The notes beneath the pieces are model-generated. The model did not search any database. It was not told where the DNA came from and saw only the letters and a program-made list of their open reading frames with translations. DNA of 64,000 bases from Arabidopsis thaliana (lineage: Eukaryota; Streptophyta; Magnoliopsida; Brassicales; Brassicaceae), in assembly GCF_000001735.4 (NCBI RefSeq), contig NC_003070.9:4278001-4342000 (forward strand), written 5' to 3'. Shown in pieces: positions 1-64,000 of the stretch (within the stretch, counting starts at the first letter, position 1; each line of letters begins with the position of its first letter). The position numbers were made by a program, and so were the translations under genes.

Positions 1-191
1 GTTTTGAAAATTGGGAATGAGTCTATACATATATTTCCGTATACATCTCAGTTTGGTCTAATAATAAGTACCAAACAGAAATTACCAAGAACAATACATA
101 TTCAGCTATTAATAACATCGATTAGTAATATCTTGATTCATTTCATTTTTAATATAACGTTTTCCCAAAACCCCTGATCCGATTCAAAACC

Positions 192-2753
192 CTACTTCTT
201 GGTGAGTCTCTCTCTCAAGATCTTCACACCCATATACCTGCCAAAATCATTAGCCTTTAGTAAAAAAAAACAAAAAACATCAACATAATTAATATATATG
301 ATTGATTTTACCTGCCAAGCATCATAACCGTGGCTTGAGGATTTGTCCCGGGACAATAACCAACGGTCGACATATCAATGACTCTAAGCCGGTCGATACC
401 AATAACTTTATAATCCCCATCGACCACTCTGCCCACAACGCATCCTCCATGGTAATGCCAAATGGTTGTAACTGTATGTTGGCAAAATTCCTCTGCGGAT
501 GGAGGCAACGAGGCTCCAGGACCACTGCGAGGCGGCCTTAGATTGACAGGAGTACTCGCCGTGAGGTTAAGTAAATACTCAAATGACACATCTGCGTACT
601 TATACCTCGAAAAAGCTTTAGATTGCACGACTCTCTCTATGGTTTGGATTCCTCGAACACAACGTTTTAGGTCGTCAGGATGTTGGAAATAGTTGAAAGT
701 CACAATCGGGTTATCTTTTGGGTTTCGGGTCTTGAGCTCTAAATGACCCGTTGATAATGGGCCCATTACTTTCTCTAAAAGGAAGCCTCCTTGAAAAGGT
801 TGGGCTGATGATAATTTGGTCATTGAATTTGACTCTAATAATGTTGCCCTTGGTGAAAACATTGCATAGTAGTCTCTAGTGGAGGACGATCCACTAGAAC
901 CACCACCACCTCCGCCAAAATTTTCACCACCGGCGGCTTCGACATATGTTCCTTCCCCGGTAATCCCAACAACCTCAATGAGTGAGACCTCAACGGGGAC
1001 TGGAGAAGGAACGAACACGGCATTCATAGGGTTGTCATACATGCCTTGACCCACATGAGGCTGGTCCATCACCACCGTGATGTTTTGGGCCTGTAATTGA
1101 GCCGATGGGCCAACACCACTTAGCATAAGAAGTTGTGGGCTCCCTAGGGTTCCGGCCGATAGGATGATCTCACTCAAGGCGCCTTCCTTTAGGTAAGCTC
1201 TATGAGCCTGACCGGTCCGGTCTCGGTACACAACTCCGTTGGCTATTGGCTTGGTCGTACCTTAAACGTGAATAATTATATTGGTAATTTGATAGTTAGT
1301 TAATAATCTGATTTAGTGGCAACAAAATGAATTAGAATAAAGTGTGGTAAGCAAGAATTTACATGAAATGTATAGTGAAAAAAAGGTAGACATTGATTTT
1401 GCAAAATATCAGGTTCAATCCATATTAAGATGAAAAAAATTTAACCATGTGAAAACAGGACCAACATTTTTGTTTAACCAGCATGATTGAATATATTTTA
1501 GTTTTACTACGTTATGAGTATTGGATGATTATATTCTGCAATGCTACATTAAGTACCTCGAGTACGAAACAAGATCCGGTGGACGGTGGCATGCAAAAGG
1601 ACGGTAATACCCTTAGGATCGGCATACTCTAACAAATCGGCGGCGGTGTGTCTATTGCCGTTGCGGTCAAAAATAGTACCGCCAAATTTGGTGCCATTGA
1701 TATGATCATAGGTGAAACCATTATTAGGGACAATCCCAGCCTCCAATAAGCCGTCTCTCACGGCCGTTTGCCACCGCCCCATCGGAGGCTGAAACGCCAC
1801 CTTAGCTTCAACCCACTGGTACGACTCGTTCGCTAGCGCTCCGTCCCAACCCATGTTCCTAACAACATTTCGATTCGTATAAATTATTTATTTTAACGTG
1901 GACACACCAAGTCACCAAAAACATCAACAATAAGAAATATCTTGTATGTTGTACTATGTAACGACCCTAACAGATTAAATGACTATTCTACATATAAGTA
2001 TAATAAGATCGTTTTCTCTTTTATTTTTATTTTTACGGCAAAAATCGTTTTCTCTTTTATTAAGTGTGTGTGATAATATATAGTTATACATATATTTAAT
2101 GTTATCCTTAGACCTTAGTTGATTGATCATATAATAATGTCTACAATTATTACTGTCTCACCAACCATAGTAAGAATGAGGACTCGATAATATATTAATT
2201 TCCATGTAAATTGTATGCATGCGTATTAGTGTTACTGTATACATATGCACTAACCTAACGTATTTAGTGCCCGCACGTGTATAGAAGCCGGCGTTGAGAG
2301 CGCTTCCGCCACCGAGAACCCGAGCACGTGCATTAATGACACCATCTTCTGATACAAAACGCTGAGATGGTGAGGACTCAGACAGGTCAGAGAGAGCGGC
2401 TCCGAAAGCCGAGAGCCTCGTGATGTTGGGGTTATTGTACGGTGAGTCACCGCGTTCGAGCAGCAAAACGCTGGCGTTTTGAGACAGCGTTGCGGCTAGA
2501 GGGCACCCGGCAGTCCCACCACCGATGATGATATAGTCGTAGTACGACGTTGTAGGACTTCCTGTCGCGTCCCGCATGAAGGAGTAGTTCGGAGCTGCGA
2601 TCAAAGGGTAAAACTATAACTTCGCACTAATATGAATACTTAAGAATCTAGTTGTAGTTCATGAATATTACCTTTGTCAGAAGAACAAATTGGAGAATGG
2701 AGAAAAAGAGAGAGAGCAACAAACAATCTCCATGACCAAAATCTATCCATCAT
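192..2753 (-). CDS. Secreted GMC-family FAD oxidoreductase (HOTHEAD-like)
   Basis: Five exons at 2753-2672, 2594-2255, 1858-1557, 1260-312 and 237-192 join at GT-AG sites into 572 codons. Exon 1 encodes a hydrophobic signal peptide, so the enzyme probably enters the secretory pathway. Exon 2 carries the N-terminal FAD-binding Rossmann motif (IIIGGGTAGCPLA, then LLLERG) and the second GMC signature (LGGGSALNAGFY). Near the C-terminus are WHYHGGC, which holds the usual catalytic histidine, and GTNPQATVMMLGR. The last exon is tiny (46 nt) and adds YMGVKILRERLTKK. A glycine/serine-rich loop (about GGGGGGSSGSSS) sits mid-protein. Plant relatives such as HOTHEAD oxidise omega-hydroxy fatty acids in cutin formation. 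That role is only inferred here; the substrate is unknown. The next gene, PEPKR1, diverges from it across a 2.9-kb gap. This corresponds to AT1G12570. Confidence 0.93.
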
Positions 2754-5634
2754 TAATACAAATTGAGTTTAGCACAATCTAGAGTAGAGTTCTCTCACTT
2801 TGTATGCCTATATGTATATGATAATGTATGGGTTATTTATAAAGTCTTTGGTGACCTATGGTGAAATTAATACTCGACCTTTTCATCATATATATAGCTA
2901 GAAACAATAAAGAGTCCATCTAATTCTGAGGAAATGCAACATCAAGATTCTATGTCTATTTTAATGGACACGTGTCACCTGAAGAAGCAGATAAATAAGA
3001 CCCAATAGATAAATTAATTAATTTAATTTCAAGAAAATGCAAGTTAGATGAAGTATCATGAGAGAAAAGACCAAATGGCCGATAAAATTTCTAGGGAATG
3101 TAATGTAGATATTGATACACTTAACCTGTCTCTCTTGGATATGAATAAAGAAATCTGAAATTGGAATTAAAATTAGATACTATATATTTATGTAATTGTG
3201 TTTCAGTGTGTGTAATACCAACGTCCATTAATAGACAGTTGGTTACAGACTTACAGTTTAAATGCACCAACATTTTCGTTCTCGATCGTGTGATCATAAT
3301 AAGCCGAATATGTTAGGTGGAAATAATGATTCATAAATTGGTTTCGTACGTTTAAATGAAACGAAAATTAGCAGTACGTATATATACTCCAGTTTTTTTT
3401 TTTTTTTTTTAATTACCTTATTGATCATCACTTTAATTCAGCATAAATGATTATGACAATCAATCTAATTAGCAAATGATCAGGACTTGTAGATGTTGTT
3501 ACTGATATGTCTTTTGACGATTCCATTGATATGGAAAACCCATATTACTGATATGTCTTATCATAACTATATATACTCTCTAGGAGAACTTTTTGAAATA
3601 GTTAACAAAAATGTTGAAGTAGTCGATATAGATGATTCATGATTGGGTCATACATCATGTAGGTGTAGCACTCGCACATGATAAGGTCGTGTCATTAACT
3701 ACTCTACAGGGTATACAGTACAGAGTAACATAATTGTAGATTAATTTTGTATGGTCAAGGTTGCACAATTTTTTTTTTTTTTTTCCATAAAAAATGAGTC
3801 AAATTTATGAACTATGGGCCATAATATTTGTGCCGTGTGAATTCAATTATAAAAGCAAACGGACTAAAAAGCCCATCATACATTTTCTTCATCCTTTTTT
3901 CTTTTGTCATCCCCTCAAGAACGTAAAGTATAGAAAAAAAAAAAAAAAAAACTATTAAAGTATTCCAAATCTATTCGACTTGGGATAACGTAAGTACGTA
4001 ACTCTTAGCATAAAAATGAACTGCATATATGGTTTTATAAGTAGAATCAAAAGTTTTGATCAAGAAAACAAAAATCAAAAGTCAAGAGGAAAGGAATAAT
4101 GCTATATACCAAAAGTCAAACATATAAAATTCCGAAATGAATAACAAAATAATAGAAATAGTGGAGTACACAATGCTTGTACACAGCTCATTAACATGAA
4201 ATACAGATGGAGGTCTCCTTGGTTCTCAAAAGCATAGACAAATCAACTAACTCTAATGATTAAGTTATAAAAAATCATATTATAAGTAGGTTAATCACTC
4301 GAGAGTCTCAGACAGCGAAGCAACCAGAAAAGAGAGAGAGAGTGGAAGACATATAGGTCCCGCTTGCAATGCTTCGTACGGTCACCAAATTAACAAGTGG
4401 CATACTTGAAATGGGGGCTGTCTAATTTATTATCGTCACGAACTATAAAAAGCTTCTTGGTGTGACGTTGGATAAGTTTCCCTCTACACCAAATCCACAA
4501 GGTCGAATCATTTAGAACCTAATAGTTTACTTTCCAGAATGCTAACAATTTTTTTGATAACATTCATTTCCACTTAAGACAGTATGTAATGTTTTCACAT
4601 TTATTTATTATTAGATTAACAAAATTCTATTTCATCAAAAATGAATTTTGTAAGCAAATTGAATATTTATAAGGGAACTTATAAGTTCCAATATTCATGG
4701 ATGAAATGGCTTCTCGCGTCGCCAATGGCTTAACCTTAGAATTAAAAAGTATGAAGTAATAGGTATAATTAGACAAAAAAGTAAGGGTCTGAATTGTAAT
4801 AAAAAACTTCTCGTGAAGTAAGTAAACGCGAAACTGGTTCTCCCGGTAACAAGTTGACACGGCATTTTTATTTGAAAGAAGAGAAGAAGAAAGAGAGAGA
4901 GAGAGGACTGGGTCTGGTCTCTTCGCTGCAACCTATAGCTGTTGTTTGCTCTTCGACGGGATTCTCACTACTCTTTTGCCAAAAAAAAGAGGTATACTTT
5001 CCAGAATTGTTCAAACTCTTGATGAATTTCTCTTTAGAAAAAACTCATCTTTTTAGGTTGGAATTGATTTTGTTTTTTACATTTCAAGTTGAAGCAGTTG
5101 GAGAGAACTTTATGCTCTTGTTCTTATCTAGATTCCTGCAAGTTTGTTGCTTTTTCTTTCTGTAGCTAAATTTAAGTCTCTCTAGTGATTAATTCGATGC
5201 AATTTAATGACCCAATTCGAGAGTTTTGTGTATTCCGTAGAATTTTGAGCTCAAAATTCTTCATTTGAGTCTCAATCGAGTTTTGGTGATGTGAGTTAGT
5301 TCTTCGACCTCTGTAGGGAATTTGAGTTATGGGTTTTGTTTTCGATTCACTTTCAAGCTAAATTCGCTTTCATTAGTGGAATGTTTTCATCAAAGCTGGA
5401 ATCTTTTCCAATTTCAGTTGCTGTTTACTTTGTGGATTACTGCTTAAATCTGAGGTTTTAAGTGTTGAAACTTTACAGATCGGAGGTTCCGAAGGTGAAT
5501 GCAGCTTGCGATTTCATAGAAAAGAAGATTCGTTTGCTGGATTAGGCTTATTTGTGTATCATAGCTTTGAGGTTTTAACTGAGATTTATTGATAGTGGAA
5601 CTTAGGTTTTCGAGAGGTGTGAACAGTTGGGTAT
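2754..5634. other. Intergenic gap with PEPKR1 5' leader
   Basis: This AT-rich gap separates the divergent GMC oxidoreductase and PEPKR1 genes. I see no supported coding gene. Poly-T/poly-A runs occur near 3392, 3770 and 3935. A GA-rich stretch (about 4876-4906) and the following 700 bases look like the long 5' untranslated leader of PEPKR1. This leader contains a 103-codon open frame at 4854-5165 that does not join the kinase frame. Confidence 0.5.
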
Positions 5635-7675
5635 ATGGGTATGGACATAGCTGATAAGGAGAATACGAGCCCGCTTTTATTTGAATTCTGCAATTGCTAT
5701 AAAGTTGCAAGCCTTACTGAAACCATTCTAAACCCTGTAAATGTTTCCAACTTAAAAGATAGATATGTACTTGGAGAACAGTTAGGCTGGGGTCAGTTTG
5801 GTGTGATAAGAGTATGTTCTGATAAGTTAACTGGAGAGAGGCTTGCTTGTAAGTCTATATCTAAAGACAGACTGGTAACACAAGATGACATGAAGAGTAT
5901 CAAACTCGAGATTGCGATAATGGCCAAGTTAGCTGGGCACCCAAATGTGGTGAATCTCAAAGCAGTTTACGAGGAGAAAGATTCTGTGCATCTTGTGATG
6001 GAACTATGCGCAGGCGGTGAGCTTTTTCACAAGCTCGAGAAATATGGAAGGTATTCTGAGGTTCGTGCTAGGGTGCTCTTCAAGCACTTGATGCAAGTGG
6101 TCAAGTTTTGTCATGATAGCGGTATTGTTCACAGAGATTTGAAACCGGAAAACATTCTTATGGCCACAATGTCTTCTTCGTCTCCTATCAAATTGGCTGA
6201 TTTTGGACTGGCAACCTATATAAAGCCTGGTAAGATAAATAACACTGACATTTTATAAGTTATCAAATCCAAAAATGGAGATTGTGTATTCTAAGAAATG
6301 GGTTTTCGTGTGAGCAGGCGAAAAGCTGAGCGGAACAGTTGGTAGTCCGTTTTATATAGCCCCGGAAGTGTTAGCAGGGGGATATAACCAAGCTGCTGAT
6401 GTATGGAGTGCAGGGGTTATTTTGTATATTCTTCTCAGTGGAGCGCCGCCCTTTTGGGGAAAGACTAAGTCAAAGATTTTTGATGCTGTCAGGGCTGCCG
6501 ATTTGAGATTTTCTGCAGAGCCATGGGACAATATAACTTCATACGCCAAGGATTTGATTCGCGGGATGCTTTGTGTGGATCCTTCCCAAAGGTTATCAGC
6601 TGACGAAGTTCTAGGTATGTCATTTCTATCGTTTTCGAAATAATGATTTGTTTGAATGCTTGACTCGAGTAAGTTATCCATGTTCCTAAACATGTCAGGC
6701 CACTGAGATATTACTTTAATGTTGTCTATGGATTTGTAGATTAAAGCAGAGTGATAATTTTTGTGTGCATTTGTTTGCAGCTCACTCTTGGATGGAGCAG
6801 TTATCTGAATCAGGTCAAGAACAATATGATCAGGATGGGTTTGGTTGTGAAGGATTGGAGAATGGGGGATGTTCTTTCTCCACACAATGCGTTTCTCGGG
6901 AACAAGACTATAGCTTTAGCGTTGGCCAGTTAGAGCAATCAACAGATAACGATTTTAAATCATCGTTCTCGACATTCCTACCTGCGGATAACACACTGCC
7001 AAATTCCGGTTTTGATGGGTTTTCTTTTGATGGGAAACAACCGGAATCAACCACAGCTGGCTTCTCATCAACTGGAATTCCCTCTATGCCAAGCTTTACC
7101 TTTTTTTGTACAAGCCCAGCAAGGACACAGAACAACGACATAACTGAAATAGATGGAAAAGTTCGAGGTACCTCTTTCGCTTTTCCTTGGCTTACAATGT
7201 TTGGACTTGATGATTGCTAGAAATGTAGAGTCATATACTTTCTAAATATGGCAAGGAAAATAAGTGAATCAATATCTGGAACAGTTGACTATAATTGAGT
7301 TTGCATTAGTATCATCTTCTTTCTTGGTGTTTTAAACGGACATCAGTCTTGAGCTAATCAAATGATCTGTGTCCCATTTTTACAGACTCAAGCCCAAAGA
7401 GGTTACTGCCTTCACCAGATTCTTCTTCACAACTTGAGAGGCGTGATGAAGCAGGGGAGAATCAGACAGAAGCAGGAGGAAAGTCAGAGACAAGAAGGGA
7501 AAGAGGAAACTGGTCAAGAATGTCAGGTCTACACAGCAAAAGGAACAGAACAATAGGACTAGGCGAGCTAGACCAGTTGGTGGTGGATGTTGCAGTCACA
7601 GAGTCGATAATCAGATGGGCATCTTGCACGCATATTCCCACCGCTCCATCTCTCAGATTGTCGCTCGTCTGCTAG
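5635..7675 (+). CDS. PEPKR1: PEP carboxylase kinase-related kinase 1
   Basis: Four exons at 5635-6229, 6318-6614, 6781-7167 and 7386-7675 give 522 codons. Residues from about 43 to 300 form a complete Ser/Thr kinase: glycine loop GWGQFG, VAIK-type lysine in LACKSI, catalytic HRDLKPEN, DFG and the APE motif in FYIAPEV. The fold belongs to the CDPK/SnRK group, but no EF-hand follows. Instead there is a C-terminal tail of about 190 residues rich in Ser, Glu and Gln with no domain I recognise. The family name reflects similarity to PEP carboxylase kinases; PEP carboxylase itself is not an established substrate. The start at 5635 (MGMDIAD) has a second in-frame ATG two codons on, at 5641. PEPKR2, another member, lies about 35 kb away in this window. 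Corresponds to AT1G12580. Confidence 0.95.
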
Positions 7676-7872
7676 AAGAAGAAAACGAAGAAGACAACTG
7701 TTATCAGTAAAATATTGTATGTACACATCTGATTTTGTCCCTGCAATGTCTTTGTTTTTGTAGTAAAACTTTTCCATGGAAACTGACCTCAACTGTATAA
7801 ACCAACGGAAATAGAGTGTGATTTTGATCTCTTTAGAGAAGTTATTGTTCGATTATGAGCAATTTAAAAAGT

Positions 7873-7882
7873 AAAAGAAAAA
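7873..7882 (-). terminator. Pol III terminator of tRNA-Gly
   Basis: Read on the minus strand, the sequence just past the tRNA 3' end is GCTTTTTCTTTTAC. The run of five T begins six bases after the tRNA and is the normal RNA polymerase III stop signal. Confidence 0.75.
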
Positions 7883-7887
7883 GCATT

Positions 7888-7958
7888 GCGTCTGCCGGGA
7901 GTCGAACCCGGGTCTATTGCTTGGAAGGCAATTATCCTAACCGTTGGACTACAGACGC
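7888..7958 (-). tRNA. tRNA-Gly (anticodon UCC)
   Basis: The reverse strand folds as a standard cloverleaf of 71 nt without intron. The acceptor stem is GCGTCTG/CAGACGC, the D-arm is GTCC...GGAT, the anticodon stem ATTGC/GCAAT encloses the loop CTTCCAA (anticodon UCC, reading GGA), and the T-arm CCGGG/CCCGG encloses TTCGACT. Both internal promoter boxes are present. A CAAT-type motif lies just upstream and a T-run just downstream, as usual for plant tRNA genes. It sits between PEPKR1 and UTR4. Confidence 0.97.
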
Positions 7959-8413
7959 TGAACGAGTGACACATTGATAAAGTATTATTTATAGTTACAT
8001 AATAACTAAATATTCGTTTACTTGATTACTTCCATTATAACTTAGCTGATAGGCGACACAGACTATAGCTGAGCTAGATATATAGATGTCACAAAACAAA
8101 CTTAAGTGATACAATATCACAAATTTTATTAGACAAGTGTGTTCAAAGTTCAAATTCTTCACGAGAAACATTGTCAATAAAAATAAAAGAACCCAAGAAA
8201 ATTAAAATGTAATAAGAAACCAAACATTTTCATTGCATTTGTACTTATTGATCATGTTTCAAATTGAATTGCCGAATGATGTTTCGATTTAAAGATTCTA
8301 AACTACAAAGTAATACAAAAAAAAAAATCTACTTTCTAATAACACAAATATACTGAAGATAAAATGTGAAACGAACTAAGAATTGAGTTTTAAACATCTT
8401 CTCTCGTCGTTTA

Positions 8414-10859
8414 TTAGACCAATGGACGACTCTCTTCATCGTCTTCCTTCTCAAACTTAACCCGTTCCAATTTTCCGGGTGTCTGACCCGAACCCGAAGA
8501 TTTGGGGTTTGGGTTTGGATCCGGAACCATCTTGAGAATAATGCCCATAAAGATGAGTAACAATCCCGTACCGTGCTGTTCAGTTAAAGGCTTTGTGAAT
8601 ATCAAATAGGACAGTAACAGCGTTACCGCTTTTCTCGCCGTCGTTATCTACTCCCCAAAACAAAACAAAATATTAATTACATTGTTCTACAAACACAAGT
8701 TTAAACTCTAAAGTAATATATGTGGCCTAAACTTGATATGATCGATGCTTTATTAGTTACTATACAAAAACGAAATGCAATAGTAAAAATGATGAAAGTA
8801 GTTTTACCATAGCGGTTGTGGCTGCGCCAAAGAGTGCAATGAGGGATAGAACGGAGACTTGTCCGATAAATGTAGCCATGGCTTCGAACACCAACACTCC
8901 ATACACATATGGATGCTACCAAAATGTCAATTAAGAAAAATGTAATTAATCAACTACATTAGTCAACGATCATCATATAATGTCTCTTGTCATATAAGTT
9001 AAGGTGGTGATCGAATAAGAATTAAAGTATTGAATTACATTATGCAAAGTTCACAATCTTATATGATCGCCACTATGGATTAAAGGGGATATAGGTTGAG
9101 AGCATGGTTGATAAGAACTAAAGTATTGAAGCTTACTTGAGCACATGAATTCCAAGCTGTGAAAAGCTCTCCAGTAAGAATCATCGGTGCAAGTAAGAAC
9201 GGTAAGCCAACTACCGTCGAGCAAAACAACATCTCCATCTAAAATCAAAGAGTAAAAAAAAATCTGTTACAAGTTATTCGAGAAAGAGGGATATGTTCAA
9301 GAGAAGCTGTACAAAATATTACTTGTGTTGTCTCAGGATTCATCGTGAAGATAGCTTCTTGTAAGTTACCAAGAAAAGCGTCCATGATGAGAGCGCCCGA
9401 GATCATCATAACCCCAATTATACTGAAGTTTGGGGAGGTATGGGCATCAGCCAATGTGAATAAGATGAGACCAATTACAAGTAACATAGCAGATATGTAC
9501 TCGTGGACAGGGTATTTTCTTCTCAACCCTGGTATAAAAGCTCCCATAACCATAACCGGCAAAACCTAGATAACAGAGGAAGAAATCAATGTTAAGAGAT
9601 ACTGCGAGAATTACACAATGATTCACCAATTAAGAAAATGTAACATATCTTGCTAACCAATACCCCTGGGATTAAACAAGAATGTGACTTTTTAAATTCC
9701 TACCGTAACATTTATTGATACAAAATCCATGTGAGTTCAAACCGTTACTGACAATGTAATAATGTAAGGAGTCTTTGATTACAAAGCCGAGATAAACAAA
9801 TGCAATGATCTATATATATTGAACGAAATTGATCTCAGAGATTAATCTAAACTTTGATCCCTCGCTCAACTAATGATGGTATTGGACTATACCATGCATT
9901 ACTTCTTTTTTTAAATAAAAATCTATAGTATATATATACACCATTAGTTGGTTAAGTGAAATATTATATACCTTAGTGGATTTGAACATGATTTGAGCAG
10001 GATAATTGAGATAAGCCAAGGAGCCTTTGGTGAGGCCATGAGAACCCATAAGAACACCAGATAGTTTCACGTAAGTCTTCCATGGATTAACCATTTGCTT
10101 CGTCCTGAAGCCATACATGTAAATCAAGGCAATGTACACCAATCCTTGCGCAAACGTGAAATACCATCCATAACTGCAACGCGCACACACACATATTATA
10201 CTTCTTCTACTATTCGAATTTTAATTAATAAAGATTTGACTTTTAAATTACCTGAATTTAAGCCGGTTGTACACATATTCCTGCAAATTTGATAAGAAGC
10301 CAAAAAAAGTGTGTATTAAAGATCCGATATTGTAGTCAAATAAAATAAATCTAAATTTTAATAAATGAATTAAGCAAATACAGAATCTGAAGATTTTTTT
10401 TTTTCTGTATTTGTATTAAATGTATACAAATCTCAGATTCAACAAAAACAAAATTGCATGCCTAATCTTCGCCTTTGTTTCCGGTAAAAGTCTTTGTTCT
10501 AATGAAATATTTTTAGAAGAAGAACACCGGATTCATCTCTTAACCTTAGGAATGTTTCTCTTGACAAAAAGACAGAGAAACACACCGCATGCAAAACCGG
10601 AATTCCCAGACAAAATCAAATCATAATAAACGAATAAATAAAAACAATTCATGAAAAATATCGAAAAAAATCTCTGATACTATTGATTTGGTTATATCAG
10701 ATTTATTATTTAAAAAAAAAAACGAACCTCGCAGATGCCATTAACGAGGTAACCAAAGAAGAAACCAGAAGAACAGATGAGAAATTGTTGCCATCTGGGT
10801 TTATCAGAAAGAGGAATTCCAAACAGTTTTATCATTTGTTCTTCGCTGTTAGTCTTCAT
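8414..10859 (-). CDS. UTR4: Nucleotide-sugar transporter, UAA/SLC35B family
   Basis: Seven exons can be followed: about 10859-10728, 10280-10252, 10173-9972, 9565-9323, 9238-9137, about 8917-8811 and about 8649-8414. The protein is about 350 residues with some eight to ten hydrophobic helices and a hydrophilic, acidic C-terminal tail ([14 protein letters not shown]). This layout and segments such as [18 protein letters not shown] and MIMISGA-type helices fit the SLC35B nucleotide-sugar transporters of ER or Golgi. I recognise it as AT1G12600 (UTR4). Family members carry UDP-galactose, UDP-glucose or PAPS, and the substrate cannot be read from the sequence. No C-terminal KKxx retrieval signal is visible. 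Confidence 0.88.
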
Positions 10860-12204
10860 GATCTTGAAAAAAAGAATAAATCGGACCAAGGAATGTTATG
10901 TTAGAAATGAAAAAAAAAAACTGAAATCTGATTTTCTTTTTGTTCCTCTCTTTGAAGATTTGGGATTTGTAAAAGTGAAAGAGTCAGTGATATTGACAAG
11001 TAGATGAAGAAAGGTATTAAATCAAATGAAGAAAGAACAAAAGAATTCTCATTTTGGATTTCTCTTTTTTTTTTTTTCTCTTACTCTCTAACTTAATGCT
11101 CACGAACACTTTTTAGCATTAGTATTGAAGTATTAAGGGTCTAATTGTCTTTTAGTTTTCTAACGCTTATATTTGTATTTATCTTAGTATTTATAATTTA
11201 TTAGATAATTATGTTTATTTAGACCAAAATGTAAAACCTTTTTTTTTTTTTGTCAAAACCAAAATGTAAAACCTAAAAACCGGTTTCATTTGATGAATTT
11301 TATTTCAGAGAATATTTTATTTTGAAAAATAAATCCGTCAAGTTAAGTTGGATTTTAGTGAACAATTATATGATTAACACGAACTTACTTTGCTTCAAAC
11401 CTCGTATAACGAACTCTCCCAGTATCGGGACTTGTGTGACTCGAGTTAGAGCGAATGATGAGCTGGCAAAACAAAAAGTCAGTTTCAGGCAGCCACGTTT
11501 CATTTAGTTCCGCGTCGATGTTCATGCCACGTCAGATGATGCTTTAGTATTTTTCCATAACCAAGTGTAATAACATGAGAAAATAAAATAACTAACCTTT
11601 TGACGGAGTATTAAAATATTTAATTTGAGGACCTACCATAAATTCCGTGAAAAGACCTTACCATGAATTTCGTTTCAAGGTATTCAATTTATTAGTTGTA
11701 AACTTGAATCGTGACATGCTGAGTATTTCGGGACTTGTAATTCCACCGGAAAACTTATTAAATTTGTTTTTTGTAGTCAAGCCTATTATTATTAATATAA
11801 TCATAAGTCGTTGAAAGCACAAATATAAAATAGTATTCTTAAGAGAGTATAACTATAATACTCGCAAGTTAAAACTGTATTTTTTTGGTCAATTGCTGTC
11901 AAGATTTATGTGCTAGTATCCAGCAAGATTTGATTAAATCCCCTTTAATTCTATTACAACTTACAAGTAGATTACACTGTGAAAAAATTATTTCTACAAC
12001 TGTCACGTTGTAGTTACAAATTGGGCCTAGGCTTTGTATATTAAGATTCATAAAGCCCAATAATTTTATAATTTTATAGGTACAAAGATTCCATACCATC
12101 AAGGAAACTTCTAACGCCTGGGACACATCTACAATCTTAAAACTCACATAAATACCTCTTACATAAAAGCTAAATATTATGTATAGTAGATATGTGAGTC
12201 CCAC
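10860..12204. other. Intergenic gap: UTR4 leader and DDF1 3' region
   Basis: No gene is seen. The right part (about 11900-12204) is probably the 3' untranslated end of DDF1. The left part holds the UTR4 upstream region. Inside it lies a small insertion flanked by 17-bp direct repeats at 11223-11274, listed separately. The open frames here are short and lack recognisable motifs. Confidence 0.45.
11223..11274 (-). repeat. Micro-insertion with 17-bp target-site duplication
   Basis: The 17-mer ACCAAAATGTAAAACCT occurs at 11223-11239 and again at 11258-11274. Between them is only T12 followed by GTCAAA (on the minus strand, TTTGAC then A12). A long exact duplication around a poly(A) tract is the mark of LINE-driven retroposition. 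The insert would be an extremely 5'-truncated SINE or mRNA tail. Confidence 0.6.
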
Positions 12205-12834
12205 TTAATATCTGTAACTCCACAATGACATATCTTCATAACACATCTCTTCTTCCGTGTAAACATTAGTAGGAGTCATGTCTTCCATATACGATCGCGG
12301 CGGCGACATTAGTGGCCCCTCCGCGAGTCTCATCATCGTCGTTGAGACTTCTTCGTAGTCTCCAAATCCATACGAAGAAGAATTCCTCTCCTCCGATCCC
12401 GAACCAGAGCCGGAACCCGAACCAAAACCCAAATCCACATCATCTCCCGCACAAGGCAAAACCGTAATTCCACTTTCTAAATCCACCGGCCTAAACATCT
12501 CCGCAGCTTCCGCCGCAACTCTTCTTATCACATCCGGATCATTGGATTCCGGCACCGGAAGCCGCCAAGCGGAGTCGGCGAAATTCAAACATGCGGATCT
12601 CCCACGCAGAGCTAAAACCGCCACGTCGTGTGCACGCGCTGCCATATCTGCTGTGGGATAAGTCCCGAGCCAAATGCGGCGTTGGTGCGTCGGTTCTCTG
12701 ACTTCGCAGACCCATTTGTCACCGTTCCTCCGCCTTATGCCTCTGTAAACTGGGTGACGTGTCTCCTTAAACACTCTCCTTCCCGCACGCTTCTTAGGCC
12801 TCATCTCCGCCAGAATAATATCATCATTATTCAT
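12205..12834 (-). CDS. DDF1: DREB1/CBF-type AP2 transcription factor DDF1
   Basis: This intronless gene encodes 209 residues. An AP2 domain runs from about residue 29 to 86 ([19 protein letters not shown], then [20 protein letters not shown]). It is bracketed by the two DREB1/CBF signatures: [15 protein letters not shown] before it and DSAWR after it. The C-terminal half is acidic with a [10 protein letters not shown] run and ends in LWSYRY, close to the LWSY motif of CBF activators. It should be a nuclear factor that binds DRE/CRT elements. Published work on DDF1 links it to salt stress and to lower gibberellin through activation of GA2ox genes, so overexpression dwarfs plants. Corresponds to AT1G12610. 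A second DREB-type gene, ERF027, lies 8 kb away. Confidence 0.96.
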
Positions 12835-13040
12835 AACTCAAAGTACCAAAAATTCGCCGGAAAACAAAAAGAGACTCCGGTTAACTTAAATTACTGTTGA
12901 AAACGTGTTTATTTTTTCTTGTAAGTATTTAGTTACAAAAAAAGATTAAAGATTTGTTCGAATTAAGAGTCTTTCTTCTGACTTAGGCTCTGTTTTTTGT
13001 TTTTGCTGGGAGTTGAGAAACAGAGAAGTGAGAAAGAGGG

Positions 13041-13051
13041 GTATATATAGG
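13041..13051 (-). promoter_or_regulatory. Probable TATA box of DDF1
   Basis: On the minus strand the sequence reads CCTATATATAC, a good plant TATA box about 205 bases upstream of the DDF1 ATG. That leaves a leader of roughly 170 bases. It is a match to consensus only. Confidence 0.55.
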
Positions 13052-13562
13052 CTATGGTTATGGGACCCACAGTATACGAAGTATACGCGCGTAGGACACA
13101 TGTAATCTTATCCACGAATGCATTTATTAGCTGTTAGCCGTTATAACCTAAAGTTCTGTCTAGAATTTATTAATTGTGTGAGCTTGAACCCACTAATTAA
13201 TTAAAGAACCCTCTTAAAAAAGTGTTTCTTCTTTTAAACATTGTAGGAGTTAATTTGGCACATTTTATTTAACTGTAGTTTTCGTCATCAGTCTACAAAT
13301 TCGCAACCTAAGTGCATACGACTGACATATATATACATATATATATTAGTTTTTTCCATACGTTTTACGACTGACATGTAGTATAATTTATAGTTTATAA
13401 CAGTGTTTCCCTTTGTGGTCTGTTTACCAAATTACGGGATTGGTCTAATATGAATATATGATTATAATCTCACAAGTAAGAGTGCATGGCTTATGGCTAT
13501 TAGAACTAAAATAAACGAAGAAGTTTCCTGAATTCAACATGACACAAGATGAACAATCTTCT

Positions 13563-13655
13563 TACAGTTTTAGTCAGATATTAGCTTTTTCATCTTTTTG
13601 TTGCAATTTCATTTAAAAAAATACTAAAACTGTATCTTGCAACAAAAAGATGAAA
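13563..13655. repeat. Two interlocked inverted repeats
   Basis: Arm A (12 bp) at 13563-13574 pairs with A' at 13623-13634. Arm B (19 bp, TTTCATCTTTTTGTTGCAA) at 13588-13606 pairs with B' at 13637-13655. Both pairs look perfect. The order A-B-A'-B' is interlocked, not nested, so both cannot form as ordinary hairpins at once except as a pseudoknot. Confidence 0.7.
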
Positions 13656-15059
13656 TTCAAAACTAGGAAAAGGTTTTCTTACAAAATCAGATTAATTATA
13701 TAAATTTGACTATCAAAACGTTTACGACAAAATTATTTGATCATCGTTGTTTTTTTGCACGATGGAAGGATATGAAATGTAAAAAAAGAAAAGAAAAAAT
13801 GAAATGTAGAAATATGAAACGAAAAATGAAAATATATTACATTGGGCAAGAATCATATAGATAATATTTATACCATAAAAATAATCACCTCACTTAAATT
13901 TATTGGGTTTTCTGTTCATTTATATACAATCGTTATGTTCGTTTTGATATTTTATGAATGGTGGTGAAATACGATATCAAAATTATCCATTTTCCTCCCA
14001 TATTTCATCAGTGCCAGCCAATGGTTTTAAAATAAATACCGAGACGAAGAACATTCTTGGAATCTTTTGGTCAAACATAACTATTTGGCTTAGTTTAACT
14101 TTTACAAGTTAATAGTATTAAATTCGGGTAGTTGGGTCCAGCTCTACCATGTTGAGATTTTGGGACCAAAATATCCATTTTAATTAGAATCTTATTTCGA
14201 TATTTGTTTTGTGGATATAACACGTGCCTCATTTCGATACTAAGGAAATTAGCTGTGAGTAACACGTGGGATTTCCGTGGGAACTATTTCTTAGTACTAC
14301 TACGATAGTACTTGCACATAACATGTGGTGATTAAAACTCATTAAATCCCTCTTTTTATCAAACTAAATTATGAAAGAAAAAACTAAATTATGAAAGAAA
14401 AAATAAATCAAACTTTGGTATTAAACAGAAGATAGAAATTACCACATTGATCGTTCAGTTGAAACAGAAAGAATGTGATGCATATCTCGAGATCTATTAG
14501 AATACATTAACATGCAAGTTTAATTTATCACATTTTAGTCTCAATTAATTAAAAAAATGAATGTTTAGTGAATTAATGAATTCCTCTAAATTGTAGATGC
14601 TCGCTAAAAACCTTTCATGCAAAGTAATAGACGATAGTGACGATGCTGATGTTGAATGTTTGATAACGAGATAGAGTACAGAAAGAAATGTTGAAATTAT
14701 AAAGTGAAAACTTTAGAGAGACAAGGAGACAACGTCGGCCACAAGAATTAAGGCTTCATGCTGTCTCGTGAGTGTCACATGCGCGTGGCCACAAGAATTA
14801 AGGCTAAAGAGTTAAGATTATTTTGTTCAAAAACAAAAAAGATTATATATTTTAGGTGAATACTTTAATGTTCATTATAGCCAATTATATGTATATTCCG
14901 TGTATTAGTAATTTGCCGAACTTACTAACTAAACAATTTTTTTTTGGATTATTAACTTTATAAGATATCAAATGATAAACAATCTGTCAAAAAAAAATAA
15001 AAGTTATGTCAGCAATGATAATATGCTACGTCAAAAAAAATAAAACAATGTGCAAATTA

Positions 15060-16590
15060 TATACTTCCTAACTAATCCCTCCCAATGCCAACATCTTTGT
15101 TGATTTAGTAGACAAACTACGGAAAATTTCTTAAATCATTTCTTTCAACAATTTATGAGCGCAATCCCATCTGCCATTACGACAAAGACCGACTATTACA
15201 GAATTACGTGTTTGCTCTTATCCCCTTTCTTTCCATTTTACTTGAAAGTTTCAATGCTTCATCTAGTTGTTGTTTTTGGCAGAGAGAGTGAATGATTGCA
15301 CTGAACATGATAATTGACACACTACAAAAAAAAAGTATTTTGAATCGCTTATTTTTTATATTTGCATCAATTATAATTGATGCAAATGAGTTTTATATCA
15401 CTTTTATAAGTGACTCTGAAATTGGTGATGCAAATTATGTGCATCGTTTCAAATAATTTTGCATTAATTGCAAACAATGATGTTAATTTTACACAAATAA
15501 TATAAATGATATTAGTATTTGCATCAATTTATCAAAATAACGTTAATAATTGTTATGGTAATAATAAGTAATGTTAAGTGTTTATATCAATTATAAATAA
15601 CTAATGTTAAAATTTGTAAAATCATATTAAATATATATTTAGTAAACAAATTTATTTAATTTTATTAATTAATATAAAAGTAACGATTATATTTGTTTAG
15701 TAGAAATAGTTGCTTATTAAACTTTACACTTTGTATACAATAAAAATAGTTGTCTCTTTTTTTCATGGGAGCGATGTGGGACTTTGACAAATTAAGTAAC
15801 CTATTAAATCGTTTTTTACAATTGATGCTTAATCTTTAATTAACATCATTTGTTATTCATGCAAAAGCAAATTCTTAGGATTGTATCAATTTTTGTGAAA
15901 GTGATGCAAATGTTCTAGATTTGTATCAGTTTAAATAAAATGATGCCATATATATCAATAATAGCATTAATCATTGTAACTGATGTTAAATATTTATTTG
16001 TATTAATTATAAATAAGTGATTAAAATTAATATCACTAAATTTTTTGACACAAATTATGTGATGTGAATGAGTATTTTTTTTTTTGTTGTGACATCTTCG
16101 TTATCATTCTCCATTTTTCTAAGCAACAATATGGCACTTCCATGAAGATCTTGCTTGCAGAGTCCGCTTATAAATGTAGATTTAGTAACTGCATTTGGTT
16201 GACAACCCCTTTCAAACATTTGATCAAGTACACCAGGCACTTGAGAAATCATATTACCATTAAGCAGACCTTTAATGACAGTGTTATATGTCACAACATT
16301 AGGTTTGTAACCCATAGCTTTCATATTCTTAAACAAAGTTGGTGCATCATAAACAGAAGCATTTTCCTCAAGACAAAAAGGCCTGAGCAACGTGGTAAAT
16401 GTGAACACATCAGGCTCATGGCCAGCTTTCAACATTCTCGCTAATGTAGACAAAGCAAATCTCAGCTGCGAGCAGTGACAGAAAGCATTTATCAGCAAAT
16501 TTAGGATGTAGGTATCCTGTTCAATTCCAGCGATTTCCATCGTGTTGCCAAGACGGATCACATGATCATTCTCGGTTCCGATTATATTTT
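15060..16590 (-). pseudogene. Decayed Rf-like PPR gene split by a transposon
   Basis: On the minus strand 16590-16092 reads as P-class PPR repeats (for example PDVFTFTTLLRPFC, KPNVVTYNTVIKGLL, QPNAVTKSTFISGLC). After the transposon at 15320-16091, PPR-like protein resumes at 15319 and runs left to about 15065 (FSAIIHSLCQKQQLDEALKL, then VIVGLCRNGRWD). The two halves meet at the duplicated ACA with a shift of reading frame, and at least one in-frame stop lies in the left half. Only about four to seven repeats remain, against about 15 in the intact neighbour at 16883-18748. No start or transit peptide is evident. It is a relic of the same RFL family, probably a former tandem copy. Confidence 0.8.
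15320..16091. mobile_element. Non-autonomous CACTA (En/Spm-like) element
   Basis: The left end is CACTACAAAAAAAAAGTA and the right end, reversed, is CACAACAAAAAAAAAAAATA. They are flanked on both sides by ACA (15317-15319 and 16092-16094), the 3-bp target duplication expected for CACTA elements. The 772-bp interior is AT-rich, has no coding potential, and repeats the motifs TTTGCATCA/TGATGCAAA and GATGTTAA many times, as subterminal transposase-binding repeats do. It is inserted in a PPR pseudogene, whose sequence continues on both sides. Confidence 0.85.
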
Positions 16591-16882
16591 TTTCTTCTAA
16601 TTTTGTTTTTTGATAGCGATGGTGTGTTTAAGCTACAAATTATATCATTTACCTATACATATTTGTGCAGAATTTAGCAAGTACAATCTGAAAAGCAATG
16701 TAGACAGATGAACAGAGTGATAAGGAAATTATGAGCTTGCTTTCATGCCCGGAGAATGGTTATAAATCTTGGTGGTCGATCTGCTTAAGAAAAATGTTGT
16801 GTACATCAATGTTGTCACATATGAAACTCCAACTTAGTCTTTCAATGCTCTGAGACGGTAATATGATGTAAACACCAAAATT

Positions 16883-18748
16883 CTAAGAAAGCATATCCAA
16901 AAAGCTTTTCTTCAATCTACCATCCGATAACATATCGACAACCATCTTTACCGTGGAAGCATCAACTGAGAACCCGCACCTCTTTATTTCTTCAATAAGT
17001 TTAGCTGATTTGGTTGCATCACCTTCTCCAAGATGTGCCCTGATGAGTATGTTGTATGTACAACCATTTGGCGAATGCCCATCCTCTTCCATTTTTCTAA
17101 ACAACAGGTCTGCTTCAGACAGTGAGCCTTTCTTACACAGTCCCCCAATCATTATATTGTATGTTTTGACATCGGGCTTCACTCCTTTGAGAGGGAGGCT
17201 ACAGAATAAATCCCAAGCATCATCCACCTTACTAGCATTGCACATCCCATGAATGATGATGTTATAGATACCAATATCAAGCTCCATCTTACTCTTCTCT
17301 ATTTTTTCAAATATTTCCAGCGCTTTTTCTGGTTCCCCATTGTCACACAACCCATCGAGCAAAATTTTGTAGGACACAATATCAGGACGAACACGACGAG
17401 AAACCATCTCTTGGAAGAGTTCTTTGGCAACTTCAAGTTTTCCCAATTCACAAAATCCTTGGATAAGAGTGTTATAAGTAACCGTATCTGCAACCACTCC
17501 TCTCAAAGACATTTTGCGGAAGAGTTCCAAACCATCGTCAATCAGATTAGCCTTACAATATCCATTTATGAGGATATTAAACGTCCTGATATTAGGACCG
17601 CATCCTTTGCTAACCATCAGATCCAGCATGTGGTTGGCCTTATCTAGCTGGTTCTCCTTGCAAAACCCATCTATCAAAGAAGTGTACGTAACAGTATCAG
17701 GAGATATGCCTCGTTGTATCATCTCCTTGTGCAGTTCTTCAGCCTCTCGAAGCTTTCCCTCTTTCACAAAACAATCTATTAACGCGCTGAAAGCGACCAC
17801 GTCTGGTGTGATTTTCCTTTTGATCATATCCCTCAGCAACTTGGCACCATCATCCCATCTACCAGCGTAACAAAAGCCTCTAATGAGAGTGGTGTAGATA
17901 ATAATATCAGCTTTGAACCCTTTGATTTCCATTTCATTGAAAAGGTTGAATGCATTGTCGAGGCTCCCGTCTTTGCACAGACCATCAATGATGATACTGT
18001 ATTTGACTGCATCGAGCTTGATCTTTCTTTCTTCCATCTTTCTGAGCAACTCCATGGCAAGGGCAGTTTGGCCGGACTTACACATTACTTTTAAAACCGG
18101 TCCATAAGTTACTTCATTGGGTTGAAAGCCAGTCTCAACCATTCGATCAATCAAAAGCACAGCATCAGAGACTTTACCGTTGAGACAAAGTCCATTGACC
18201 AGAGCGTTAAGCGTTATGAGAGTGGGTTTATGTCCCATTTCAACCATTCGATCAACTAATTCCAGAGCTTCGGAAACTCTACCCTCGAGACATAATCCGT
18301 TTATCAAAGTTGAAAATGTGACTGTATCAGGCTCATACCCAAGTTTAATGATCTTCCCCATAGCAGAAAAAGCCAAAGAGAGTTTACGACATCGACAACA
18401 GCAATTAATCATAATACTCAGAGTGTAGAGGTTATGCGCAATTCCCTTTAATTCCATTTGCTTGCAGAGATCTAACACTAGATCATATTGCTTTGTTCTG
18501 GCAACAACACTAAACAATCTACTGAAATCAATAAGACGAGGACGAGGACGAGACCTAGTCATTTCTTGAAACAGATCAACAGCATCATCTTCCTTGATAT
18601 CAACAATCCCACTTCTCAATCTCTCTCTATAGGAGACTTTCCCTTTCCCATCACTGACACTAGAAAAGACTCGTCCATAGCAAGACAAGAATAAAGCAGT
18701 TCTTAGAGTACCTGTCTCGAGAAGACGTGTCTGAATCAATCCCCGCAT
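16883..18748 (-). CDS. Rf-like pentatricopeptide repeat (PPR) protein, mitochondrial
   Basis: One uninterrupted 621-codon frame. After an N-terminal region of about 75 residues rich in Arg, Ser and Thr (a likely mitochondrial presequence), some 15 P-class PPR repeats of 35 residues run to the C-terminus, for example PDTVTFSTLINGLCLEGRV and PDVVAFSALIDCFVKEGKL. P-class PPR proteins bind single-stranded organellar RNA and set 5' ends, stability or translation. The closest family is the Restorer-of-fertility-like (RFL) group, to which RPF1 at 46-48 kb also belongs; the two proteins are clearly similar along their length. The RNA target is unknown. Corresponds to AT1G12620. A decayed copy lies just downstream. 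Confidence 0.93.
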   Translation of the reverse strand: MRGLIQTRLLETGTLRTALFLSCYGRVFSSVSDGKGKVSYRERLRSGIVDIKEDDAVDLFQEMTRSRPRPRLIDFSRLFSVVARTKQYDLVLDLCKQMELKGIAHNLYTLSIMINCCCRCRKLSLAFSAMGKIIKLGYEPDTVTFSTLINGLCLEGRVSEALELVDRMVEMGHKPTLITLNALVNGLCLNGKVSDAVLLIDRMVETGFQPNEVTYGPVLKVMCKSGQTALAMELLRKMEERKIKLDAVKYSIIIDGLCKDGSLDNAFNLFNEMEIKGFKADIIIYTTLIRGFCYAGRWDDGAKLLRDMIKRKITPDVVAFSALIDCFVKEGKLREAEELHKEMIQRGISPDTVTYTSLIDGFCKENQLDKANHMLDLMVSKGCGPNIRTFNILINGYCKANLIDDGLELFRKMSLRGVVADTVTYNTLIQGFCELGKLEVAKELFQEMVSRRVRPDIVSYKILLDGLCDNGEPEKALEIFEKIEKSKMELDIGIYNIIIHGMCNASKVDDAWDLFCSLPLKGVKPDVKTYNIMIGGLCKKGSLSEADLLFRKMEEDGHSPNGCTYNILIRAHLGEGDATKSAKLIEEIKRCGFSVDASTVKMVVDMLSDGRLKKSFLDMLS

Positions 18749-20896
18749 GACTCAAGTTAAGAATTTGAAAGCTCTGATTTAAAAAAAAAAAAATTGGAGT
18801 CACGTCTTCGGTTTTGTGCTGATTCGTTTGTTCGGCTTCCACAAGCACCAATGTCTGCTCATTACACCTCTTTCACACACAATAAAACAAAAAGATTTAA
18901 GCTTTAAGAACTTCTGATTCGGAAATTTCAACAACGATGCTATATATGGGTACCTTGAAAGTGAAAACTTGAAACCTTCCAATTCTAGCGAGTTATCGAA
19001 ATTGTCGACCCAATTCGCCAACAAGGTGGCACTAAATCTACAGAAAAGAAAACCCAGACACATCGATACGAAGAACGAAGCAATGAGAAACCTGAAATCT
19101 TTAGATTCGAGAATGCTTGAAGAACCGGGTTGAATGTACCGGATCAGATAAAACCGGGTTGTCTTTAACCTTCTGTTTCATTCGGAGTTGTTGATAAAAT
19201 GTTTTTTTTTTCTTCTCCTTTTAATAAAATGAATTTGTTTTTTTTTTTCTTTGTCGACCAGATTAATACTTAATAGGATAGTTTTTTTTTATCGACCACG
19301 TTGAACTTCAAAAAGTTTTTTTTTTTTTTGGTTGGTTAGTGGTTACCCAATTTGAAAAAGGACGAATTTATTGGATTGAATTTGATCCTTGAAGATCGAG
19401 CTAAACAATTTTACCATAAATTAACTACATCAATAAAAGTAAAAAGAGAAAAATAATGATATATATCGAAGCACACTAAACTTGTTTAAGATGTTGGAGA
19501 AAACACTAAACAAGGAGATATTACCAAGTTGACTAATTACACATCTAGATTAAATTCCTGATAATACATCTCCCGTGACAAAAACTTCGATATTGTTCAT
19601 ATCAACGCTTCTGTTTCCGTATGTAAAAGTGAAAGACTTCGTCTTTAACATTCGGTTCCAAGAATCATCACACTATCGTCCACTTGCGAGAAGATCCATC
19701 ATAATCTCAATGTTGGATATGAACTCTCCCAAGATCCACCATATCTTTGACATTTTATTTTATGAATGTTTTTTTTTTTTGGTTAAGGAGAGGTTAAGGA
19801 CGTTGATTCGGGCCGAGAAATTGTATTTTATTTTTATGAATGTTTCTCACCAAGATGGCATTTACTACTGTGGGTTTTTAACTTCCTTCCAAGCCAATAT
19901 TCGTCGAAGCCCGTTGGACACCCTAATTTTGCATTATCGTTCCGGTGGTTTAGCATTTCTAATGTAGCTATAGTTAGTAGGTTAGATTTTACTATTTGTT
20001 TAACAGCGATGTTATTATAGTCGATTGTAAAGTATATATATATATATAAGTTTTTCTTAATTTATGTAGTTCAGTCATTTTTCTCTTATATCGGATATGT
20101 CTATGTGATCAACTTTGTTTGTGGCATTCTCGTCAACCATTCTTAATGAATTTATATGATAATCAAAACCAAAACAAAATTGAACCTTCGATATGCATCT
20201 TTCAACTAATATATGCGTATGCTTCATATGATTAATATAGCTTAAGTATTAACATATATTTCGAAATATATATGTTTATATGCTTTGTATTGATTATATA
20301 TAGCTTACAGCCTTAAATATTAACTAGTAACTAAACAAGATAACTTATCGGATAAAGTATAAATTATATATATATATATATATATATGTTTTTTTTTTCT
20401 TTTTCTTTTCTAAATACGAGATATATATATAGTATAAATTATAGTTTTTTCTTACTCAATTATTATTACAAAAATAACCCCAACAAATGATGACAAAAAA
20501 AAAAAAAAACCCCCAACAAGAGCCAACACACTTTCGACAACCCCAAGTGAGAAAGTGAAAGAGAATAACAACTGTGTGTTAAGAAAATATTAGTGAAATA
20601 ACCCTTTTCTTGATTCATTTCGTATTTGAATATCAATCTCTCACTAAACCCTAACTAATTCAATTATAATCGTCTTTACAGAGATATACAGAACACATAT
20701 CTATATACTGTTTACCTTTCAGTTCTATATATATGTGGCTGATGGTCACCATATAAATCATACCAAATGTCCCTGATCTTAACCCAAAACTTCTTCATCT
20801 TCTTTAATTAGTTTGCCACCTCGCACGTGTGACAAATCCTTCTTCGCCACGTGTGAAAACCCTTCTCCGGCTTGCTACTAATATACGACTAATAGT
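18749..20896. other. Divergent intergenic region, PPR gene and ERF027
   Basis: This 2.1-kb stretch holds the upstream regions of the PPR gene (-) and ERF027 (+). I see no convincing gene; the 130-codon frame at 19575-19967 has no recognisable motif. There are long T-runs (19200-19330), a (TA)n run near 20368-20387 and a small repeat-flanked poly(A) insertion at 20477-20519. Two CACGTG-type G-box cores occur just before ERF027 (near 20825 and 20848). Confidence 0.4.
20477..20519 (+). repeat. Poly(A) micro-insertion with short direct repeats
   Basis: CCCCAACAA occurs at 20478-20486 and 20511-20519. Between them is ATGATGAC followed by about 15 A. The GAC-poly(A) end resembles the insertions at 11223, 33703 and 62541. 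The flanking repeat is only 9-10 bp, so this is the weakest of the set. Confidence 0.35.
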
Positions 20897-21475
20897 ATGA
20901 ATAGTTCAATGGCTTCTGCCGGCTTAGGTAGCCGGAGAAAGGATCCGGTGTACAGAGGAATCCGGTGCCGAAGTGGGAAATGGGTCTCCGAGATTCGTGA
21001 GCCGAGGAAAACCACGAGAATCTGGCTTGGAACTTACCCCATGGCAGAGATGGCAGCAGCCGCCTATGATGTGGCTGCTATGGCTCTTAAAGGAAGAGAA
21101 GCTGTCTTGAACTTCCCTGGATCCGTCGGGTCATACCCGGTTCCTGAATCAACATCCGCAGCAGATATACGAGCCGCTGCGGCAGCCGCAGCAGCAATGA
21201 AGGGATGTGAGGAAGGGGAGGAGGAGAAAAAGGCAAAGGAGAAGAAGAGTAGTAGTTCGAAGTCGAGAGCGCGTGAGTGCCACGTAGATAATGATGTTGG
21301 ATCTTCGTCGTGGTGTGGGACAGAGTTCATGGACGAAGAAGAAGTCTTGAATATGCCTAATCTGCTGGCTAATATGGCAGAAGGGATGATGGTTGCGCCG
21401 CCGTCGTGGATGGGTTCTCGGCCGTCGGATGACTCTCCGGAGAATTCAAATGATGAGGACTTGTGGGGCTATTGA
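20897..21475 (+). CDS. ERF027: DREB-subfamily AP2/ERF transcription factor
   Basis: An intronless frame of 192 codons with one AP2 domain at about residues 19-75 ([38 protein letters not shown], then [12 protein letters not shown]). Valine in the first strand (WVSEI) is the DREB-type residue. The CBF signatures that flank the DDF1 domain are absent. After the domain come an alanine run (AAAAAAAAM), a Lys/Glu-rich stretch, and a C-terminal acidic segment with a conserved-looking [12 protein letters not shown] motif and an end in DEDLWGY. A nuclear DNA-binding role is expected; targets are unknown. The start used is the first ATG (MNSSMASAG); an ATG four codons on is an alternative. Corresponds to AT1G12630. 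Confidence 0.92.
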
Positions 21476-22503
21476 TCGGTTTGTGTTGTCCACGTACGTA
21501 TATGTAATCATTATTTGTTCTTGTTGCTTTTTTTTTTTCCGCCCTTAATTATTTCACTTGTATGATATATCAAATCATATGTTTAATGTTTTATTTAAGA
21601 TTGTTTCTACTTTCTTGTATCGTTGAATTAGGGTTTGCGTTTGGAGTTTTTAGGGTTATCAACTAGGGCTTAATTAGCCTTATAGTGATCCTCCTTTAGT
21701 TTCGCGACTTCACGTTTTGATTTCAATTATTACTCTTATTCCTATTTGCATCTTCTTAGTCAAGAATATATTTCATGTTCTTAAGTTTGTTTTTGTTCAA
21801 TATAAAGATGAGATTATGAATATTTAATATAATAGCTACTCCTTATATACATGAACTAAAAAAAGTCTTTGACATATATATATCTTCAGGTGGAACATAA
21901 AAACGGAGGTTTTTTTTTTAAATAACACCGCAATTTAATTCGGCAAAGTTTCATGTTTGTCAATCAAAGATCCAATAAATATGATGAGTATAATATGAAT
22001 ATATGATCTTTGTGGAATTTCTTCTCTTGTTTATTGAGATTAGTCTTTTTCTTATATAACCCATGATCAATTTGTTTCGAGTCTTTTGACTTTCTATGTA
22101 TCATTTTTTTGCGTTTTTTCTACATACACAACATATATCTATCTATTTTTCGTCACATGTTCGTTGCTCAGATATATATTCGGAAATCCATCCAGCGATC
22201 TATATTCCATTTAATTCGTCTCGTAGTGATATATATGTTTTCATATGAATCAATCGATTGATTGATGCTTATTCACACAATGATACATATATTATATTCA
22301 TCTAGTGTTCCTTTTAAAAAGTTTTGATGTTCCTGAGTTTCCTTTTTTAGATATGTTTTTGTTGTAAAGGTTTTGCCATATATGTATAGACATGAGTGGT
22401 GTTTTCTTACTGGGTCATTTTTTGTCGTTTTCTTTAAATTGTGACACTATCTTGCTAATAAAGTGATATATTTTTGTATTAAAATCTTAGTCTTAACTAT
22501 ATA

Positions 22504-22821
22504 CTCCATCTGTTTTACAATTATTGTCATTTTGATAAATTTCATAGAAATTACAAAACTCGTGAAACATTTCATTATGTATTTGTAAATCAAATTAAAT
22601 AAACTCTTGGTATATTCTAGTTTTTCATTGTAATTTGGTTTTACTTAAGAGTAAGACCATATATTGTGTACTTAACACAAACATTTATTTATATTGAAAT
22701 ATTAAGAAAAAACTTATTTTGAAAAATAGAAACGATGATAAAATGATATTCTGTTTTGAAATGCATAAAGTATCATTTTATCGAATTCAAATATACATAT
22801 AAGCTTTTAACGTATGGAGAG
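22504..22821. mobile_element. Candidate MITE with TA target site (Tc1/mariner-like)
   Basis: The stretch begins CTCCATCTGTTTTAC and its far end reversed begins CTCTCCATACGTTAAAA. It is flanked by TA on each side. The interior is AT-rich, non-coding, and repeats TCATTTT/AAAATGA near both ends. The ends resemble the CTCCCTCCGT type of small Tc1/mariner MITEs, but they match each other only partly. Confidence 0.4.
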
Positions 22822-23506
22822 TAAATAAGAATTCTTACTTGAAACACGAATTAGTAATATTATTTGTGTTAAAATTCTAATTTAAGATATAACGCCAAAA
22901 CGATGGTGCAAAAGGTTTTAACACCAATGTTTTTACCTGAAACGGACAAAAGAGAGGTTAATAAGAGAGGTGACCATGTGGCTTTTCTTTAATCATATCC
23001 GTCACTAAGTTCTATAAACTTTAGCTTTACAACTTTTTAATATTCTATCTAAAATCACACAATATAGTGGTATTTTTTATGAAATTTTTAATGGATTTAT
23101 ATTCTTCAAAAATGGTAAAGGTATTGGTCAGACCAAAGAAATTTGCCTTTTGTTTTAAATTATGTAAACGTCCTATTTATAGTTTTATAAGAAATTTAAG
23201 AATTAATTAACTAAAATTAACTCGGCTTGTCTCTTCCGACTAAACATCTGCACTATTTTTTCTTTACAAAATTTCCATTTCCCCAACTCTTTGCCACGTG
23301 GCACTATCTCCTCGGATTTGTTTGACCTAAATCCCTTTTTGGTTTTGTTTACAACACCTAGACCCTAAACTGTCTTTATGGTTTTAAAAAATCTATGACC
23401 CCTAACATAAAATATCTGTGATCGGTATTATAAGTATACCATACAAACTAAAACATCCATTACAGGGATATCTAGTTCTTTATAAGAATAATAAAGTTCT
23501 GTTTTA

Positions 23507-23566
23507 GTAATTAGAATAACTAAGTTTTTTTTTTTGTGTGTATGGTGTAATTAGAATAACTAAGTT
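23507..23566 (-). repeat. Micro-insertion with 20-bp target-site duplication
   Basis: The 20-mer GTAATTAGAATAACTAAGTT is found at 23507-23526 and 23547-23566. Between the copies is T9 then GTGTGTATGGT, about 20 bp. The length of the duplication and the homopolymer at one edge fit LINE-type target-primed insertion of a very short fragment. Confidence 0.6.
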
Positions 23567-25585
23567 GTGGTTGTCTAGTAGGAAAAAGGTAATTTTGGCG
23601 GTTAGACCATATATGCATGGATTCTGATTTCACATATGGCTCGATATCGTGTTAGTAATATTGGTGTAGAAGATGATGTTTCAGGACGTGACGTTCCCCC
23701 GCTATCTAAAAAAAAGGGTTAGGTTCCACCGCTCGATCGTGGTAGTGCCGTAGTGCGGGTTCTACATCAATTAACCATACCAAATTGTGGATTCCTATTT
23801 GTCAGTTAATTGGCTTGTTATATCGAAAAGCTCGAAAGATTTGTAGTGCAATTACTATGTTAGTTTGAAATTCGTTTGTTTTCTTTGATAACCAGCTGTT
23901 GATTTATATTGTAAATATAAAGATTGGTTTCGGACAAATCTTTATACTTGATTTGATGCGATAGTGGTCCACTGCAGATTTGTCTCCCTACGTGTTTTTA
24001 ATGATAACCCTTCCCTCTTTGGTATGTTTACTCACACTCACACAATGATTAACCATTCTTTTAATTTTAATTAACTCCCATTAATGGCTGTTTGTTTTGA
24101 GCATTAGACATTATAATACACTCTCTTTACAGAAGAAATACTTTTCTTTTCTTTTTAATGCTTGTTAACTACACTTTATTCGTTATAGGTTTCTTACAAA
24201 TCGTTTGGTACTGTCTAATGTCATCATTCGAACTCATAGCTAGTAAAGGCTAGTAGTGTGACACAGAGTCACAGAGAGCACAGCAACAATTGTTGGAGTC
24301 TTGTTGTGTATAGTTGTGATTTTGTATTGTTAAGATCTTTATATTTTTTCCTATTATTTATGAAAAAACTATATAATAACAGTTTCCTTCGTCAATGGGT
24401 AAAGACTGAATCGAACCTAAGAGTGACTGGACAGCTATCCATGTGGAGAACACTGGACTAAAGTCTCTCATGTTTTAAATTTTAAATATGTGGTTAATCA
24501 ATTTCTATCTTCTAATTCACTATTAAAACATATATTAGGAAAGTGCATTCTACAAAGTTTTGATCAATCGTGGTCTGCTACATCATATTTTTGATCAGTT
24601 TTCATTATTTCTTTATTTTAACATTTCTGCAATCAATTATGAATTTTTAGATCTTTACCTGAAATATTTGTTTTATAACACTCATTGACAACTTGTTCAA
24701 AAAAATTTAGAAACACATTTTGCCGACAAAGTAAAAATATATAGCTACATTAGTAACATGGACTTTGGACATATACACCCAGTTTCTTTCATGCTTTAAT
24801 TTTTAAAAATAAATAAAAATCAAAAAATATATATAGATTTATTTTTTTCTTGAAAGACAAAAAAAGACAATGCTCCTACATTTGAACTTCTAGTTTCTTA
24901 AAAGAACTTAAGTCTATTTGTTTGGATTAGTGTGTGTATGTGTTATATAAAATATAAATCTTTGATAAAAATATTTTCCATAATAATGATAAAAGCTCTG
25001 ATTTGTTTTTCCATCACTTATATCTAAAAAAATGATTCTCACCGATGTGAAATGAAAAAATATATATTTATTTGTATATTGACAACAAAAATTGATCCGA
25101 TTTCAATCTTTATAGTTTCGAGATCAAGATAAAAACACCAAAAATGTGTCTTTTATTCAGTTTTTCCTTTAACCGGCTTATGGATTTTTTTTAGGGTGTC
25201 TTTATGGGAAAAAGCTGCCGTCAATTGAGAAAAATTATTTTACGAACTATTGTGTGTTTGTTAGTGGGGTACATTGATGAATAATAAGTCCTACAACGTA
25301 AAAGCAAAAAAAACATCAAACATAAACACTACTATTTTTTCCCATTTGCAATTTACAGTTACATATTTATACTTATTGTCTATATAATTGCAAATCCAAT
25401 ACTAATTAAAAAAAAGAAGTGTGAAAAATAAGATTTATAAGCAACAAATACAAAAAAAATATCGGTGCTAAAAAATCAGAGAGAAACAAGAACCGGATCG
25501 GTTTGTTTCCAAATGTTACAGAAGAAGAAGAAGAAGCTGGCAAGCGCGGGAAACTTACTTACCGTTAAGAGAAGAAGATAACTGC

Positions 25586-27666
25586 TTATTCTTCTTTACG
25601 CGGTTTTGGTCTTGAAGGTTTTGCAGGCACAACGTAACTGAGGAGAATCAATCCAACAGGTATGATTGTTCCAATGTAATATACGCTTCCGTAGGCGGTA
25701 AGTGTTTCGTGCAAGCTTAACACCTGAGACATTGTGATTGAAAACAAGGTTAAAAAAGGCGTTAAGAGTGATTCGATCAATGAGACAAGAGATAAAAGAG
25801 TTGGTAATTACCATGAAACCGACGGCTGAGTAGTTGAGAACCAAAACAGTGTAAAGGAAGTTGATGAAGACCATTATATTTCTCAGCATTGCCATTTTCG
25901 GACTGATCGCTTGTTGCCACCGGTAAATAACTGCAAAGAAAAGAGATTTAGATCAACAAGAAGATAGCTAGATGCCATTACCAAAAGAGTGGAACCGGGT
26001 GAATTGTATTTACCCCGTGAGCCTGCGATCATCAAAGCTGACTGAACAAAGAACATCATATATCCAGGATACAGTCCCTGCAAATTGCATTAGAGGTAGA
26101 AGAAAAGATCAGAATAGAAATACAAATGTATGTTCCTCCATCATTGGAAGTAATTGAAAACATGAAAAAAAAAAATAGAGAACTCACATGCCAAACCGCG
26201 CTGACGGTTTGTGTAGCTAGTAACTGGAAGAAACCCGCTTTCTTTCCGTTCTGCACAAGTCTCTCATACACATCTGCATTTTTAAACATCATGAATAAGT
26301 TCACAGATGAACCGAAATTTCTGCTTTATAGGATTCATTAGTATCAGAAGACTACTTACAGTGACGGAGCCACGTGCTGACTTGTATGTTCCACACAAGT
26401 GGAATCTGAACCGCGCTCTTAGCTAGTTCAACACCGAGAATATCTACGTTCTTGGCACGGTCCCATTTGGGCTTTGGTGAAGCATCATCAGTCCAACCAC
26501 TGAAACCCAAACCAGAGATGATAATAGAAGCCTCTGAAATTGACCAGATGAAGTAATACTTCCAACGAGCCGTGAATCCAGCCATGTATTGGTAACTAAA
26601 TTTTCTCAAGAATCCCCATTCTTGATACACTGGTTCTGTGAACCGAGTTAACGGATATTGAGGCACTAAATAGAGATACAGAGCCATGCAAATCGCAGCT
26701 TGCAAAATAGCTCGGATTGTAGCTCCATAAGGCGATGGCTTCTTTCTTTTCTCAGTAGTATCCCAAATCTAGAAAGCACAAAGTTTACATATTCACAATC
26801 TAGTCTATTAAAACTTCAGAGATTCTTGATAATGATAAAAGCTCTCAAGAAGAAGAAGAAGAAGCTTACCCCTTTCCCTTCGGTCCATTCAAGATAATCT
26901 TTCATTTCATAAACAGGACCAGCAAAATGGCTACCACAACAAAGGCAGTAACCAAAGTACTCAATCAAAGACGGCATCTGAATCAATCTGTTTTTCTTCT
27001 GAGCTTCACGTAGACCTTCCTCCTTCAACATCCCATCATTGTAATTCATTGAACATGAGATGACTTTCAGCGTCAACACCATTAACGCTCCTAACACATG
27101 AACAACAAGAAGGGCAAGTTAAGAAGCTAATCACAATTACTACACATGAACAACAAAGAGCATCCAAATCAAAAGGAAGCAACTTTCAGATGAGGAAGGT
27201 AAGAGTTACCAGTAGAATCGATTCCTCCTTCTTTCCACGCATCACCACTCATATAAAACACATGACTACACACACAAATCACGAATTTGCACCATAACTA
27301 AATCAGGGTCAATCAGAAGGAAGACGATTTCTGCACTAATTCATAGCATAAAGGGTTCAGAATTTAGTACCAGCCAATAAGATAAGCGAAACCGAGGAAG
27401 AAAGTGATGATTCCACACTTGGGTCTATAAATCGCCATTGAAGCATATCCGATCGTCATCGGAACAAGGAAGTGAAGGTTGGAGGAGAAGCCAAAGGAGA
27501 GGTAAGAGAGGAAAGCACCTGAAGCAGCGGCATACAAGTGTTTACCGAGTCTACTCGGGACGATTCGACAAGCGAATGAAACAGGGATCGTGGCAACGAA
27601 ACAGAGGAGGAATCGGAGTACGGCTACCGAAACTCCGATTGAACCAGCCATTGAACTCATATCCAT
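25586..27666 (-). CDS. LPLAT1: MBOAT lysophospholipid acyltransferase 1
   Basis: Eight exons (about 27666-27371, 27265-27210, 27093-26870, 26768-26361, 26275-26189, 26078-26014, 25932-25812, 25723-25586) join to roughly 462 codons. The protein is strongly hydrophobic with some eight to eleven membrane helices. It carries the MBOAT features: the conserved Asn region (PLVWNIQVSTWL) and the catalytic His in VSAVWH, at the end of exon 5, followed by GLYPGYM in exon 6. The C-terminus is basic (AKPSRPKPRKEE). It transfers acyl groups from acyl-CoA to lysophosphatidylcholine and related lysolipids in the ER, the acyl-editing (Lands) cycle that feeds seed-oil desaturation. Corresponds to AT1G12640 (also LPCAT1). 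It shares an upstream region of 516 bp with RRP36. Confidence 0.95.
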
Positions 27667-28182
27667 GGTGTCGAAAACCCGTTTTTTTTAACTCGGAATG
27701 AGTCACAACGACCGAGTTGCTCCGGGAAGCTTTCTTCTGATCTCGCCGAATCTATAGATCGGTCGTGTCGTGTCGTGTGGTTGTTGGTGTCGTGTCGTGT
27801 GGTTGTTGGCTTTCTTTGTTAACGAAAGGTATCATGTAATAAACCGGTCGGTACAGTATTTTAAAACCAACTGAAATTGCAAAACCAACGGTTTAAATTA
27901 AATACCCTAATTTCCTCTTTTTTTCTGGTCTTACGATCTCTTTACTTCTCGTGAGTTCTCTCGTTTCTTCGCCGTTCGTTGTCCTCTTTAGCCGTCGTTA
28001 CTTGATTCTACAGATTTTCTCTGTTCAAGTAAGTTTATGGTTGTGGTACTCTTACTCTGTTTTAGGTTTTTGTTTCTCGATTGTGCCATGCTTAAATTTT
28101 GATTTCTGTATGTAACTCTGTTTATGTTGGGAAATTTGCATCTTAAAGGTGTGATCTTTATTGATTAGGTTCACGTGTCGAC
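27667..28182. promoter_or_regulatory. Shared divergent promoter of LPLAT1 and RRP36
   Basis: The two ATGs are only 516 bp apart and point away from each other. A 22-bp unit (TGTCGTGTCGTGTGGTTGTT plus GG) is perfectly tandemly duplicated at 27766-27787 and 27788-27809. An apparent intron (GTAAGT at about 28028, AG at about 28167) lies in the RRP36 5' leader. No clear TATA box is seen, as is common for housekeeping genes. Confidence 0.5.
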
Positions 28183-29673
28183 ATGAAAGGAGCTGGTAAG
28201 TTTGAAGGGAGCTCAAGTAAGATAGTTTTTGAGGATAGTGAAGAAGATGAAGATCTCTCGTGTTCATCTGTGTCTTCTTCAGATGAGGTTAGTAGCTTTA
28301 GAATAGGTATGGAACTTAAATACATTATTATTGTTTGTTGAAGCATCTGTTTTTGAATGTGGAATTAGGAAGAAGAAACAGAAAAAGAGTTAACCTTTGA
28401 GGAGATTCATAAATTACGAGCTGATGGGTCTAAAGCTGTTCCATGGAAACCAAATCAAGTGAAGAAAACAGGTCGTGCTCGTGCTAACAAAAACAGGTAT
28501 ACACAACATTGTTTTCTCTGGTTCTTGGTTTTTGTCTTTCTTTCAGTTGTTGGTTACTTTGTTAATCTTTGGTGTTTCTATTTGTGATGAAAACAGACCA
28601 ATGGAAGTGAGTTCTAAGAAACCTGTGAGTCGTTATAGAGAGGTGGTTCACGTTCCAAAGAAGGTAATAAGTCTTAGCATTGAGAACATTTTGAATCTCT
28701 TATTTCTTCTTCCCAAGTTTTTTTATTTTGGAGTTGTTAATAGAGTTTGTTTGTTTGATTCAGGAGGTTCGTGATCCTCGCTTTAACCAATTGGGTGGAA
28801 CACTTGACGTCGAGGGGTATAAACATCTTTGTCTTGTGAACTTGAAATTACTTATAATGCACTCATTGTTCTTGTTTCAGTGAACGTAAGTTTTGTATCT
28901 TCTGTAGGTTCAGGAAGCGATATAATTTCTTTTTTGAGGACAAACTTCCTGTGGAAAGAGAGGTATTATTTATTAAATGCTGAAAACGATATGGTTCCGA
29001 TTTGTCACGAAGCTTTTTGTTTGATTTTCTGGGGTTCCTAAAACAGGAATTGAAAAAGAAGTTAAAGAAAACAAAGAATCCAGAAGAAATCGACGAATTG
29101 AAGAACCAGTTAACTTACGTTGTGAGTGATCCTTTCTTTACCTCTCCTGTTGTAACTCTCTGATCATTAGTTTGTTTACTCACCTTTAAATCTGTTATTT
29201 GTATATATATCAGGAGAAAATGTTGAAGTATGAGCCATCAACACAGAACAAAGGAGCAGCAATACTAACAGAACACAAAAAGAAAGAACGAGAAGCCGCA
29301 AAAGAAGGAAAAAGGCCTTACTATCTCAAAAAATGTATGTCTCCTGAGTCTTTTACTCAAAAGTCCCAAGTTTAGGTTGAACATTACAGTTTTGCGTTTC
29401 TCTTTGCCTACAATTTACTGAATCCTTTTCTCTTTTCTTATGCAGCGGAAATCCGAAAGCAAACACTCATCGAAAAGTACAACAGTCTCAAGGTATGTAA
29501 ATCAGTTTTGACTACCAAAGTTTTAAATGTTTGTATGGAAACAGAATCACTGAATCAGTTCTTTTTGTACAATCCAGGAATCTGGGAAGCTTACATCGTA
29601 TCTTGACAAACGGAGGAAGAAGAATGCAACAAAGGATCATAGGTTCATGCCCTATCGTCGAGCAGAGGAATAG
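28183..29673 (+). CDS. rRNA biogenesis protein RRP36 homologue
   Basis: About nine short exons from ATG 28183 to TAG 29673 give a basic protein of some 250 residues. It starts with an acidic Ser/Glu stretch (IVFEDSEEDEDLS), then KKPVSRYREVVHVPKK and EVRDPRFNQLGGTLD, the core RRP36 signature. RKRYNFFFEDKLP, a Lys-rich coiled stretch (ELKKKLKKTKNPEEIDELKNQ) and a C-terminal basic tail (YLDKRRKKNATKDHRFMPYRR) follow. In yeast, Rrp36 works in the nucleolar small-subunit processome in early 35S pre-rRNA cleavage. The same role is inferred here. Corresponds to AT1G12650. The DNA just 3' of this gene is partly repeated near 32160, where it was carried along with the thionin-like genes. Confidence 0.92.
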
Positions 29674-30942
29674 AGATAAGCAGTTTTGCTTTAAGACCTG
29701 TCTCTTACCTTGGTCCATGACAAATTTTGTGGCGGTCTTTGTGATACTGATCTAAAATTCATGTTTGAGGTTTGAAAGCCAAATGCAGCTTTACATTTTG
29801 TTTTTGCAATTGAAAGCCAAATCGAATACAAAGGCTGCTTAGTTTGCTGTTGGTTCTGTGAAGACATGAGAGACTCTAGACCTTTCAGAGGGTTCAAATC
29901 TACATTACTTTTCTTATGTTACTTACAACTGTTTAATGTTTTTAAGCATTTAGTGTTTCATAATTCATACTGTTGGTTCTTTTCAAGATTGAATGAAAAA
30001 TATCCGGAATCCAAAAAAAGGTCTCTAGTTTCGATATATATCGTAATATTACTAACTAATTTATGTTAAGAAATATCCGGAATCTAAAATAAGATTTTTT
30101 CTAGTAATTAATTCGATTTTTCAATAACCTTTTTATCAGCTACATTTCACCATTTTTAATGTAGTGTGTTTGAACATAGACGCAAATATCAAAAAGGAAA
30201 TAAAGCACATTCATGTACGTAAGCAAGCAATTTATGTGTACACACATACACATGTTAGACATACGTTAAAATAAATGGTAACGTATATTTTATCATCATA
30301 ATTAGACAGATCTACAAATCCTAAACGAAACTCATCTAGAATTTATTTCTCACTATGTCATCATCACACAAATACTACAGCCTGGTTTGTTTTTCAAAAT
30401 TTTAGGTTGATTTTTTTTTTTTAATTGAAGTTTTAGATTGAAAATTTATTCAAAATAAACATTAATACTTTGAGTCATATATAGTTAAATACTAGTATAT
30501 ATTTTATTGATGAATGTCATTTAGATATATTACTATTTTAACATGCATGAATGTCTATGTTTACACATATGACATATCTAATTCACTTAAAGTCAGGTAC
30601 ATTCATGTATGTACAGTGACGAAGTACAAACAAATATGTACATGCTAGGTTAATGCGCGATTTTGTGCCATAAACATAGTAACATACAATAAAAAAAATC
30701 TCTTAATATATTTTGTATTTGTTTTTTAAATATGGAATCTCTAGATTCTAAATGAATTGAATTAGATTTAATTACCAACTTATGCATTGTATGAAAATGT
30801 TAACTATAACACAAAGTTACACAATCCCATATAAATAAACCTTAGTTACACAAACAAGCAATCACAATTAACAAACACTTTCCATCAACATTTCTAATAT
30901 TCTCTGCCCAAAAAAAAACTCTCTTTGTACCTTCAAAAAAAA
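29674..30942. other. RRP36 3' region and promoter of thionin-like gene 1
   Basis: No gene is seen in this 1.27-kb AT-rich gap. A stretch at about 29810-30130 is similar to 32163-32340, and 30180-30260 is similar to 32600-32700. A stretch at about 30400-30600 resembles 35330-35530. A TATAAATA box about 110 bases before ATG 30943 is followed by an ACACAAACAAGCAATCA-type leader that recurs before the other copies of the array. Confidence 0.55.
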
Positions 30943-31558
30943 ATGGAGGACAAAAGAGTGGCCATGTTAGTGGTGATGATGTTGGTGATGGGGAACATGT
31001 TAATTGAGGCAGAGGCTGTTATGTCTTTTAAATTATGTTACGGAGGTTGTCTTGTGGCGTGTGCTCTAATAGCGCCTCCGATTAAAAAACTTTTTTGTCC
31101 TTTTTTGTGTATCAAGGATTGTAAACGTCGACCTATGCTTTCTTTTGAGGCAAATCTAAATGAAATTGACCAAACTGGTTCTTACTGCGAACTCGGATGT
31201 GCTACCGATCGTTGTGTTTCATCCTCCTCAATTGATGATAAGGGTAAGTTTGTTGTTTTTGTTTTTTTTTCTCCAAGTTCTTGTATCAATAACGTTCATA
31301 TATATATACAATTTAATCTTGTGGGTCTAAGGATATTATGTAAATTTCTCTGGAGTAAGAATGATGATTTTGTTTTGGGTGTAATTCTGCTATTAGTAAG
31401 AATGTTTGATGGTTTTTAAGCATTCAAATAATTTTATTGTGTGGATTCTAATTAATTTTCTTAGATTTGGTTGTTTGTTTTATATATGGGCAGATCATGT
31501 GGAGAAAGTTTCATTATGCGTGGATTCATGCTCAGAAGAGTGCTCCCACAAGAACTAA
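30943..31558 (+). CDS. Thionin-like secreted peptide, array copy 1
   Basis: Two exons (30943-31243 and 31494-31558) encode 121 residues. A signal peptide (VAMLVVMMLVMGNMLIEAEA) is followed by a Cys-rich mature part with the pattern CYGGC, FCPFLCIKDC, YCELGCATDRC, and in exon 2 CVDSCSEEC. This is the Arabidopsis thionin-like family, secreted disulfide-bonded peptides. Classical thionins are membrane-active defence peptides, but activity of this subfamily is not established. The intron lies at the same place and phase in all complete copies. First of seven copies in direct tandem. It probably corresponds to AT1G12660. Confidence 0.85.
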
Positions 31559-32968
31559 AATCGCTATTGATTTTAGTCTATGAAAATTAATCTCTAATTA
31601 GAAGATAGTGTCGTAGTTTGTATCGATTAAATATTCTCCACTGAGAATTTATTTCCTGAGTTGATATGCTTTGTGTTACGAGCAAGCCAATTGCAAATAT
31701 ATAGGTATCGAGGCATCCATCTGAAATAAAGAGACTTTCATTAATAAAGAAAAGGAATTGTTTCATAATAATATTGTGCAGACTCACCAACGTATTTAAT
31801 TTAAGGTATGCATCTTGAATCTTATTCGATGAATCTCATTCCTATCCGTAACAAAATTTACAATTTTGATCATTCAAAAATAAATAAGTTTGAAAATTTA
31901 ACCAAAATAATGTGTTAAACAGTTAAAAATACATCATGTGCATGTTTATTTGCCAAATGATTCAAAATTGAACCAACGCACACATTCTTACGCTTCGAAA
32001 CCGAATGGTCACATGTGATCGTGATCGATGGAGACATTACGTATGTACGTAACCCTAATCAGATCAAAACTGATCAAAAATATCTTGTTTTACGAATATC
32101 TGTCTAGTTAGCTAAAAAAAACGTTGATATATCTTTCTAAGGTTTGGTTACCTTCTTATTTTCTCTTGAAAGCCATAATCCAGTACAAATGCTACTTAGT
32201 TTGCTCTTGGTTCTCTTAAGACATGAGAGACTCTAGCCCTTTCAGATGGTTCAGTTCTACTTTACTATTCGTATGTGTTACTTCATTTGTTCAATTTTTT
32301 GAATGCTAAAATATCCTGAATCCAAAATAAGATCACCTATATATGTTGCAATATATCATAATATTTATTTAATAATGTTAAGAACTAACTTTGTTTTTAT
32401 ATGCCAAGATTACTCGAAAAATATTCAAAGATCAAACAAACTTGTTCATTTATTCTGTTTAATTTTGTACTTCACTCGATGCAGAAAAAAAATATTGTTT
32501 GATTTCTTTTCTTCCAATTATTCTAATTAATACAACGATCTTATATGAATATATGATGCCATGTTGATCATTTCACCATTTTTAATATGGAGTGCTTGAA
32601 CATAGATACATATCAAAAAGAAACTAAAGCAAATTCATGTACGTAAGCAAATATATACAAACAGTCTGCACATACATAAACATATATGTTAACGTATATT
32701 TTGTCATCATAACTAAACAGATCTCCAAATCCCAAACGAAAGGAATCTAGAAATATTAATTTCCCACTATGTCATCATTACACAAGCACTACAGCCTGAT
32801 TTGTGGATGAATCTGGAAATGTTAACTAATATATAAACTTACACAGTCTCTATTTTAACAAGACATGATAACCCAAGCAACATTCACAGCTTACAAAAAA
32901 ACACTTTCATAAAAAAAAAAGCATATCATCTAGAGAGAAAAAAATGGAGAGCAAAAGAGTGACATGCA
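31559..32968. other. Spacer between thionin-like copies 1 and 2
   Basis: A 1.4-kb AT-rich spacer. From about 32160 it repeats the RRP36 3' flank (29810 onward) and then the upstream region of copy 1. No other gene is seen. Confidence 0.5.
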
Positions 32969-33457
32969 ATGTTGGTGGCAGTAATGATAGTGATGGTGAT
33001 AGGGAACCTTCTGGCTCAGACAGCGGCTCAAAAAATCCCATTTAAAGAATGTTATCCAGCTTGTCTTGTGGAGTGTAAAGCTGGTTCAAAGTTTCCAAAG
33101 TATCTTAAGTGTCCATTTACGTGTACCAAAGAATGTCTTCAACAACCTTCTCCACCATCTGTTTCTTCAAACAATATCGATGAATCTGATTATTTCTGCA
33201 AACTCGGATGTGCAACTTATCATTGTGTTTCTCTTTCTTCCATCCAAAATCCGAGTAAGTTTATACTTCTTCTAAACAATTTTTACATTGTAAATCTTAC
33301 CCATAACGGTGTTTACAAATCGATGACCATATATATATAGTTGAAATGAGATTGTAACGTTAAATGGTTTTGGTTGGTGTTTGTGTTATGGACAGATGTG
33401 GAAAGAGTATCAGCATGTGTGGATTCATGCTCAAACAAGTGTACCAAGAAAAACTAG
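32969..33457 (+). CDS. Thionin-like secreted peptide, array copy 2
   Basis: Exons 32969-33254 and 33396-33457 encode 115 residues. The signal peptide is MLVAVMIVMVIGNLLAQTAA, then CYPACLVEC, CPFTCTKEC, FCKLGCATYHC and, in exon 2, CVDSCSNKC. The start is taken at 32969. An ATG at 32944, at the position used by the other copies, is in a different frame, so the signal peptide begins a few residues later than in the neighbours. The cysteine pattern is complete. It probably corresponds to AT1G12663. Confidence 0.78.
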
Positions 33458-34397
33458 AAGCGTTGGTACTAGGAGAATTCATGTGTGAAAAAAGGATCTG
33501 AAGACTGGGCCAAAAGCCCATTCATAATTTGGGTTAACTATTGAAATTTAATTACTAAAACAAACTAATGAATTATAGTACTTTCCTTTTTTTTTTGTAA
33601 CTGTGTATCCTTTGGGCTTAAAGCCCATTCCCAGTTTGGGTTGATTAATAATATTTTATTATATAAAAAAAGATATGAACAAGTTTGTATAATTCAGTTT
33701 TTAAATAACGAATTTTTTTTTGGCCGACAAAAAATAACGAATTTTTTATTCAATATATTTTGCTACAAGAAATCAATTGATATAAAAGGAAAACAAAGCT
33801 GAGTTAAAAAAAAATCAAAGGAAAACAAAAGCTAAAATGAAGGAGATAATACTATTTACAATTGAGGAAATAAAAAAAAGATGCACGTATATAATCTAAT
33901 GATACAGAGTCACAGAGAGTATTATAATACTCAAGTAATCTGTATAAAATATTCTACCAATAAATAAAAAATTTAGAATGAAAGAAGAATAATATAATAA
34001 AGTAGTTATGTAAATTTAGCAAATTATATTATGAATTTAGTAAAACAAAATCTATTTTTATTAGGAGAATGGATTTTATATCTTTAAACAAAATTGTTTA
34101 TTGAATTTATGGAAATGAAAACACTAAAAAAGAATATGATATTAGTGTTTGATTTCATAAAATAATAGTATAGAGAACTCCAGATTGTAAATGAATGGAA
34201 TTAAATAATTACCCACCATGGCTTTGTAACACAAAAGTTATAGCTTAATATCTTATTGATTGTGAATATGTTAACTAATATAGAAATTTGCATTATCCCT
34301 ATATAAACAAGCCATGTTAACACAACCAACTTCACAATTAACAAACAATTACATCTACAAATATAAAATCTTTTCTTCTTTCTCCCTAAAAAAAAGA
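33458..34397. other. Spacer between thionin-like copies 2 and 3
   Basis: An AT-rich spacer with no gene. GGGCCAAAAGCCCATTC-type sequence near 33506 recurs in altered form near 33615 (GGGCTTAAAGCCCATTC), each followed by GTTTGGGTT-like DNA. A repeat-flanked micro-insertion lies at 33703-33747. A TATATAAAC box about 100 bases before 34398 fits the promoter of copy 3. Confidence 0.45.
33703..33747 (+). repeat. Micro-insertion GGCCGAC flanked by 16-bp direct repeats
   Basis: AAATAACGAATTTTTT is present at 33703-33718 and 33732-33747. Only TTTGGCCGACAAA lies between. The GCCGAC next to A residues matches the insertion at 62541-62587 in the reverse orientation. Confidence 0.5.
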
Positions 34398-34823
34398 ATG
34401 GAGGGTAAAAGCCTAGTTGCGATTTTGGTGACAATGATGGTGATAGGAAACCTTCTTCCTCAAACAGAGGCTCAAAAGATACCTTTTATGCAATGTTTTC
34501 CAGCTTGTATGATAGTGTGTAAGAGTGAGTCAAAGTTTCCAAAGTTTCTTACTTGTCCAATAACATGTCTCAAAACATGTCTTCATCCTCCGTCTCCGCC
34601 TCCTTCCCCGCCCCCGTCTCCTTCTCCTTCTCCTTCTCCTTCTCCTTCTCCTTGTGAGAACAATTGAAAATCCAAGTAAGTTTTCACTTTTCGTGTATAT
34701 ATATGTAAATTTGACATTTAATCAAGTGTTGTCTTTGTGGTTTTTGTTGTGTTGTGGACAGATGTGGAGAAAGCCGCAGCTTGTGTTGATATATGTTCGA
34801 ACAAGTGTTTCAACAAGAACTAG
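34398..34823 (+). CDS. Thionin-like peptide with proline-rich insert, array copy 3
   Basis: A signal peptide (LVAILVTMMVIGNLLPQTEA) is followed by CFPACMIVC and CPITCLKTC. A proline/serine repeat (PPSPPPSP, then SPSPSPSPSP) comes next, encoded by a CCTTCT microsatellite at about 34600-34653. If the GT of GTGAGA at 34654 serves as the 5' splice site and exon 2 starts at 34762, the frame stays open and ends in CVDICSNKCFNKN, giving 105 residues. Without splicing it ends at 34667 after CENN. The YCxLGCA block found in copies 1 and 2 is not present. Probably AT1G12665, but splicing is my inference. Confidence 0.6.
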
Positions 34824-35857
34824 CGACATTTTTTTTTTTTTTATCAAAGTAATGATTCAATAACCATATATGCACCAATAATATGTAACGAATGACCTTT
34901 CAAATTAAATAAGTATTATATACATTTTTATTTGATATTTTTTGCATTACAAACGAATTAATTCATAGAAAGGTCAACCCAATAGATAGCTAAATTACAC
35001 GATCCTTATAAAGTAATAGTATTTCAGACATGAATAAAAGTCACGTTATTTTAAAATAACATGCTTAAGTTTATATAATGTCGCAGTTTGGATCCCACAT
35101 ATGATCTTAAGAAAAATGAATTACAAAAATATAATGATGACACACAATTTAAGTGGTTGACTTCAATGAGAGACCTGCGTATAGTTTTTTTTTTGTTATT
35201 GCGGATTTTACTAAAATCAAAATTCGAGCGAAAATTAAGCATATATCGAAAATACCAATTTTTTACCGCATCTAACATACCAATAAATAGCTTTATAATG
35301 AAATGAAATGTGTTCAACTAGGTTTGTTTTCCAAAATTTTAAATTGATTTTTCGCTTCGATATGGTTTGGTTTCGAACTTAAAAGATAATTAAAAATAAA
35401 TCAAAATACTTTCATTCATATGTAGTTAAATAAGAAATAGTACTACATAAACTTTGATGAAATGCACTTACATATACAATATTACTATATGAACACACAT
35501 ATGACAAATCCATTCATGTATTTAAAATGAAGAAGTATGGAAAGAGATGTATACATATTAGGTTACTGTACGATTTTGTGTCATATATATATATATAATA
35601 GTAATATAATATAATATAACAATCTCTAGATTCTGAATTGAAAAACAGTCACTAGACTAGTAATGAATGGAATTAGATTTAATTACCAACCATTGTCACA
35701 GAAAAATCACAAATAATTGGCTGCTGATTATGAAGATGTTAACGATACCGACAAAGTAACATAATTCCATATAAATAGACCCTTGTTACACAAACAAACA
35801 ATCAAAATCATCAAACACTTTCAATCGCTTTTTTCTAATAATTTCTGTACCTTCAAA
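34824..35857. other. Spacer between thionin-like copies 3 and 4
   Basis: A 1-kb AT-rich spacer with no gene. The stretch at about 35330-35820 resembles the upstream region of copy 1 (30400-30890), including the TATAAATA box and the ACACAAACAAACAATCA leader, so copies 1 and 4 share promoter ancestry. Confidence 0.5.
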
Positions 35858-36440
35858 ATGGAGAACAAAAGAATGGCCATGTTAGTGGTAACCTGATGGT
35901 GTTGGTGATGGGGGACATTTTGATTGAGAGAGAGGCTATAGGTTTTACTGTATGTTACACTCCTTGTGTTGTGGTGTGGTAATTCTGCACACGTAATCAA
36001 AACAGTTTTATGTCGTTTCACGTGTATCAAGGATTGTAAATATCTCTTTATCAAAAAATAGGATTGTATGCATCCTACACCTTCTTCGGAGGCAAATCCA
36101 ATTTTTTTTTTTACTATCATTTCTGCAAACTCGGATGTGCTACCAATCGTTGTATTTCATTCTCCTCAATCAAAGATAAGGGTAAGTTTTCAGTTCTTGT
36201 ATAAATATATTTAATATATAAAAAGTTTACTTTAATCTTTGTGAGTCTAAGGATACCATGCATGTAGATTTCTTAACAGTAAGAATGTTTGATGATTTTT
36301 TTTTATGACTCAATTAATTTTATCGTGTGCGATTCTAATTAATTTTCATATGGTTATTTGATTTATATATGAGCAGATCATGCGGAGAAAGTTTCATTAT
36401 GCGTGGATACATATTTAGAGTAATGCGCCCACAAGAACTA
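35858..36440 (+). pseudogene. Thionin-like fossil, array copy 4
   Basis: Sequence similar to copy 1 over both exons and the intron, including a signal-peptide-like start and a segment like the second-exon end (HAEKVSLCVD). Several breaks interrupt it and no long frame survives. It is a decayed tandem copy. Confidence 0.75.
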
Positions 36441-37465
36441 AAACCCATACCTGTTCAGGTGTATCACCAGTAGGTTTTATCGATAAATTATTTTCCATCC
36501 AAAATAAATAGATTAAAATGATAAAGAACACGATGTTTAACAAGAAGAACTTTGCAGATTCACCAATGTACTTCAGGTACATGGATCTAATTGTGTTTAA
36601 CATATATTCCGACCGTACATTTTACCCATTATATTGACATACAACGAATTACTAGTTTCGTACAATTGTATTATTGTAAAATATCTACAGTTTCCAATTT
36701 TAGAGAAAAACTTAGGGAGGGATTAATACATCTAATTTTGATTTTATGAGTATAGAGAAATTGTATTCCATTCTTTCCTCCAAAATAAGAGTAAATTTCA
36801 CCTTTTTTCTTACAAAGTTTCATTAAATTAAACATTTAATCATGTGAATCATCTCCATGTCCTAATAGTGAATACGTAGTGAAGAACGACATTTACATCC
36901 ATAACAAAATGTACACTAATTTGATCATTCAAAACTAAGAATGTTTGAAGTTTTAACCAAAATGTGTTGGACTAAAACACCGCATGTATATGTTTATGTC
37001 ACGCATCTTTACAATCTCATATTCGTTTCTATCGTGTGCAAATACTCTCGATGGAATTTTTTTCACTTAGGTTTCGGTCCGGACGCCTTACCAATACGTT
37101 TGACTATTGAGTTTGTAGAGAAGTATATGATATGGGCAGTGGTGGAGATAGAACTTGTATATACAGAGGTCAAAATGTAAAAAGAATTATAGTGATCAAT
37201 TTAGTTATTGAATTGGTGTCAATTTAAAAAAATAAGCCAAAAATTAAGTAATTTCAAAATTCTTCGGAAAATAAATATCTAAATGGGAAAAAAATATTCA
37301 TCGATCAAAATATTTTACACATCGATTTGTTGTTGCCTATAAAAATGGTTATTTATACAGAAGATTACACAATCCCTATATAAACAAAAAAACGTCACCA
37401 CAAAAATATAATCGCAATAATAAAGAATTGCATCACGTATTATAACAATCTCTTAATTCAGAAAA
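36441..37465. other. Spacer between thionin-like copies 4 and 5
   Basis: An AT-rich spacer with no gene. A TATATAAAC box lies about 90 bases before 37466, as in the other copies. Confidence 0.4.
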
Positions 37466-37987
37466 ATGGAGAGCAAAAGAGTCGCGATGTTGATGAATCT
37501 TATGATAGTGATGGTAATGGGATGTCTTCTGGTTCAGACAGAGGCTAAGTCTAGCCATTTCAAACTTTGTTACTCAGACTGTCATGCCGTGTAAATCTCA
37601 TACGACATTTCCAAAGTCTCTTTTGTGTCCATTCACATGTCTCATGACTTGTCTTGTTCCTACTCTACCAACTCCTTCTCCTGCTTCTGATACGAGTTTA
37701 ACAAACAAAATCGATCATACTGAAAACCTTTGCAAACTCGGTTGTGCTACTCATCATTGTGTTTCTCTTTCTTCTCTCCAAAATCCGAGTAAGTAATTAT
37801 ATTTTAATTCTCATATGCAACTTCTCTGTGGCGCCGCTACAATCTTAATTTATATGATGATTGCAGATTACTAAGATTATGTATTTATATGGTTTTGTTG
37901 TTTTTGGTGATATGGACAGATGTAGAGAAAATTGCAACTTGTGTGGATTCATGCTCAGAAAAATGTTCTAAAGAGATGAAAAAGTGA
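37466..37987 (+). pseudogene. Thionin-like fossil, array copy 5
   Basis: This copy has a well-kept signal peptide region, first and second cysteine blocks, the intron and the CVDSCSEKC end, but the frame is interrupted, by about one break. It looks like a young fossil. A partial product from 37584 is possible but would lack the signal peptide. Confidence 0.65.
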
Positions 37988-38700
37988 TATTATTATTATG
38001 TTAAAAATCGACATAGTATATTATTAAACGGAATATATGAAATTATTGATTTGTATTGTGCGATATTAAAACAAAATGAGTGGTTTTCCTTTTTTTTTGC
38101 AAGTCAAATGAATATTTACTCCTTTATTTAATTAATTTTGTTACTTGCAAAATTAATCGATACATAAAACTATGAACCAAAAAAATAAAAATGAATAGTA
38201 TTTAAAATTCAACAGAACACAGCCTTGACAATTTAGAGGCTCCAAGTATATAAGATTAGTCTTTGCGCTTATATCTTTTAAAGAAAATTAGTTGTTGATT
38301 CAGAAAATAAGAAAAAAACGATTTTTTCCAAAGAAAACAATTGCCTTGCTTTTCTATTTTTTTTCTTCACGGCTCACAGCTGTATACAGCACAAGTCAAC
38401 AGATTCATGACACCTAGAAAAAAAAAGAATAAAACAGATTCATGTATTTAAGTAAATATATGAGAATAATATCATCTTCAAAATGAAAATGGATGGATTT
38501 TTTTTTTGTTACCATTATCGAATTATCTCACCATAATTACACCTTATATTATTGTTGACTGTAGATATCTTAACTAATATAGAAAATCTAGAGTCCATAT
38601 ATAAACAAACAATAACAACACATGTTACCACCAGTCACAAGTAACACACATCTGCCTCAAATTTTATAATATTCTTTGTAGACAAAAAAAAGAAAAAAAT
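37988..38700. other. Spacer between thionin-like copies 5 and 6
   Basis: From about 38220 the spacer is repeated with small changes at 39850-40374 upstream of copy 7 (shared GACAATTTAGAGGCTCCA, CACAGCTGTAT and ATATATAAACAAACAATAAC strings). No gene is seen. Confidence 0.5.
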
Positions 38701-38961
38701 ATGGAGAGCAACAGAATGGTGATGTTTGTGACAATGATGATAGTGATGGTAATGGGAAACCTTCTGATTCAGACAGAAGCTGATGCTCCACCTCAAGCTC
38801 AATCTTCTGGTTTCTTAACTTGTTACCCAGGTTGTGTTGTGTCTTGTTTCGTTGAGAAGAAATTTCCACAATTTTTGTTGTGTCCATTTACGTGTATCGG
38901 GACTTGTCTTCCTAGTTCTTCACAGATGGTTTCAACAAACAAAATCAATAATACTCCATAA
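38701..38961 (+). CDS. Short thionin-like peptide, array copy 6
   Basis: An 86-codon frame with a signal peptide (VMFVTMMIVMVMGNLLIQTEA), then CYPGCVVSC and CPFTCIGTC, ending soon after. The signal peptide is almost identical to that of copy 7. It is shorter than copies 1 and 2 and has no intron. It is either a reduced six-cysteine peptide or a copy on its way to loss; I cannot tell which from sequence alone. Confidence 0.5.
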   Translation: MESNRMVMFVTMMIVMVMGNLLIQTEADAPPQAQSSGFLTCYPGCVVSCFVEKKFPQFLLCPFTCIGTCLPSSSQMVSTNKINNTP

Positions 38962-40374
38962 GCTGTGTGGATTCATGCTCGGACAACTGCTCCACCAAGA
39001 ACTAATAGTGATATCAACTACTTTTTGTTGTAATAAAGTACCGATCTTAATGGTATGGACCATTTCGTTTGTATATCAGTATGATGAATATTTATGTCAC
39101 AAACAAATCGGTTAATAAAACTCTTTCTCCGTATTAATAGAAATAGATGTATATTAATTCTAAATATCTAATTTATTTTCTCCTTTATGAGAAAACAAGA
39201 CGTGGAACTTCTTCAGAAACCTGAAACCCCCAAACAACCTCAAGGGCACAACACAACAACAACAAATTTTCTTTCCTCAAAACATTCACTTTTCTGACGT
39301 CTCCTCGCTTCATCATCTTGATCATCTCGATCCCAATATCCACAAAAGTGTGTATGGCTTTGTATCACTCCTCGACGTTTTAACTAAGCTTGTTATCGCT
39401 TGCTATGTGCCTAAGCTCATCTGCTGAAAAGTATGGAGCAGCTTCACAAGTTGGGGATCATATGATTAGAAGTGTACTGACACCGGAATTGATGGATTGC
39501 AGAACATTGATTTGCGGGCTCTATGATTACGGAGAAAACGAGAGAGCAAATGCAGTTATCCATAAGCTGCTTCAGTGTGGGAAGTACTACGATGATGAAA
39601 TAGCTTGGACAATCCTCACTGAAATAGCATGTTAATTGTTTTTTAACAAAACTCATAAGGAAACGTAAACCAAAATTTCCACTAACGTTTTTAGAGCATT
39701 GTTTATCAACTAATATTATCTATACTAGTGTTATTGTTATGCCACCAAACCAGAAAATTGTGTATAATCAAATATGTGCGACTAACAGATTATTTTTTTT
39801 AATACACATTAGTCTACTTTTTTGTCAAAATTAAAAAATATAATCAATAGAGCCGGACCCTGACAATTTAGAGGCTCCAGGTAGATAAGATTAGGCTTTG
39901 TTCTATTTTTTTTAGAAAATTAGCTGTTTTTTTTCAGAAAATAAGAAAAAATTTGATTTGTTTTTCAAAGGAAACAATTCCCTTGTTTTTCTATTTTTTC
40001 TCGGCCCACAGCTGTATTCAGCACAAGTGAACAGATTCATGACACCTCTACAAAAGAATAAAACATATTCATGTAATTTAGTAACTGTAATTAAAAAAAG
40101 GCTGTAATTTTACGTTAATGCATATTTATATGCCATAAACAGAATAATATCATACTCACATCAAAAAATGAATGGGGGATTTTTTTTATATCCATTATCG
40201 AATTATCTCACCATAATTACACCTTATATTATTGTTGACTCTAGAAATGTTAACTAATGTAGAAAATCTAGAGCACATATATAAACAAACAATAACAACA
40301 GAGACCAGTCACAAGTAACACACAACTTCCTCAATTTTTATAATATTCTTTGTAGACAAAAAAAAGAAAAAAAT
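38962..40374. other. Spacer between thionin-like copies 6 and 7
   Basis: A 1.4-kb spacer with the PPR scrap (39390-39635) in the middle. The right part (39847-40374) repeats the upstream region of copy 6. Nothing else is seen. Confidence 0.45.
39390..39635 (+). pseudogene. PPR-gene C-terminal scrap
   Basis: An 81-codon frame with MDCRTLICGLYDYGENERANAV-like PPR sequence and an end in DDEIAWTILTEIAC, typical of the C-terminus of a P-class PPR protein of a different subfamily from the RFL genes nearby. Nothing upstream continues it, so it is an isolated fragment between thionin-like copies 6 and 7. Confidence 0.55.
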
Positions 40375-40871
40375 ATGGAGAGCAACAGAATGGTGATGTT
40401 TGTGACAATGATGATAGTGATGGTAATGGGAAACCTTCTGATTGAAACAGAAGCTGATGCTCCACCTCAACCTTCTCCTTTTAAAACTTGTTACCCAGGT
40501 TGTGTTTTGATTGTATCGTTCAGAAGAAATTACCAAAGAATTTGTGGTGTCCAGTTTCCTGTATCAAGACTTGTCTTGAACCTCCTTCTTCACAGATGGA
40601 TTCCACAAACGAAATCAATCATAATGATTATTACTGCAAACTAGGTTGTTCTACTCATCACTGCGCTTCCCTTTCCTCTATCCAAAATCCGAGTAAGTTT
40701 CTTTTGTATAAGATTATATATGGTCTTTTTTGGTTTATTGACATTTATCAACATAAGATTACTGTATTTATGGTATTTTTGTGTTGTTGTTTGTGGCATG
40801 ATGGAGCAGATGTGGACAAAGTTGTGGACTGTGTGGATTCATGCTCGGACAAGTGCTCGAACAAGAACTAG
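40375..40871 (+). pseudogene. Thionin-like fossil, array copy 7
   Basis: The signal peptide and promoter nearly equal those of copy 6. Both cysteine blocks, the intron and the CVDSCSDKCSNKN end are recognisable, but the frame is interrupted, by about one break. Likely a recent duplicate that has lost function. It falls at about AT1G12672. Confidence 0.6.
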
Positions 40872-42122
40872 AAGTGATATTAACTACGTACTCTTTATTG
40901 TGCCACAGTACCGATCTGAATGATATGAACCATTTAGTTTATGTATCATTACGATGAATTTTTGTGTACCACAAGCAAATCGATCGGTTAATAAAACTAT
41001 TTCCCCATCTTAATAAATCCACCAAGAACTGATATATAGCCATATTAACTACTTTTCCCTTTTTTCTTGTAATAAAATATTGACAATTAATTTATTTTTT
41101 TACAATTATAATTAACACTAGGTATGATCGTATAAGATATATTGAATCAATGATAAGATAATTAATGTATTAGAGAAAGAGACAAGGAGTCTTTGTGGAA
41201 TATTTTACAGTAAGACTTGGTGAGTAAATTAATGGTTTCAGTTGTTCAAAGGAATATTTCGCTATCTCTCTACGCCTCGATCTCCATCTATGTATATACA
41301 AGGATTCTGTTTATAACAATGTATTATTTTAACAAAATAGGTAAATTTCAAAGTATAATCATTCTTTGTTTAAACATCGAAGAAGGTATCACAAGTCTAG
41401 GTAATCTTAACTAATAAGTGAAATTTCTGATGCTTTGTTCATATTTGCAAGTCTTAACATGTCTTATAATCTGGTTTACATTGTAAGGTGAAATGCTGAA
41501 AAGTGAAAATGAGTGCACATCTTGATCCACAATGTCAAAACTTAAAAGACAATGATTTTGTACTAATACAATAATTTTATAATTGATCCATTGTCAAAAT
41601 TGAACCCAGGCCCGGCCCATAAAAGAAACAGAGTTGTGGACCTTGTGGTCAACTTTTTCCCCCTTTTTTTAGGTTAATCGGAAAACAATTGTTTGTTTTT
41701 GGAAGCGAAAATCGAACTAGAAAACACAACCTTTTAAGGCTAAACATCTACTTTTCTGACAAAAAAAGACTCAATGTTATGTGCCTGATGTTTTACCGTA
41801 TAATATTTGTTATTTTCCTACACATTGTTTCGTTACTGTTGTAAGTAACGATCTGGTATTTGCATTTGTTTAGACACGTTTTTTTACTTCCAAAATTTTA
41901 TGAAGGGACTAGAAACAACACCTTATAACTCCGATCCAAATCGGATCAATCATTTGTTTAGCATATTCTATTTACATGATCTGTACATGGTCAAAGTAAG
42001 AGATATAGAAGAGGAAAAAACACAGAATCATATCACCAACTATTATAACAGAAAGGTCACTAAGATCGTGGAGAAACCATAGCTTGTCGCTTGGACAATG
42101 CCCATCTGCGTTTGTGGTTTTG
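40872..42122. other. Intergenic gap before PEPKR2
   Basis: A 1.25-kb AT-rich gap between the end of the thionin-like array and the 3' end of PEPKR2. No supported gene. A 60-codon frame at 41900-42082 has no recognisable motif. Confidence 0.4.
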
Positions 42123-44269
42123 TCAGAAAGCTCGACAGAGTGTACTAGTCGAGGTCAAGTTAGAAGAGTGTTGCTGCTCAATGGGGTTATTGGTGGGACT
42201 ACAGACTCTGCTTCTCTTTGGTTCTGAGATCCTCACGTTGGCGATTGCAACAACAAGCACATCGACCACACCGCTCTCATCTTCTTCCTCCTCTGTGTTG
42301 GAGAATGAATCAGTCGGTGAATCAGATGGTATCTTCTTTTCCCTGTCAGCTCTGTTTAGGTCAGTTTTCTCTGTGGGACTGCGATTCTGGAGACACGTAG
42401 AAGATCCTGCTTGACTCTTGTGCTTCGACTTGATACACATGGTCTTGAGTGTCCGGTCTGTGTAAAAGAGTATCCATGGATGCCCTGAAACAAAAGTGGA
42501 ATATTATGTCAGTTTAGCCTCGCTGCTCATGGATTCCATAATCAAATCAGAATTCATGTATTTGGGTCGATATATAAGTCATTGCTGCAAATAAAGAAGC
42601 TGGGAGAGGTTAAAAGGCTTACTTAGCACTTCATCCGCTGTGATTCTGGCAGATTCTTCCCTTGTTAGCATTCTCGCCAAGAGATCACGGGCAGGTTTGG
42701 ACACAGACTCCCACACTCCCGTGTTGAAATCAAGCTTCACGTTTTTGATTGCTTCGAAAATAGCATCCAATGAGTCTCCCTTAAAAGGGAGTACACCAGA
42801 CAAGAGAGCGTATAAGAGGACACCTGCACTCCAAACGTCAACCTTCTCTGAATAATTTTCGGAAAGAACTTCAGGTGCAACATAAGCAGGACTTCCTGCC
42901 AATCCTGACAGTGTTTGACCTGTACAAACCAATGAACAAACATGTAAGCACAAACTTGACAGCTCTATTAAGCTACAGAGAAAAGGTCAAAATCTTATCA
43001 CAAGTTCAAACTTGACAGCTCATTTAAGCTACATAGAAAAGGTCAAACTCTTATCACAATTACAAAATGCAAAACATTAACCTCTAGTGAAGAAGAAAGA
43101 CCATAACTTGCCAGTAATAACAACATAACGAATACTTTAATCAATCAGAACAAGTAAAGCATGAACAGCTGCTATCAACTTTACTCATAGAAGACTAGCT
43201 TTCCTCATCTAGTTTAAGTCAACTTTAGGCAATTACAAGTTAAACTACCAGAGGAAAAGACAAACACAGGACAGTTAAAATATCGTACCGACATGATAGA
43301 TTTTGGGCATCATTAGTTTTTTCACCAGTATTGTTAGACATTGATGCCATGACAACTTATAGCTTTACAGCATCAAGCCGCTATGTTCCTTAACCAATGG
43401 AGTCATTACACTTGACAATTTCATAAAGACACTACAAGACACTGCCATGAATAGAAGCATTTTTAAATGCGTACACAAATTACTACAAAAATAGTAACGT
43501 CTGAATATAATTTACCTTTTGCAATTCTCATGGCGAGGCCAAAATCAGCCAGCTGTATCTTCCCAGCAGCTGTTAGGAGAATATTCTCAGGTTTTATATC
43601 TCTATGCACAACTCCCATCTCATGGCAATAATTGATCACTAGCATAAGGTCCTTGAATATATTAGCTGCTCGTTGCTCAGAATACCTGCCCACCTTTACC
43701 ATCTGATCAATCAAACGTCCCCCTGAACACAGCTCCATCACAAGATGGAAACAGTCTGACTCTTCATACACAGCATGCAATGTGACAACCCGAGGATGAC
43801 CAGACAAATGTTGCATTATCTCAACTTCCCGGTGAACAGTCTCCTCCCCCTTCTTCAGAGTTTTACAAGCAAACTCAGTCCCATTCTTCCTAGACTTACA
43901 GATCCTGACTGACCCAAATTTCCCTTTCCCAATATTTCGACCAAAAACATAGTCATCGTCTATTTTATTCTTCCTACCAGTCTGTGTGGAAACATCTATG
44001 CACCCTATCTTCCTCTTCAAACCTCTTCCTGACGAAACCAAAGATGATGCACCACAAGGAGGTGCAGTAGCAACACCAGCAATTCGTCTCTTAAAGGAAC
44101 CAACAGACTCGACAGCTTCAGTCTCCTTACACCGTTTCTTAAGTCTAGCATAACCCTCTAGTGAAAAGTGCGACCTGAAGTTGGATGATCGTGATGCAGT
44201 TGAACATGATAAATCATCTGGTAAATTCTCCCAACCCTCAGTTTCACTACCTTTCCGCTTCTTCCTCAT
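42123..44269 (-). CDS. PEPKR2: PEP carboxylase kinase-related kinase 2
   Basis: Three exons at 44269-43516, 42919-42623 and 42484-42123 give 470 codons. A basic N-terminal region of about 105 residues (MRKKRKGSETEG...) precedes a complete kinase domain: IGKGKFG loop, ACKTLKK lysine, HRDIKPEN, LADFGLA and YVAPEV. The domain ends near LRHPWIL. A C-terminal tail of about 105 residues is rich in Ser, Thr and Glu. As in PEPKR1, there is no EF-hand. An open frame extends upstream of 44269 to 44320, but an acceptor-like AG near 44323 suggests this is 5' leader after an intron. Intron 1 contains a 56-bp tandem duplication. Corresponds to AT1G12680. Confidence 0.93.
42951..43062. repeat. 56-bp tandem duplication in PEPKR2 intron 1
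   Basis: A 56-bp unit starting CAAACTTGACAGCTC at 42951 is repeated from 43007 with about six changes. It lies in the 596-bp first intron. Confidence 0.75.
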
Positions 44270-45099
44270 CAAACCAGCCAACAGATAACGAATATCAGAA
44301 TCACTTACATAAGAAAACAACAGGTCTTCTCCTGCAAAATCAGAACAAGCGAATCAATCATCAAAACCAACTGCAGAAACAAAAATGCTATAGAGCCAAT
44401 CAAAAGTTTAGTACATAAAATGTAGCCAAAAAGCCAATTTCCAACACACACACAAAAGAGAAAAACCAAAAATTTACTCCACCGATTACAGAAATGTTTA
44501 CATAAAACTTCACAAGTACAATCTAGAAAGCAATGCAGAGAAGAGTATGAAAATAAAAGACGCAACTTCAATGACTCTACCCAGAGATTTTCGCGCGAAA
44601 TCCATAACTTTTTTTCCGGAAAAAAGAAAGAATGCTAGATCGAAACAGCAAAAAACCAATACTTAATCCTTGAATCAAAGTACAGAAAGAGGATCAAGCT
44701 CAAAAATTAGGGAAGGTAACGAACCTCCTTTCACCGATCAGAAAAGAGTGATGGAACCTAATGAATCGAATCGAGACGAAATTTCCGATTAAGAAATCAG
44801 AGAGGGAAACAATAGCACGAAAATTGAATCAATAGATGTTGATGAGCAGCGAAGATCGAAGAGGAGAAACCCTAGCAATCTCGATGAAGCGCAATATTTG
44901 GGGACGAAAAAGCTAAGCCCAAATCATGCAGATAGATCTTCGTTTAGAGATGTTGAGAGAGATTGTGTGATATATATATCTCTGAACCGGTACAATGTCG
45001 ATAATTAGAAACCGGTTTATCTTAAACCTTCTCCTTCTCGATTTGGCCAATGAGTTTTTTGTTTTTGCGTCTTTCTTTAATATTTTGAGGATATCATCA
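44270..45099. other. PEPKR2 upstream region
   Basis: This holds the 5' leader and promoter of PEPKR2, with probable leader introns (AG near 44323). No other gene is seen up to the PPR scrap at 45100. Confidence 0.4.
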
Positions 45100-45260
45100 G
45101 GATCACACCCTTTGGTAACCATCAGATCCAACATCTGGTTGGCCTCATCTAGGCGATTCTCCTTGCAAAACCCATCTATCAAGGAACTATATGTAATAGT
45201 ATTAGGAGCTATACCTCGTTGAATCATCTCCTTGTGTAGTTCTTCGGCCTCTCGAAGTTT
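45100..45260 (-). pseudogene. Rf-like PPR scrap (about 1.5 repeats)
   Basis: On the minus strand the sequence reads KLREAEELHKEMIQRGIAP, then SLIDGFCKENRLDEANQML. It is almost the same as the matching part of the PPR gene at 16883-18748 (KLREAEELHKEMIQRGISP). The similarity stops abruptly at both sides. It is a short fragment of an RFL gene next to RPF1. Confidence 0.75.
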
Positions 45261-45635
45261 TAGTCACGCAAATGAAAAAAATATGTCAGCTAATACTCAG
45301 ATTTATGGCATTATGTAAATTCAATAATGGTTTCAGATGTTCTTTAGTGAAGCACACCAAGCACAATGTATGTTTCGGATACATCATCAGCTCCCTAACC
45401 AATATGTATATGAACTCATTGCATTTGATATTTTCATAAAGATACTACAAGTCACTGCCCTGAATAGAAGCAATTTCCTAAATAAATTCATGTCATTCTG
45501 TAAATTTAACACTCGTTATTTTCTTAGTGTATAGTCCAGTACAATTAGTATGTTTCGTTGTATTAGAAATAAATAAATAAGAAAGTTCTGAATTTAATTG
45601 GTTATAAAAAGAATCTGCAAACTAGAGTAAAATAG

Positions 45636-46036
45636 CTATATCTTCTGCAGGACAACAAGTTTTCCATCAATAAAGTCACAATACAAGAAAGGCAGACCAT
45701 GTTGCTTCTCCATCTTCTTCACTATAACACTTGTGATTCTTCACACACTGTAACCACCGTCATTTTCCTTCCCGGCCTTCTCATTCTTCCAGCTCGATGA
45801 GCATAGTGAACAGCATCTGTTGGAAGCTCAAGATCGACCATGAGATCACATTCCGCATCTTCCAAACCCCAAGTCAAGAGCTCGTTAGTCACAAGTACCC
45901 TAACATCCCTGTTCTTGAACTTCTTTAGAACCGATGATCTCCTTAGCTTCCTGAGATCTCTATTCAGTTCTGCGGAATTCATACCACGAGCTTCGATTGT
46001 GTTGACGTTTAGAGATGTAGTAATAGTGTTGCAGGG
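45636..46036 (-). pseudogene. DEAD-box RNA helicase C-terminal fragment (RH47/ISE1-like)
   Basis: The minus strand encodes helicase motifs of the C-terminal RecA domain: EARGMNSAELNRDLRKL, KNRDVRVLVTNEL, CDLMVDLELPTDAVHYAHRAGR (the QxxHRxGR-type box) and TVVTVCEESQV. It ends in a second frame with VKKMEKQHGLPFLYCDF, one base out of register near 45735. Key residues are also changed: the usual TxxxARGID and AGRTGR are TWGLED and AGRMRR. No N-terminal ATPase half is nearby, although an acceptor-like TTTAG precedes 46036. It resembles Arabidopsis RH47 (ISE1). RH47 lies beside another PPR gene elsewhere on chromosome 1 (from memory), so this is probably the remnant of a duplicated helicase-PPR pair. 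Confidence 0.75.
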
Positions 46037-46418
46037 CTAAACAAAAATCAAAGTGTCAGGGATTTGGTTTTAGAGTATGCATGGAACAGAAAACATTTAA
46101 CTGCAAAATTTAGAAAATAAAAGAGAAGAGATACCATTTTGAGAAGATGTCAAGGCAAACGGACAAACATTTTAACAAAGGTTAAGCTACTAAGCCTGAT
46201 TTTCTCTGAACCGCTTAACTCCAGGAGATCTTGTCGGCTCTTTGAACCTGCCAAGTGCCAACACAAAATCACGAGTTTCTGAGTTTTTAGTGATCAATCA
46301 GTTTAAAAACCTGCTTAGTAGATCAAATATTGGCACACATAACTAACCTTTGCTAAGACAATATCTGAGTGTTAACCTTTTCATTGCTCTAAGACAATAA
46401 TTAAAAACCACCAAACTG

Positions 46419-48227
46419 TTACGAAAGCATATCTAGAAAGCTTTTGTCCAATTCACCACTCAATAACATATCGATAACCATCTTAATACTGGAAGCATCT
46501 GCTGAGAACCCACAACTCTTCATTTCTTCAATAAGTTTAGCTGATGCAGTTAAGTCACCATCTCGGAGATGTGCCCGGATTAGTGTGTTGTATGTACAAT
46601 CATTTGGCGCATTCCCATCTTCCTCCATTTTTCTAAGCAAGATGTTTGCTTCAGACAGTGACCCTTTCTTACATAATCCTGAAATCATCACGGTGTATGT
46701 CATAACATTAGGCTTCACTCCTTTACAAGGTAGGCTACAGAATAAATTCCAGGCATCTTCCACTTTTCCACCCTTGCACATCCCCTCGATGATGGTTGTA
46801 TACATAACAATACCAAGATCCATCTTACTCTTTTGTAAATCCTCAAAAATTTCCAATGCCTTTTCAAGCTTCCCATTGTCACACAAGCCATCAAGCAAAA
46901 TACCATACGTCATAACATCAGGAAGAACACCGTGTGAAACCATTTCTTGGAAAAGTTCCTCTGCGAGCTTTATTTTCCCGGATTGACAAAACCCTTGGAC
47001 AAGAATGCTATAAGTAACTGCATTGGCAACCAAGCCTCTCTTAGAAATATTGCGGAAGACCTTCATACCATCGTCAACTCTTTTCACCATACAATATCCT
47101 TTGATGAGACTTGTAAAAGTCACGATATCAGGACTGCACTTATTCCTAACCATAAGATCCAACATATTGTTGGCCTCACTAAGACGGTTCTGCATACAAT
47201 ACCCATCCATCAAGGTATTATAAGTAATAATATTAGGTGATATACCTCTTGTGATCATCTCTTTGTACAATTCATTAGCCTCCTGAAGCTTCCCTTCTTT
47301 GACAAAAACATCAAGTAATACATTGAAAGTGATGACATTAGGGACGATTTCCCTACTCACCATATCCTTCAACAACAGTGCCCCATCATTCCATTTACCG
47401 GCTTTACAAAGACCTCTCACAAGAGAATTATACGTAACAACACTAGATTTAATCCCTTTCGTCTCCATTTCCTTGAAAAGGCTAATTGCAGCGTCTATGC
47501 AACCATCTCTACAAAGACTATCAATGATTGTACTGTAAGTAAACACATCAGCCTTAACATTTCTTTCTTCCATCTTTCTGAGCAAATCCAAGGCCAAAGA
47601 AGTATCTCCTGATCTACATATCCCATTTACAATCGAATTATAAGTAACCACATCAGGTTGACATCCGTTTTCCACCATCCTATCGACTAAAACCACAGCT
47701 TCAGACACTTTACCCTCAAGAAAGAGTCCTTTGATCAGAGTGTTAAACGTGGTTGTGTCAGGCTCATACCCAAGCTTCATTACTTTTCCCAAAACAGAAT
47801 AAGCAAAACAAGTTTTACAACACCGGCAAAAGCAGTTGATCATGATATTCAAAGTGTAGATGTTATGAGCAATCCCATTCAATTCCAGTTGCTTGCAGAA
47901 ATCTAACACGAGATTGAACTGTTTTGTTCTGGCAATGGCACTAAAGAATCTACTGAAATCAACAAGACTAGGAAGAGGACGAGACCTAATCATTTCTTGG
48001 AACAGAGCAATAGCATCATCTTTCTTAATATCAACAATACCACTTCTCAATCTCTCTCTGAAACAGACATTCCCATTGCTAATACTTGAAAAGTCTCGTT
48101 CGCAGCTAGAAAAGAAACTCGAAATGGTACAGAGCAAATCAGTTCTAAGACTACCTGTCTTCAAGAGATGAGGCTGAATCAATCTCAAAGCCTTCATATT
48201 TGTAGTAATCGATCTCTTTATCATCAT
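46419..48227 (-). CDS. RPF1: Rf-like PPR protein RNA PROCESSING FACTOR 1
   Basis: A single-exon frame. From ATG 48227 it encodes 602 residues; the same frame stays open to an ATG at 48314 (631 residues). I prefer 48227 because the residues after it (MIKRSITTNMKALRLIQPHLLKTGSLRT) look like a mitochondrial presequence. About 15 P-class PPR repeats follow, for example PDVVTYNSIVNGICRSGDT and PNVITFNVLLDVFVKEGKL. Published work shows that AT1G12700 (RPF1) is needed for 5'-end maturation of mitochondrial nad4 mRNA. My assignment rests on the locus and family. It is a close paralogue of the PPR gene at 16883-18748. Confidence 0.88.
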   Translation of the reverse strand: MMIKRSITTNMKALRLIQPHLLKTGSLRTDLLCTISSFFSSCERDFSSISNGNVCFRERLRSGIVDIKKDDAIALFQEMIRSRPLPSLVDFSRFFSAIARTKQFNLVLDFCKQLELNGIAHNIYTLNIMINCFCRCCKTCFAYSVLGKVMKLGYEPDTTTFNTLIKGLFLEGKVSEAVVLVDRMVENGCQPDVVTYNSIVNGICRSGDTSLALDLLRKMEERNVKADVFTYSTIIDSLCRDGCIDAAISLFKEMETKGIKSSVVTYNSLVRGLCKAGKWNDGALLLKDMVSREIVPNVITFNVLLDVFVKEGKLQEANELYKEMITRGISPNIITYNTLMDGYCMQNRLSEANNMLDLMVRNKCSPDIVTFTSLIKGYCMVKRVDDGMKVFRNISKRGLVANAVTYSILVQGFCQSGKIKLAEELFQEMVSHGVLPDVMTYGILLDGLCDNGKLEKALEIFEDLQKSKMDLGIVMYTTIIEGMCKGGKVEDAWNLFCSLPCKGVKPNVMTYTVMISGLCKKGSLSEANILLRKMEEDGNAPNDCTYNTLIRAHLRDGDLTASAKLIEEMKSCGFSADASSIKMVIDMLLSGELDKSFLDMLS

Positions 48228-48979
48228 TATTTCTTCAGCTGAGTTGTTTGTTTTTGCTCTGTAACCTACAAACATCCATGGAGACGGAAGAGCTTTGGGA
48301 GAAAAAAAAGACAACCCGGTTCAATCATCCTTTATCTATAAACCGGTTTACTTTTATTCGTTTTAAATCAAATTCCGGAATCGCTCTGATCTATTACTCT
48401 GTGAAACTATACTTCCCCACCAAATGAATGTTAGAGCATCTCCATCAGTAGTATTGGTTTCTTAAAAACTAAAAAATATAAAATAATAATAAAATAGGAG
48501 AGAGGAGTGAAAAAAGTTTCTCTGCAAATAAACTATGAGATACTCCTCGTGTCACATGTCATATTTTAATAGGTTAAATTATTATTTTCGGAATAATTAT
48601 TTAAATAAATAATAATATTATATGATAATAATTAAAAAACAATATTTTGAGATACTCCACCCAATTCTACCGATGAAGATGGGCTTAGACCATAACATGT
48701 ATCCAAAGATATAAATGTAAATAAAGTAGACACTTAAATGGATCTGAAGTTAAACTTTGTAACGATTAATCATTCTTAACGTAACTAATAACAAGTTATA
48801 ACAGATGGTTTAGTTTCATAACCACAACATATTATTACAGTTTGCCTCAAAACTCAATGAAGTTACAAAACAAAAGCTCTCTAAATAGAAGCTCTAACTA
48901 CATCTATAGAAGGGGCTAAAGACCTGCATAACAAAAAACCCTGCTTTAACCTCTCACTAAACCGGATCCGGTTGAAACA
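48228..48979. other. RPF1 upstream region with MITE
   Basis: This gap holds the RPF1 leader (with upstream in-frame ATG 48314), a 251-bp Harbinger-like MITE at 48434-48684, and the 3' untranslated end of PP2-A12. No other gene is seen. Confidence 0.5.
48434..48684. mobile_element. PIF/Harbinger-type MITE
   Basis: The left end GAGCATCTCCATCAGTAG matches the reverse of the right end (GCCCATCTTCATCGGTAG) over about 25 bp. TTA flanks both sides (48431-48433 and 48685-48687), the target size of PIF/Harbinger elements. The 251-bp interior is AT-rich and non-coding. It sits about 200 bp upstream of the RPF1 start. Confidence 0.75.
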
Positions 48980-50324
48980 TTAAAACCGCTTCAACTGGTC
49001 TTTACACGAGCTCGGGTACACGACTACAGAGTCTAGAGATAACCCGCCTTTGGTATGTGTACAATCGATCTGAGTCATCGAAAACTTAATCTTTGTCGAT
49101 GACCTATTCGATTCCCGGACAACAACGTCTCCGGCGTGGTAATGAATCCAGTTTCCCCGCTCAGTTAACATACATTGAGATGAGGAATATTGACCATCTT
49201 CAGTCCAGAGTTGAAATCGAACCGGTTTAATGTCCCAACCATGGACTTGTTCTGTGTTACAGACCCGTCGACCAAACCACTTGCCCGACCGGCCTAATTG
49301 AAGCCTGAAGAAAATGCTGTAGGTTCCAACCGGGAATGGGAAATCGATTTCACCATCAACTTCAAACCACCAGATTTGTTGGAGATAAGCTACAGAAGAA
49401 AACCTGCAAGCACCAATGAATGTTAGACCATAACATGTATCCAAACTCTGATAAGAACATGACAGATATCTAATTGTACAAAGGAGTCTAACACATGGTA
49501 ATAAACTCAGATCACCGAAAAGCTCAAACCTGAAACCACATGATCAAAACACAATTTCAGGTTTACAAAAGCACACTTTTGAAGAGCTTGTGTTAGACAA
49601 TCCAACAAACACACAAGTTAACGTACAAATGAAGCATACTTTTGCAAGAACTGAGTTAGTGTTAAGCAATCAAATCAAGCAAGTACATGCCACAGATGAT
49701 TCCCATTAGATAATTATAATCTAAAGACACAAAAACTCACCGAGATTCATCAGTGGGGATATGACTCCAATATCTACGATCATCAATGCCTGTAATGGAT
49801 AATCCTTTGGCTGAAATGGATAGACAAACACCACTGGTTCGTTTATCTATCCATACCTTCTGCACAATCAAAACTCGTCTATGATGATTCTTGATTGAAA
49901 AAGTTTCCAATTTAAGAAAAAAATCTTAACTTTTACATATAAACCTGGAAAAAGAAGAAACAGAGAGAGAGAGAGTGTGTGAAGAGCGAACCTTGGTGGC
50001 ATCATCGAATGAGTTAATCCTGGAGAGAAAAGCATAAAGGTGTCTTTTTTGCAAATTTTCAGGGAAGCCACCAAGGATTTTCTCGAGAACATCTCTGTAA
50101 TTCTGAGGAAGTTTCGATTCCCAAACACAATCAGCCCAAGAAGCGCCGCGAAATGCTCTATTGAGCTTTGAGAATCTACAGATCTCAACAGGATCCAAAT
50201 TCTCAACAATTATAGCCACACACGCCTCTGGTAAATCTCCTAAACCAGGCTTCAAGATATTCCGATCCCCAAAACAAGATGAAGAAGACAAATCATTGTG
50301 AAGATCAGAGTGAGCCACACCCAT
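48980..50324 (-). CDS. PP2-A12: F-box protein PP2-A12 (phloem protein 2-like)
   Basis: Three exons at 50324-49992, 49859-49741 and 49403-48980 give 291 codons. Residues about 28-75 form an F-box ([19 protein letters not shown], then [21 protein letters not shown]), which should bind ASK/Skp1 in an SCF ubiquitin ligase. The rest is a PP2 lectin-like domain ([50 protein letters not shown]). Plant proteins with this pairing may recognise glycans on substrates, but the target is not known. It is convergent with nothing nearby; RPF1 lies downstream on the same strand. Corresponds to AT1G12710. Confidence 0.95.
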
Positions 50325-51225
50325 CTAAACCTTAAAACCTCTTTTCACGAGATAGAAAAATCTCAAGAGGTTTTTAAGAAAATGGGTGATCTAGATAGAT
50401 CTTCAAGAAAAAGTTATGAAATTTCGAGACTTTTCGTCTTTGAGGTTTCTTCGCTCGCGAAGAAATCAAAATTGTTTGCTCAAAGAACAGAGCAATAAAG
50501 AAGGGGTTTTTGGTGGTGGTGACTGGTGACAGACAATATTAGACGGTGACGCAAAAAGGCATGTGGATCGTCTATTAAATACTATATTTCTACATTTTCT
50601 GTTAATTTTGAAGTTTGTAATAACCATCATCATAATAAATTCAAAGCTGTTGGATTGGATGTTTTTTTTGTCCGTTTTCCTTTTTTTTTCTATCCGTATA
50701 ATCAAATTCATGAGTTGTAACTTGTAAGAACCATATTACGAAAACAATTATAATATCCAAATCATTAGCCATTTGAGATTTCAGTTATAATTTTCTGTTA
50801 CACCTAATCCAAAATGTCAACGAGAAAATCTGTTTATTTGTATGAACATGTAGATTGCATTCTCATTTTAATAACGTTTTCCCCATATTTACACGATCAT
50901 TGTGGATTTGTATTTGTAATATACTAATAGTATAAGTTTTTTGGTGTATTAGTATTATATTATGTTGTATGGTTCATAATTGAATTCTCTGGAAATCTTA
51001 GACAGCTACTTAAATTATTGTATTATTGTTATCTATACGATACACCTAGTGATATTGTTAAATTTGAATAGAAATTATAACATTGTGGCGATAGCTAATA
51101 CTAAACTACAAAGTAACTTTTATCAACATTTGAATAGTAGTACCGTATATAATTATATATGCTTCAAGAGATCCGAACAAAGTATATATTTGTAATCTAA
51201 TCAGTTTTCAGTTCTCATCTATCTA

Positions 51226-51280
<55 letters not shown>

Positions 51281-51885
51281 TTCGACCATACCATTGCCAT
51301 CGTATGTATGATAACTTAAAATTTTGGTATCTTCATCTTGCAAAATTGATGATATTCACGTTCCAAGTTGATAAACAATTGTTGAATCTTGTGACGCAAA
51401 CAAAATAAAGAAATGTCCATTATGCTTCTCAGATATTTTGCAGATATTTTGACGAAAAAAAGAAAGAAAGATTATCCACTCATGCATATAACGAATACGA
51501 AAATATCCAACATCATTTCATAGCTGTCCTCTTCTTGTTAGATAAGAACCTTAATATTTGTTTCCTCCTATCAGATTAATGTCAGGAAAAATATAACATT
51601 TGTTTTTTACGTGGGTAGAGGACGACGCATAACACAACCATACATATGATAAAACGAAAAAAGAAATATATTAATAAAATTGGTGGTAGTTCGATCAAAT
51701 ATATAGTAGATGTAGATGATATATCTCAAGACTTGTGTTTATATTACTTTTAGGAAAATGAATTTCTTAGGTAGCTAACGAATTCTCAATCTCAAATAAA
51801 TATATTAGCCACTAGATAAACAGCCATAAATTAATATACCTACAATTTCTAAATAGACTAATTTGATACAAATTAACGAATCATA
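50325..51885. other. Intergenic gap before the MULE
   Basis: A 1.6-kb AT-rich gap without a gene. It contains the PP2-A12 promoter and a dinucleotide microsatellite at 51216-51278. Confidence 0.5.
51216..51278. repeat. (ATCT)n-(AT)n microsatellite
   Basis: Three to four ATCT units pass into an uninterrupted run of about 25 AT units ending at 51278. Such long pure AT runs are normally length-polymorphic between accessions. Confidence 0.95.
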
Positions 51886-53639
51886 TTCATATTTAGGAAA
51901 AAATGTAGTTAAATCCCCCAACTTTCAAAAAATGGCCAATCAATACGTCAACTTAGATGGAAGCCATTTAAAACATCAACTTACAGTTGACTAACAAATA
52001 AAACATGAACTTTGCGTTGACGAGGCCACATTATACGCGTCGTTAAGTCGATTAACAGACCCAATAAACGACGTTTTCTCCCGTTAGTATCTCTCTGTTA
52101 GTCAAGAAACGGTGACGTTTAGAGGTTAATAGAAACCCAATTAGGGCTTTGTCGAGAAGAAATTCCCAAATCAAATCAAATTCATTCTTCCCCAAATTGC
52201 TTTTGTTCTTCCCCAAATCAAAAACCCTAAATTATCGACGAGTGTTAGTGGATGCCATTAGTTAGACTCAACGGCATCATATCGACGATTGGGTCACCAA
52301 TGGAAGACGACGAGTTAGAGAGTTCTGTACCTGTAGTTGCTCCACCGGCGGAAGTCATTTCAGAGTCAGGTGGAGGAGATGGAGGAGTAGAGGCAGCTGC
52401 TGTTGATAACAGAAGAGTTTCTGGACGTCGTCGGACAGGAAGTAGAGTCAGAGTCGTAGAAGATGATGAGCCTGAAATTGATCCCGAGCTTGAAATTGAT
52501 CCCGAACCGGATTTGGAAGATGATTGCGCCGTGTATGGTGATGACGATTGTGATGTTGTTGATGATGCAGTAGCTGGTGAAGGCAACGAAGATAACGTTG
52601 TTGAAGAAGATGCTAACCTCAACATTGCAGATGATTTTCCCGAGGCTTATAGAGCAGATGAAGAAGCTGGTTCTGATTCCGACACCGGAGATGATATCTG
52701 GGATGACGAAAAGATCCCAGACCCTTTGTCATCTGACGACGAAGATGAGGTTGTTAGAGTCGGAGAAGAGGCAGTTTGTGGAGATGAAGACGATCCAGAG
52801 GTTTTGCTAGCTATAGAGAAAACTTTCAACTCTCCGGATGACTTCAAGCGTGCAGTATTGATGTACTCTTTGAAGACAAGGTATAACATCAATTTCTATA
52901 GGTCTGAATCATTAATGGTTGCTGCTAAGTGTTGCTATGTAAATGAGCTAGGTGTTAATTGTCCGTGGAGAGTCTTATGTTCATATGAGAAGAAGAAGCA
53001 TAAGATGCAAATAAGAATTTACTTCAACGAGCATATATGTGTGAGGTCCGGTTATACAAAAATGTTGAAGCGGTCTACCATTGCAGCTTTGTTTGAGGAA
53101 AGGCTGAGAGTTAATCCAAAGATGACAAAATATGAGATGGTTGCTGAGATAAAGAGAGAGTACAAATTGGAAGTAACTCCAGATCAGTGTGCTAAGGCGA
53201 AAACCAAAGTTCTAAAGGCAAGAAATGCTAGTCATGATACCCATTTTTCAAGGATATGGGACTATCAAGCAGAGGTATTAAATCGGAACCCAAACAGTGA
53301 CTTTGACATCGAGACAACTGCGAGAACGTTTATTGGAAGCAAGCAGAGGTTTTTTCGCTTGTATATATGTTTTAATTCTCAAAAGGTTTCATGGAAACAA
53401 CATTGTAGACCAGTCATAGGCATAGATGGAGCGTTTTTGAAATGGGACATAAAAGGTCATCTTCTTGCTGCAGTTGGAAGAGATGGTGATAATAGGATTG
53501 TTCCTCTAGCTTGGGCAGTGGTAGAAATAGAAAACGATGATAACTGGGACTGGTTTTTGAAGAAACTGTCTGAAAGTTTAGGGCTTTGTGAAATGGTGAA
53601 TCTAGCTTTAATTTCAGATAAGCAATCGGTAAGCAATCA

Positions 53640-53830
53640 AGCTTTAGTTTAAGCTTTATTCGTGTTTATGCTTCAGTTTGTATTCTTTGTTTAGTTTCAG
53701 CTTTTATTCATGCTTTAGTTTCAGCTTTATTCATGCTTTAGTTTCAGCTTTATTCATGCTTTGTTTAGTTTCAGCTTTTATTCATGGATCACTTTCAGCT
53801 TTTATTCTTGGTTTAGTTTCAGCTTTTAAT
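53640..53830 (+). repeat. Tandem minisatellite in transposase intron 1
   Basis: Units of about 20-26 bp built on TTTAGTTTCAGCTTTATTCATGC recur seven or eight times with small changes and fill nearly the whole 231-bp intron. Confidence 0.8.
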
Positions 53831-54840
53831 GATGGATTCATATTTCTGTGATTTTTCAGGGTCTTGTCAAAGCAATCCATAATGTACTGCCACAAGCGGA
53901 GCATCGCCAATGTTCTAAGCACATAATGGATAATTGGAAGAGGGACAGCCATGATATGGAGCTACAACGTTTGTTTTGGAAGATATCCCGCAGTTACACC
54001 ATAGAAGAGTTCAACACTCATATGGCGAATCTAAAGAGCTACAATCCTCAGGCTTATGCATCTCTGCAGCTTACTAGTCCTATGACCTGGTCAGAGCCTT
54101 CTTTCGAATAGGTACCTGCTGTAATGACAACCTAAACAATTTGAGTGAGTCTTTTAATAGGACTATTAGACAAGCCAGAAGAAAGCCGTTATTGGATATG
54201 CTAGAAGACATCCGGAGGCAATGCATGGTCAGAACTGCAAAGAGGTTTATCATAGCTGAGAGGTTAAAGTCAAGATTTACTCCGAGAGCTCATGCTGAGA
54301 TTGAAAAAATGATTGCTGGTTCTGCAGGTTGCGAAAGACATTTGGCGAGAAACAATTTGCATGAGATATATGTGAATGATGTTGGATACTTTGTTGATAT
54401 GGATAAAAAGACTTGTGGTTGCAGGAAATGGGAGATGGTTGGAATCCCATGTGTTCATACACCATGTGTGATAATAGGCAGAAAAGAAAAGGTTGAAGAC
54501 TATGTTAGTGACTACTACACAAAGGTAAGATGGAGAGAGACATACAGAGATGGTATTAGGCCTGTCCAAGGAATGCCATTGTGGCCTAGAATGAGTAGGT
54601 TGCCTGTCTTACCGCCACCTTGGAGAAGAGGCAATCCTGGAAGACAAAGTAACTATGCTAGAAAGAAAGGAAGATATGAAACAGCCTCTTCTTCAAACAA
54701 GAACAAGATGTCACGGGCTAATCGAATAATGACATGCTCTAATTGTAAGCAAGAAGGGCACAACAAGAGCTCATGTAAGAATGCTACTGTCCTGTTACCA
54801 CCACCGAGACCAAGAGGTCGACCAAGTCTAAATCAGGTTA

Positions 54841-54925
54841 CACTTCTTTTACGTTTCAGATTCTCAACAAGAGCTTCATTGAATTATGTACGTTTCAGAT
54901 TCTCATCAAGGCTTCATTGAATTAG
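54841..54925 (+). repeat. Duplicated 38-bp unit in transposase intron 2
   Basis: TACGTTTCAGATTCTCA...GCTTCATTGAATTA is present twice in a row. Each copy has a TTTCAG acceptor-like site, and the second ends at the AG used before GAACCACAAGG. Confidence 0.7.
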
Positions 54926-55499
54926 GAACCACAAGGAGCACAATCTTATCAAGAACAAGCAGTTTCAGGTCATGGATCACAAGAACAAGCAGCTTCGGGT
55001 CATGGATCACAAGGACATGGTTCACAAAGACATGGATCACAAGAACAAGCAGCTTCTGGTCATGGATCACAAGGACATGGGTCACAAGGATCAAGAGCTC
55101 ATGGACCGCAGAGACAAAGGGCATCACAAAGACAAAGATCAAGAGCTCATGTTAGATCAGAAGCACAAGCACAATCTCAACCACAAGCGCAAGCCCAAGA
55201 ACAAAGACTTGCTGGGTTAGAATCATGGTTTAATTGTTCATCTCAGCTCTAATTGTAGTATTTCTGTGACATTTGCGTTTTTTTTTGTCAAAAACTTAAG
55301 CTTTGCCTCAGGGTTTTTTGGTTGTTTGAACTTAAGCACTTCTCTTGTTGTTTGCTTCTTGTTAAACTTTGAAGAAGATAACCTATGTTTTTGTTGTTTG
55401 GTTCTTCTTGTATGCAAACACATGATCTAGAAAAACATCACACTCATTTTCATTACGATAGTAAAATACAAACACAAAGACAAAGAACAAAACGTTGCA

Positions 55500-56033
55500 C
55501 TAGTAACCAAGAACAAGCTTTTGTTCTTTGGTATTACCGAACATTATCATACCAACCACAATCACAATGACAATAAAACCAAGACACACCAAGCAACATT
55601 TGATCATCCGTTTCCAATTCTTGATTTCCCTTTCGCTACACATAGCTTCTTCCTTTACTTCTTTTATCATAGTCTTCAACTGCTCAATCTCGATTGCAAC
55701 CTCACATTTGGCCTTCATTATCTCACTGTCAATGCTGGAGATTTTTGGTAAAGCCTCTACAACCTCTTCGTACACGCCATATTCAACCCATTTAAACAAA
55801 TGATCCTGTTTTCAATCGGAAATCAATTACCAACCAAACCAAAAAGACACAAACTCAATTCAACTTACATCTTGTTTCGTTGGACACCGAAAGAATGGCC
55901 TTCCAGGATTCGACTTTGAAGCTGAAGTATAGATGACGACCTCCAAACCACAGTGACACTTCGAAGCTAAGCCACGTCCCCAACAACCTCCGTCTAGAAT
56001 ACTAGGATAAGAATTTCCAGATTTGCAGCTCAT
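55500..56033 (-). CDS. GRF zinc-finger protein with C-terminal membrane segment, inside the MULE
   Basis: Exon 1 (56033-55869, exactly 55 codons) and exon 2 (55805-55500) encode 156 residues. Residues about 17-52 form a GRF-type zinc finger: CWGRGLASKCHCGLEVV, then SNPGRPFFRCP. A coiled-coil stretch follows (KAKCEVAIEIEQLKTMIKEVKEE), and near the C-terminus a hydrophobic helix (CCLVCLGFIVIVIVVGMIMF). This architecture is common among plant GRF proteins of unknown function. The gene starts about 110 bp inside the right TIR and is convergent with the transposase gene, in the position of mudrB in maize MuDR. It is either captured host sequence or a genuine second MULE gene. GRF fingers bind single-stranded nucleic acid in other proteins. 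Confidence 0.8.
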
Positions 56034-56401
56034 TTCTTCAGCTTTTGATGGAGAATTTGGAGAAAAAGCAGAGAATTTGGAGAAGAAGAAGAGAATTAGG
56101 GAATTAGGGATTTAAAGTATTGGATTTGGGGTTTTTTGACAAACAATCGGGTTTCTATTAACCTATAAACGTCACCGTTTCTTGACTAACAGAGAGATAC
56201 TAACGGGAGAAAACGTCGTTTATTGGGTCTGTTAATCGACTTAACGACGCGTATAATGTGGCCTCGTCAACGCAAAGTTCATGTTTTATTTGTTAGTCAA
56301 TTGTAAGTTGATGTTTTAAATAGCTTCCATCTAAATTGACATATTGATTGGCCATTTTTTGAAAGTTGGGGGATTTAACGACATTTTTCCCTTCATATTT
56401 A

Positions 56402-56674
56402 TTAGTTACGGGCCCTAAGCCCGTACCCATTCATAGCCCAACAATCTATTTTAGGATACAGAAATGACAAGTTTCGCTAATTCACACACAAATGATAAGC
56501 TTGGCTAATTCATACACAAACTAATTTAATTAGGCTAAATCATACATTGAACAAAAGTATTCTTCCGATTAGTTTACCAAATATATTATTTGGTTCGTTT
56601 GAAATCTCTTATATCACGGTTTAATAACGCCGTGGTATTCACTGTTACGACTAGCTCGCCGGAGAAGAAGAAGA
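56402..56674 (+). promoter_or_regulatory. Short upstream region of PIG-U
   Basis: Only 273 bp lie between the MULE target duplication and the PIG-U ATG. GGGCCCTAAGCCCG and AGCCCAACA (site-II/GCCCA type elements) near 56410-56440 fit a housekeeping promoter. Confidence 0.45.
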
Positions 56675-59609
56675 ATGAAGGAGGAGAAGAAAGACGACGG
56701 AGTAATGGCTGAGGAGAAGCCTTACATGTTCTGGATTTGGACTTTGGCTTCTACGATTTTCCGATTATTCCTGATCTTTTCCCCGGCAAATATCAACCTA
56801 TCTTCCCGTCCGGAGGTCTCCACCCCTCACACCAGCCTTCGCCGCCGTACCGCCTCTCTCTCTCTCTCTCATCCTCCTCGCTCTCTCATACAATCTCTAT
56901 TCCATAATCTCGATTCCGCTTACGATTCTGCGTTTGTTTTTGAATGTTTTCAGTTGCTGAAGGTTACTGGTTGAAGCAGTCATCACTGTCGCCATACGCA
57001 GGTTTGTGATTGATTCGTCTATCTACATATGAGAATTTGAAATTCCACTATTGTGCAAGTTAAAATCGTGGTGTACTTGTTTCTTCTTCTGGTCAGGATC
57101 AATGTATCATGGCTCTCCATTGCTACTCTCCATTCTCGGTCCTCTCACAGTTCAGAGGTAGAGTGAATGTTAATCTATTCAAAGTTCAGTTCTTGAGCTT
57201 AGTTTCTTAGGGTTCTCGCATTGTATAATTTGAGCCAAAGTGACAAGTTTGTTGTTGCAGGATCGAAGGGCAATCGAGTCATCATTTGTGCAGGTATTTA
57301 TGATTATACATGTATAAGTTAGATTAAGAAATTGTATAAGTGATCAAGAGTTGTAAGTAACTTTGTGATTTTTTTTGGAATTAGTGATCAAGAGCTTTGT
57401 AGTCATGCGGATGATACCAACAATCTTCTGGATACAGTTTGGTTTTTGTTATTGCAGATTTACTTAGTGCACTGCTTCTTCGAGCTATTGGTCAGAAGCT
57501 CCAGAAGTCTTATAGAATGAATTTGAGGCCACTTGGTGTTCTTAGGTCATCGCAGGATAGAGGTACACTTAAGTTATTCGACTATGAGAACTTAGTAGTA
57601 TAACATATGGATTACAATATTTTTGGGAATCGATGTTTAGTCTGATTCCTTGTATATTTTTGTTGAAGTTTAACTCTGTGACAATTTGTACAAAATCATA
57701 TTTCTATTTTTTGATCAGAAGGGTATTGCTGATCTCTCCTTTTTTCTGTTTCCCTCAGGGATCCTTCCTTGTGGAGATATTGCTGCTCTTGTGTATCTGT
57801 GGAATCCTTTCACAATACTTTCTTGTGTTGGCTTATCTACTTCTCCAATAGAAAATTTGGCTGTCATTGTGTCTCTTTATGGAGCAGTTACTCGTAAGCA
57901 GTTGTTGGAAAGTGTTCTTTGTATCTATCTTAAATGAAAAACCTGCTTTCGGTTTGTAGTACGCTCATCCCTGTCGTTCTTCTTCTCAACAACTGTCTTC
58001 TACCCTTGCAGGACGAGTTCCTCTGGCTGCATTTGGGTTAATCATGGCCACACATTTGTCTCTTTATTCAGCACCTTTAGTGTTTCCAGTATGCATAATC
58101 TCAATTCCATTTTCATTTTTAATGTATCTCAAAGTTTTTCAGGGGAGTCAGATTCTAATTGCTCTTATGTTTCCTTCAGTTGATCTTTCTGTTGGGATAT
58201 GGTTTAGATGCCCCTCCTATAAAAAAGTTCCTTCAGACAAGACATGGAGGGGTTGAGACTGGATCAACCTCTGATGTTTCTAAACAAGAAAAGTTGACTC
58301 CGACTACACAACTTCCTTTCTCATGGAGAACAGTCTTGCATTTCGTATTTTGGGTATTGGTTTGGTCGAGCTATGTGTTGGTTTTATGCAGCTTATCATT
58401 GAAACAATATGGTGGGCTTGAGGAGATGTTCAAAAGGTACCACTTATCTGTGAAATCTCAATTTATTTGTCATAACCTGAATATCCGTTGTCATATACAG
58501 GAGTATGTATAATTATATTATTATTACAATTTCAGTATTAATGTTGAACATTTTTGTGCTTATGTCTCCTATTGTAGGACTTATGGTTTCATTCTCAGAA
58601 TCGAAGATCTGTCACCAAACATTGGTGTCTTTTGGTAAGTCTAAGTTCAAATCTTTATTGAGCTATGCTAGTTTCTGTATATCTTCACATATTCATCCGC
58701 CTTTTCTATCTCATTTCTCAGGTACTTCTTCGCAGAAGCCTTCGAGTTTTCCAGAAATTATCTCCTGATAATTTTCAACTTATATATTCTCCTTACTTCG
58801 ATACCATCTTTAATGTTCCGGTTAAAACATCGACCCTGCTTCCTTGCTTTCGCTTATTTAGCCTTCACTTCGATTCTTAAATCTTATCCTTCAGTAAGTA
58901 ATTTAACTTCACTATGAAACAATATTGTATCTTTCTTGAAAAAGCTTTCTGTTCATAGAATCTTAAATCTTGAACGTATTCCTTACTCTCATCACTAGGT
59001 TGGAGATGCAGCTTTATACTTGAGTTTATGGGCATTGTTTGTCAATGAATTAACAGGTAGTGAAACAAATTCCATCTCATCTCTTTCAGTATGATCTTGA
59101 ACCGTCATGAACTTTTCACATCTAACTGGGCTTCTGTGTAAACGTTAGACATGGAGTACTCGTTCTTTATCTTCTGTGGATATATCGGATTTTCGCTTCT
59201 CAGCCCTGTGATGCACAATTTCTGGATATGGAGGGTAAAGCTTCAAACTCAACTCCATTCAATCACAATAAAACTTAAAAGAAACCAGAACCCATTTGAT
59301 ATTTTTGGATTTACAGGGAACTGGAAATGCAAACTTCTACTTCGGAAATGCTATGGGCTATGCGTGCTTTCAGGTTAAAAGCCTAAAACCTTGGATCTAT
59401 TTTCGACCTCATTGAGTCGTGAAATATCAACCAAAAGGCTTGTTATTTAGCTTTTAAGGGTCTTATCTTAGTAGTTTGGTTCGTTGTTTACGGGTTTAAG
59501 ATTTTGACTGTATTTATTTCAGTTTATGTTTGTGGAGAAGAGTGTAAACGCAATGCTCAACCACGACCAGGCGCTGAAGAAAGCTACTGCAGAAATGACT
59601 AAGAACTGA
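56675..59609 (+). CDS. GPI transamidase subunit PIG-U
   Basis: About thirteen short exons join into a hydrophobic protein of roughly 470 residues. Recognisable pieces in order are FWIWTLASTIFRLFLIF, SSRPEVSTPHTSLRR, LAEGYWLKQSSLSPYAGSM, YHGSPLLLSILGPLTVQR, FVIADLLSALLLRAIG, LPCGDIAALVYLWNPFTILSC, FLLGYGLDAPPI, TYGFILRIEDLSPNIGVFW, YFFAEAFEFSRNYLL and GTGNANFYFGNAMGYACFQ. These match PIG-U/Cdc91, the multi-spanning subunit of the ER GPI-transamidase that recognises the GPI lipid and attaches it to proteins. Retention of the frame would be lost in intron 1 if unspliced. The start is ATG 56675, with an in-frame alternative at 56705. Corresponds to AT1G12730. Confidence 0.92.
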
Positions 59610-59729
59610 GCCATTACAGTCATTTTTTAATATTCGGTGTTAAGAGTCTCTAACTATAAACTTTTGTGGCAAAATTAGTGGTCTTCTTAGGCCAAACGCA
59701 GAAGCCAAAAAGCGTTGAACAACATGTAT

Positions 59730-59830
59730 TAGGAGTCGATTGGTTTAGTGGTAAAGTGTCACATTTGCCAGTGATTGTAGTTGCACAGTTTAAACAAGAC
59801 CTCAAACTCGGACATCCAAACCAAATGAGA
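59730..59830 (+). repeat. Possible tRNA-derived SINE head
   Basis: TGGTTTAGTGG at about 59738 fits an RNA polymerase III A box and, about 60 bases on, GACCTCAAACTCGGACATCC loosely resembles a tRNA T-arm/B-box. No full cloverleaf can be drawn. It may be a decayed tRNA-derived SINE. Confidence 0.25.
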
Positions 59831-62540
59831 CGACAATTTTTTTTACGTCGCGACCACTTAGTTACGATTTCTTGGTTAAGTAGTTTATTGTGTTAAATGT
59901 ATTTCATGATGTTCATAACTTTTTCAGTTTTTGCAATGAAGATTGTTTTACATGAAATGGAATAGAAAATATAATTATAGAGCTACAGAGAATATTATTT
60001 TGTTAGATGCAAAGGGTGATTAAAGTTGGGTGGACCTTTATGACAAGTGCAAAATCACGTGGTTTTGAAGTGCGAACAAAACAAATCAACACTTTTGGAG
60101 TTATGAGCATCAATTTTTTTATGTATATATATAAAGTTTAAACTTTAAACCAATCTCATACTTAATAGTATAAAATACAATCGATGCCATGCAAATTTAT
60201 ACGTATAGGTTGTGTGTATATATGTGCATTAATAATCAAATGATATTCATGTTTCCCTAGGCTCCTGATTTATGAAATATGACGAAGTTTTTTGGTCATT
60301 GCTTACCGCAATGCCAATTATTTTTTACTTCGCTCACAATTTTCTTCGCGAGTTGCTAATATTTTTATTCTTTAAGAAACACTAATTGACATCGTGAGCG
60401 TTTTTGAACAATTTCACTTATAAATTATAATGTACATAATGCGATATATCTTAGACATGTTGTGTTTTCCGAAGTATATAATACTCATATATACACATTC
60501 CACGGGAAATCCTTTATTTTTCTTCTAATTATGATGGATTGTCTATATGTTAATATTATAAGAATATCATAGAATCTTCGTTGACTTGTATTAAGTAACA
60601 GCGAAATTGCTTACGAAACAGTACAACCAAATTCACTTTGAATCATTTAAACAAATATCGACTGTCGTTCTTCATAGTTATATAATAACTCCAGAATATT
60701 TATCTAACTCATTAAGTAATTAATTTATATTTTTATGGTTAATTTAAATACCCTACCGTTTAGTCCGTAGTGATAGGTTAGAAATTATTTTTGGTCATCA
60801 CTCATCAGACCTGTTATTCAATTTTTATGTGTGGTTTAAAAAACTAATATTTTGACTATCTTAATTAATAGCATGCATCGTTAGTATAAAATTTTATACT
60901 AATTTGTATGGCTCAAAATTTATCCCGAATAAAATAGCTAGCGGAAACCCGACAAATCCTATAGAACACTCGTGTTAACTGCTAAGTAACGTGGCTTTGA
61001 AATGGTTAAATACAAACGAAGGATTAACATTACGTAAGTCAAAAAACAAAACAAAAAAAGCTATAAAATGAGATGTAGAAGTAGGACAATGGTTCGATAT
61101 GTGACTCCCCCCACGGCTGGCGTTTTACTTTTGTGAAAGGTCAAACCCTATGGTCTATGGAGACAAGCAGACACGTACGACCAAATCTGTCTTTTTGTAT
61201 TTCCTTTAACCTAAAAATGATTTTTTCTTAGGTTAAATATATCAAACATAGTATATATATCTTTTGCCCTTTCACATTTTCATTAACCGTCTTTAATTGA
61301 CGTAGCCACTAGGAGCGTCTCCGGCTTGCGGTTAAGGCCGTTTAGCTCTTTTCCTTTGCATATTCTCTTCATGGGGTTAGATTTATGGTCTACTTTAATT
61401 AGTCGATCCAACAAAAAAATTGTCGTCAAGTTTGTCCGCAAAGGTGAATTTTACCCTTCCCTTGGTTTGTCACATTCATAACAAAGGAGGTGATATTAAA
61501 ATAAGCTTATAATTAAATTAATAATTAATCAAATCATTTGGTTCGTCACATTCGATTATATCAGAGTGAAGATAATCATTCTTACTTTGGTTCTTTATTT
61601 TGTGTTACATGCTGTGTAATTCGTTTGAAGGTTAAAAGTTTAAACACTAAAAAAAAAACTAATATGAAAGGGCCAAAGGGCTTGCCTCATGCGTACGGCA
61701 CAGACAAGATTAACGAACTTTCTCCACAATTCTCTCGAATCCTCGTGTAGCTTCAATCGTCTTTGATCATAAAGTCTTCTTTCGATTTATCTAAATAAGT
61801 TTTTTTTTTAATTTTTTTTTTCCTATGTACTATTTATATATCCAGTATCCGTAATAGTTCATCGACAAAAATAAATTTCTAAAAGACATCAAAATATATG
61901 TATATTTGATGCAGAGCACCTACACTGGGACTTACCTTCCATTTTTTTTGTTTTCAATTTGTCCATTGATGATGTACATTTATTTCTGTATTTTGTTAGA
62001 TATAGAGGACAATATGCATATGGTATCTTAAGTCTTAACCCTAGAAAAATTGAAGCTTGGAAATGTTAACACTGTCGTCAACAACGGTTTGATCAAAACA
62101 AAATGTTGATTTGTTGGTCGATTCATGTGAATGGCTAAATCGATATAAATGTGTAGAACAAAATATATTCAAGGCTTATTATATATGAAAGTATAATAAG
62201 AATTAAGTGACTTTTTGAATATACTCTTTACGTTTACAATACCTTTTCAAATTTGTAAACGTAAATTCATAATTATTTGTAGGAAAAACAAACAAATAAA
62301 TTACAGCAAAAATTACAAGAAGGATAACATTTTTGCAATACGAGTATCACGTGGTCAACTTTCAAAGCCAATAACTTTATGCCACGTTATAGAGCAGAAC
62401 ATGTAGGACCCAAGTGCACTCTAAGCAAATACAGTTCTTACCAGGGAACAGCTCCGACCAATAATTAATTTTCGTACTCTTTAATTTTAACTTAAATTAT
62501 AAACTGAAAGTAGTTTATAAATACTCAAATCGTCAAAATT

Positions 62541-62587
62541 TCTTGCCATCCAATTCTTTTTTTTTGTCGGCTCTTGCCATCAAATTC
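62541..62587 (-). repeat. Micro-insertion GCCGAC-A9 with 16-bp direct repeats
   Basis: TCTTGCCATCCAATTC (62541-62556) recurs as TCTTGCCATCAAATTC (62572-62587). Between them is T9 then GTCGGC, that is, GCCGAC followed by A9 on the minus strand. Confidence 0.55.
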
Positions 62588-63334
62588 AAAATTTCAAAAT
62601 TTCCAAAACTATAATAACAGAAGAAAACTTTTTTTCGTCATGAAAAAAAAAAAATTATATGTATAAAAAGATTGCAAAACAAGCCAAATAGAATCAATTT
62701 GAGCAAGTAGCTAGATAATATTAAATTATTAATATTCCAATGCAAATATTAAATCTTAATACGACTAATTTTTTTTGACAAGATATTAAGCACAACATAA
62801 TAAGGAAAATTAAACAAAAACAATAGCTAGCCTATTGAGTTGTCTCTATCTTGGTACATCCCCCTAGCAATCACATCTCAATACTCTAATGAGTCTATCT
62901 ATTAATTATGTTTTCAAGTTTTTTTTAATATTAATTTCACTAAAACCCTAACGAGGTTATACCATTTTGGATTTTTCTCCACCCAGTAAGAAACCTGCCA
63001 ATCACACACAAACACATACCAATCCAACCCTAATCCTAAAATACCATGTTGGATTTTGCTAGCAATGCTAATAATGTTACGTTTTGTCTAAACCCTGTGT
63101 ATATAGTAGTTTCTAGGTCGAAACTTTAAAGTTGTCTTTTTTGACCCAGGATTACTGATGAAGGAACCACTTTTTGTCACCAATTATGTAGCACTCAAAT
63201 TGCTTTAGCTAATGGAATATTGAGAGAAAGGTGATCATAGATATTAACGGATAAGTATATTTACAGTAACCTACCTAGTTGAGTTTTTGTGGGTAAAAAA
63301 AGTAGAATTGCATGGTTTGTTGCATAAATCCTGA

Positions 63335-63430
63335 GCCCGTGGCTCAATGGCTAAAACACATATTGTCATGTGATTGGTTTAACCTAATGGGTCCCAAGAG
63401 CCGTCTGATGTTATACGTCTCACAATTAAG
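63335..63430 (+). repeat. Possible tRNA-derived SINE head
   Basis: TGGCTCAATGG (63340-63350) matches the A-box consensus and GGTTTAACCT (63376-63385) is one or two bases off a B box. The 26-base gap between them is in the tRNA range. No cloverleaf is evident. Confidence 0.25.
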
Positions 63431-64000
63431 CCAAAAAAGAAGAAGATAATAATGATAAATAGTATGATTCAACTCTCAGGTTAATTATAATCTGGACAAG
63501 AGAACTTGCAGAATCGGTGGTTGATAACAGGATCTAAAAGCTGATGTATGTATTATTTTGCAAGATCTTGAGTTTGACCAATGGAAAATTTAAGTATTTG
63601 AAGATAATAATGATAATGATTAAAAACACATGACAAGAAGATCTAAAGAAGAGATTCTGAGCATGAATGAGAACAAACTGAAATGTACTTTATTAGTTAG
63701 TTTATATTTGCTTCCCTGGTGTCAAAGATTTTATTAGATACTGAAATTTTAGCATAGATATGGGATGATAGAAAGATATATAAACAACAACGAAGTCAAT
63801 AATGCAAAGCTGGAAACTTCTATTTATCCCTGTTTGGTAACCAACAAGAGTCTCAAATTTTAAGTTACAACATCAGTTTTTTACTATAATCATTAGTTTA
63901 ATATCCAATCTAATGGTGAAAAAGAGGCTAGAGCCCACAAAATAATGTCCTAAAATGAAGCTGAAAACTTGTCTAATGTTCAGACTTGTGTTTTAATGCC

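Follow-up and report, generated by a model that had tools for sequence, protein, structure and literature searches.

A Mutator-like transposon with a frame-broken transposase gene and a convergent gene for a GRF finger protein with a predicted membrane tail

Structure of the element

A Mutator-like element (MULE) of 4,496 bp, carrying two genes, lies at positions 51896-56391 of the window, by which we mean the whole 64-kb stretch of DNA that was analysed (Table 1). Its terminal inverted repeats (TIRs) had been predicted to be nearly identical over 247 bp, and they agree at 239 of 247 positions, with 8 mismatches and no gaps. These TIRs were the sole inverted-repeat pair returned when the whole window was searched with a minimum length of 60 and a seed of 14. 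The element is flanked by a target-site duplication (TSD) of 10 bp, TTCATATTTA, which is exact, as had been claimed, with 10 of 10 positions identical between the two sides. MULE TSDs range from 8 to 11 bp (PMC6446971). With a TSD of this size, long TIRs and a transposase that carries MULE, mudrA-type DNA-binding and SWIM domains, the element belongs to the TIR-type Mutator-like transposons. No other copy was found in the 64-kb window, where self-blast gave only the element itself, its own TIRs and internal repeats.

Table 1. Positions of the element's features within the window.
Feature	Positions	Strand	Description
Left TSD	51886..51895	+	TTCATATTTA; exact match to right copy
Left TIR	51896..52142	+	247 bp; putative promoter side of transposase gene
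Inner extension of left TIR	52148..52218	+	Degenerate; presumed transposase leader; local alignment and blastn
Transposase exon 1	52300..53628	+	Acidic N-terminus, DBD_Tnp_Mut, first part of MULE domain
Transposase intron 1	53629..53859	+	231 nt
24-bp tandem repeat in intron 1	53643-53835	+	193 nt, about 8 copies
Transposase exon 2	53860..54836	+	Remaining MULE domain, SWIM finger, zinc knuckle; frame broken inside
Frame-change overlap in exon 2	54078..54111	+	Upstream frame stops at TAG 54109-54111
Transposase exon 3	54926..55252	+	Glutamine/serine/glycine-rich tandem repeats, stop TAA
GRF gene exon 2	55500..55805	-	Finger end (HLFKW), helical segment, membrane helix, 11-residue tail, stop
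GRF gene intron	55806..55868	-	63 nt, GTAAGT...ACAG
GRF gene exon 1	55869..56033	-	Start codon and most of GRF finger (C26, C28, C50)
Inner extension of right TIR	56075..56143	-	Degenerate; presumed GRF leader; local alignment and blastn
Right TIR	56145..56391	-	247 bp; putative promoter side of GRF gene
Right TSD	56392..56401	+	TTCATATTTA; exact match to left copy

The inner edges of the TIRs, presumably the leaders of the two genes, are still detectably related to each other, a point absent from the original prediction. Local alignment of the left extension with the right one, read from 56143 to 56075, gave a score of 29.0, which 0 of 1000 mononucleotide shuffles reached (top score 24.5).

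The gene on the forward strand had been described as a mudrA-type transposase gene, and its domains agree with this: DBD_Tnp_Mut (PF03108, E 1.7e-7), MULE (PF10551, E 9.5e-8) and, in exon 2, SWIM (PF04434, E 6.7e-6) are all above their curated cut-offs. The tail of PF10551 in exon 2 (E 0.037) is below cut-off, as is a visible CCHC knuckle (13.9 versus 20.8 bits). The frame length of exon 1 is divisible by 3, with a further in-frame ATG at 52252; the donor of intron 1 is GTAAGC at 53629, and intron 2 is 89 nt long with its acceptor AG at 54924-54925. Intron 1 consists almost entirely of a 24-bp tandem repeat that the original prediction did not include, and the repeat motif TTTCAGCTTT occurs in it six times and nowhere else within the 64 kb.

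The transposase had also been taken as a working gene, which is doubtful for this copy. Since its frame is broken within exon 2, the present copy probably makes no full transposase and is unlikely to be autonomous, and selection may no longer act on either gene; the break counts against the term autonomous, not against the term MULE. It may be a sequencing error. In principle the two frames could be bridged by 87 candidate GT-AG pairs (60-600 nt), each of which removes at least 60 nt.

The GRF gene and its product

Facing the transposase gene is the predicted two-exon GRF gene, whose frame stays open between the ATG and the stop codon once a canonical GT-AG intron is removed and encodes the expected 156 amino acids. 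The ATG lies 111 nt from the right TIR. Residues 25-63 match Zn_ribbon_GRF (PF06839) with E 1.4e-6 and 28.8 bits, above the cut-off of 25.9. Three of the putative zinc-ligand positions are the cysteines listed for exon 1 and the last is H57, in exon 2; a histidine as the fourth GRF ligand is an atypical CCCH form. Of 20000 random sequences of first order, 1 had an open stretch of 156 codons in a given frame, a figure that ignores the freedom of splice choice. In-frame codon usage was 0.186 per codon, the best of the six frames (next frame 0.095) and above the maximum of 0.179 over 500 mononucleotide shuffles, but this test is weak because the position-specific GC of the gene (0.433, 0.363 and 0.420) gives no strong signature and the downstream piece of the transposase reached 0.139, hardly more than the 0.136 of another of its frames.

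The C-terminal membrane helix that had been proposed is well marked by hydropathy. The top 19-residue mean is 3.17, at residue 126, a value that 0 of 2000 shuffles reach; every window averaging at least 1.6, 13 in total, begins within residues 119-131, and among the windows that end ahead of residue 118 the highest mean is 0.7. The helix covers approximately residues 124-145 and is followed by 11 residues. A tail-anchored protein has a single membrane helix, no more than about 30 residues from its C-terminus, and no other, and by hydropathy the GRF protein is of this kind. The coiled coil that had been proposed with it held up only in part: the model of exon 2 contains two long helices with fair confidence (pLDDT 71), but the heptad score was reached by 119 of 5000 shuffles and supports a coiled coil weakly. 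The model of exon 1 was poor (pLDDT 53); both are single-sequence models of separate exons, with two intron-read residues on each piece.

Sequence searches were made in viral or prokaryotic collections (viral_contigs, genome_contigs, plasmids and E. coli genomes), absence from which is therefore uninformative on plants. In viral_contigs the TIR 33-mer had 0 matches, and the GRF protein and transposase exon 1 each had 2 pattern matches with 0 confirmed; in genome_contigs the GRF protein had 12 and the C-terminal piece of the transposase 21, again with 0 confirmed. No match was found for the C-terminal piece in plasmids or for the TIR in E. coli genomes. By sequence, no PDB entry matched the GRF protein (E up to 1) or the C-terminal piece of the transposase (E up to 0.1).

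Origin and possible role of the GRF gene

We somewhat favour the view that this is a two-gene TIR-MULE with a frame-broken transposase, in which the GRF gene is a resident accessory gene encoding a tail-anchored helper. Second genes on the opposite strand are a recurrent feature of plant MULEs (PMC6446971, PMC9168764), so that an accessory gene resident in the element is plausible, and residence in the MULE family would be more likely for the GRF gene than chance capture. Capture is nevertheless a serious, if somewhat unlikely, alternative: a host gene for a GRF finger and membrane protein may have been transduplicated into the MULE in a single recent event, Pack-MULE style, with no role in transposition. 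The host source would presumably be an At4g04775-like gene. The At4g04775-like eudicot proteins, so far uncharacterised, combine a GRF finger with a helical segment and a membrane helix at the C-terminus, a layout similar to that of the element's GRF protein. Uptake of host genes by MULEs is well documented (PMC6446971, PMC2528002, PMC13317346), and excerpts from the literature annotate GRF genes as ordinary plant genes (e.g. Sobic.008G125400, peanut GRF genes and At4g04775) and list an entry of the GRF zinc finger family with the targets of wheat miR1135. In these excerpts At4g04775 appears in the gene table of a mildew-response study and elsewhere as a TAS1-like match, and MULEs are not mentioned with it in either. 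The intron of the GRF gene is preserved, as in transduplication, and by this mark capture from the host would explain the gene just as well. However, MULE captures of host genes are usually fragments, and the GRF gene is entire, with both start and stop, takes up the whole strand facing the transposase and begins beside the TIR. As both leaders are related beyond the TIR proper, the GRF start would also adjoin an old TIR-derived leader, which suggests an older arrangement.

The flow of genes could also have been the reverse, with a transposon-born GRF family seeding the At4g04775-like genes of the host; the hosts' copies would then be domesticated or relic MULE genes, and the element's copy one of many. 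In the Asteraceae, GRF-type domains are enriched alongside (retro)transposon, SWIM and PMZ domains (PMC10359422), as expected if many plant GRF genes ride MULEs, but co-enrichment of domains is not linkage, and we consider this reading clearly improbable. It is hardly credible that the GRF frame is a decayed or never-translated relic, even beside a frame-broken transposase, given that the frame is open and still has its splice sites, Pfam match, codon usage and hydrophobic helix.

If the GRF gene is a resident accessory gene, a Mutator-like element would have inserted here and given rise to the 10-bp duplication, and each TIR would probably be the promoter for one of the two converging genes. 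The CCCH-type finger would face the nucleoplasm or cytosol on a helical stalk, with the C-terminal tail anchored in the nuclear envelope or ER. The finger may bind nucleic acid or the transposon machinery, and the anchor would hold the protein at the envelope, a site from which it could assist the reinsertion or repair of element copies or their escape from silencing. We know of no membrane-anchored helper of this class for DNA transposons. The original prediction had called such a partner unusual; no link between a GRF finger and a MULE was found in the excerpts of the literature searched, which is in keeping with that judgement and does not prove it. A broader proposal, which we think unlikely and offer tentatively, is that a eudicot lineage of TIR-MULEs has, opposite the transposase, a conserved gene for a tail-anchored GRF protein by which transposon DNA or transposase is tethered to the nuclear envelope, that the At4g04775-like host genes are its relics, and that the 24-bp repeats of intron 1 are candidate cis-sites. 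If the GRF gene is conserved across sister elements, it could explain the co-expansion of GRF and transposon domains in the Asteraceae, and many uncharacterised plant GRF genes would be transposon genes.

Comparison with known transposon systems

A plant mobile domain (PMD, PF10536) protein was rejected as the product of the second gene, with 0 plant mobile domain matches in the seven pieces scanned with Pfam. Such a protein is encoded by the second gene of the MUDR, MUDRAVI2 and MDR groups, where the element has a GRF finger. These groups otherwise resemble the element: the second gene is often antisense (the PMD gene in most of group MUDR), TSDs are 9 or 9-10 bp where indicated (10 bp here), TIRs are 30-373 bp across the three groups (247 bp here), and the transposase has a SWIM or CCHC finger, as in the element (Table 1 of PMC6446971).

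VANDAL/Hiun (VANA, VANB, VANC) is an Arabidopsis MULE with helper genes. The targets of VANC form tandem repeats, in introns among other places (PMC5735166), and the element has a tandem repeat in transposase intron 1. The TIR criterion for VANDALs is ambiguous because sources disagree: they are called non-TIR MULEs in a review (PMC13317346) and are listed with TIRs of 46-174 bp in the table of a survey (Table 1 of PMC6446971), shorter than those of the element. Membership in this group is unsupported, no VANB- or VANC-type domain having been found in Pfam scans of the element's pieces.

Abermu type II elements share with the element an opposite-strand second gene that lies between the transposase gene and the far TIR, and Abermu TSDs are 9 bp as compared to 10 bp (PMC9168764). 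The second gene of Abermu, ORFR, has Ka/Ks below 1 and its role is unexplained; ORFRs show no similarity to MURB, and some show none to each other. The word transmembrane has 0 occurrences in the main text of that paper, and 36 of the 38 hosts with complete Abermu elements are grasses (PMC9168764).

A layout like that of maize MuDR had been claimed, and the convergent, TIR-to-TIR arrangement of two genes is real by coordinates and strands, the GRF gene (56033-55500, minus strand) converging on the transposase gene from the far TIR. MuDR likewise has two genes in opposite transcription directions (PMC9168764), each adjoining its own TIR (TIRA with mudrA and TIRB with mudrB; PMC8224964), and a mudrA-type transposase. 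The second genes differ in that mudrB encodes MURB, while that of the element encodes a GRF finger with a membrane tail. To our knowledge, a GRF finger and membrane tail have not been described for MURB. Functional equivalence of the GRF gene and mudrB is unproven; mudrB itself is described as a gene whose function is unknown and which integration apparently requires (PMC6446971). With its recognisable domain, a GRF finger joined to a membrane tail, the second gene of the element provides a testable handle on what such genes do in MuDR-type transposons.

Element ends and genomic setting

The Mutator-like element (MULE) is bounded by terminal inverted repeats (TIRs) of 247 bp each, which are, as predicted from the sequence, nearly identical, with 8 mismatches (6 of them transitions) and 0 gaps. 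An inverted-repeat search found them to be the sole such pair of at least 60 nt in the whole 64-kb window. The exact target-site duplication (TSD) that had been proposed was also recovered, the 10-bp TTCATATTTA being identical on both flanks (51886-51895 and 56392-56401). Inward of the TIRs a degenerate similarity persists (52148-52218 versus 56143-56075). Its local alignment scores 29.0, whereas 1000 mononucleotide shuffles reach 24.5 at best; with the TIRs included, blastn aligns the left and right ends at 88.9% over 324 columns. These inner extensions are presumed to be the leaders of the transposase and GRF genes.

Coordinates of the Mutator-like element and its two gene models
Feature	Position	Strand	Length	Remarks
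Mutator-like element	51896-56391		4,496 bp	
Transposase exon 1	52300-53628	+		open frame, GT-AG junction
Transposase exon 2	53860-54836	+		open frames on either side of a frame break, GT-AG junctions
Transposase exon 3	54926-55252	+		open frame, GT-AG junction
GRF gene exon 1	56033-55869	-		
GRF gene intron	between exons 1 and 2	-	63 nt	
GRF gene exon 2	55805-55500	-		

We take the gene order of the window (GMC oxidoreductase, kinases, AP2 factors, PPR genes, F-box gene, PIG-U) to be that of Arabidopsis thaliana chromosome 1 near At1g12570-At1g12730, with the element presumably sitting where At1g12720 would be. Domains were assigned from ten chosen ORFs; one had no match, and PIG-U fell below the cut-off (PF06728, 17.9 bits; cut-off 24.5). 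No mention of At1g12720 was found in the literature searched. The right TSD ends 273 bp upstream of the first ATG of the PIG-U-like GPI transamidase ORF (56402-56675 gap), and the element may therefore lie in or near the promoter of this gene. Elsewhere, small cysteine-rich proteins, presumably thionin-like, form a tandem array at 30898-41000, in which 38630-38799 and 40304-40473 are 96% identical, likely a recent duplication. Two PPR genes (16870-18751 and 46406-48320), about 29.5 kb apart, share stretches with 73-81% identity, and 17591-17756 is matched at 86% identity by a PPR-like piece at 45096-45261.

The transposase gene

Pfam matches to DBD_Tnp_Mut, MULE and SWIM exceed their curated cut-offs, and a CCHC knuckle matches below its own. 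The initial frame of exon 2 (GLVKAIHN...) stops at 54109-54111, while the continuation (...RIGTCCNDNLNNLSESFN..., the SWIM finger and the knuckle) lies in a different frame, open from 54078. The second catalytic Asp is presumably upstream of the break and the catalytic Glu downstream. Because of this break the copy at 51896-56391, judged from its sequence, probably yields no complete transposase product, which counts against reading the element as one with two intact genes. A sequencing error is a possible cause. Mechanically, 87 GT-AG pairs of 60-600 nt could join the two frames, each at a cost of at least 20 residues.

Of the 231 nt of intron 1, 193 belong to a tandem repeat with a 24-bp unit, TTTAGTTTCAGCTTTTATTCATGG (53643-53835, about 8 copies), in which TTTCAGCTTT occurs six times on one strand; it is absent from both strands elsewhere in the 64 kb. 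A direct duplication of 39 bp (54850-54924, 94% matching) takes up most of the 89-nt intron 2, and exon 3 holds 15/30/60-bp coding repeats of the GHGSQ type.

The GRF gene

The proposed two-exon gene for a 156-residue GRF finger protein holds up: the spliced product has this length and matches PF06839 at residues 25-63 (28.8 bits; cut-off 25.9). Candidate zinc ligands are C26, C28, C50 and H57, and a His as fourth ligand is an atypical form. The C-terminal membrane helix (about 124-145) is likewise confirmed by hydrophobicity, matched by 0 of 2000 shuffles. As no other stretch is that hydrophobic and just 11 residues follow the helix, the protein is expected to be tail-anchored, with its finger cytosolic or nucleoplasmic. 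A single-sequence structure model of exon 2 shows long helices (mean pLDDT 71), but the coiled coil that had been proposed is weak, its heptad score being reached by 119 of 5000 shuffles. The transposase and GRF stops are 247 bp apart.

The anatomy is what is shown here. As mechanism we propose that a TIR would drive expression of the GRF gene and that its tail-anchored product would bind nucleic acid and, located at the nuclear envelope or ER, act in trans on members of the family as an accessory protein.

Probable residence, possible capture and other plant MULEs

We favour the GRF gene as a resident of its MULE family, on account of its architecture and because plant MULEs repeatedly carry a second gene on the opposite strand. 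It may instead be a captured host gene, as its preserved intron would fit; transduplication is described in the available text on grapevine (PMC2528002). The element had no relatives in prokaryotic and viral sequence collections, as expected for a plant element, and GRF had no matches among 14 control genomes, a set uninformative on plants. Among the literature matches listed for GRF with MULE, Mutator, transposon or SWIM-type, in a scope that excludes most subscription papers, none connects a GRF gene with a MULE. In the portions available, GRF-type domains are enriched in Asteraceae along with (retro)transposon, SWIM and PMZ domains (PMC10359422), and GRF or At4g04775 appears as a gene or domain name without a MULE tie (PMC11734081, PMC4498041, PMC6059424, PMC6293580, PMC10302846, PMC5413045); in PMC9274236 GRF denotes the miR396-targeted GRF transcription factors.

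According to the accessible parts of the sources, additional ORFs recur in MULEs, the second gene PMD being antisense in most members of group MUDR and present, often antisense, in most of MUDRAVI2 (PMC6446971, Table 1; the term GRF is absent from the main text of this paper). Abermu carries an opposite-strand gene, ORFR, for which three comparisons give Ka/Ks values of 0.39-0.56 but which evolves fast, and rice copies without ORFR still seem recently active (PMC9168764, in part). The control of mudrA and mudrB is described as separate, each linked to a TIR (PMC8224964, in part). VANC-type helpers, in the excerpts available, have targets in tandem repeats (PMC13317346, PMC5735166; see also PMC10398659), and in VANDAL elements these binding sites evolve in such repeats, intronic ones included (PMC5735166); by this analogy the tandem repeat of transposase intron 1 is at most a hint of a cis-site.
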